From Lachnospiraceae bacterium (GTDB taxonomy: Bacteria > Bacillota > Clostridia > Lachnospirales > Lachnospiraceae), in NCBI GenBank assembly GCA_014804355.1, contig JAAUZY010000009.1, forward strand, positions 5,353 to 42,075: a stretch of 36,723 nucleotides of DNA, given 5' to 3'. Positions 1-36,723 of this stretch are shown piece after piece. Position 1 is the first letter of the stretch. Each line of letters opens with the position of its first letter. The position numbers and the translations under genes were made by a program. Below the pieces are notes generated by a model. It was not told where the DNA came from. It worked only from the letters and a program-made list of their open reading frames with translations, and did not search any database.

Positions 1-464
1 GTTCTGGCGATTGCCACCCTCTGCTGCTGCCCGCCGGAAAGAGCCGCCGGATATGCGCACATCCGCTCTCCTAAGCCCAGCAGATCAACGACCTCCTTCA
101 GATAATCCTCGTTTGGTGCAGAACCGTCCAACTCTAACGGGAATAAAATATTCTCCTTCACTGTCAGTGTCGGAACGAGATTATAATTCTGGAATATGAA
201 CCCCACCTTCTTACGCCTAAATACCGCAAGCTGCTCCTCCCGCAAACCGGCGAGACTCACACCGTCCACGATCACTTCTCCCTCCGTAGGCACGTCAAGA
301 CCGCCTATCATATTGAGCAGTGTAGTCTTGCCGCTGCCCGACGCACCTACTATGGCAACAAATTCGCCCCTTGCGACGGACAGATCGACCTCGTCCAATG
401 CCCGTACCTGATTCTCCCCGCTGCCATAATATTTCTTAAGCTTCCGTACTGTAACCATATCCAT
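1..464 (-). CDS. ABC transporter ATP-binding protein, BceA/MacB/LolD type (partial)
   Basis: The ATPase subunit of an ABC transporter; the C-terminal part lies beyond the left edge. Translation from 464 begins MDMVTVRKLKKYYGSG, followed by Walker A (GASGSGKTT), a Q-loop (GFIFQNYNLVP) and the signature LSGGQQQRVAIAR at the edge. The QNYNLVPTLTVKEN stretch is typical of the MacB/LolD/BceA group, which moves peptides or lipoproteins rather than importing sugars. The start overlaps the end of the upstream hybrid kinase gene by 29 bases; a second in-frame ATG lies at 458. The ribosome site is only a weak GGATAAAG. With the short-loop kinase and OmpR regulator upstream, a Bce-like antimicrobial-peptide sensing or resistance role is plausible. 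The permease would be expected left of the window. Family assignment is strong, substrate unknown. Confidence 0.9.
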   Translation of the reverse strand, partial: MDMVTVRKLKKYYGSGENQVRALDEVDLSVARGEFVAIVGASGSGKTTLLNMIGGLDVPTEGEVIVDGVSLAGLREEQLAVFRRKKVGFIFQNYNLVPTLTVKENILFPLELDGSAPNEDYLKEVVDLLGLGERMCAYPAALSGGQQQRVAIAR

Positions 465-3168
465 ATTGACTGTCTTTATCTTTATCCTTCTTTTTCACAA
501 ACATCAGACCAAACACACCCACACCGCAGTTACTTGACACTGTCGCAGAAGCCTTCTGGGTAATGATCCTGTCAAAATGCATATATTTCTCCACTTCTTC
601 CAGAATCTCTTCGATCTGGTGCACCGTACACCCGGCATAGGTGAGAAAGAGAACACTCGTATCAATCTGCTTGCTGTGCCGAAGCAGCTTCTTGACATAT
701 CTGTCGCGTACATGCTTCATATTGCCGCCCATCTCTATCTTCCAGAGTTTCAATTCGTTCTGGGACATGTGGAGCACCGGATGAAGATTCAGACCGCTGC
801 ATACCTTATGCACCGCAGCGCTGACCTTTCCATTGCGGTAAAGCGCTGCCGTACTCGGCACAAGGAAATTGGAACATACCCTGTCTCTGAACTGATCTAA
901 AGCCTTGCAGATCTCCTGGACGTCTTTCCCTTCTTCCGCCATAGATGCGGCGTACAATACCATAAGACCATGTCCGCTGCTGATATGGGTGGAATCCACT
1001 ATGGTAACATTACCAAAGCTTCTGCTCGCCTGCAGCGCATTCGGATAAGCCCCGCTTAAGTCAACGGTAGCCGTGATGTGGATCACATGCTCCGCACTTT
1101 CCAGCGTATCCGCAAAGAAATATTCATATTCCGAAGGCTCCGCCGTGGAAGAATGTGCATAATTCCCCTCTGTCTGCAAATAATTTAACAGGCTGTCGGA
1201 AGAGACCTCGAACAGGTCGCAGAAACGCCCTTCTTTCGTATGCACATAACAATACATCAGCCTGATCTGATATTTCTCCAGCAAATCTTTGGGCAGATCG
1301 CAGATGCAGTCGGCAGTGATCGCGATTTTCCGCTTCCTTACGCTGCTCACACGGTTGATGGTCGTCTCTCCTTCCATCTCGTCCTCGTCTGCCTGTGCAA
1401 CGTACTCGATCAGCTCCTGCGGCAGGTACTTTAACAGACTTGCCTCCAAAAGCGCCGAGTTAATGGGTTTCGCCAGATATCCGTCAAAGCCCATATTCTG
1501 ATAGACCTGTTCGGCATTCGTCATGACATTGGCAGTCAGGGCAACAATAGGCACCTTCTGACAGAACCCTTTCGTCTGGGCGCGCACCGCCTTCATCGTT
1601 TCCTCACCGTCCATATCCGGCATCATATGATCCATCAGAATCACATGGTACAGATTCTCGGCAGTCCGCTTCAGACATTCCTTGCCGCTCTCCGCTGTAT
1701 CAACTTTAATTCCCGTACCCCTGAGCAGTTTGATGGCTACCATACGGTTCATATCATTATCATCCACAACAAGCACTCTGGCATCAGGCGCCGTGAAGCT
1801 CTGTTTATATTTTGCACGGTTATTCAACTGTTTCTGCGATGCAAAGTTGATCACACCAATGGGTCGCACATTGACAATACGCTGTTTGACCTCCACCGTA
1901 AAAGTGGAGCCTTTGTGGTATACGCTGTCCACATAGATCCTGCCGCCCATCATTTCCATCAACTGTCTGGAAATATTGAGTCCCAGTCCGGTTCCTTCAA
2001 TATGGCGATTATCGCTTTCGTCCACGCGTTTGAAAGAACTAAACAGGTCGTCCAGACTCTCTTTACGGATTCCCATGCCGGTATCCGTCACGGAAATACG
2101 CAGCATGATCTGATCCGCCGCAATTCTTTCACCCTTAGCCGTCAATGTGACAGACCCTTCTGCCGTGTACTTGACTGCGTTAGTCAACATATTGGTGACT
2201 ACCTGCTTTATACGCACTTCATCACCATAGAGCATTGACGGAATCTCCGGATCAATGTCCACCTTAAACTCCAGCTCTTTCTCATGAGCACGAATCCAGA
2301 TCAGATTCACCAGATCGCTGAACATGGCGCTGATCTCATACTGTGCGGGTACGATCTCCATATTGCCCGACTCTATCTTGGACAGATCCAGAATATCATT
2401 GATGGTGGTCAGTAACATCTTGCTGGCATTCTGGATATTAATGGCATTCTCGGCAATCTCGTCGGAGATATCTTCCCTGAGGATCATCTCGTTCAAACCG
2501 ATGATCGTATTGATCGGCGTGCGGATCTCATGGCTCATATTGGCAAAAAAAGCATCTTTTGACCTGGCGATCCGTTCAATCTCCTCTTTCTGTTTCTCCG
2601 TCACTTCCTGCTCTTTATTATACGTCCACACCTGAATCTTCATCAGCATACCGACAAAACAGCTCACCACCAGCATCGTGATATAGGAATCAACGAAGCT
2701 GTAGGCGCGGCTTCCCCTAGGCACCATATTCGGATACTGATAGGCGATATAATATGTAATAAAAAAAGTAAGCACGGAAACCACCAGCGCAAAGATCATT
2801 TCTTTGCCGTCAAACAGCAGGAACACATAGACCAGCCCCAGCACAAACCAGACCGGCGTACCGCTCTCTATGCCCCCGCTCAAAATAAAGATCAACGGGA
2901 ACAAAATGAGATTGGATGCATAAACAAGCAGCTTGGCAGCCTTGTTGATCTTGCGCCGGTCCGCGGCTATATGAATTGCAACATAAGATACGATGCACAT
3001 CGGGATCAACGCATACAACACCACAGGAGCCGCTCCCAGCATAACACGTCCCATTCCGATGATAGCAGCGACAAATGCCAGCATCAGAGCGATTCGCATA
3101 AGCCTGTCCTGAAAATTCACCTGTTCATTCAACTGAGATCGTAAAAACCTGCGTATTCTCTTAATCAT
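436..3168 (-). CDS. Hybrid sensor histidine kinase with receiver and C-terminal DegV domain
   Basis: A 910-residue membrane hybrid kinase. About six hydrophobic segments (25-180) lead by a coiled stretch into a HisKA domain (FFANMSHEIRTPIN, phospho-His 213) and an HATPase domain (N-box around 327-335, DTGMGI 362-367, GTGLGL 392-397). A receiver follows (462-582; acidic pair D469/D470, acceptor D513 in LMDHMMPDMDG, K567). Where an HPt domain might be expected, residues 611-893 instead read as a complete DegV fold: DCICDLP, SSTAEPSEYEYFF, an LSGAY loop (704-708), VDST (724-727) and a terminal GVGVFGLMF. DegV/FakB proteins bind a fatty acyl chain. The canonical His of the terminal H-x-GPG motif appears replaced by N880. 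GGAGG precedes the ATG, which overlaps the upstream kinase stop by 8 bases. The frame is continuous, so the fusion is not caused by a frameshift here. Kinase assignment is very strong and DegV assignment strong; ligand and role are inference. Confidence 0.93.
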   Translation of the reverse strand: MIKRIRRFLRSQLNEQVNFQDRLMRIALMLAFVAAIIGMGRVMLGAAPVVLYALIPMCIVSYVAIHIAADRRKINKAAKLLVYASNLILFPLIFILSGGIESGTPVWFVLGLVYVFLLFDGKEMIFALVVSVLTFFITYYIAYQYPNMVPRGSRAYSFVDSYITMLVVSCFVGMLMKIQVWTYNKEQEVTEKQKEEIERIARSKDAFFANMSHEIRTPINTIIGLNEMILREDISDEIAENAINIQNASKMLLTTINDILDLSKIESGNMEIVPAQYEISAMFSDLVNLIWIRAHEKELEFKVDIDPEIPSMLYGDEVRIKQVVTNMLTNAVKYTAEGSVTLTAKGERIAADQIMLRISVTDTGMGIRKESLDDLFSSFKRVDESDNRHIEGTGLGLNISRQLMEMMGGRIYVDSVYHKGSTFTVEVKQRIVNVRPIGVINFASQKQLNNRAKYKQSFTAPDARVLVVDDNDMNRMVAIKLLRGTGIKVDTAESGKECLKRTAENLYHVILMDHMMPDMDGEETMKAVRAQTKGFCQKVPIVALTANVMTNAEQVYQNMGFDGYLAKPINSALLEASLLKYLPQELIEYVAQADEDEMEGETTINRVSSVRKRKIAITADCICDLPKDLLEKYQIRLMYCYVHTKEGRFCDLFEVSSDSLLNYLQTEGNYAHSSTAEPSEYEYFFADTLESAEHVIHITATVDLSGAYPNALQASRSFGNVTIVDSTHISSGHGLMVLYAASMAEEGKDVQEICKALDQFRDRVCSNFLVPSTAALYRNGKVSAAVHKVCSGLNLHPVLHMSQNELKLWKIEMGGNMKHVRDRYVKKLLRHSKQIDTSVLFLTYAGCTVHQIEEILEEVEKYMHFDRIITQKASATVSSNCGVGVFGLMFVKKKDKDKDSQYGYGYSTEA

Positions 3169-6100
3169 GATTGCCTCCGTTCTGACTTCCCGTTATCTTC
3201 TCCTTCAACTCCTCCAATACGCCGCCGGCGCCGAGGAAATCGAATTCGTCCACGCTCTGTCTGATTTTGGCCGTTATTTCATTCAGATTGATCCCGTGAT
3301 ATGTGCAGGATTCCAACTGCTTCAGAATATCCTCTATGCCATCGCTTTCGAAATTATCCAGCTGCTCCTGCAAAAGAGCTATCTGTCCGTTCAATGTCTG
3401 TTCATCTGTCTCCTGTAATACCTGCCCCGTATCGGTATTCCCTGTATCTCCATCCTCTCCTGCCTCCTCTCCGGATGCCTCCGATCCGGAATCAGGACAG
3501 CCGTCGGGATAAATAAAAGAATTCTCCGCAAGAGCTGCCAGAAGCTCTTCATGCTTCTTCATAAACTCTGCATGATGTTCCATAATATATTCGATTCGGT
3601 TTTCTTTGCCTGCCATCTCCATACTGAGGGCAAGTTCCGCCAGATCATTTGCTCCGATCCCTCTGGAATTACTCTTCAGGGCATGTGCGGTAATGGAATA
3701 ATTCTTCCAGTTCTGCTCCTCAAATAACTGCTGTAACTGTCGGCTTCTTCCCGCTCCCTGCGCATGATACATGGCGATGATCTCGCGCAGCCCTTCTCTA
3801 TCACCGCAGTAAGAAATGCCCTGCGAGATATTGATGCCCGCACGGCTGAGCGCCTCTAACCCTTCCGACTCGGATGAAGCGGCAGGTGTTTCCTCTGATT
3901 GATTAACTGCATCGGATCCTGCTGCCGTCCCGGGACTGTTCTGTTCCACAGCGCCCTCCTGCCCCGCCAAAGACTGTCCGCCGCCCCTGCTGCCGTTCTT
4001 ACCGGAGACATCTGCGTCCTCCTGCATCTGCGGATCTATCTTCACCTGCTTCTGCTGCGGGATATACCGCTGCAGCATTCTCTCTAACACGCTCAGTTCT
4101 ATGGGTTTGGCAATAAAATCATCGAATCCCTCTTCCATGAACATCTCTCTCGCCCCGCCGATGGCATTCGCCGTAAAAGCGATTATCGGAAGCGTCTGGA
4201 AATACGGCCCCGGCTTCTGGCGTATCCTGTGAAGCGTCTCCACACCATCCATCTCCGGCATCATGTGGTCTAAGAATACGCAGTCATAATCCATGCTATT
4301 TAATTTATCAAGCCCTTCCTGCCCGCCAAGCGCCATAACCACCTTGATCTGATAAGGAAGAAGAAGCCTTGCCATGACTTTCAGGTTCATGGCGTTGTCG
4401 TCTATTACAAGAACCTTCGCCGTAGGAGCCACAAATCGATAGCGGCTGTGCTGCTCATCGCTCTGCAGCACCTTCTCGCCATTTAGCACCGCCGCAATAG
4501 ACAGTACTGTAAAAGGCTTGTAAATACGAAGCATATTGCTTCCGCTCTGCATCTCCTGATCATAGTCGAGGATCAATACGACCTTGAGCTCCTGTGCCAT
4601 TTTCTCAAAAAATGCCTTATCCTCATTGTACTCTTCCCAGCCGATAAATATATGCGTGTAATTCTCATTCTCTATACGCCTCTTTAACTCCGAGAGATTC
4701 CTGCATACACGGAACATAACACCGAACTGTTCCGCCATATGACGCATGCATTTCTCATAGCCTTCCCGCACCACGGAGTAATCATATTTATCCATATTGA
4801 TATAGCTTGCAACAAAAATACGGCTCTTGTTCCTGATGGAGACAATGGGAGTTTCATCCAGCACCTTCTGCGGAATGGTGAACTGGAATTCCGTACCGTT
4901 TCCTGGCTCACTTTCCACTGTAATAAATCCGCCCATATTGCGCACCAATGCCTGCGTGATGGCAAGACCGAGTCCGATACCGCCCTCTTCCCGGTTCCTT
5001 CCGGAATTGACCTGACTGAAGCTGGCAAAAATATTCTCCATATCCTCCTGCTTCATGCCGATCCCGGAATCTTTGATACTGACTAACAGGTTAACGCCAT
5101 ACTCCTCTTTCCGGCTCTTAATCCGAAGGATCACGCCGCCTTCCTTCGTGAATTTAATGGCGTTTTCCATAAGATTCATGACAATGCGCCGGAACTTCTG
5201 TTCATCTCCCAGCAAGTTACTTGGCAGATTCGCATCACAGTCCACGATCAGTTCCAGTTGCTTGCCGTTCTCAAGCGTCAGCGCCATATTAATGATATCC
5301 GTAACCGTGGAGGTAATATTATAGCTCTCCTCCGCCAGCTCCATCTTACCGCTCTCTAATTCCGAGAAATCCAGAATATTGCTGACCGTAGCAAGAAGAT
5401 TACGTCCTGCAGTCTGAATATCTATGATATCCCGTCTCACATTCACGGGAATATCCTCATGCAGGATAGCCTCGCTCATGCCGCACACTGCATTGATGGG
5501 CGTCCGGATCTCATGGGAGATGTTCACCATAAAATCATCCTTGCTCTTCTCCACGATCTTCAATTCGCGGATTTTCTCTACCAACTGCTCATTAGTCTCC
5601 TGTCTGGTGCGTATCGTGATCCATGTGACGAACAGAATTGCGTATGCCGAAAGAATATGTAAGAAGAGCCTGAGAACCTCATTGGCTGTCTCTACTTTGA
5701 ACGTCCGCAGAATAAACACGTGATAGGCTATGATCACCGTAGCGCAGAACAGATCAATATAAATGATATCCGTAATACTGAAGATACCGAGCAGGACGAT
5801 CAGCGCAAGCATCGTGGACAACATCGAGGTAAAGCTCACTGACTGTGTTGCATAGATGGCAAAATTCACCCATGTCATGACCGCCAGAAATTTGGCGCGG
5901 TACTTATAGTCCCGGTATTTCCTGCTAAAAACGATCCATCCCGCCACAACAGTCGCTATAATGAGCTCCTTGAGCAGAATATGCCATGCTAACAGAAACG
6001 AGGAGACAAACATCGAAAGCGAAAAAATCGTGAAAAAAATCAATACGATCTGTTCCAGCTTCCTGCTCATTTTCTCATTCCCAAACTGTCTCTCTTCCAC
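3161..6100 (-). CDS. RpfC-like hybrid histidine kinase with pseudo-receiver, receiver and HPt
   Basis: A 979-residue phosphorelay kinase. Five to six N-terminal membrane segments (about 18-165) precede HisKA (MVNISHEIRTPIN, H196) and HATPase (ENAIKFT, DSGIGM, GIGLGL). Residues about 425-545 form a receiver-like domain without the acidic pocket, reading THIFIGWEEY where the acceptor Asp belongs but keeping YKPF. A normal receiver follows (562-682; D567/D568, acceptor D611, K665), then an Ala/Gly/Glu-rich linker and an HPt domain (about 760-858) with AHALKSNSRGIGA and phospho-H806. An acidic linker and a helical C-terminal tail end the protein. The start shown is GTG preceded by AAGGTAGG; an in-frame ATG at 6070 would drop ten residues. 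It overlaps the DegV-fusion kinase by 8 bases and follows the REC-HD-GYP gene by 60 bases, so its HPt could serve one or both neighbours. Confidence 0.93.
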   Translation of the reverse strand: MEERQFGNEKMSRKLEQIVLIFFTIFSLSMFVSSFLLAWHILLKELIIATVVAGWIVFSRKYRDYKYRAKFLAVMTWVNFAIYATQSVSFTSMLSTMLALIVLLGIFSITDIIYIDLFCATVIIAYHVFILRTFKVETANEVLRLFLHILSAYAILFVTWITIRTRQETNEQLVEKIRELKIVEKSKDDFMVNISHEIRTPINAVCGMSEAILHEDIPVNVRRDIIDIQTAGRNLLATVSNILDFSELESGKMELAEESYNITSTVTDIINMALTLENGKQLELIVDCDANLPSNLLGDEQKFRRIVMNLMENAIKFTKEGGVILRIKSRKEEYGVNLLVSIKDSGIGMKQEDMENIFASFSQVNSGRNREEGGIGLGLAITQALVRNMGGFITVESEPGNGTEFQFTIPQKVLDETPIVSIRNKSRIFVASYINMDKYDYSVVREGYEKCMRHMAEQFGVMFRVCRNLSELKRRIENENYTHIFIGWEEYNEDKAFFEKMAQELKVVLILDYDQEMQSGSNMLRIYKPFTVLSIAAVLNGEKVLQSDEQHSRYRFVAPTAKVLVIDDNAMNLKVMARLLLPYQIKVVMALGGQEGLDKLNSMDYDCVFLDHMMPEMDGVETLHRIRQKPGPYFQTLPIIAFTANAIGGAREMFMEEGFDDFIAKPIELSVLERMLQRYIPQQKQVKIDPQMQEDADVSGKNGSRGGGQSLAGQEGAVEQNSPGTAAGSDAVNQSEETPAASSESEGLEALSRAGINISQGISYCGDREGLREIIAMYHAQGAGRSRQLQQLFEEQNWKNYSITAHALKSNSRGIGANDLAELALSMEMAGKENRIEYIMEHHAEFMKKHEELLAALAENSFIYPDGCPDSGSEASGEEAGEDGDTGNTDTGQVLQETDEQTLNGQIALLQEQLDNFESDGIEDILKQLESCTYHGINLNEITAKIRQSVDEFDFLGAGGVLEELKEKITGSQNGGNHD

Positions 6101-6160
6101 AGTAACCTACCTTACCTTTCATCCGGATTCCCATCGGTAATCCCTGTCAACCGTTCTTTA

Positions 6161-7228
6161 TCAACTGATACCCAGCACTTCTTTTAACATCGGAAGCATT
6201 TCCATGAATACATCTATGATCACCGGATCAAACTGTGTTCCCCTGCCCTCCTGCATGATCTGCATGATCCGCTCAATGGGACGAACCGGCGGCTTATAAC
6301 ACCGCTCTTCATACAGCGCGTCGAAAACATCCGCCACAGCCATGATGCGTGCCGCCAGCGGTATCTCCTCCTCCTTAAGTCCCGTAGGATAACCCGTACC
6401 GTCCCACCTTTCATGATGGTACATGGCAATATCCTCCACGATCCCCACATAATGTTCGTCTTCCACATCACCGATGATCATCTTGATGATCGTGCTGCTG
6501 TGCGTGGTGTGCTGCTTCATCGTATCAAACTCTTCCGGAGTAAGCCTTCCGGGTTTCTGCAAGATCGCATCGGGAATCTTGATCTTCCCCACGTCATGTA
6601 ACGGCGCTGCTTTACACAGATCCTCTATGTATTCTTCCGTTAATTCCTGGGCGAAAAGATTCCTTCTTCGCAGTTCGTTGGCGATCATCCGCACATACAT
6701 CTGTGTATTTTTAACATGTTTTCCCGTGCTTCCGTCCCTGCTCTCAATCAGATTTGCCATGCCGACAATGACGGAATCCTGAATCTTACTGATACGTCTG
6801 GCATCTTCCGTGATCTTTTCCGCCTGCTCTTTTACCATGTTCTCCAGATTATGACGATACTGATCAAGTTCGATCGTCTTATCCACCCGGCTAAGAAGTA
6901 TATCCGGAACAAAAGGCTTGGTGACGAAGTCCATGGCGCCCATCTGAAAACATTTGATCTCCGTCTCCGCCAGATTATCCGCCGTCAGGAAAATGACCGG
7001 AATCGTCTTGGTTTCTTCCTGCGCACGGATCCGTTCCATCACCTCATACCCGTCCATGTCCGGCATATTGATATCCAGAAGGATCAGCTCCGGACGATGA
7101 TTTTCCAGATATTTCAAAGCGCCCCTGCCGGAATTGGAAGCGGCAATACGATACCTCGGCATAAGGATCTTCTGCGCCAGCGCCAGATTCGTCTTATCAT
7201 CATCCACAACCAAAATCGTATTTTTCAT
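6161..7228 (-). CDS. Response regulator with HD-GYP phosphodiesterase domain (RpfG-like)
   Basis: A 355-residue cytoplasmic regulator: an N-terminal receiver (1-120; D9/D10/D11, acceptor D52 in LLDINMPDMDG, K104), a coiled linker (120-150) and an HD-GYP domain (about 150-350). The HD-GYP domain keeps the metal and active-site features: HDVGKIKIP (H211, D212), H240, and HHERWDGTGYP (271-281). Family members hydrolyse cyclic di-GMP, so this gene is probably the output of the neighbouring kinases, as RpfG is for RpfC in xanthomonads. GGGAGAG lies before the ATG. It sits 51 bases after the short-loop kinase and 60 bases before the RpfC-like kinase, all on one strand. Domain calls are secure; the partner kinase is inferred from gene order only. 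Confidence 0.95.
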   Translation of the reverse strand: MKNTILVVDDDKTNLALAQKILMPRYRIAASNSGRGALKYLENHRPELILLDINMPDMDGYEVMERIRAQEETKTIPVIFLTADNLAETEIKCFQMGAMDFVTKPFVPDILLSRVDKTIELDQYRHNLENMVKEQAEKITEDARRISKIQDSVIVGMANLIESRDGSTGKHVKNTQMYVRMIANELRRRNLFAQELTEEYIEDLCKAAPLHDVGKIKIPDAILQKPGRLTPEEFDTMKQHTTHSSTIIKMIIGDVEDEHYVGIVEDIAMYHHERWDGTGYPTGLKEEEIPLAARIMAVADVFDALYEERCYKPPVRPIERIMQIMQEGRGTQFDPVIIDVFMEMLPMLKEVLGIS

Positions 7229-7279
7229 TGAACTCTCCCTTCATTGCAATTGATTTCTATATAATCAACCGTACCACTT

Positions 7280-8338
7280 TTAGTTTAACAGATACACGGA
7301 AAAAGTGGTGCCTTTTCCGATCTCTGACTTCACACTGATATACCCCTTCTGTCTGGTGATGATTCCCTGTGCCAGATAAAGACCCAGACCGACTCCTTCC
7401 TGACCGGCACTCTCTTCTCCCCGGTAGAACCGCTTGAATACATCGTTATAGTGCTCTTCCGGTATGCCGATCCCGGTGTCGGTAATATCCACACGGGTAT
7501 AGAACTGCCACGGGCGGACTCTGATACGGATGCTTCCGCCATCCGGCGTATACTTGACTCCGTTGTCCAGAAGATTGCCCAGAGCCTCCGCCGTCCACTT
7601 GGGATCGTGTCTCACCTGAACGGATTCCTCACATTCCACCGTAAATCTGATATTCTTGTTCTCCGCCTTTGTAAGAACGCCGTTTAACGCCTGTGCGATC
7701 GTGTCATACAAGTTCGCCTCTTTAGCATGCAGCACAAACGTTCCCGTTTCCAATCGCGACATCTTAATAAGCGACTGCATGAGAAAATCCAGTTTACCAA
7801 TCTGACCCGCCATGGTCTCCAAAAATTCCGACCGTTTCTCCTCACTCAGCCGATGTTCCCGCAGAATGCCTATAAACATTGAAAGATTGGCGATAGGCGT
7901 CTTAACCTGATGTGAGATGTCGCTCACCAGTTCCTGTATCGTCTGTTTGTCCTGCAGGCTGCGCCTCCATCCTTCATTCATCAGATCGTAATATTGCAGT
8001 AGTTTACCCTGCACCCTTGCTGTCAGGGTATCCTCATAAGGATAATAGTTCTCCGGCTCCCGTCCGGCCATAAGCTCATCCAGCGTCCGGCACAGCTCTT
8101 CTGCAAAACGGCATACCTGCCGCCGCTGCCACAGACACCATATAAACGCGGTCAGACACGTCCCTCCGCACAAAAACAATAATGCATACCGCACCGAGGC
8201 ACGTGGAACCCACATCCACAAAACATACAGAAATCCTGCAAACAACGCCGACCCCATGGCAATCATCACCGTCGTGACCACGTGATTACCCACTGTGCTG
8301 CTCTCTATATGTTTTCTCTGTGCCTGTTCCATTCTCAC
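7280..8338 (-). CDS. Sensor histidine kinase with two close TM helices (intramembrane-sensing type)
   Basis: A 352-residue kinase. Two membrane helices (about 20-42 and 51-70) are separated by only some eight residues, so there is almost no extracellular sensor. This architecture is typical of BceS-like kinases that read the state of a partner ABC transporter. A linker leads to HisKA with SDISHQVKTPIANLSMF (H143) and an HATPase domain (LGNLLDNGVKYT, DITDTGIGIPEEH, GVGLGLYLA). Its ATG overlaps the response regulator stop (ATGA), so the two are translationally coupled. In typical Bce-type operons the ABC genes follow directly; here three other signalling genes intervene before an ABC ATPase. 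The kinase call is certain, the Bce-like role is inference. Confidence 0.94.
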   Translation of the reverse strand: MRMEQAQRKHIESSTVGNHVVTTVMIAMGSALFAGFLYVLWMWVPRASVRYALLFLCGGTCLTAFIWCLWQRRQVCRFAEELCRTLDELMAGREPENYYPYEDTLTARVQGKLLQYYDLMNEGWRRSLQDKQTIQELVSDISHQVKTPIANLSMFIGILREHRLSEEKRSEFLETMAGQIGKLDFLMQSLIKMSRLETGTFVLHAKEANLYDTIAQALNGVLTKAENKNIRFTVECEESVQVRHDPKWTAEALGNLLDNGVKYTPDGGSIRIRVRPWQFYTRVDITDTGIGIPEEHYNDVFKRFYRGEESAGQEGVGLGLYLAQGIITRQKGYISVKSEIGKGTTFSVYLLN

Positions 8339-9033
8339 ATCCCCTGTTTCTTCTGCCAGACATATCCCATCCCGCGCACAGTCTTGATGTAGGCATGTTC
8401 CTCATCCTCGATCTTGGCGCGGAGCCTGTTCATAGTCACCGTCAGCGTATGGTCGTCTATAAAATTACCGTCACAGTCCCACAACCGCGTAAGTAAGCTC
8501 TGTCTCGTGACGACATTCCCTGCATTGGCTGTCAGAATCTTTAATAATTTATATTCATTCGGTGTGATCGCCAGTTTCTCGCCTCCGCGGACCGCGGTAA
8601 GCGCAGTAAAATCCACCTGTAAGAAATCATCCCGATAACATTCCCCGACGGCTGACGGTTCCGCCAAAGCGCTGCCCCGGCGAATCGCAACCTCAACCCG
8701 TCTCAAGAGTATTTTCATATTAAAAGGTTTCGTAATGTAATCTTCCGCGCCCAGATCAAATCCATTCAGCACGTCTTCCTCCAAATCATTGGCCGTAAGG
8801 AAGATCACGGGAAGCTGCGGATTACGGCTCTTAATCTCCCGGCACAGTTCAAAACCGCTGCCGTCAGGCAGATTCACATCCAAAAGCATAAGCGCATATT
8901 CTTCCTGTTCCGCCAAATATCTGGCCTTGCGGCAGTTGTAGGCCGCCTGCGACACATAACCCACCGCATCCAGTTCAAAGCACAGGCCTGTGCTGAGGGC
9001 AAGATCGTCTTCCACGACTAAAATCCGTTCCAT
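8335..9033 (-). CDS. OmpR/PhoB-family response regulator
   Basis: A 232-residue DNA-binding regulator. The receiver (1-120) has D9/D10, acceptor D52 in LLDVNLPDGSG, the switch threonine in FLTAND and K102 in YITKPFNM. A winged-helix domain (about 130-230) follows, with ITPNEYKLLKIL, the recognition region DDHTLTVTMNRLRAKIE and a VRGMGYVW wing. AAGGAGA lies a few bases before the ATG. It is first in a long minus-strand gene run and is followed with a 4-base overlap by its cognate kinase. A candidate promoter (9153-9181) and an array of 10-base direct repeats just upstream could serve its own regulation, since this family binds direct repeats. Confidence 0.95.
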   Translation of the reverse strand: MERILVVEDDLALSTGLCFELDAVGYVSQAAYNCRKARYLAEQEEYALMLLDVNLPDGSGFELCREIKSRNPQLPVIFLTANDLEEDVLNGFDLGAEDYITKPFNMKILLRRVEVAIRRGSALAEPSAVGECYRDDFLQVDFTALTAVRGGEKLAITPNEYKLLKILTANAGNVVTRQSLLTRLWDCDGNFIDDHTLTVTMNRLRAKIEDEEHAYIKTVRGMGYVWQKKQGM

Positions 9034-9152
9034 TTAAGTCTCCTTAGCAGTTTCTGCCTATTTATCCGGCATAAATCCATCACATTGACCTGTCTGATAC
9101 CGTCTTCTCACATTGTCAGTTTCCCATTCCTACCGACAATATCTCATTAGAT

Positions 9153-9181
9153 ATAGTATCATATTTCCGCTCCGTCCTCAA
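9153..9181 (-). promoter_or_regulatory. Candidate sigma-A promoter of the response regulator operon
   Basis: On the minus strand a TTGAGG -35 (9176-9181) and a TACTAT -10 (9153-9158) are separated by 17 bases. Each hexamer matches consensus at four of six positions. It lies about 120 bases upstream of the response regulator start. Inferred from sequence only. Confidence 0.45.
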
Positions 9182-9192
9182 CAAAAAATCGA

Positions 9193-9227
9193 GTTGCGAC
9201 AGGTTGCGACAGGTTCCGTTGCGATAG
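9193..9227. repeat. Three 10-base direct repeats GTTGCGAyAG
   Basis: GTTGCGACAG occurs at 9193-9202 and 9203-9212, and GTTGCGATAG at 9218-9227; a GTTCC follows the second and third copies. The spacing is 10 and 15 bases. The array ends about 11 bases upstream (on the minus strand) of the -35 of the candidate promoter. It may be a binding array for the OmpR-type regulator, or a simple local duplication. Confidence 0.6.
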
Positions 9228-9375
9228 GTTCCGGGATTTGCTTATAAGTTGCTGCGCATCTTGACAAACTCGAAAAGTACGGCGCAATTTCCTATATCGC
9301 AAAGAGCAGGCACCATCTTTTCGACAGCGCCTGCCCGTATGAGCAATATAAAGTTTTTTCTGTAATAAAAGCGGA

Positions 9376-11016
9376 CTATATCCCCGGCATGTAGTAGAAA
9401 CAGGTCTTCTCCGGAACCGCAAGAAATCTTTTTCCCAGTGGGTGCTCCTCTATGCGGTAGTCACTGGCGGCCGCAATCACGATCCTGCCATCGTAAAGTG
9501 CGCAGTACCTTGTCCCTTCCCAATCGCAGGGCGCCTCATAGACAGGCAGGACATTCACAGCCTTTTCGTCTCCCATATTATAAGTAAAGATGCCGTTATA
9601 TCCCCAGAACACGAAATCCGACTCCGCGCCCGGCGCAATGATGTCGATCATAATCGTATTCTCCGGCATGATATCATAATAGATTTCGTCCAGTGTCCCT
9701 TCCTTCGCATTAAGAGACGCAATTCCCATTCTTCTTTCCGGATTCTCGGAATCATAGTAATTCTCAATACACGTATAAACTTTACCGTCCTTGCCGACAC
9801 CCAGACCGCCGTTCAGATTCAGGGCATACTCATCGGGCGCAATGCGCGAAATATAATTTCCCTCCCGATCCAACACGAGAATCTCACATTCCTGCGCTTC
9901 CTTCGGCGACTTAAGTCCCGCCACACTAAGATAGAGATAACCGTCTGCACCGATCGTCATTCGTCTTGCGTAACCTATTCTCTCCCGTGCCATATAAGGA
10001 GACATGTCGATCTTACGAAGCAGTTCTCCATCCTTATTCACTACCCATACCGCAAGTTCTCTGCTCTCCCAATCATTCTCATCCGGCCACTGCCACAACG
10101 CCATATAAACATCCCCGTTCACATCCTGACACATCGCAAGGATTCTCGTCTCCACACCGAAATCATCGAAGAAAAATTCAGAATCACTGCTGCCGATCTC
10201 CATTCGGTGTACGGTGTTATATCCTGCCAGGAACAGTTCATTCCGCCCTGCCGCTATCGTCAGATCCAGTTCCAGATCTCCCGTGTAAGGAATGGTCAGC
10301 TCCTGCGTCGGTTCATAGACTGCATCTCCTTCAAGGATCGATATGTCGGTTGCCTCAATCTCTTCTTCCTCGATCTCGGGCAGCTGTGCCTCTCCCGCCG
10401 CGATCATCTCATTCATTTTCTGCAGGCTGTAATCCCTCTTGTGCATGAAATCGATAATCTGCAGCAGTTCTTCGTCGCTCATCTCCCCCTCCGGGAAGAA
10501 AAAGGTCGTTGTGTCGCCTAAAAGAGCAACCCCTTTGCCCTTATACTTCTCCGCTTCCTCTATCATGGTGAGCTCACCCTTCGGGAAACGCGCCTCGTCC
10601 TCATAGGCTTCCCGCAGCTGACTCATCCGCTCTTTTTCGGTATCGGTATATGGCCTGTTATAATTGTCAACTCCGATCTTTGAAGCATATATCTGTGTGA
10701 AATACTCTTCCATCTTCTCACGGTTCATGGCTTCCATCCGCTCTCTGAGCGCACCCACCGAAGCGACCGCCGTCGCGGAGATCAGCATGATCATCGCCGC
10801 TGCGAGGATTATGCTTTTCTTAAAATTCATACGAAACCGTTTTTCTTTAGGTTTACATAATATTTCTTCTATTCTGTCGGTCATACTCTGCGGCATGACC
10901 ATCTGCTCTTGTTCTGCCATATGAAAAATTGACTCTTCCCATCTGTCTTGCATAGTTCTCTCCTCTCTGCATGCTGCAAACAGCACATTCGCGTAATATT
11001 TTTCATCCTGTTTCAC
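9376..11016 (-). CDS. Putative membrane anti-sigma factor with extracytoplasmic propeller-like domain
   Basis: A 546-residue single-pass protein. A cytoplasmic N-terminus of about 65 residues, with a MTDRIEEILCKPKEKRF segment, precedes one membrane helix (about 66-90, IILAAAMIMLISATAVASVGAL-like). The large outer part first has a charged helical and acidic stretch (about 90-235), then repeated blade-like segments such as DVNGDVYMALWQW, GADGYLYLSV and GKDGKVYTCIENYY, typical of a beta-propeller. The gene starts 14 bases after the ECF sigma gene, so it is most likely the partner anti-sigma factor or a sensor bound to it. No zinc-binding anti-sigma (HxxxCxxC) motif is seen. The function is inferred from position and topology; no specific family is recognised. 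Confidence 0.7.
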   Translation of the reverse strand: MKQDEKYYANVLFAACREERTMQDRWEESIFHMAEQEQMVMPQSMTDRIEEILCKPKEKRFRMNFKKSIILAAAMIMLISATAVASVGALRERMEAMNREKMEEYFTQIYASKIGVDNYNRPYTDTEKERMSQLREAYEDEARFPKGELTMIEEAEKYKGKGVALLGDTTTFFFPEGEMSDEELLQIIDFMHKRDYSLQKMNEMIAAGEAQLPEIEEEEIEATDISILEGDAVYEPTQELTIPYTGDLELDLTIAAGRNELFLAGYNTVHRMEIGSSDSEFFFDDFGVETRILAMCQDVNGDVYMALWQWPDENDWESRELAVWVVNKDGELLRKIDMSPYMARERIGYARRMTIGADGYLYLSVAGLKSPKEAQECEILVLDREGNYISRIAPDEYALNLNGGLGVGKDGKVYTCIENYYDSENPERRMGIASLNAKEGTLDEIYYDIMPENTIMIDIIAPGAESDFVFWGYNGIFTYNMGDEKAVNVLPVYEAPCDWEGTRYCALYDGRIVIAAASDYRIEEHPLGKRFLAVPEKTCFYYMPGI

Positions 11017-11030
11017 AGTGCTTTTCCTGT

Positions 11031-11501
11031 CTACTCCTCCAGCATCTCCTTCAGTGCCTTTTTCGCTCTGAACAGTCTGGATTTTACGGTTCCCTCCGGC
11101 ACATGAAGAATCCTGCCGATCTCCTTAATTGAAAATCGCTCGTAGAAATACAGCATGATCACTTCCCTGTGCGCCGTCTCAAGCTGCATAACCACATCCC
11201 ATAATTCATGGTTCTCATCTTTGAATGACGGCATATATGCCTCCATGTCTTCCATCGGCGTGATCCGTTTATTTTTTCCGTATATCCTTCTGGCTTCGTT
11301 CGCCACGATCTGCATGATCCACGGCTTAAATCGGTTCCGGTCCCGAAGTGTATGCCTCTTCTCGTAGGCCATAAGCACCGCTTCACTGACCGCGTCCTCC
11401 GCATCCTGCCTGTTATGCAGCATGGCAAGCGCCAGTCGGTACATGTTCGGCGCATATTCCCGTATATTCCGTTCAAATGTCTCTTGTTCCATGCCGGACA
11501 C
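11031..11501 (-). CDS. ECF-type RNA polymerase sigma factor
   Basis: A 156-residue group 4 sigma factor. Region 2 (about 8-75) contains MYRLALAMLHNRQDAEDAVSEAVLMAYE and FKPWIMQIVANEARRIY; region 4 (about 100-155) has LETAHREVIMLYFYERFSIKEIGRILHVPEGTVKSRLFRAKKAL in sequence, a helix-turn-helix for -35 recognition. The start shown is GTG, four bases after GGAGG; an ATG three codons later (11492) is the alternative and has a longer spacing. It directly precedes the putative anti-sigma gene. A TTGACA hexamer (11585-11590, minus strand) and a perfect AACGATCGTT palindrome (11574-11583) lie upstream and may be part of its control region. Confidence 0.93.
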   Translation of the reverse strand: MSGMEQETFERNIREYAPNMYRLALAMLHNRQDAEDAVSEAVLMAYEKRHTLRDRNRFKPWIMQIVANEARRIYGKNKRITPMEDMEAYMPSFKDENHELWDVVMQLETAHREVIMLYFYERFSIKEIGRILHVPEGTVKSRLFRAKKALKEMLEE

Positions 11502-11594
11502 AGCACCTCCTTATTTGATGTTCTTTCCCACAGGATGTCAAAGCACACATTCATCCGCCTGATACACCCTTAAAACGATCGTTCTGTCAATTAA

Positions 11595-11627
11595 GATAAA
11601 AGAAGCAGGGAAAAGGTTCCCTGCTTC
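11595..11627 (-). terminator. Intrinsic terminator after the 7TM-HD-GYP gene
   Basis: GAAGCAGGG (11602-11610) pairs with CCCTGCTTC (11619-11627) around a short loop. Read on the minus strand it is followed by TTTTATCTT. It lies about 60 bases after the stop of the minus-strand HD-GYP gene. Confidence 0.85.
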
Positions 11628-11687
11628 CGTAAATTTTTTTCTGAATCTTTATACCCTTCACGCCCGCCGATAAGGCTCCCCGCCTCA

Positions 11688-13718
11688 TCACGCCTCGGCG
11701 TTTATGACTTTCAAGAACACCTGCACCAGCTGCGGATCAAACTGCGTACCGGAACACCGAAGCAGCTCTTCCACTGCCCTATCATGGCTCATCGCCTTGT
11801 GATAAGGTCTGTCGTGCACCATGACATCATGGGAATCCACCACCGTAATGATACGGGACAACAGCGGGATCTCCTCCCCTTTCAGTCCGCCCGGATAACC
11901 CTTGCCGTCCCATCTTTCATGATGGTGTAATATGTACTCCGCAATAGGCTGCAGTTCCTTGGAGGCACTGGCGATCCGGTATCCCTTCTCCGTGTGGCTC
12001 TTCATGACCTCCCACTCTTCGTCTGTCAGCTTGTCCGGCTTAAGCAGTATTGCATGCGGAATCGCGATCTTACCGATGTCATGCAGTACCGCCAGCAGAG
12101 CCAGCCGCCCCAGATCGGTGTCAGACAGGTTGATCGCCTTGCCAAGTTTTACGGCCATCTCTTTCGTGCGTTCCACATGCTCCTCCGTCTCATAGTCGCT
12201 CTCCGTCAGCGTCTGTGTCAACGAATCCAACAGGGAACTCTTCTGGGATGTCTCATTCATCAGCTTCTTCGTATGCATACTGTCGGAGGCTTCTTTCAGT
12301 GCTTCCTCCACACTCTTGCTGTCATCCCTGATCACCGCAATACCGTACTCCAGATCCGTGTTGATTCCGGTATCATTGCTTTCACGGTACTGTTCCCTGA
12401 TATTTTCAAAAAGGCGAATCGCATACTCCTGCTCGACCTCGGCAAGTCCGGCCGCCATATCCCCGTCCTCCAACCGTGCAAGCACGGCGGTATTCGGCAG
12501 GTTATCCCGCAGCAGATCCGCCGCTCTTCTGAGCATCTCATTGCCTTTTGTCCACCCGAACACGTCATTTACAAGTCCGATCCCGTTGGTATTGCAGACC
12601 ACTACCGTAATCGGATAGATACTTTTCTCAATTATGCGTTTCATCCTGGTATGGAAACTCTGCTTGGAATACAGCTGCGTCAGCATATCCCGCTCCACTT
12701 CCAGATTTTTCATAATAAGCAGATGTCCGATGTTTCTGCCTTTCTCGTCCTGAAGGCAGGTGAAATTGCACTGATACACCTTCGCACCGCCCTCATCGGA
12801 GTTTCTCCACTCAAACACCTGATCCGTCACCGTGCTCTGCAGTTCTTTGAAAGAAGCGATCTGCATGAAATCCATCATGCTGATCCTCCTATTCTGCTGA
12901 TTTAATATAGGAAAAAGTTCCCGCATGTCACGGTTCGTATCCGCCACATATCCCTCGTAATCGAACAGCACCATCGGCGTTCCCATATATTCCAGAACCA
13001 TCTTTCGGGTAGAATTCAGCATTCCCTTAGACGTATAATCAAATATATTACCGTATATGACCGGCGTGACCAAACCGTAAAACAACACCGAAAGGTCTAT
13101 GCCCACCTTGAGCAACCCCGAGATATATCCGCTGCTGAACAGAATCACAATTACAAGCCCGGTCAGCATATACCTATATCTCCCACTGTAGATCTTAGGC
13201 ACCGTATATACTTTTACAATAAGGACATACACAATGGCCGCCCCCATGAAGAACGTAAACCCAAAATGGAGATAAAATAGCGGTTTGGGCACATACATAA
13301 ACTTGATCGCATATATACTGTACAAATTGTACTGATAACGCAGCACGATCTCATGGGAGATGTTGACGATAAGCAGCGCCGCATCAACCAGCGCGATCCC
13401 GACATGCAGCAGATAAATATATTTTCTGCGTTTGGGTGCCAGTATCTTATAATTCGTAAACTCCACGACAAACTGAAATGTCGTAACTACCAACAGATCC
13501 ATACATATGAAATATATGCTGGTGCACAAAGATGCCATGAAATACGATTTTACAATGATTCTCGCGATGTATGCTATATTCAGCATACCTGCCGCCAGAA
13601 ACGCATTTCCCGTAAACACACCCAGACGGCTTTTCTTCCCATAACTTTTGAAAGCATAGATAATCGCGCATAGAGCGGCAAGCCCATGCAATACATAGAA
13701 CCAGACATTATCCCCCAT
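11688..13718 (-). CDS. 7TM sensor with PAS, degenerate GGDEF and HD-GYP domains
   Basis: A membrane cyclic-di-GMP-type signalling protein of 676 residues from the preferred start. Seven hydrophobic segments fill the first 225 residues. A PAS-like region (about 245-335, starting MGTPMVLFDYEGYVADTN) and a GGDEF-like domain (about 340-495, with DMLTQLYSKQSF) follow; its active motif reads LEDGDM instead of GGDEF, so cyclase activity is unlikely. The C-terminal HD-GYP domain (about 510-675) is intact: VLHDIGKIAIPH and HHHERWDGKGYPGGL. AGGGG lies seven bases before the ATG at 13718; an earlier in-frame ATG at 13733 lacks this and would overlap the ribosome site. The degenerate GGDEF may act as a nucleotide-binding regulatory domain controlling the phosphodiesterase; this is inference. 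Confidence 0.93.
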   Translation of the reverse strand: MGDNVWFYVLHGLAALCAIIYAFKSYGKKSRLGVFTGNAFLAAGMLNIAYIARIIVKSYFMASLCTSIYFICMDLLVVTTFQFVVEFTNYKILAPKRRKYIYLLHVGIALVDAALLIVNISHEIVLRYQYNLYSIYAIKFMYVPKPLFYLHFGFTFFMGAAIVYVLIVKVYTVPKIYSGRYRYMLTGLVIVILFSSGYISGLLKVGIDLSVLFYGLVTPVIYGNIFDYTSKGMLNSTRKMVLEYMGTPMVLFDYEGYVADTNRDMRELFPILNQQNRRISMMDFMQIASFKELQSTVTDQVFEWRNSDEGGAKVYQCNFTCLQDEKGRNIGHLLIMKNLEVERDMLTQLYSKQSFHTRMKRIIEKSIYPITVVVCNTNGIGLVNDVFGWTKGNEMLRRAADLLRDNLPNTAVLARLEDGDMAAGLAEVEQEYAIRLFENIREQYRESNDTGINTDLEYGIAVIRDDSKSVEEALKEASDSMHTKKLMNETSQKSSLLDSLTQTLTESDYETEEHVERTKEMAVKLGKAINLSDTDLGRLALLAVLHDIGKIAIPHAILLKPDKLTDEEWEVMKSHTEKGYRIASASKELQPIAEYILHHHERWDGKGYPGGLKGEEIPLLSRIITVVDSHDVMVHDRPYHKAMSHDRAVEELLRCSGTQFDPQLVQVFLKVINAEA

Positions 13719-13787
13719 CTTATGTCCCCTCATTATCCATCAGTTCAGACACTGATACTTTATTCTTAGCATTCTGCCGGCATACTC

Positions 13788-13805
13788 ACAGATCTCCTGA
13801 TCTGT
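13788..13805. promoter_or_regulatory. Perfect inverted repeat ACAGATC-N4-GATCTGT
   Basis: Two 7-base arms separated by TCCT lie about 70 bases upstream of the 7TM-HD-GYP gene. This could be an operator or a small 5' leader hairpin. A weak candidate promoter is visible further upstream on the minus strand (TTGAAC, 17 bases, TATGAC). Nothing ties it to a known regulator. Confidence 0.4.
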
Positions 13806-13914
13806 TCACAAAATAAACCGTATTAGTACTATAATAACATAATTCGCCGCCATTCAACAGTTTTCCTTTATTGTCATAACACACAAATATAGAATGTTCA
13901 AATTGTACACATTG

Positions 13915-14466
13915 CTACCGATAAGTGATTCCCGCACCGGCATGCGGCCGCATCGCACTGTAGGCCGCATCCGCCGCAAACAGACATAATATCAGCACAC
14001 CAAGTCCGATCCTGACTCTCACCGGCACTCTCCGATACAGCGAATAAAACAGAGGACTGACCACCCACACAAGAAGCATCCCGCCAAGACCGAAAAGCGC
14101 ACTGCTCAAGACACAGATCCTGCCATGCAGATTCCATGGCATGTCACTGTAATCCCACCACTTGACTCCCCAAGTCAATTCAAGATACCATCCCGAAAGA
14201 TATTCCAATACGGTACATAACAACATAGATGACACGAAGATCAGAACCGGCCGGTCGCGCCACTTATGAAACAGTATTTCCAGCATAACGGCGCCTGTTC
14301 CGTAGATCGGAAGCCAGGGACCTGTCAGGAATCCGCGATTGACATACGTGTCATCTTTAAAGAGATACAGAAACCCCTCCCAGAGCCACCCAAACACTGC
14401 CACCAAGACAAAAAGCCAGACATAATAAAAGAAATCCGTCCTAAACTGTTTTATTTTCTCTCCCAT
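13915..14466 (-). CDS. CmpB-family (putative ABC-transporter type IV) membrane protein
   Basis: An integral membrane protein of 183 residues from the preferred ATG at 14466, which has GAGGA seven bases upstream; an in-frame ATG at 14502 lacks a well-placed ribosome site and lies across the upstream palindrome. About five hydrophobic segments are visible. The motif NRGFLTGPWLPIYGTGAV, followed by an EYLSGWYLE segment and WWDYS with NLHGRICVLSS, matches the family named putative ABC-transporter type IV (CmpB). The biochemical function is not established. A TGACTA-N3-TAGTCA palindrome sits just before the ribosome site, matching one before the PspC gene, which suggests shared control with the envelope operon. 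Confidence 0.8.
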   Translation of the reverse strand: MGEKIKQFRTDFFYYVWLFVLVAVFGWLWEGFLYLFKDDTYVNRGFLTGPWLPIYGTGAVMLEILFHKWRDRPVLIFVSSMLLCTVLEYLSGWYLELTWGVKWWDYSDMPWNLHGRICVLSSALFGLGGMLLVWVVSPLFYSLYRRVPVRVRIGLGVLILCLFAADAAYSAMRPHAGAGITYR

Positions 14467-14486
14467 GTTACGTTCCTCACTCTTTT

Positions 14487-14501
14487 TGACTATTATAGTC
14501 A
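14487..14501. promoter_or_regulatory. Palindrome TGACTA-TTA-TAGTCA upstream of the CmpB-family gene
   Basis: A perfect 6-base inverted repeat with 3-base spacer, about 20 bases upstream of the preferred start. On the minus strand its centre reads TATAAT, so it may coincide with a -10 element. The same half-sites recur at 15520-15534. Candidate operator. Confidence 0.6.
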
Positions 14502-14651
14502 TTCCCTTTGTGATGTAGGATATCCGTTTTTTTCTCTCTTAATCCCTTTATCACGTTCACTGGTATGGTCTAAAAAACTTAATTTGGCACTTTTCATCAT
14601 GCCATTTTGCGGTATAGTTATCTATAACATTGTTTGAGGAGGAATTAATTT

Positions 14652-15245
14652 ATGAAAAACGAAAAACTTCTGAAAATTGTACTGACCGGAATATTTGCCG
14701 CACTTTCCTATGTAGTGTTTACTTTCCTGCAGATCAAGATTCCCATGCCCGGAGGCGACGCCACTTCCATCCACTTGGGCAACGCGGTATGCGTACTCGG
14801 CGCCCTGCTTCTGGGCGGATTCTACGGCGGACTCGGCGGTGCCATCGGCATGACCATCGGCGATCTGTTTGATCCTGTCTACATCGCCTACGCTCCCAAG
14901 ACCTTCATTCTGAAACTCTGTATCGGACTCATTACAGGTGTTATTGCTCATAAGATCGGTCATATCAGCACCGAAAAGGATAACGCCAAGGTTTTAAAAT
15001 GGACGATTGCCGCAGCCGTGGGCGGACTGCTGTTTAACGTAATCTTCGATCCGTTAGTCGGTTACTTCTACAAGCTGCTGATCTTAGGCAAACCCGCCGC
15101 AGAACTGACACTGGCATGGAACGTGGCTTCCACCTCTATCAACGCCTTTACCTCCACCATCGTGTCTGTCGCGGTATACATGGCGCTTCGTCCTGCGCTT
15201 AAGAAATCCGGACTTTTCATAACACCTGCTACTGCAAAGGATTGA
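14652..15245 (+). CDS. ECF transporter S component (COG4720/PF07155-like)
   Basis: A 197-residue membrane substrate-binding subunit of an energy-coupling factor transporter. Five to six hydrophobic segments are visible. The stretch PMPGGDATSIHLGNAVCVLGALLLGGFYGGLGGAIGMTIGDL in sequence and the following YAPKTFILKLCIGLITGVIAH match S components annotated for vitamin or related cofactor uptake. The substrate cannot be read from sequence. Such proteins use a shared EcfA-EcfA'-EcfT module usually encoded elsewhere, and none is present here. GAGGAGGAA is well placed before the ATG. The gene is transcribed alone on the plus strand, ends at a shared hairpin and converges on the PspC gene. Confidence 0.88.
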   Translation: MKNEKLLKIVLTGIFAALSYVVFTFLQIKIPMPGGDATSIHLGNAVCVLGALLLGGFYGGLGGAIGMTIGDLFDPVYIAYAPKTFILKLCIGLITGVIAHKIGHISTEKDNAKVLKWTIAAAVGGLLFNVIFDPLVGYFYKLLILGKPAAELTLAWNVASTSINAFTSTIVSVAVYMALRPALKKSGLFITPATAKD

Positions 15246-15248
15246 CAC

Positions 15249-15290
15249 AAAAAAGCGGCGAGGACTCCATGGTTCCTTCGCCGCTTTTTC
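15249..15290. terminator. Bidirectional terminator between S component and PspC genes
   Basis: AAAAAAGCGGCGAGGA and TCCTTCGCCGCTTTTT flank a short loop; A-rich and T-rich ends give a U-tract in both directions. It lies between two convergent stops. Confidence 0.85.
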
Positions 15291-15293
15291 TAT

Positions 15294-15503
15294 TTAACCT
15301 ACGATCCCGTCATCTTCCGGCATAATCACCGCCGCCACCAGATAGATCACCAGACCCGTTCCGCAGCTTACCAGAGAACACAGCAGCCACACGAGACGAA
15401 TCAATGTAGGGTCCACATTCAGATACTCCCCGATTCCTCCGCACACACCGCATATTGTCCTGTTTGTCCGTGAACGCATTAATCTCCTATAGTCATTACT
15501 CAT
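15294..15503 (-). CDS. PspC-domain membrane protein
   Basis: A 69-residue protein: a basic N-terminus, the PspC core RTICGVCGGIGEYLNVDPTLIRL-like segment, then one hydrophobic helix LVSCGTGLVIYLVAAVIMP. PspC-family proteins act in envelope stress responses at the membrane. AGGAGG lies before the ATG. It is last in the PadR, DUF1700, DUF4097, PspC run but is separated from the DUF4097 gene by 52 bases that contain a palindrome, so it may also have its own promoter. Confidence 0.95.
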   Translation of the reverse strand: MSNDYRRLMRSRTNRTICGVCGGIGEYLNVDPTLIRLVWLLCSLVSCGTGLVIYLVAAVIMPEDDGIVG

Positions 15504-15519
15504 AACTTTTTCCTCCTAT

Positions 15520-15534
15520 TGACTAATTTAGTCA
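15520..15534. promoter_or_regulatory. Palindrome TGACTA-ATT-TAGTCA upstream of the PspC gene
   Basis: A perfect 6-base inverted repeat with 3-base spacer directly before the PspC ribosome site. Half-sites are identical to those at 14487-14501, and the position relative to the gene is the same. Candidate operator for a common regulator. Confidence 0.6.
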
Positions 15535-15555
15535 TTTATTATTTTCCTACCGTTT

Positions 15556-16614
15556 TCATTCCGCAAAATCCACATGCACATTCCCCATAGAGCACTCGAT
15601 CTGATAGGTACTGCTGCTCCCATTGGAAATACTCACTTCATCCGTCAATCCCGTATAGCTGCGGCTTCCCACACGCACATTTCCCATAGAGCACTCAATT
15701 TCATAATTGTGATCTTCCTCTGCATCGTCCAGGCTCAATTGCACATCACCCATACTGCATTTGATGTCCATATTCCCGCTGAACAGTCCGGTCAGTTCCG
15801 CCTTGCCCATGCCAAGCTCAAGGTCTGTCTCCCGCGCCACCTGTGCGCCGTCAATATGCAGTTCTCCCGCACCCACATCCAGATCCAGCTCGCCTGCACT
15901 TAGTGCATCCAATGTAACCCGTCCCGCGCCGACCGACATTCCTATGCTGTCCGCCGCCGTAAGGCCGTCGATGCTGCATGCACCTGCACCCACCTCAATA
16001 TCCATTTCACGCGCCTGCAGACCGACCGAATCCATGCTGCCGGCTCCTATTTCGATGTCCATGTATTCCGGATTAGTCCCCTTCGGCAGGTAAAGATATA
16101 CCTTAGCCTCCGTCTTAACCGTAATTCCATTCCCCGACCAGTTCCAGACGCCACGACCCGTTCTGTGTACCATCTTCAGGGTATCTCCGTTCTCCACGAT
16201 GTAGCGGAAATTTTTCGTATTCCCGGTCATACTGATTCCGACATGATCTCCCGTCGCTTCCATAATGTGCAGTTCGCACGCGCCCAGCTCCATGTAAAGT
16301 GAGCGAAGAGTATCTGCCGTCAATTCCAGTTCTACTTCCCCGTCGTTTTTACTGATACGGTTCCACTTCTCATATTTCGACCAGTTAAAGTCATCGTCCC
16401 AATCATCGTCCCAGCCGAACCCAAACCGCAGACCGCCGCCGCCTGTACGGGTATAATGAAAAGGAATCCCCGTTATGCCCATAACATCCACGTCTCTCAA
16501 CACCCTGAAACCGCCGAATAGCGCGGCTATACCACAGATCAGACATCCGATGATAAAAGTAACCAGCGCCGTCATCAGACACCCTTTTGTAAACTTACTC
16601 ATTCCTGTTTTCAT
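15556..16614 (-). CDS. DUF4097 beta-helix-type envelope protein
   Basis: A 352-residue protein: an N-terminal membrane helix (about 13-35, LMTALVTFIIGCLICGIAALFGG) followed by an acidic Trp/Asp-rich segment and a C-terminal half of repeated short beta strands. The repeats are clearly visible as alternating MDIEIGAGSMD, MDIEVGAGACSID, IGMSVGAGRVTLD, LDLDVGAGELHID, TDLELGMGKAEL, MDIKCSMGDVQL and YEIECSMGNVRV. This matches the DUF4097 adhesin-like family. Its ATG overlaps the DUF1700 stop (ATGA), and GGAGG precedes it. It probably belongs to an envelope-stress module with PspC; the molecular role is unknown. Confidence 0.9.
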   Translation of the reverse strand: MKTGMSKFTKGCLMTALVTFIIGCLICGIAALFGGFRVLRDVDVMGITGIPFHYTRTGGGGLRFGFGWDDDWDDDFNWSKYEKWNRISKNDGEVELELTADTLRSLYMELGACELHIMEATGDHVGISMTGNTKNFRYIVENGDTLKMVHRTGRGVWNWSGNGITVKTEAKVYLYLPKGTNPEYMDIEIGAGSMDSVGLQAREMDIEVGAGACSIDGLTAADSIGMSVGAGRVTLDALSAGELDLDVGAGELHIDGAQVARETDLELGMGKAELTGLFSGNMDIKCSMGDVQLSLDDAEEDHNYEIECSMGNVRVGSRSYTGLTDEVSISNGSSSTYQIECSMGNVHVDFAE

Positions 16615-17510
16615 GCCCGTGCACCTCCTCTGTTAAAAAGTCTCCGGCATAGAGAGACGATTCCTCTGATAAACGCCGGTATTGCCGTTCCGGCCATCAG
16701 CACCATCAACCACACAAACACAAGTCCGATGGCAAACAAAATAAACGCCGTTCCTACTAAACTAATTCCGCCCAAAGGTACGGAGAACAACAGTACGATG
16801 CCCGTAATCAGGAGTGCAATCGCAACTATGATTAATCCGATACCCGCAACTAAAAACGCAATGAACACTGCGAACAGTGTTGCCAGAAGTCCGACCGCCA
16901 CTCCGAAGAGTCCTCCCAGCAGTCCGATCCAGATCGGAGAAGTGAGCACTGCCAGAATCGCGATCAGCGCGATCGTCCCGCCCGACATATCCTGCTTCGG
17001 CTGCGTATACTGACCACCCGAAGGGTTTCCTGTGGAATCACCGGCATTCGTCTGCTCATAAGGGTTACTGTGTTTCCTCGTATCCTCTCTGCCTCCGTAG
17101 AAGCTGTCCGCCCCGCTTCGTTGATAATAGCCGCCCTGATAATAAGCATTATCCGCCTGTGCGGTATTACCGCCTGCCTGCTTGAATGTCTCCGCTCCAT
17201 TTCCTGCTGTATCAGCTCTTCCGTTTTGTCCTACATCCTCTGTCCGAATCAGCTCATCCCGCGATGCCTGCGTATATCCGCTGAAACCGGACTCCGTGAA
17301 CTCGCCGGTGTTCCCGCCGTCACTCAATCCCGCTTTGATCGTTCTCGCCAGCTCCTCCGGCGTACCTAACGACGCGATGACACCGCTCTCATTCTCTGCT
17401 CCGGCATCGTCGAAATAATCATTATAATATTGGATGGCTTCATCCCGCTCCGTCGGTGATACATCGCCAAGAAGCTCTGTCAGACGCCTCATAAACTCTG
17501 CTCTATTCAT
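16611..17510 (-). CDS. DUF1700-domain membrane protein
   Basis: A 299-residue protein. The N-terminus (1-65) is a DUF1700 domain: MNRAEFMRRLTELL, DEAIQYYNDYFDDAG and LGTPEELARTIKAGL. A Gly/Asn/Tyr/Gln-rich low-complexity linker (about 66-170) is followed by several very hydrophobic segments (about 175-285). DUF1700 genes regularly follow PadR regulators and precede DUF4097 genes, as here. The ATG overlaps the PadR stop by 8 bases, so translation is coupled. Probably part of an envelope-sensing or repair module; the exact function is unknown. Confidence 0.9.
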   Translation of the reverse strand: MNRAEFMRRLTELLGDVSPTERDEAIQYYNDYFDDAGAENESGVIASLGTPEELARTIKAGLSDGGNTGEFTESGFSGYTQASRDELIRTEDVGQNGRADTAGNGAETFKQAGGNTAQADNAYYQGGYYQRSGADSFYGGREDTRKHSNPYEQTNAGDSTGNPSGGQYTQPKQDMSGGTIALIAILAVLTSPIWIGLLGGLFGVAVGLLATLFAVFIAFLVAGIGLIIVAIALLITGIVLLFSVPLGGISLVGTAFILFAIGLVFVWLMVLMAGTAIPAFIRGIVSLCRRLFNRGGARA

Positions 17511-17829
17511 GCTTCAATCCTCCCTCAAAGATACTGTTTAACTTGGCGGAATACCGATACCACTCGCTGATATACAGATTAAGCTGTGCCCTTCCCTTCT
17601 CTGTCACCTTATAGTATCGTCTGTTCCTGCCCGCACATTCCATATCGTAGACTTCCAGACATTCATCCTTCTGCAGTCTCCTGAGCACGGGATATAACGT
17701 GGATTCCGAAATCTCAATGACCTGCCGCACTTCCTGCGTGATCTTATAGCCGTATGTCCCTTCCGGTTCACTGGACACCACCGCCAGCACGATCGCATCA
17801 AGCAGTGCCGCACCTGTGTTAAAAACCAT
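17503..17829 (-). CDS. PadR-family transcriptional regulator
   Basis: A winged-helix repressor of 108 residues from the ATG at 17829, preceded by AAAGGAG at an 8-base spacing; an in-frame ATG at 17865 adds twelve residues but lacks a comparable ribosome site. The sequence LLDAIVLAVVSSEPEGTYGYKITQEV, ISESTLYPVLRRLQKDECLEVYD and GRNRRYYKVTEKGRAQL is typical of PadR. It is first in the operon with DUF1700, DUF4097 and PspC and probably represses that operon. The striking periodic AT-rich array upstream (17892-18004) is a natural candidate binding region. Confidence 0.93.
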   Translation of the reverse strand: MVFNTGAALLDAIVLAVVSSEPEGTYGYKITQEVRQVIEISESTLYPVLRRLQKDECLEVYDMECAGRNRRYYKVTEKGRAQLNLYISEWYRYSAKLNSIFEGGLKHE

Positions 17830-17891
17830 GCGATAAACTCCTTTCCTGCTTTTTACATACCTCATAACGAATCATCCTCGCATTATGCATC

Positions 17892-18004
17892 AATAATATT
17901 ATATGAAGCTACATATGTTGGACATTATAATATTGTTGAATGTTATAATATTATACGCTGTATAATATTGTTTCTGTAGATACTATACGGCATATAATAT
18001 TGTT
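17892..18004. repeat. Phased AT-rich repeat array TATAATATTGTT upstream of padR
   Basis: The core TATAATATT occurs at 17926-17934, 17944-17952, 17961-17969 and 17993-18001, with AATAATATT at 17892-17900. The start-to-start distances are 34, 18, 17 and 32 bases, i.e. multiples of about 17. The gaps are filled by degenerate units (ACATATGTT near 17911 and AGATACTAT near 17978). Most units continue as GTT. It lies 60-180 bases upstream of padR. Possible operator array, promoter cluster or simple tandem repeat. Confidence 0.75.
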
Positions 18005-18062
18005 TGTCAACCTATATTTTTATAAAATCAGAGTTCTAAATGGCAACTGTATAAAAGTGCAC

Positions 18063-18294
18063 GGGCTGATCGCGCAAAGTGGTCCCGCAGTTATCGGCTT
18101 CGTCATATGGATTTTCTAAAATATTCCGATCAGGTTGAGACTACGAACGAAACCGCCCGACATTCGCCGTCCGGGCTCAGGTCGGGCTTTTCGGGACATC
18201 CATGTCCCGAAATTTCTGGATATCGAACGGAATATTAAGAAAATCTCATATTCCTACGCAAGACAACTGCGGGACCACTTTGCGCGATCAGCCC
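18063..18294. repeat. 232-base inverted-repeat element (MITE-like or structured RNA)
   Basis: A perfect 30-base inverted repeat forms the ends: the left arm (18063-18092) begins GGGCTGATCGCGCAAAG and the right arm (18265-18294) is its exact complement. Imperfect complementarity continues inward (GATTTTC...ATATTCCG on both sides). Two further hairpins sit in the centre: GCCCGAC/GTCGGGC (18155-18187) followed by TTTT, and a perfect 22-base TTCGGGACAT/ATGTCCCGAA hairpin (18190-18211). No target-site duplication and no convincing ORF were found. The shape fits a miniature non-autonomous element or a long structured transcript. Confidence 0.75.
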
Positions 18295-18611
18295 TCAATA
18301 CTTGTCTCATGTCCTATTTGACACCCTAATCCTATAGCTTTAAAACTCTTCTCACCCTATATAACGTCATACACACCACAATTTCTTCATAATTCGCCAT
18401 ACAGAATCCAACTCCCGCTTCTCCGGCATTTTCCTGCCTGTTACTTCATGGCTATCCGCATAATGACCCTGTCCGTAGCGGCGGTCGATTCCCTGTTTCA
18501 CTGCTCATTACCTGGTTTATGGCGCAAAATAACGGCTTGCCCGCGCAAACCGTATCTTTGTTTCTTCATTATATTGACCAAATGATTGAGCCGATGGTCG
18601 CCATTATACTG
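18295..18611. other. Gene-free stretch downstream of hydF
   Basis: Besides the terminator at 18526-18552, nothing convincing is seen. One plus-strand frame stays open from about 18394 to the TAA near 18633 and reads with ordinary amino-acid content (for example LLITWFMAQNNGLPAQTV), but it has no good start or ribosome site and resembles no known protein; it may be a gene remnant or chance. Confidence 0.4.
18526..18552 (-). terminator. Probable intrinsic terminator of the hydE-hydG-hydF run
   Basis: Read on the minus strand, CGGTTTGC and GCAAGCCG pair (one G-U) around a GCGG loop and are followed by TTATTTTG. It lies about 60 bases past the hydF stop. Confidence 0.55.
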
Positions 18612-19829
18612 TTAAACAGCCATCGTTCCCAATAACATTTCCAACACCTCGGGGAACGGCTGTAAACTCCGTTCGAGAATCCCGTGCATATGTGCAATTG
18701 CCACGCCGTAGTTAACGATCGGCACCCCAGCCGACCTTGCCGCTTCGGTGCGCCGCCGCATCTCCTTTTCGTTGAGCATACAGCCGCCGCAGTGCACGAT
18801 CAGAGAAACCCCGGAAAGCTCCTCGGGGAACTCTCCGCCGGCCGTAAACGTATATGCAGGCTTCACTCCCGCGTACTCCTCGATCCACTTCGGCATTTTC
18901 ACCGTCCCGATATCACCGCACTGTCGGTGGTGGGTACATCCCTCCGAGATCAACACTTTATCGCCGTCCTTAAGCCCTGACAGCGCTGCAGCGCCCTTTA
19001 CCTGCTCTATAAGCTCGCCCTTATACCGTGCGAACAGGATCGAAAACGATGTAAGCATAATATCTTCGGGCACATCTTTAGAAATTCTGTCAAATGCCTG
19101 CGAGTCCGTGATGACGAGCCTCGGCTTCCCGGACAGCGCCGCCAGCGTATCCGGCAGTTCCTCGGGCTGACATCCGACAAACATGCAGTGATGGTCCAGA
19201 ATTTCGCGCATGGTCTGCTGCTGCGGAAGTATCAGCCTGCCCTTGGGAGCGGCCGCGTCTACGGGAATTACCAAGATCACAACGTCACCGTCACGCAGCA
19301 GATCGGCGACGATATGCTTTTTGTTTTGCAGGCTCCCTGCAAACTCGCCGATTCTGGTTTTGAGGGCATTTACATTTTCGCCCGTTACGGCGCTTAAGTA
19401 GAGCGAGTTTCCGTGGAGCGGCGGCCTTTCGGATAGCAGATCGGCTTTGTTATACGCAATCAGATATGGTAGTCTGCGCTCCTCGAAAAGCGCAATCAGT
19501 TCATTATCCTTTGCTGACAGCCCCTGTGCCGCATCCACAACAAGCACCGCAACATCGGTCTTTACAAGTATCTCTCGCGCCTTTTTGACGCGCAGCGCGC
19601 CAAGCTCACCCTCATCGTCAAGCCCCGGCGTGTCGATAACGATGACCGGACCGAGCGGCAACAGCTCCATTGCCTTACGAACGGGGTCGGTAGTTGTGCC
19701 GCGAACCTCAGACACTACGGAAAGCTCCTGCCCCGTGAATGCATTTACAAGACTGGATTTACCCGCGTTGCGCATACCGAAAAAGCCTATGTGCAGGCGC
19801 TCAGCGGATACGGTATCATTTAATCCCAT
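18612..19829 (-). CDS. hydF: [FeFe]-hydrogenase H-cluster maturation GTPase HydF
   Basis: A 405-residue scaffold GTPase that carries the two-iron H-cluster precursor and delivers it to the hydrogenase. The GTPase domain has GMRNAGKSS (18-26), DTPG (66-69), NKAD (127-130) and a SAVTG loop. The C-terminal domain holds the iron-sulfur ligands in the family pattern CxH...HCxxC (C298, H300, H346, C347, C350). Length and motifs match HydF. It starts 15 bases after the hydG stop and is last in the hydE-hydG-hydF run. No hydrogenase structural gene is in the window. Confidence 0.97.
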   Translation of the reverse strand: MGLNDTVSAERLHIGFFGMRNAGKSSLVNAFTGQELSVVSEVRGTTTDPVRKAMELLPLGPVIVIDTPGLDDEGELGALRVKKAREILVKTDVAVLVVDAAQGLSAKDNELIALFEERRLPYLIAYNKADLLSERPPLHGNSLYLSAVTGENVNALKTRIGEFAGSLQNKKHIVADLLRDGDVVILVIPVDAAAPKGRLILPQQQTMREILDHHCMFVGCQPEELPDTLAALSGKPRLVITDSQAFDRISKDVPEDIMLTSFSILFARYKGELIEQVKGAAALSGLKDGDKVLISEGCTHHRQCGDIGTVKMPKWIEEYAGVKPAYTFTAGGEFPEELSGVSLIVHCGGCMLNEKEMRRRTEAARSAGVPIVNYGVAIAHMHGILERSLQPFPEVLEMLLGTMAV

Positions 19830-19844
19830 AGCTGTGTCCTTTCT

Positions 19845-21293
19845 TTAAAAGCGGAAATCGCGGCGGCCTAAGTTCTTGATATCCTCAATGTTGCGCCGCG
19901 CGATCTCGCGCACCTTTTCCTTGGGTATACGCTCCAGCTCGCGCTCCACCATCTCGTAGCCGACACGTTTTGTATCCTCTGAGGCATAGTCCTCGAGATA
20001 CTCCGAGAGCGTCATAAGCGCGTTGGGGTGGCAGCAGTTGAGTATCTGCCCGTTCTTGCACAGGCTCATGAAGCGGTCGCCTGTCCGTCCCTCGCGATAA
20101 CATGCGGTACAGAATGACGGGATATGCCCTCTCTCCATAAGCCACTTTACCACCTCGTCAAGCGTTCTCTGATCAGAAACGTCGAACTGCTCGGTGTCGT
20201 GCGGACGCGTTTCCTCCGTGTAGCCGCCGACCGACGTGCGGGAGCCGCCGCTTACCTGCGAAATTCCCAGACGGAGCAGCTTAGAGCGCACCTGCTCGGA
20301 TTCACGCGTAGATATGATCATTCCCGTATAAGGTACGGCAAGACGTATGCAGGCGGTGATCTTCGCGAAAGTCTCATCGTCAATACCGTTGTCGAATGCG
20401 GCAGGGTCGATATCGTCAGCGTGTTTGACACGCGGCACGCTTATCGTGTGAGGACCTACGCCGTGCACAGCCTCTAAGTGCTCCGCGTGCATAATAAGTC
20501 CTGCAAATTCGTACTTGTACATCTCCAGTCCGAACAGCACACCCAATCCCACGTCGTCAATGCCGCCCTCCATTGCCCTGTCCATTGCTTCAGTGTGGTA
20601 GGCATAGTCGTGCTTCGGTCCCGTGGGGTGCAGATTAAGATAGCTCTCTTTGTGGTAAGTCTCCTGAAAGAGAATATAGGTACCGATCCCTGCTTCTTTC
20701 AGCCTGCGGTAGTTCTCGACGGTGGTCGCGGCGATATTGACATTTACCCGGCGGATATCGCCGTTCTTGTGATGAACGCTGTAAATTGTCTTGATACAGT
20801 CGAGTATGTACTCGATCGGGTTGTTGACAGGATCTTCCCCTGCCTCAATGGCAAGACGCTTATGTCCCATATCCTGAAGTGCTATGACTTCCTCCCTTAC
20901 TTCCTCCTGCGTAAGCTTTTTGCGCGTAATGTGCTTGTTTTTCATGTGATACGGACAGTAAACGCAGCCGTTAACACAGTAATTCGAGAGGTAGAGCGGC
21001 GCGAAAATAACGATTCTGTTGCCGTAGAACGCAAGCTTGATCTCCTCGGCAATCTCGTACATCCTCTCGATCAGCTCAGGATCCTCGCACGCCAGAAGAA
21101 CCGATGCCTCTCGATGGGTAAGCCCGGCGCATACGCTGCCCGTCTCGGTCTTCCTGGGCCGGGCCTTTTCGAGTATGCTCGCGATCAGCTCCTTGTTATT
21201 TTTGTTTTCCTCGGCATAAGCGAGGGTTGCTCGGATCTCCTCATCGTTAATGAATTCCTCCGCTTTTAATGATTTAGGGTCATAATTACTCAT
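19845..21293 (-). CDS. hydG: [FeFe]-hydrogenase maturase HydG (radical SAM tyrosine lyase)
   Basis: A 482-residue radical SAM enzyme that cleaves tyrosine to give the CO and cyanide ligands of the H-cluster. The radical SAM cluster motif is CVNGCVYC (C106, C110, C113). The C-terminal motif CTAC...C (C395, C398, C421; CX2CX22C) is the HydG-specific auxiliary cluster site and separates it from the related ThiH. The start overlaps the hydE stop by 8 bases (ATGAGTAA), indicating coupled translation. Complete and of normal length. Confidence 0.97.
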   Translation of the reverse strand: MSNYDPKSLKAEEFINDEEIRATLAYAEENKNNKELIASILEKARPRKTETGSVCAGLTHREASVLLACEDPELIERMYEIAEEIKLAFYGNRIVIFAPLYLSNYCVNGCVYCPYHMKNKHITRKKLTQEEVREEVIALQDMGHKRLAIEAGEDPVNNPIEYILDCIKTIYSVHHKNGDIRRVNVNIAATTVENYRRLKEAGIGTYILFQETYHKESYLNLHPTGPKHDYAYHTEAMDRAMEGGIDDVGLGVLFGLEMYKYEFAGLIMHAEHLEAVHGVGPHTISVPRVKHADDIDPAAFDNGIDDETFAKITACIRLAVPYTGMIISTRESEQVRSKLLRLGISQVSGGSRTSVGGYTEETRPHDTEQFDVSDQRTLDEVVKWLMERGHIPSFCTACYREGRTGDRFMSLCKNGQILNCCHPNALMTLSEYLEDYASEDTKRVGYEMVERELERIPKEKVREIARRNIEDIKNLGRRDFRF

Positions 21294-22350
21294 AGCGTTT
21301 TCCTTTCCTGATATCTCCGATATCTGTTACGATCTCGTATCCTATTGCGCTCATTCGCTGCTCGAGACAGCTTCTGGACTGAGCTGACTCATCACCCGTG
21401 CATATCTTGTTGTCATACAGCTCGTATTTGTTCCGCACCGAAATCGGTGACAAATTCGGCATCACTACATTCGCACCTGCGAGTATGCCGCGCTCCCTGC
21501 CATCGGGGGCAATCGTGCCCAGCGCCGTTGTCGCTGGCAGCAGCACCGGCGGATAAATCAGCCGTATGATCGACAGCAGAAAGCAGGTCAGTTCAAGCGT
21601 TCCCGGCGGCTCGTCCCTAAACGGCGTGTCATGGTGCGGGACAAACGGCCCGATTCCGCACATATCGGGCTTGAAATTTTCAATAAACTTCAAGTCTTCT
21701 GCAAGCTCCTGCGATGTCTGAAAGGGCGATCCCACCATAAAACCGCAGCCCACCTGATAACCGAGCGCACGCAGATCGTTAAGGCAGCGCATACGGTTGT
21801 CAAACGACATCTCCGGCGGATGCAGGCGCTCGTAATGCTCTCTGTCGGCGGTTTCGTGGCGCAGAAGATACCTGTCTGCGCCAGCCTCGCGAAGCGCCGC
21901 ATAGCTCGCAAGACTCCGCTCACCAAGCGAGAGTGTTACCGCGCAGTCAGGGTGCGCCGACTTTAATTGTCGGATCATGCCGCACATGACCTCGTCCGAG
22001 AAATACGCGTCTTCACCGCCCTGCAGGACAACCGTGCGGAAGCCGAGTAAGTAGCCTTCATCGGCACATGCAAGTATCTGTTCCTCTGTCAGGCGGTAGC
22101 GGTCGCAACTACGGTTGCTTCGCCGAATCCCGCAGTACAGACAGTCATTCTTACAGATGTTGCAGATCTCGATCAGTCCGCGCACGAACACCGCGTTTCC
22201 GTAGATCTCACGCCGTACCCTGACGGCGTGCTCTGCGAGAAAAGCCGCAGCATCAGCGGAGCGGTTTTCGATCAGATATTGATACTCCTCTTCGGCAAGA
22301 CTGTGTTTCGTAATCAACCGTTCTGCCAGCTCTTTCATGCGCTCATTCAT
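21286..22350 (-). CDS. hydE: [FeFe]-hydrogenase maturase HydE (radical SAM)
   Basis: A 354-residue radical SAM enzyme of H-cluster assembly, acting with HydG and HydF. The motif is CNICKNDCLYC, with C66, C70 and C73 binding the 4Fe-4S cluster. GGEDAYFSDE, ETADREHYERLHP and CGFMVGSPFQT are typical of HydE. The native ribosome site before this ATG is poor, but a short upstream ORF with GGAGGG overlaps the start by 8 bases, so initiation may be coupled to it. It is first of three maturation genes. Confidence 0.96.
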   Translation of the reverse strand: MNERMKELAERLITKHSLAEEEYQYLIENRSADAAAFLAEHAVRVRREIYGNAVFVRGLIEICNICKNDCLYCGIRRSNRSCDRYRLTEEQILACADEGYLLGFRTVVLQGGEDAYFSDEVMCGMIRQLKSAHPDCAVTLSLGERSLASYAALREAGADRYLLRHETADREHYERLHPPEMSFDNRMRCLNDLRALGYQVGCGFMVGSPFQTSQELAEDLKFIENFKPDMCGIGPFVPHHDTPFRDEPPGTLELTCFLLSIIRLIYPPVLLPATTALGTIAPDGRERGILAGANVVMPNLSPISVRNKYELYDNKICTGDESAQSRSCLEQRMSAIGYEIVTDIGDIRKGKRYE

Positions 22351-22381
22351 CGGACTTCACACTCGCTACTCTTGTTCCCAT
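22343..22381 (-). CDS. Possible 12-residue leader ORF overlapping hydE
   Basis: ATG at 22381 follows GGAGGG at a 5-base spacing, a far better ribosome site than that of hydE itself. It encodes MGTRVASVKSDE and stops within the sequence GATGAATGA, overlapping the hydE start. It may couple translation into hydE. No known leader peptide is recognised, and it may not be conserved. Confidence 0.45.
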   Translation of the reverse strand: MGTRVASVKSDE

Positions 22382-22396
22382 AAAAACCCTCCAACC

Positions 22397-22426
22397 AAAA
22401 AAGCCGCGTCCTATACAAGACACGGC
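22397..22426 (-). terminator. Hairpin with T-tract in the hydE leader
   Basis: On the minus strand GCCGTGTC and GACGCGGC pair (one G-U) around an 8-base loop and are followed by six T residues. It lies about 120 bases after the DUF6465-like stop and only 16 bases before the leader ORF. It may terminate the upstream transcript, act as an attenuator, or form a 5' stem-loop if transcription starts from a TATGAT-like -10 at 22432-22437. Confidence 0.75.
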
Positions 22427-22543
22427 ATGTTATCATACCCAAAATACAAGCTGCAATACACGCGGTATCACACCTTGCTCTATTCCATATAGCCGTGCCT
22501 TTCCCTCAGACCGAAGTCTTTATGTCAGGCGACAAAAACGTTC

Positions 22544-22900
22544 CTAAAAAAGATTTACTTTCCCGACAATGCCGTCATTAATGACATAGTAAGCAGTGAA
22601 ATCCTCCGGTTTAATATAGATCTGCATATTTTCGATAGATTCCCTCTGATGACCCTTAGCGCAATAGTGAGATTTCACACGCTCAGTCACCTCTTCCATA
22701 GTCACCTCATACTCCCGATACTGCAGAAACACTTCGGGCACCACATCCTTCTTTACAGGCGCCTGTTTCTCATCTGCGCTTTTTACTTCAGAGTCTGTCA
22801 CAATCTTTGCACTTTCCTCTGCTCCGGATACTGCCGGAATAACCGCTTCACCCTTCATCTCTGTTTCCATTGTGTTTCCTGTTAACTCCTTCTTGTCCAT
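22544..22900 (-). CDS. DUF6465-like small protein
   Basis: A 118-residue protein from the ATG at 22900, which has GGGGGAG six bases upstream; the frame is open further back to 23098 but that part contains the promoter and no ribosome site. The N-terminal half is a charged, disordered-looking stretch. The C-terminal half (VFLQYREYEVTMEEVTERVKSHY, then IYIKPEDFTAYYVINDG and VGKVNLF) matches what I recall of DUF6465 proteins in Lachnospiraceae. Function unknown. Followed by the hydE leader region. Confidence 0.75.
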   Translation of the reverse strand: MDKKELTGNTMETEMKGEAVIPAVSGAEESAKIVTDSEVKSADEKQAPVKKDVVPEVFLQYREYEVTMEEVTERVKSHYCAKGHQRESIENMQIYIKPEDFTAYYVINDGIVGKVNLF

Positions 22901-22997
22901 CAACTTCTCCCCCTTGCGCCGGTTCGCCGGCTTCCTCTGTATCTGTAGTGACGCACGCACCCCCTGCGCACACCCCATCATCATAACAACTATTGCT

Positions 22998-23026
22998 ATT
23001 GTAACATTGTTTCCCTTAATCCACAA
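22998..23026 (-). promoter_or_regulatory. Candidate promoter of the DUF6465-like gene
   Basis: Minus strand: TTGTGG (23021-23026), 17-base spacer, TACAAT (22998-23003). The -10 matches consensus at five of six positions, the -35 at three. It lies about 100 bases upstream of the preferred start. Confidence 0.5.
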
Positions 23027-23040
23027 GTAATACATGTCGG

Positions 23041-23056
23041 ATTCGAATATTCGAAT
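23041..23056. promoter_or_regulatory. 16-base perfect palindrome ATTCGAATATTCGAAT
   Basis: A perfect dyad located 14 bases upstream of the -35 of the DUF6465-like promoter. Candidate operator for that gene; no regulator is assigned. Confidence 0.5.
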
Positions 23057-23067
23057 ATTTGCAACAA

Positions 23068-23111
23068 CAAAAAGACCGGCGCCCACACAGTCTCCCATAT
23101 GTCCGCCGGTC
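23068..23111 (-). terminator. Intrinsic terminator of the epimerase-GH130 operon
   Basis: On the minus strand GACCGGCG (23104-23111) pairs with CGCCGGTC (23074-23081) and is followed by TTTTTGTTG. It lies about 75 bases after the last GH130 stop. Confidence 0.85.
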
Positions 23112-23184
23112 CCATTATTTTCTTTTTACTTCTATAAAACTTCTGCCACGCCTCTTACGCCGCGAAACATCCGTTCCGCACATA

Positions 23185-24207
23185 TTATCTAATACCGATC
23201 TCCGTATCAGACTCCGTTACATGGCTGTGCGTCTTGATATAGTCCACGATCTCGTCCAGCTTCGTGAATGCAAGGCCCACATAGCTGTCCGCGCACCCAT
23301 AATACAATGCGATCTTGCCGCTCTCGGAATCATGAATGGTCGCGCAGGGGAAGCAAACATTCGGTACGAATCCTCTCTCTTCATACCACTCTTCCGGTGT
23401 CAGCAGGAAATTCTCACATCTGTAAAGTACCTTGGACGGATTGTCGATATCGAGAATCGCGCCGCCGATGGAGTATACGAGTCCGTTGCAGGTTCCGCTT
23501 ACGCCATGGTAGAACAAGAGCCATCCTTCACTTGTCTCGATCGGAGCAGCGCCGCCGCCGATCTTCACGGACTCCCACCACTCGGAGCTTCTGCCCATCA
23601 CATGTCTGTGTCTGCCCCAGTATACCATATCCGGACTCTCGCTTAAGAAGATATCGCCGAAAGGCGTATGTCCGGAATCCGAAGGTCTGCTTAAAAGCAT
23701 GAACTTGCCGTTAATCTTACGAGGGAACAGCACCGCATTTCTGTTAAACGGAATAAAAGGATTCTCGATTCTCGTAAATGTCTTGAAGTCCGTAGTCTTC
23801 GCCATACCGATGGAAGCGCCGTAGAAATCCTGGCACCAGATAATATAATATATATCCTCTACCTTAACAAGACGGGGATCATATGCATAGACTGGCATGA
23901 AATCATTGCCGTCCTCATCCTTGAAAGGAATCTTCTCCTTTTCAAATTCCCAGTGGATCGCATCTTTGCTGTGGCCCAGATAGATATACGGAATGCCGTT
24001 AGTCTGTTCACCTCTGAACACGCCGATAAACTCATCACCGTAAGGCATTACTGCACTGTTAAAGATTCTTGCAACGCCCTCTACCGGATTTCTGCCGATC
24101 ACGGGATTATCACTGTAACGCCAGATCGGTGCGCCTTTTAAGCCTTCCGGCTTCTCCTGCCACGGCACATTTTTTACAGCAGGACTGATCATTTTTACTT
24201 CACTCAT
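23185..24207 (-). CDS. GH130 beta-1,4-mannooligosaccharide phosphorylase (GH130_2-like)
   Basis: A 340-residue cytoplasmic phosphorylase that removes terminal mannose from beta-1,4-mannooligosaccharides with phosphate, giving mannose 1-phosphate. Family features visible are NPVIGRNPVEGVARIFNSAV, the conserved AYDPR with the likely catalytic Asp (D110), and the phosphate-pocket region FPRKINGKFMLLSRPSD and GGGAAPIETSEGWLLFYHG. It lies 43 bases after the other GH130 gene and ends the operon. Subfamily and substrate are inferred by resemblance to RaMP2-type enzymes and by the neighbours; a mannosyl-GlcNAc or other mannoside phosphorylase is possible. Confidence 0.9.
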   Translation of the reverse strand: MSEVKMISPAVKNVPWQEKPEGLKGAPIWRYSDNPVIGRNPVEGVARIFNSAVMPYGDEFIGVFRGEQTNGIPYIYLGHSKDAIHWEFEKEKIPFKDEDGNDFMPVYAYDPRLVKVEDIYYIIWCQDFYGASIGMAKTTDFKTFTRIENPFIPFNRNAVLFPRKINGKFMLLSRPSDSGHTPFGDIFLSESPDMVYWGRHRHVMGRSSEWWESVKIGGGAAPIETSEGWLLFYHGVSGTCNGLVYSIGGAILDIDNPSKVLYRCENFLLTPEEWYEERGFVPNVCFPCATIHDSESGKIALYYGCADSYVGLAFTKLDEIVDYIKTHSHVTESDTEIGIR

Positions 24208-24250
24208 TTTGTAACTGTGCTCCTTTCGCCCCTATGTTTTTATTATACGA

Positions 24251-25426
24251 TTATTGTCTCGATAAGAATTCGAGGTTCTTTTTGATCAGATCACACCTCT
24301 GTGCCACACACTCTACAGAGCGCAGCGGATCATTCGGTGTATTAAATACATAATCGATCAGCTTGTCGATCGTTGTGGTCGCCACATGCATCCTCGTATC
24401 GCTGGATGCGTAATAGATATATACTTCTCCGTTATCTTTCGCAATCGCGCCGTTAGTAAATACCACATTCGACACATCGCCCACACGCTCGCCCTCTCTC
24501 GGTCCGATCAGCATGCCGGAGGGTTCCGCAATCACCTTGGAAGGATCGTTTAAATCTGTGGCAAACGCATAGATTACATAGCGCAGTCCGGCTGCCGTGT
24601 TTCTCACACCATGAGCGATATGAATCCATCCCTTATCCGTCTTGATCGGGGTTGCGCCCGCTCCGTTCTTCGCCTCGGTAATGGTATGGTACTTGCGCAA
24701 GGAAGTCATCTTCTCCTCGTCGATCACCGCATGGGTAATATCGTCGCACAGTCCGAAACCGATACCGCCGCCGGAACCCGTGTCGATGAAGTCGTCCATC
24801 GGTCTTGTATAGAACGCATATTTACCGTTCACGAACTCCGGATGAAGCACTACATTTCTCTGCTGCGGGGAGCGGAGTGTCGTCAGATTATCTAACCTCT
24901 CCCAGTTCTTTAAATCTTTTGTCCTTACGATACCTGCCGCAGCCACTGCCGCAGACAGATCGTTCACCGTCTTATCCTTACTCTCGGAGCAGAACACACC
25001 GTAGATATAGCCATCCTCATGCTTGGTCAGCCGCATATCATACACATTTGTCTCCTCCGGACAGGTATCCGGCAGAAGGATCGGGTAATCCCAGAACTTA
25101 AAACCGTCGATTCCGCTGTCACTCTCCGCTACGCCGAAGAAAGACTTTCTGTCATTGCCCTCGATTCGCGCCACAAGATAATACTTGCCGTTTAACTCGA
25201 TTGCTCCGGAGTTCATGACCGCATTCACACCGAGACGCTCCATGAAATAAGGATTCGTCTCCGGATTCAGGTCATATTTCCACGTGAGCGGAATATGCTC
25301 TCTGGTCAGCACCGGATACTCATATCTGTCGTATATTCCGTTATATATTCCGGACTTCACATTTTTTCTGTTGATCAGTTTATTGTATTTCTCTAATTCC
25401 ACATAGTAATTACCATGTAACATCAT
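24251..25426 (-). CDS. GH130 4-O-beta-D-mannosyl-D-glucose phosphorylase (GH130_1-like)
   Basis: A 391-residue phosphorylase expected to split mannosyl-beta-1,4-glucose into mannose 1-phosphate and glucose. Conserved segments include [36 protein letters not shown] with the likely catalytic D130, [16 protein letters not shown] and [19 protein letters not shown]. It begins within the last 17 bases of the epimerase gene, with GGAGG before tandem ATG codons, so the two enzymes are co-translated. This fits their successive steps: the epimerase makes mannosylglucose from mannobiose and this enzyme phosphorolyses it. Confidence 0.93.
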
Positions 25427-26597
25427 TGTTGCCCTCCGCTCTTCTAATCACTTCCAGACACATTCTGCCGTTATGATACGGACATTTCCAAGGTTCCACA
25501 ATAGGCTTGCCGCTCACTGCCTTACCCTCTCTGTCCACAATCCAGAACCATTCTGACCCTTCTCTCTTATCAACCACATAATTCCTGATAAATTCCCATT
25601 CCGCCTCGGCAGCCTCCCTGTATTCCGTATGCTCCGGCGCCAGCGCATAGGCATTTAAGAATCCGACTATCGCCTCCGCCTGCACCCACCAGATGCGATT
25701 CTGATCCACCACACCCTTCTCGCACTCGTTCGCAAAAGAATGTCCGTCAAAAGCCACCTTATATACTTGACCGGTTAAGTCAAGAATGATCGGAAGCATT
25801 TTCTCTTCATATGCCTTCTCTCCCAAAACATCCGTACCTCTGCGGATCAGCCATGCCGCCTCAATATCATGCCCGTAAGAGTGCAGATCTAAGATCGAGT
25901 TCATCTCTCTATCGAAGAACACTTCCTGCCTGTGAAGCTCCGGATTATAGATTTTATCCGCGATGGTATCTAAGATCCACTCCAGACGTTTCTTCACATC
26001 AGCGTCACCGCTCACGCGGTACAGTTCCGTATACGCCTCAAACACATGTAAGAGCGTATTCATCGTCTTATCCGCGATCACGCCGTTCTCGGACAGCTTA
26101 TCGTTCTCGATCTCCTTAAACTCTCTGTCGAAAGCCTCCTTATAGCCGATCTCGTCCGTACACCGTTCTTCTATGATCCTGAACAACTCCATCGCAGTCT
26201 CAAGCGCCTCTTTATCTTTAGAAGCATCGTAATAGGAAGACAGCGCATAGATGGAAAACGCCTGATTATAGGTATGTTTCGTCGTATCCTCCGGTGTTCC
26301 GTCATAGGCAACCGACCAGAACACACCGCCCTTTTCCTTATCAACACAGTACTTCTGCATAAATTCATAACCGTGTTTCGCTTCCTGAAGCAGGGATTCA
26401 TCATGCAGTGTCATATACGCGTTCGCATAAAACCACGTGATACGACTGTTTAAAATACACCCCTTCACAGCTTTCTTATCCACCTGCAGATCATAATCCA
26501 TATACCCATAATAACCGCCGTTCTCATCATCCCGCAGCTTCTTCCAGAATGGAATAATACAGTCAGTCAGATGGTTCTTTATCTCTTCTACCATCAT
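25410..26597 (-). CDS. Cellobiose 2-epimerase (AGE superfamily)
   Basis: A 395-residue (alpha/alpha)6-barrel enzyme that converts the reducing-end mannose of mannobiose to glucose, or acts on cellobiose. Conserved active-site segments are [12 protein letters not shown] (R52), [22 protein letters not shown] (H184), [12 protein letters not shown] (H243) and [13 protein letters not shown] (H375). A bare N-acylglucosamine 2-epimerase is the alternative family member, but the paired mannosylglucose phosphorylase gene, overlapping by 17 bases, strongly favours cellobiose 2-epimerase. Likely transcribed from the promoter at 26746-26773. Confidence 0.93.
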
Positions 26598-26678
26598 CGC
26601 TTATTGTCTCCCCCTCTTCGTTACTGTTCCTGTGCTCTCCGTCTGTTTCTCTAATTACCTTGCAATTTTTCTTATTTA

Positions 26679-26730
26679 TTATTTTACTCGTTTTTAAACT
26701 TAAATTTCGGCTTAAAAACGAGTAAAATAA
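26679..26730. repeat. 19-base perfect inverted repeat in the epimerase 5' leader
   Basis: TTATTTTACTCGTTTTTAA (26679-26697) and its exact complement (26712-26730) flank a 14-base loop. If transcription starts near 26739 from the consensus promoter, this stem-loop lies at the very 5' end of the epimerase-GH130 mRNA. It may stabilise the transcript, or serve as an operator. Confidence 0.7.
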
Positions 26731-26745
26731 ATAACTTTAATTTAA

Positions 26746-26773
26746 ATTATAAGGTAATTCGTAATAATGTCAA
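26746..26773 (-). promoter_or_regulatory. Consensus sigma-A promoter of the epimerase-GH130 operon
   Basis: Minus strand: perfect TTGACA (26768-26773), 16-base spacer, perfect TATAAT (26746-26751). The whole element is nearly identical to the promoter upstream of the LacI-type gene, which suggests a shared operator overlapping it. Confidence 0.8.
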
Positions 26774-26845
26774 CATACTAAGAACAAAACTGTCACCTTT
26801 ACCCAAATATAATTTATTTTTTGTTCAACTTCACTACATGTACAA

Positions 26846-27694
26846 TTAACCTTTTACCGATCCGGCGGTCATGCCGCTGTAAATCTGCTTCTGGAAAAGG
26901 ATGAATACAATGAGCGCCGGCAGGAGGGAAATAATAACACCCGCACAGATCAGATTGTATTGGCTTCCGAGCGGTCCCACGAAGGTATACAGTGAGGTCG
27001 CCACCGTCGGATACAGCTTCTTGTTCTGCAGATACAGATTCGCACAGTAATACTCGTTGTATGTGCCCACGCCTTTTAAGATGCAGGCCGTAACGATTGC
27101 CGGACGCAGAAGCGGAAGCAGTATTTTATAGTAGATTTTAAAATATGATGCCCCGTCTATGATCGCCGACTCGTCTAACGATACGCTTATGTTCTCAAAG
27201 AACTGAATGTAAATATAGATCGCTATGACATCCGTACCGCACATCATGATAATATATCCCACAAGGGAGTTGATCAGTCCAAGCTTAAACATGATCTCAT
27301 ATACCGCGATCTGCATAGCAACACCGGGAAGCAGCGTTGCAAACAGGAACAGGCTTCTGATCAATCCATTGCCCGGAAACTGAAATCTGTTCAGTACATA
27401 AGCAAGAGATGTACCTACCAGCACGGACACTACCAAAACACTTATCAGAATAATGGTAGAGTTCATAAATGCACGGCCCATATTGGCTCTTGTAAACGCA
27501 TCCACGAAGTTGTGGAAGTTCAGCCAGCTCTCCGGCAGCTCCATAACATTGGTCTGCGCGTACTCGGTTTCTGTCTTAAACGCCGTGATCACGCAGGATA
27601 CGATCGGCAGAACCGCTACAAAAGCAAAGAATACAAGTGAAAAATATTTTAAGAAAGTAAGTAAAACTTTACCGGTTTTCTGTAATGCTGTCAT
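26846..27694 (-). CDS. Sugar ABC transporter permease, MalG family
   Basis: A 282-residue inner-membrane permease with six hydrophobic segments. The ATPase-contact EAA loop is visible as LDESAIIDGASYFKIYYK with ILLPLLRPA. It starts immediately after the stop of the MalF-type gene and forms the carbohydrate uptake (CUT1) system with it and the lipoprotein. No ATPase gene is nearby; such systems commonly borrow a shared MsmX/UgpC-like ATPase. Substrate is inferred to be beta-mannooligosaccharides from the catabolic genes downstream. Confidence 0.93.
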   Translation of the reverse strand: MTALQKTGKVLLTFLKYFSLVFFAFVAVLPIVSCVITAFKTETEYAQTNVMELPESWLNFHNFVDAFTRANMGRAFMNSTIILISVLVVSVLVGTSLAYVLNRFQFPGNGLIRSLFLFATLLPGVAMQIAVYEIMFKLGLINSLVGYIIMMCGTDVIAIYIYIQFFENISVSLDESAIIDGASYFKIYYKILLPLLRPAIVTACILKGVGTYNEYYCANLYLQNKKLYPTVATSLYTFVGPLGSQYNLICAGVIISLLPALIVFILFQKQIYSGMTAGSVKG

Positions 27695-28699
27695 TTATCT
27701 CCCTGCCTTTCTCGCCGCTTGTTTTGCAAGTTTCTTGTCACGACGCTTGGTTGCGTTGAAATCCTCGTCCTCCGAATTCTTAAAGACATACTTAAAGAAA
27801 AGTTTCTGCAGAATCGTCGCCGCAAATATAATCATAAGCAGTACTACCGCCATCGCCGACGCCAGACCTACCTTCTGCTGCGTGTGGGCAATCTCATGCA
27901 TTACGATAAAGTAAGTTCCTGTCCCGTTGGCACCGTCCGTGATAACATAAGGCGGCTCGAATGCGCTCAGGGAACCTGTGATGGATAAGATCACGTTCAA
28001 AGTAACGATCGTCTTAATGCTCGGCAGGATGATATAGATGAACTGATGGAAACGGTTCGCTCCGTCTAACATTGCCGCCTCATACAACTCGGCATCAACC
28101 GACATGATCGCTCCGATAAAGAGCACCATGTTCTGTCCGAAATACCGCCAAACAGAAGTTCCTACAAGTGATATATTGTTAATGCTCTGATCCCTCAACC
28201 AGTAAGGCAGATTATCCAATTCAAAGCCACACCACTGAAGTACAGTATCAAATACAAATCCTCTGGTGTAGAAAAACTTAAAGATAAAACCGATTGCAAT
28301 ACCATTGATCAGATAAGGGAAAAACATGAATCCCTTAAATATATTGCCGCCCTTTACCTTGAAACTTAAGACAGTTGCCAGATAAAGCGCCAGAACAAGC
28401 TGTACCAAAGAACCGCCCATATAATACAGACTCAGTTTCAAGGCTCTGAAGCAGTCTTTTCTGTTGAATACACTGACATAATTGTCCCAACCTACGAACT
28501 CTCTCTTGCCGATGTATTTCATTTTCATAAAACTGTATCCTACCATCTCACCGAACGGAAGGTATGTAAAAGTAAATAACAATGCAAGCGGAATGATCAT
28601 AAATGCAATAATGATAATCGCCTGCTGACCCTTTCTGCTCTTAAGCCACTGCGAAAAGGTCTTTTTCTGTGTTCCCACTGTATTTGCCTGTGCCGCCAT
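27695..28699 (-). CDS. Sugar ABC transporter permease, MalF family
   Basis: A 334-residue permease with a cytoplasmic lysine-rich N-terminus, six hydrophobic segments and the EAA loop DAELYEAAMLDGANRFHQF with IILPSI. The C-terminus is strongly basic (AKQAARKAGR). AGGAGG precedes the ATG. It follows the binding protein gene after 117 bases that contain a strong hairpin, and is directly followed by the MalG-type gene. Confidence 0.93.
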   Translation of the reverse strand: MAAQANTVGTQKKTFSQWLKSRKGQQAIIIIAFMIIPLALLFTFTYLPFGEMVGYSFMKMKYIGKREFVGWDNYVSVFNRKDCFRALKLSLYYMGGSLVQLVLALYLATVLSFKVKGGNIFKGFMFFPYLINGIAIGFIFKFFYTRGFVFDTVLQWCGFELDNLPYWLRDQSINNISLVGTSVWRYFGQNMVLFIGAIMSVDAELYEAAMLDGANRFHQFIYIILPSIKTIVTLNVILSITGSLSAFEPPYVITDGANGTGTYFIVMHEIAHTQQKVGLASAMAVVLLMIIFAATILQKLFFKYVFKNSEDEDFNATKRRDKKLAKQAARKAGR

Positions 28700-28720
28700 A
28701 TGCTATCCTCCTGATAATTC

Positions 28721-28750
28721 GAGCCGGGGTAATAATTCTATCCCCGGCTC
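28721..28750 (-). promoter_or_regulatory. Intercistronic hairpin between binding protein and permease genes
   Basis: GAGCCGGGG (28721-28729) and CCCCGGCTC (28742-28750) form a perfect 9-base stem with no T-tract after it. Such stem-loops commonly protect the upstream binding-protein message or partly end transcription, giving more binding protein than permease. Confidence 0.7.
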
Positions 28751-28816
28751 AAATGCCATCAATTAATACCTACATGAATCATATCTATGAAGCTACTTAT
28801 TGATACTGCTATTTTC

Positions 28817-30277
28817 TTAATAGGAAACCTCTACACCAAGTGCCTCCTGAGCGTCATTCCACTTAGCTGTCCAGTCTGCCATGATATCATCAAAACTCTC
28901 GGAACCTGTAGCTGCCGCCTCTACGATTCCCTGAACCTTAGCGTCGCCGCCAGCGTTGAAGGAAAGCTCGGATTCAGCGTTCATCTCGTTCATGATGTCT
29001 TCCTCGCCTGTCAGAGCAGTTACGTTCGTTACAACATTAACGCCGTCGAATACGAAAGAAGTAGGAGCTGTCTTAGAGATCGGGTAACCGCCTTCTAAAT
29101 CACACCAGCCGGACTCTTCTACCATGAACTTAACAAATGTCATAGCTGCTGCCTTGTTATCGTCAGATGCATTGATGTTGATACCATAGCAGTAGTCAGG
29201 ACCTGCTGTTGTGTACTGCTGTCCGTTTACGGTGATCGGGAAAGGCATATATCCGATGTCGTCCGGATTATCGCCAGCCGCTTTCATCTGTGCGATTGCC
29301 CAGGAACCAAGTACCATTGTGCCAATCTCACCATTGTTGATCATTGCCTTACAGCCTTCCCAGTCAGTTGTTGTGTAGTCGTCCTCGATCAGACCCTGTG
29401 CAACTGCGTCATAAAGGATCTTGTACAGAGCGTATGCGCCTGTGCCGTCGCCGTTATCCTTGAAAGGCTCTGCCGTGTGAACAAACTTCTGGTTTAACCA
29501 TGTCTCGTCGCCTGTTGTGATTGCGCCAAGGAATGCGTCCCACTGACCGCCCATGGTCCAGCCTGCCGCGTAATTAGTGTACAGCGGAATAGCGTCTGTG
29601 TTATCCTTGATTGCCTGCAACGCCGCGATGAACTCATCGGGAGTTGTCGGAAGTGTTGTAATACCTGCGTCTGCAAATACTTTGTTGTTGTAAAGAATAC
29701 CCTGTGCGTTACCCATGTAGCCGATACCATAGCAGTTGCCTGCCGTGTCTTTCCACTGATCAGCAAAGTTCACCAGCTCACTCATTTCATCTACTGTTCC
29801 GTAAGGAATGAAATAAGAAGAAAGATCTGCTGCGTCTACAGCCGGAATAAACATTACATCGCCCCAGTCGCCTGTAGAGAGACGAAGAAGTGCATCTTCC
29901 GCATAATCCGTGATACCTTCTGTTTCAACAGTGATGTTAGGATACATCGCGTTAAACTTGCTTATCAGATCTGCCATGGTGCCATCATCTTCACGGTCTG
30001 TCTTATGATGGATAAATTTGATTGTTGTCGTGATGTCCTCGTAATCCTCACCAAGTGTGATGGAAGCGTAGGTCAAACCACCTGCCGGTGCCGCCGTGTC
30101 ATCCGCCGTATCATCTGCTGCAGGTGCCGCTGCATCATCAGTAGTATCATCTGCCGTATCATCAGCGGACGTGTCTGCTGCCGGCGTGTTTGCTGCTGTG
30201 TCATCGCCGCCGCAGCCTACTAATGAAAAAGTCATCGTTGCTGCTAAAGTAAGTGCTAATACTTTCTTCAGTTTCAT
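28817..30277 (-). CDS. Extracellular sugar-binding lipoprotein of the mannan ABC system
   Basis: A 486-residue solute-binding protein of the CUT1 class. The lipoprotein signal has a basic start (MKLKKVL), a hydrophobic stretch and lipobox LVGC with C22 as the lipidated residue. An Asp/Ala/Thr-rich linker (about 25-68; repeated ADDTADDT units) tethers the fold, which includes GDWGDVMFIPAVDAADLS, GIGYMGNAQGILYNNKVF and WAIAQMKAAGD. AAGGAGGA precedes the ATG. It leads the transporter operon and faces the AraC gene divergently, a common pattern where the AraC protein activates the transporter. Ligand is inferred as beta-mannooligosaccharide. Confidence 0.92.
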   Translation of the reverse strand: MKLKKVLALTLAATMTFSLVGCGGDDTAANTPAADTSADDTADDTTDDAAAPAADDTADDTAAPAGGLTYASITLGEDYEDITTTIKFIHHKTDREDDGTMADLISKFNAMYPNITVETEGITDYAEDALLRLSTGDWGDVMFIPAVDAADLSSYFIPYGTVDEMSELVNFADQWKDTAGNCYGIGYMGNAQGILYNNKVFADAGITTLPTTPDEFIAALQAIKDNTDAIPLYTNYAAGWTMGGQWDAFLGAITTGDETWLNQKFVHTAEPFKDNGDGTGAYALYKILYDAVAQGLIEDDYTTTDWEGCKAMINNGEIGTMVLGSWAIAQMKAAGDNPDDIGYMPFPITVNGQQYTTAGPDYCYGININASDDNKAAAMTFVKFMVEESGWCDLEGGYPISKTAPTSFVFDGVNVVTNVTALTGEEDIMNEMNAESELSFNAGGDAKVQGIVEAAATGSESFDDIMADWTAKWNDAQEALGVEVSY

Positions 30278-30608
30278 AATAAATATCCTCCTTTTTATTT
30301 TGCTCTTTTTTAAGAGCTGTTAGTTAATTGATTAACTTTAAATTAAGTATACATCACTTTATTTTTTAATCATCACCCATTATTGTGATTTGTATATTAT
30401 TATTGCTGTATTTGTACTTTTCTTCTATTTATACAATTTAAGTCGCTATTTTTTGTGCATTTTCACAAAACATCTCTTGATTTTAATATCATTATTGACA
30501 TTCTCCAGATTAAATTATAAGGTTTAATTAGTTTATTTTTTAGCTTGCACTAATAATGATGCTATAGACAAGCAAACAGCTTTTTGCCGACAATCTGAGG
30601 GAAACCAT
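30278..30608. promoter_or_regulatory. Divergent control region between lipoprotein and AraC genes
   Basis: A very AT-rich 331-base region. It contains TTTTGTG-N6-CACAAAA (30451-30470), a CRP-like dyad; TTAAATTATAAGGT (30510-30523), identical to the sequence in the epimerase promoter; a minus-strand TATAAT (30514-30519) without a good -35, and another TATACT near 30340; and a small GCTCTT/AAGAGC hairpin (30302-30317) just before the lipoprotein ribosome site. The weak -35 elements toward the lipoprotein gene suit an activator-dependent promoter. Confidence 0.6.
30495..30521 (+). promoter_or_regulatory. Candidate promoter of the AraC-family gene
   Basis: TTGACA (30495-30500) is perfect; the best -10, TATAAG (30516-30521), lies after a short 15-base spacer. 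It overlaps the motif shared with the other mannan-locus promoters. Confidence 0.45.
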
Positions 30609-31511
30609 ATGACATTTCAGGAAACTTTTGAAAAATCCATATCCGTCAAGCCGTCTCTGACACCCGAGTTTCTGCCGGAAGCTTTCGTCGGAAGTTTCTA
30701 TGAGCTCTCGGAAGAGACGACAGACCGTCTGCCCACTGTGCTGTGCGGCGGCACCATCGAGTTTCCTTCTATATATAAGCTCACCTGCGACCCGATGGAC
30801 TGTCACATGTTGCTCTATACGCGCACAGGCAGCGGAAATCTGCTTTGGGGCAAAAAAAATCACAACCTGACGGAAGGTACTTTTCTCTACATGGACTGCT
30901 CTGCCTCTTCTTTCACAATGGAAACTGCACAATCCCCATGGCAGATCAGTATTTTCCTGGTTCGCGGCACTCTTCTTGCCACACTGGATTCCCTTGTCCC
31001 CTTTGGCGGACTATTGCTGCACACCATTGTATCTACTCATTCTCCCGTACTCAGCGGTATGGAGCGACTTCTTTCGGGCAGCACCGACGCAAATCTCCGC
31101 AATAAGCTGACGGACGCTTCACTTCTGCAGGGCATGATAACGGACTTATTCATCGATGCATGGAAGCTGGAAGCGCCGGCAGACAAGTGCGCACCATATC
31201 TGTCCGAGATCAGACAATATCTGAATACGCACTTTGCCGATCCACTCCGGCTGGATGATCTGGAAAAGCGCTATCACATCAGTAAGTACCGCATATGCCA
31301 CGAGTTTTCTAAGGCATTCGGTTCTCCACCCGTGCGCTATCTGAATCTGAGGAGGCTGGAGGTCGCCACGCATCTGCTTCTGACCACCGACAGACGGATA
31401 CACGAGATCTCTCTCGACGTGGGCTTCGAGAACACCAATCATTTCATCAACCTTTTTAAGCGTGAAATGGGTACCACGCCACAGGCGTACCGAGATGCAC
31501 ACAGGGGTTAA
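30609..31511 (+). CDS. AraC-family transcriptional regulator
   Basis: A 300-residue regulator. The N-terminal part (about 40-150) looks like a sugar-sensing cupin: MLLYTRTGSGNLLWGKKNHNLTEGTFLYMDC. The C-terminal 100 residues hold two helix-turn-helix motifs: LRLDDLEKRYHISKYRICHEFSKAFGSPPVRYLNLRRL and RRIHEISLDVGFENTNHFINLFKREMGTTPQAYR in sequence. GAGGGAAA precedes the ATG. Divergent from the lipoprotein gene, it is the likely activator of the mannan uptake operon. Confidence 0.93.
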   Translation: MTFQETFEKSISVKPSLTPEFLPEAFVGSFYELSEETTDRLPTVLCGGTIEFPSIYKLTCDPMDCHMLLYTRTGSGNLLWGKKNHNLTEGTFLYMDCSASSFTMETAQSPWQISIFLVRGTLLATLDSLVPFGGLLLHTIVSTHSPVLSGMERLLSGSTDANLRNKLTDASLLQGMITDLFIDAWKLEAPADKCAPYLSEIRQYLNTHFADPLRLDDLEKRYHISKYRICHEFSKAFGSPPVRYLNLRRLEVATHLLLTTDRRIHEISLDVGFENTNHFINLFKREMGTTPQAYRDAHRG

Positions 31512-31545
31512 AGTAAGGCCGGTTCGCCTATACTTTAACCCCTGT
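31501..31545. terminator. Strong stem-loop at the end of the AraC gene
   Basis: A perfect 15-base inverted repeat, ACAGGGGTTAAAGTA (31501-31515) and its complement (31531-31545), overlaps the AraC stop. There is no immediate T-run (TCTGTTC follows), so termination efficiency is uncertain. It separates the convergent AraC and LacI-type genes. Confidence 0.6.
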
Positions 31546-31628
31546 TCTGTTCCGGGATTATTCTTTTTATCCTTCACTTCTTAGTTACCTTTATCGCGCT
31601 GCGTAAAGGCTGCACATGATCAAATCAT

Positions 31629-32657
31629 TTATCCCCGTCTCGCCACACTGTCCTTACAGATCAGCCGGCCGTTAACGATGTACACACCCTGCTTGTAATG
31701 ATCTCCCGATATCTTGCGAATCATATTCTTGACGGTACGCCTTGCCATCTCCTTCATATCCGCCTCATAGGTAGTGATTCCTACATCGCACAGCCCCGGC
31801 GGCTGATAATTGTCATATCCCACCACCGATATATCCTGCGGTACCCGATAACCCTCCCGCTGCAATGTCTGCACGAGCATCGCCGCCGCCGCGTCATTAT
31901 TGCATACAAACGCCGTAGGCATCCGCTCCGGCAGTCTGATCTCAAATCCCTCGTCCGATCTTCCCGTATCCGGATCTCTGTCGTTCAGCACCCACGCTTT
32001 ATTTACATCAATTCCGTGCTCATACAGAGACTTCACGTATCCGAAATAACGGTCCGTGATGCTGTCCGTGGCGAGCACGTTGCCTACAAAACCAATATCC
32101 CGGTGCCCCATATTAAACAGATAATTGGTCATGATATACATACCGTGGAAACTGTTGGATACGATAGCATCATAATTCCTGTCCCGATCATAGAAATCCA
32201 GAAAGAATACAGGGATCGAAGCATATTCCATCAATTCCTCCAGATAATCCTTCTTAAGCCTGCCGATGATCACCAGCCCTTCCGTCTTCTTCTCCTGCAG
32301 CAGTTTAGGCATGATCATCCGATTCTCATCCTCACTCTGCAGCACCTCCAGCATGGTAAAACACCCTTTCTGTACCGCTGCCGTAGCCACGTCCTGATAC
32401 AGTGTCCAGTAGAAAGATTCATATTTGTCCAGAAACCGGTCGGCCACGATGACGCCAATGGTATAGCTTGCATTCTTCTTTGACCGTTCCCGGCTTATGG
32501 AAGCCGCCGTCCGGTATCCCATCTCCTGTGCCTGTTTCTTGATTCGGGCGCGAAGTTCCTCGCTGACGCCCTTCTGGTCAGACAACGCCTTCGATACCGT
32601 GACTGTACTGACCCCCATAACCTTGGCAATATCTGCCATTTTAACCGCTTTCGCCAT
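31629..32657 (-). CDS. LacI-family transcriptional regulator
   Basis: A 342-residue repressor. The N-terminal helix-turn-helix reads VKMADIAKVMGVSTVTVSKALSDQKGVSEELRARI, split over two helices, with a hinge region, followed by a periplasmic-binding-protein-like effector domain (TIGVIVADRFLDKYESFYW, GHRDIGFVGN, FVCNNDAAAAMLVQTLQ, ISVVGYDNY). The preferred start is the ATG at 32657, with GGGGGAA upstream and a standard LacI N-terminus; the frame runs further upstream to 32729. Its promoter closely resembles that of the epimerase operon, so it probably represses both. Effector unknown, likely a mannan-derived sugar. Confidence 0.93.
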   Translation of the reverse strand: MAKAVKMADIAKVMGVSTVTVSKALSDQKGVSEELRARIKKQAQEMGYRTAASISRERSKKNASYTIGVIVADRFLDKYESFYWTLYQDVATAAVQKGCFTMLEVLQSEDENRMIMPKLLQEKKTEGLVIIGRLKKDYLEELMEYASIPVFFLDFYDRDRNYDAIVSNSFHGMYIMTNYLFNMGHRDIGFVGNVLATDSITDRYFGYVKSLYEHGIDVNKAWVLNDRDPDTGRSDEGFEIRLPERMPTAFVCNNDAAAAMLVQTLQREGYRVPQDISVVGYDNYQPPGLCDVGITTYEADMKEMARRTVKNMIRKISGDHYKQGVYIVNGRLICKDSVARRG

Positions 32658-32786
32658 AATTCCCCCATTATTGTACCTATAATTATACCGGCATGCTTCT
32701 TGTATTGTAATGTCAGAAACTGCGTACAATACCAGACTATGCTAATTTCGACTGATTACAGACTAAAAATTAAGCAATACACTTAA

Positions 32787-32814
32787 ATTATAAAGTAATT
32801 TACAATAATGTCAA
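32787..32814 (-). promoter_or_regulatory. Consensus promoter of the LacI-family gene
   Basis: Minus strand: perfect TTGACA (32809-32814), 16-base spacer, perfect TATAAT (32787-32792). The spacer and flanks closely match those of the epimerase promoter (26746-26773). The start codon lies about 130 bases downstream. Confidence 0.8.
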
Positions 32815-32853
32815 CACCATTACGCTGGATTTTGCAGATATTTCACATTACAC

Positions 32854-34626
32854 TTACGCACAAAACTGCGCCATGTACAACTGATAATATATCCCTCTTT
32901 TTTCCATCAGTTCCCGTGCGTTTCCTTCCTCAACGATCCTGCCGTCGTCCACAACGAAGATCCTGTCGGCTTTCTGAATCGTGGAGAGCCTGTGGGCTAT
33001 GACAAAAGAAGTCCTGCCTGCCAGCAGATGTTCGATTCCATCCTGTACCAACAGCTCCGTCTTCGTGTCAATGCTGGACGTAGCCTCATCCAGAATCAGG
33101 ATCTTCGGATCGGAAACCATCGTCCTGGCAAAAGCCAGAAGCTGTCTCTGTCCGATGGACAGCCCGCCGCCCCGCTCCGAAAGCTCAGTGTCATACCCCT
33201 TCTCCAAGCGCATAATAAAATCATGGGCATTGACCGCCTTCGCCGCCTCAATAATCTCTTCATCCGTGGCATCCAATTTTCCATAACGTATGTTGTCTTT
33301 AATTGTACCGGAAAACAGGAAGTTATCCTGTGTCATGATGCCCATCTGCCTTCTCAGGCTCTCTATGGACACCTTCTTCACATCATGCCCGTCAACGGTT
33401 ACGGTTCCCTCCTGCACATCGTAGAACCGGCTGATCAGATTGACGATCGTAGATTTACCCGCACCGGTAGGTCCTACCAGCGCAATCGTCTCACCCGGCT
33501 TAATCCGGAAGCTCACGTCATCCAGTACTTTTACTTTATCGTCATAGGAGAAGCTCACATGCGCAAAAGTAACTTCTCCCCGGATCGGCGGCATCTGCGC
33601 CGCGCCCTCGCCGTCCGCAATCGCCGGCGGCGTGTCCAGTATCTCGAAGATCCGCTCTGCTCCCGCAATATTGGTCACCAACTGATTATAGAAGTTACTG
33701 ATATTGTGAATCGGCTGCCAGAACATATTCAGATAAGTTCCGAAAGCAATGAAAGTACCCACTGAAACCTGGTCCACGCCAAGCACTACAATGCCCGTAT
33801 AATACAGCAGTATGCATCCCAGTCCCCAGGACAGATCGATCACCGATCCGAAAGCGTCACTCATGCGCACCGCATCAAAGAAGCTCGTGCGGTGTTCCAT
33901 TAACAGATCATCGAAAGTATCCTCCGTCTCCCCCTGCGCGTGGAAACTCTGTATAATCCGCATACCCGCCATGTCCTCATGGATAAAAGCATTTAAGTTG
34001 GCAGATTTCTTCCGAAACAGCTGCCATCGCGGGTGCGCTTTGATCTGAATAAACAAAATGGCCGCCGCCATAAACGGAATCGTCATCATGGACGCAAGCG
34101 CCAGCTTCGGATTCTTCCAGATCATAATCACCACCACCGCAATAACCGTCAATCCGTCCGGTATCAGAGTCGTCACACAGTTGGACAACACATCTTTGAG
34201 CGAATTGATATCTCCGATGATTCGGGATAATATTTTACCGGTCGGTCTGCTGTCAAAGAAACGGAAATCCAGTTTCTGAATATGTGTATAGAGCTCCTGC
34301 CTGATAGTCAGCAGGATCTCGTTGCACACCTTCGCCATAATATACATGCGCAGTTTCACCGTCACCACCAGCAATAAATTGATCACCAACGCGACCGCCA
34401 GCAGCTTATAAAGTCCGCTCAGATCTCCCACCGCGATGTGATCATCTATCGCTGACTCCATAATCAACGGATTGACCAGACTGATCAATACACCATATCC
34501 CATAATCAGCAGCACTAATATGATCTGCCATTTATAAGCGAGCAGATACCGAAACAGGCGCATCAAAGTCTGTGTTTTGCCACGCTCCACACTCTGCTCA
34601 TCATCTTTATAAGAATTTACTGCCAT
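32854..34626 (-). CDS. ABC exporter half-transporter with consensus Walker B (heterodimer subunit)
   Basis: A 590-residue type IV exporter subunit: six membrane helices (about 30-320) followed by an ATPase domain. Walker A is GPTGAGKST (385-393), the signature is LSIGQ (489-493, not the usual LSGGQ), and Walker B is ILILDEATSSID with catalytic E514; switch His in VIAHRLST. With the preceding exporter gene it forms a heterodimer of the TM287/288 or BmrC/BmrD type. Substrate unknown: drugs, lipids or peptides are all handled by this family. It starts 113 bases after its partner. Confidence 0.95.
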   Translation of the reverse strand: MAVNSYKDDEQSVERGKTQTLMRLFRYLLAYKWQIILVLLIMGYGVLISLVNPLIMESAIDDHIAVGDLSGLYKLLAVALVINLLLVVTVKLRMYIMAKVCNEILLTIRQELYTHIQKLDFRFFDSRPTGKILSRIIGDINSLKDVLSNCVTTLIPDGLTVIAVVVIMIWKNPKLALASMMTIPFMAAAILFIQIKAHPRWQLFRKKSANLNAFIHEDMAGMRIIQSFHAQGETEDTFDDLLMEHRTSFFDAVRMSDAFGSVIDLSWGLGCILLYYTGIVVLGVDQVSVGTFIAFGTYLNMFWQPIHNISNFYNQLVTNIAGAERIFEILDTPPAIADGEGAAQMPPIRGEVTFAHVSFSYDDKVKVLDDVSFRIKPGETIALVGPTGAGKSTIVNLISRFYDVQEGTVTVDGHDVKKVSIESLRRQMGIMTQDNFLFSGTIKDNIRYGKLDATDEEIIEAAKAVNAHDFIMRLEKGYDTELSERGGGLSIGQRQLLAFARTMVSDPKILILDEATSSIDTKTELLVQDGIEHLLAGRTSFVIAHRLSTIQKADRIFVVDDGRIVEEGNARELMEKRGIYYQLYMAQFCA

Positions 34627-34739
34627 TTATATCACCATCCTCTCACTCTGACATATATGCCGTTTTATACGACATAAGTGTCATATTCCCCGTCATCCCG
34701 TACTCCGGTCCGTCAAGTTCCTTCTGTCCGTCTCCCGGA

Positions 34740-36473
34740 CTACACGGCTGTATTTGTCTGTACATCACCGTACTGTGATTCGTAAGTCTCATAATAGAGC
34801 CCTCTCTTAGCCAACAGTTCTTCATGGGTGCCCCGCTCCGCGATCGCACCGCCATCTAATACAATGATCTCATCTGCATGCCGCACCGCACTGATCCTGT
34901 GCGCGATAATGATCTTCGTCGTATTCTCCAGCGTCTTTAGCGTCTGCTGGATTAAATGCTCCGTCTCCATATCAAGCGCCGATGTGGAATCGTCCAGCAC
35001 AAGGACGGGATCCTTCTTTGCCAGTGCCCTTGCGATACTGATCCGCTGTTTCTGTCCGCCTGACAGACCCACACCCCGCTCACCGATTACTGTGTCATAG
35101 GCCTCATCCATGCGCTCGATAAATCCGCTCGCCTGTGCCTGCTTGGAAGCTTTCCTGACCGTCTTAAAATCTATGTACTCTTTCTTACCTAGCTTAATAT
35201 TGTCATTAATTGTATCCGAAAACAGGAATACGTCCTGCATCACGTAGCTTACGCTGGTGCGAAGCTGCTCCAAAGACATATCCTTAATGTTCACATCATC
35301 CAGATAGACGGCTCCGTCCGTGGCATCATACATGCGCTGCAGAAGCTGTACGATGGAGGTCTTTCCGGCGCCGGTAGCGCCCATGATCCCCAGCGTCCTG
35401 CCCGCCTCCACCGTAAAGGATATGTCATGCAGAATCTCATACTGATCTGCTTTATGGAATGATACATGGTCGAAGCAGACTTTCCCAGCCACTTTTTCTA
35501 GTTTGACCGGATTAGTCGATTCCACAACACTTGGTTTCTCCTCATAGATCTTCTTGATTTTCTTATTGGAAGCCACCGCCGCAGAGAAACTGTTAGTTAA
35601 CCAGCCCAGCATCTCCATCGGCCATACGATATTAGTGGAATACTCCACGAAAGCCGTCAGCTGCCCCAGCGTCATCTCTCCGTCTATGACAATTTTCCCG
35701 CCGACCAGAATAGTCAACAATGGTAATACCTTAGTCACAACTGAAAAACATGGATAATACCGCACGAATACCTTAGACTGTTCCATATTCAAATCATAGT
35801 ACCTCTTATTATGTGACAGAAATTTGCCGATCTCGAACTTCTCTCTGGCAAAAGCCTTCACTGTCCGTACACCTGCCAGGTTCTCCTCCGCCACCGTGTT
35901 GAGCACTGCATTCTCCTCGCTGATCTCCTCATAGACCTTTCCCAGCTTTCGCTCCATGATTACCGCAATAAAACCGCAGAGCAGCATTGCCGCCGTAGGG
36001 ATCAGCGCCAGCTTCCAGTTAAGCATATACATACACACCAGAATAATGCTCGTGTGATAGATTACCTCAATCAAGAGCATGCTGACATAACTCATTGCAT
36101 CCCAGATACGGTCTACATCCTCTTTTACACGCGCCATCAGCTCGCCCGTATTATTCCTGTCAAAGAAGTCTGCGCTGAGTCCCTGAATGTGCCTAAACAG
36201 ATCTCTTCTCATGTCGCCGGATATCTTCGTGCCGTTCTTATCAAAGGTATATTCCTTCACATACTGAAAAACGCACCTGCCGAGTCCGATCCCCAGAAAT
36301 CCCAACAGCAGATATTTCAATTCTCCGATATTACCGCCTACAATAACGTCATCCACTACCCGTGCCGTCAGCCGCGGTCCCATCATGTCAAGCGTAACCG
36401 CAATCAGCAGCGACGCGATGGCAATCAGGTACGGAACCCTGTACTCCCATATGTAACTCGATATTTTTTTCAT
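34740..36473 (-). CDS. ABC exporter half-transporter with degenerate catalytic site (heterodimer subunit)
   Basis: A 577-residue exporter subunit: six membrane helices (about 10-290) and an ATPase domain with Walker A GATGAGKTS (365-373), a canonical LSGGQ (470-474) and Walker B VLVLDDSTSALD, where D495 replaces the catalytic Glu. Its canonical LSGGQ would complete the active site of the partner, while the partner's LSIGQ faces this degenerate Walker B. GGGAGGGGAGGAAA precedes the ATG. It follows a hairpin and a small Cys-containing peptide gene, which may provide its cargo. Confidence 0.95.
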   Translation of the reverse strand: MKKISSYIWEYRVPYLIAIASLLIAVTLDMMGPRLTARVVDDVIVGGNIGELKYLLLGFLGIGLGRCVFQYVKEYTFDKNGTKISGDMRRDLFRHIQGLSADFFDRNNTGELMARVKEDVDRIWDAMSYVSMLLIEVIYHTSIILVCMYMLNWKLALIPTAAMLLCGFIAVIMERKLGKVYEEISEENAVLNTVAEENLAGVRTVKAFAREKFEIGKFLSHNKRYYDLNMEQSKVFVRYYPCFSVVTKVLPLLTILVGGKIVIDGEMTLGQLTAFVEYSTNIVWPMEMLGWLTNSFSAAVASNKKIKKIYEEKPSVVESTNPVKLEKVAGKVCFDHVSFHKADQYEILHDISFTVEAGRTLGIMGATGAGKTSIVQLLQRMYDATDGAVYLDDVNIKDMSLEQLRTSVSYVMQDVFLFSDTINDNIKLGKKEYIDFKTVRKASKQAQASGFIERMDEAYDTVIGERGVGLSGGQKQRISIARALAKKDPVLVLDDSTSALDMETEHLIQQTLKTLENTTKIIIAHRISAVRHADEIIVLDGGAIAERGTHEELLAKRGLYYETYESQYGDVQTNTAV

Positions 36474-36505
36474 CTTTTCCTCCCCTCCCTCAAAAGCACA
36501 TAGAA

Positions 36506-36535
36506 AATGGCTGTGGTAAAATTACCACAGCCATT
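36506..36535 (-). terminator. Hairpin between the small peptide gene and the exporter genes
   Basis: A perfect 14-base stem, AATGGCTGTGGTAA with its complement around a 2-base loop, followed on the minus strand by TTTTCTATG. It is probably a terminator, possibly leaky, between peptide and exporter, a layout that would yield much more peptide message than exporter message. Confidence 0.75.
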
Positions 36536-36543
36536 GAATAAGC

Positions 36544-36681
36544 CTAACACACATATTGACCAGTCCAGTCACAGTTCTTTACTTGGCATGGTCCTCTATC
36601 TGCGGAGGTAATTTTATGTTTTACCTTATTAAAATCTGATTTTGTATGCATATTGATTCTGTTCTTCATATCTTTAAACAT
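36544..36681 (-). CDS. Small basic peptide with three C-terminal cysteines (candidate secreted or modified peptide)
   Basis: A 45-residue ORF with an almost ideal ribosome site (AAAGGAGGT, 6-7 bases before the ATG). The N-terminal two thirds is Lys/Asn-rich and hydrophilic (MFKDMKNRINMHTKSDF...), with no membrane helix. The C-terminus reads ITSADRGPCQVKNCDWTGQYVC, with Cys at 32, 37 and the last residue 45. This leader-plus-Cys-core shape, together with the exporter genes directly downstream, resembles precursors of modified peptides or signalling peptides. No protease domain or modification enzyme is visible in the window; upstream genes are cut off. I do not recognise the family, and it could be a stand-alone small protein. 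Confidence 0.7.
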   Translation of the reverse strand: MFKDMKNRINMHTKSDFNKVKHKITSADRGPCQVKNCDWTGQYVC

Positions 36682-36723
36682 AATTTTTACCTCCTTTGCT
36701 TAGTTTATTTGATTGAAACGGAT

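What the first reader, a model, noticed from the sequence alone, without database searches (positions are those of the whole stretch)
436..3168. Histidine kinase-receiver protein fused in frame to a complete DegV (fatty-acid-binding) domain
Seen: HisKA, HATPase and receiver domains are followed in one uninterrupted frame by about 280 residues with DegV hallmarks (DCICDLP, SSTAEPSEYEYFF, LSGAY, VDST, GVGVFGL). Known: DegV/FakB proteins hold an acyl chain and normally exist as single-domain partners of fatty acid kinase. Inference: the domain may let the kinase sense a fatty acid or membrane-lipid state, or use the signalling state to control acyl delivery. I know of no described kinase of this architecture.
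Basis: partly seen in the sequence, partly recalled or inferred. Interest (0 to 1): 0.85.

Follow-up and report, generated by a model that had tools for sequence, protein, structure and literature searches.

The report
Fat-binding domain on gut-bacterium kinases
Some Lachnospiraceae bacteria encode paired signalling kinases, one of them fused to a domain from a fatty-acid-carrier family that lacks the residues its relatives use to hand fat to lipid synthesis, so it likely senses a lipid and would steer the cell's signalling instead.

Summary
It is not a one-off: 517 long proteins match the DegV part, and 47 of 299 family genomes carry close relatives. The gene is half of a conserved cassette. 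In 99 of 123 non-redundant loci the next gene upstream is a second hybrid kinase with Hpt; in the window the two overlap by 8 bp. In 7 loci the Hpt sits on the DegV protein and the partner lacks it. Catalytic residues checked are intact in 96 of 96 pairs, bar one receiver Thr. Family-draw neighbours include receiver-linked c-di-GMP enzymes (26 of 58) and chemosensory genes (7 of 58).

The DegV domain is predicted to have the FakB fold. These domains form one clade, mostly keep carboxylate-contacting hydroxyls, but lost FakB's Arg205 and His270. Best reading: a FakB retired from acyl delivery and recruited as the likely lipid sensor of a two-kinase phosphorelay. Ligand, sensing and phosphotransfer are untested. 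Our literature searches found no description.

The parts
436..3168 (-). HK-REC-DegV hybrid kinase, 910 aa (P0001)
2629..3168 (-). N-terminal membrane region (residues 1-180), predicted; helices about 19-42, 48-68, 71-96, 104-118, 121-144 and 154 onward, no large outside domain
   Evidence: hydropathy, 5 segments; secondary structure of a low-confidence whole model
2365..2559 (-). HisKA (residues 204-268), phospho-acceptor His213
1882..2226 (-). HATPase_c (residues 315-429)
1441..1776 (-). Receiver domain (residues 465-576), phospho-acceptor Asp513
490..1329 (-). DegV/FakB-family domain (residues 614-893)
   Evidence: Pfam PF02645 E 1e-44; predicted fold pLDDT 92.8, Foldseek prob 1.00 to FakB structures
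3161..6100 (-). Partner hybrid kinase HK-REC-Hpt, 979 aa; overlaps the DegV gene by 8 bp; Hpt domain at about 3587-3781
   Evidence: same neighbour in 99 of 123 loci
6161..7228 (-). Response regulator REC-HD-GYP (predicted c-di-GMP phosphodiesterase), likely output
   Evidence: a receiver-linked HD-GYP and/or GGDEF gene stands in the same-strand run in 26 of 58 family-draw loci, the window's included
7280..9033 (-). Separate OmpR-type regulator and histidine kinase on the same strand; a REC-wHTH regulator is seen in only 3 other of 123 loci, so probably not part of the cassette
3..464 (-). ABC transporter ATPase whose start overlaps the end of the HK-REC-DegV gene (continues outside the window, L007 5136-5816); its conservation as a neighbour was not tested, and in the nearest relative L039 the next gene is on the other strand

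Best explanation
This is a hybrid histidine kinase, predicted to sit in the membrane, with a DegV domain that likely acts as its lipid sensor and that, with the adjacent HK-REC-Hpt kinase, would feed one phosphorelay to a neighbouring response regulator. SHOWN from sequence: the fusion, the partner kinase, intact catalytic residues in both, the Hpt found on one protein of the pair or on a nearby gene, the adjacent receiver-linked c-di-GMP or chemosensory genes, and the loss of residues that FakB1 uses for FakA docking and catalysis. PREDICTED: the DegV fold and the membrane helices. INFERRED: (1) the DegV domain binds a fatty acid or similar amphiphile taken from the membrane; (2) it does not hand this to FakA; (3) ligand occupancy shifts the kinase/phosphatase balance of the DegV kinase or of a complex with its partner; (4) phosphate moves His to Asp within either kinase, then to the shared Hpt, then to the output receiver; (5) in this window the output is the REC-HD-GYP protein, so a lipid signal would change c-di-GMP.
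Against: No ligand, kinase activity or phosphotransfer has been measured. The DegV domain usually sits after the receiver, where output domains usually sit. Loss of His270 and relaxation of Arg173 could mean that the pocket no longer binds a fatty-acid carboxylate; S95 is Gly in 15 of 124, and the window has Cys at FakB's Ser9. How FakB docks on FakA is disputed (PMC11617999, passages), which weakens the argument from Arg205. The full-length model is poor (pLDDT 69.1, pTM 0.41), so coupling geometry is unknown. One locus (L046, a 5-kb contig) has a lone receiver, not the partner kinase, directly upstream. In 23 of 123 loci (10 of 58 family-draw) no receiver-linked output was seen in the same-strand run, partly from short contigs.
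Confidence: 0.55

Rival explanations
1. The DegV domain senses, but its ligand is not a fatty acid: the re-tuned carboxylate end (Asn-Cys-Gly, His796, Cys623) binds another amphiphile such as a bile acid or lipid precursor, or a metal or redox cofactor.
For: H270 to Asn (119 of 124), Cys after it (105 of 124), Lys to His (113 of 124), Cys623 (106 of 124; 10 of 40 stand-alone); Cys621, Cys623 and Cys881 are invariant in the 121 closest proteins.
Against: The hydroxyls at T62 and S95 are mostly kept (113 and 100 of 124) and the predicted fold matches fatty-acid-bound proteins. The Cys and His are not invariant family-wide. No coordinates were at hand, so spatial clustering was not tested.
Confidence: 0.25
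2. The DegV domain is an output: receiver phosphorylation opens or closes it so that the cell stores or releases fatty acids, regulating acyl supply.
For: Position C-terminal to an intact receiver; FakB proteins carry acyl chains (PMC8892158, passages); a stand-alone FakB4 limits lipid content in S. pyogenes (PMC10138225, abstract); the own genome has a FakA-like gene and five other DegVs.
Against: FakA-binding Arg205 is lost and Arg173 relaxed; the module also occurs N-terminal to a kinase and as a separate protein beside HK-REC-Hpt; receiver-linked c-di-GMP or chemosensory genes often supply outputs.
Confidence: 0.12
3. The DegV domain is a ligand-free structural or dimerisation module.
For: Conserved changes at the ligand-contact site; no ligand shown.
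Against: Pocket-side motifs stay conserved across divergent relatives (window Ser730 56 of 59, Pro797 57 of 59, Asn880 54 of 59, Gly882 59 of 59); FakB proteins are reported unstable without fatty acid (PMC8892158, passage).
Confidence: 0.08

Closest known systems
FakB / DegV fatty-acid-binding proteins (PF02645; S. aureus FakB1, FakB2)
   Same: Complete domain, predicted same fold, most carboxylate-contacting hydroxyls kept
   Different: Fused or linked to kinases; FakA-binding Arg205 and His270 lost, Arg173 relaxed; own clade
Hybrid histidine kinases with Hpt phosphorelays (BarA, TorS, ArcB types)
   Same: HisKA, HATPase, receiver and (partner) Hpt with intact catalytic residues
   Different: Two hybrid kinases in tandem with usually one Hpt between them; the second carries DegV; scores far below the equivalog cut-offs of TorS, BarA and ArcB
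DhaQ and related DhaK-like co-activators (function recalled; fold match)
   Different: DhaQ works with a transcription factor and dihydroxyacetone (recalled), not with a phosphorelay
Stand-alone haem sensors encoded beside hybrid kinases (H-NOX, NosP; recalled)
   Same: A ligand-binding protein partnered with a kinase
   Different: Different fold and ligand (recalled)

Membership tests
FakB fatty acid kinase subunit | DegV (PF02645) domain and fold | tested here: met
FakB fatty acid kinase subunit | Hydroxyls that hold the fatty-acid carboxylate (T62, S95) | tested here: met
   Window S705 and S673 or T675, depending on the alignment; family S95 100 of 124, T62 Ser/Thr 113 of 124
FakB fatty acid kinase subunit | His270 of the carboxylate network | tested here: not met
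   Window N880; Asn in 119 of 124
FakB fatty acid kinase subunit | Arg173 (catalysis, latch), 'completely conserved' in PMC8892158 | tested here: not met
   Window K781 (121 of 121 in the closest set); Arg in 55 of 124 family-wide
FakB fatty acid kinase subunit | Arg205 (FakA binding, membrane contact) | tested here: not met
   Window M813 or G815 depending on the alignment; Arg in 2 of 124; 11 of 124 have an Arg within a few columns
FakB fatty acid kinase subunit | Bound fatty acid and transfer to FakA | not testable with these tools
   Needs biochemistry
Hybrid histidine kinase | HisKA His, ATPase N and G1 boxes, receiver Asp/Thr/Lys | tested here: met
   96 of 96 for all but one Thr
Multistep phosphorelay | Hpt domain and downstream receiver output encoded together | tested here: met
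   Hpt in partner, Hpt His 96 of 96; REC-HD-GYP adjacent in the window
Multistep phosphorelay | Phosphotransfer between the two proteins | not testable with these tools
   Inferred from the Hpt complementarity

The most novel reading that the evidence does not exclude
Lachnospiraceae turned a fatty-acid carrier into a cytoplasmic lipid sensor: DegV-gated tandem hybrid kinases report membrane or dietary fatty acids through a shared Hpt to c-di-GMP enzymes and chemosensory arrays, an undescribed route from lipid state to lifestyle switching.
Probability: 0.4. Interest if true: 0.88.

Novelty: new variant of a known kind. Interest (0 to 1): 0.76.

Why it matters
How these anaerobes sense free fatty acids and membrane lipid state is, to my knowledge, largely open. 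This gives a widespread, operon-encoded candidate with a defined binding fold, a clear split from the metabolic FakBs, and measurable outputs (c-di-GMP, chemosensory signalling). Named strains carry it: Acetatifactor muris DSM 23669, Schaedlerella arabinosiphila DSM 106076, Sporofaciens musculi WCA-9-b2 and Mediterraneibacter agrestimuris DSM 111629. It also shows that a DegV-family annotation does not imply fatty acid kinase function.

Tried and rejected
Artefact or frameshift fusion: rejected, since the architecture recurs in many genomes. Acyl delivery to FakA: disfavoured by residue loss. Metal or haem site from the conserved Cys and His: kept only as a rival, because I had no model coordinates to measure distances (no coordinate file among the session files listed) and the residues vary family-wide. 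Tandem duplication of the two kinases: the kinase-core tree was inconclusive; many rows labelled 'other' were partners or near-copies of partners. Full-length structure: low confidence, so no domain-packing claim. Wider survey: 15 of 391 class-wide genomes matched at E 1e-38; outside the family, long frames (908-917 aa) in 3 genomes of one other family. Domain-only searches for stand-alone relatives (49 proteins, all listed; 36: 198 proteins, 120 listed) returned many pieces of fused proteins (several still carry a receiver); some records of about 290 aa at 69-76% identity to the L061 domain (P0197, P0201, P0227) may be real separate DegVs and were not followed up.

Literature: (listings) turned up no description of a DegV-kinase fusion. 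Of the six papers I opened two (PMC12688256, PMC3146951; passages) and its one paper (PMC9912610; passages); their DegV mentions are unrelated. The other listed papers were not opened.

Rows dropped and biases: five of 128 loci (three ordinary DegVs near the hit, two pieces of one contig) before the 123-locus counts; one DegV fragment. The 124 linked rows hold the window twice (P0001 and L007). Its 40 controls are 34 frames from 33 loci of 13 family genomes (only matches that had been given loci), 3 solved proteins and the 3 ordinary DegVs. The tree used 62 of the 124 linked rows. Loci beyond the 58 family-draw loci come from a scan seeded with one sub-clade (A2), so 123-locus percentages lean to it; family draw alone: 40 of 58 with HK-REC-Hpt upstream, 11 with HK-REC, 7 not evaluable or other. 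Domain labels come from local models seeded with window proteins, checked with Pfam only for the 18 relatives' proteins. In one search the own-genome control rows on minus-strand loci were read in the wrong direction; the controls were redone and only those are used. The G2-box index read a neighbouring Leu, so the G2 box is not cited.

Full report

DISTRIBUTION. Searching with the DegV part while allowing only long proteins gave 517 hits; the 120 listed all carry HATPase, receiver and DegV domains. A scan of named genomes found 378 stretches encoding a relative, the best 80 kept, among them Acetatifactor muris, Schaedlerella arabinosiphila, Sporofaciens musculi, Mediterraneibacter agrestimuris and Oscillibacter records, most others titled Lachnospiraceae. 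Class-wide, 15 of 391 genomes match at E 1e-38; three genomes of another family have 908-917 aa frames. Where databases name such proteins, they call them 'DegV family EDD domain-containing protein': known sequence, not interpreted.

THE CASSETTE. In the window the gene overlaps by 8 bp a second hybrid kinase, 3161-6100, with HisKA, HATPase, receiver and Hpt, preceded by a REC-HD-GYP response regulator at 6161-7228. I read 57 further neighbourhoods from family genomes and 80 from named genomes. Reduced at 95% identity of the DegV domain they give, with the window, 128 loci, 123 after dropping ordinary DegVs and fragments. Directly upstream of the DegV gene stands HK-REC-Hpt in 99, HK-REC in 11, no evaluable gene in 8, and something else in 5 (mostly split or truncated partners; L046 is a real or contig-limited exception). 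For the 96 HK-REC-DegV pairs the gap is 30 bp or less, overlaps included, in 71. Seven DegV proteins with a visible partner carry the Hpt themselves, and all seven partners lack it. Of 103 DegV proteins without Hpt, 99 partners have it, and in the other four (L040, L070, L079, L080) an Hpt lies on another gene close by. In the tree the DegV-Hpt forms fall in about three places (L094; L075, whose place is unresolved; six together), so relocation probably happened more than once; the p-value does not correct for relatedness. Within the 96 pairs the residues checked are intact: His, N-box Asn, G1 Asp, receiver acidic pocket, phospho-Asp and Lys in both kinases, receiver Thr 95 and 96 of 96, Hpt His 96 of 96. 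That the two kinases feed one relay through a shared Hpt is inference.

OUTPUTS. In the 58 family-draw loci (window included) the same-strand run holds a receiver linked to HD-GYP and/or GGDEF in 26, CheW with MCP in 7, and none of the sought outputs in 10; in the L058 example Pfam confirms CheA, CheW and MCP. Over all 123 loci a lone receiver is the only class in 59 (inflated by the seeded scan) and nothing was seen in 23. In the window the HD-GYP protein keeps the HD and GYP motifs in the printed sequence (motifs recalled).

THE POCKET. PMC8892158 (passages) describes in S. aureus FakB1 a network of Thr62, Ser95, Ser171 and His270 with the fatty-acid carboxylate; Arg173 is needed for catalysis and proposed as a latch; Arg205 is the key FakA-binding residue; it calls both Arg completely conserved. 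PMC11617999 (passages) says that models of FakA-FakB docking conflict. Comparing 124 linked rows (window twice) with 40 stand-alone DegV/FakB sequences: Ser95 is Ser in 100 of 124 against 39 of 40; Thr62 Ser/Thr in 113 of 124 against 40 of 40; His270 is Asn in 119 of 124 against His in 37 of 40; Arg173 is Arg in 55 of 124 against 40 of 40; Arg205 is Arg in 2 of 124 against 38 of 40; the Lys before the conserved Pro is His in 113 of 124 against Lys in 31 of 40; Cys follows the Asn in 105 of 124. Ser9 is Ser in 100 of 124 but Cys in the window. In the less biased family-draw rows the trend is the same: Asn 53 of 58, His for Lys 47 of 58, Ser95 35 of 58, Thr62 Ser/Thr 47 of 58, Arg173 29 of 58. 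In the 121 closest proteins K781, N880, C881 and S705 are invariant. The alignment around Thr62 and Arg205 shifts by one or two columns between runs; 11 of 124 rows have an Arg within a few columns of the Arg205 site.

EVOLUTION. A maximum-likelihood tree of 102 rows (62 linked, 40 stand-alone) puts the linked domains on one side of a 100/100 branch. The nearest stand-alone relatives (L186, L204) keep Ser, Thr, Ser, Arg173, Arg205 and His270 and have no kinase, receiver or Hpt gene found within about 7-10 kb by the local models. The three stand-alone DegVs beside HK-REC-Hpt (L091-L093) branch first in the linked clade under the drawn (midpoint) rooting and already show Asn and no Arg205. So the residue changes coincide with recruitment to the kinase, before fusion. 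The module then appears C-terminal (usual), N-terminal (L070), split (L040, possibly a frameshift) or fused to Hpt alone (L094). Such mobility suits a regulatory sensor better than a dedicated output.

MECHANISM. I commit to a lipid sensor that gates a two-kinase phosphorelay. Shown: parts, linkage, intact catalytic residues, loss of FakA-docking residues. Predicted: fold and membrane anchor. Inferred: ligand, coupling, phosphate route and effect on c-di-GMP. The own genome also has a FakA-like gene and five other DegVs, so metabolic FakB work is likely covered by others.

KNOWN OR NEW. The parts are known kinds; the combination was not found described in the held library (most subscription papers are not held). 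I class it as a new variant of a known kind.

Noticed in passing
L058, L043, L047, L060, L062, L063, L064 (upstream of HK-REC-Hpt): A chemosensory set (MCP, CheW, in L058 also CheA by Pfam, usually a lone receiver) stands directly before the two kinases, suggesting that the relay and a chemoreceptor array are wired together.
   Followed up: partly
window 11688-13733 (-): 7TM-GGDEF-HD-GYP protein whose GGDEF signature looks degenerate (reads EDGDM) while the HD-GYP part looks intact.
   Followed up: no
window 9376-11016 (-): 546-aa protein with no Pfam or NCBIfam match directly after an ECF-type sigma factor (11031-11501); possibly its anti-sigma factor.
   Followed up: no
window 15556-17865 (-): PadR regulator, HAAS protein and Toastrack (DUF4097) protein in a row.
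   Followed up: no
window 18612-22350 (-): HydF and two radical-SAM genes, consistent with [FeFe]-hydrogenase maturation.
   Followed up: no
L007 85-5816 and window 7280-9033: Two ABC ATPase/permease pairs and an OmpR-type two-component pair flank the cassette on the same strand, resembling an antimicrobial-peptide response module (recalled). A REC-wHTH regulator is seen beside only 3 other of 123 loci; the ABC genes were not sought in the relatives, and parts of L007 read N.
   Followed up: partly
L186, L204: Stand-alone DegVs that keep the FakB residues but already have Cys after His270: the nearest unlinked relatives of the kinase-linked clade.
   Followed up: yes
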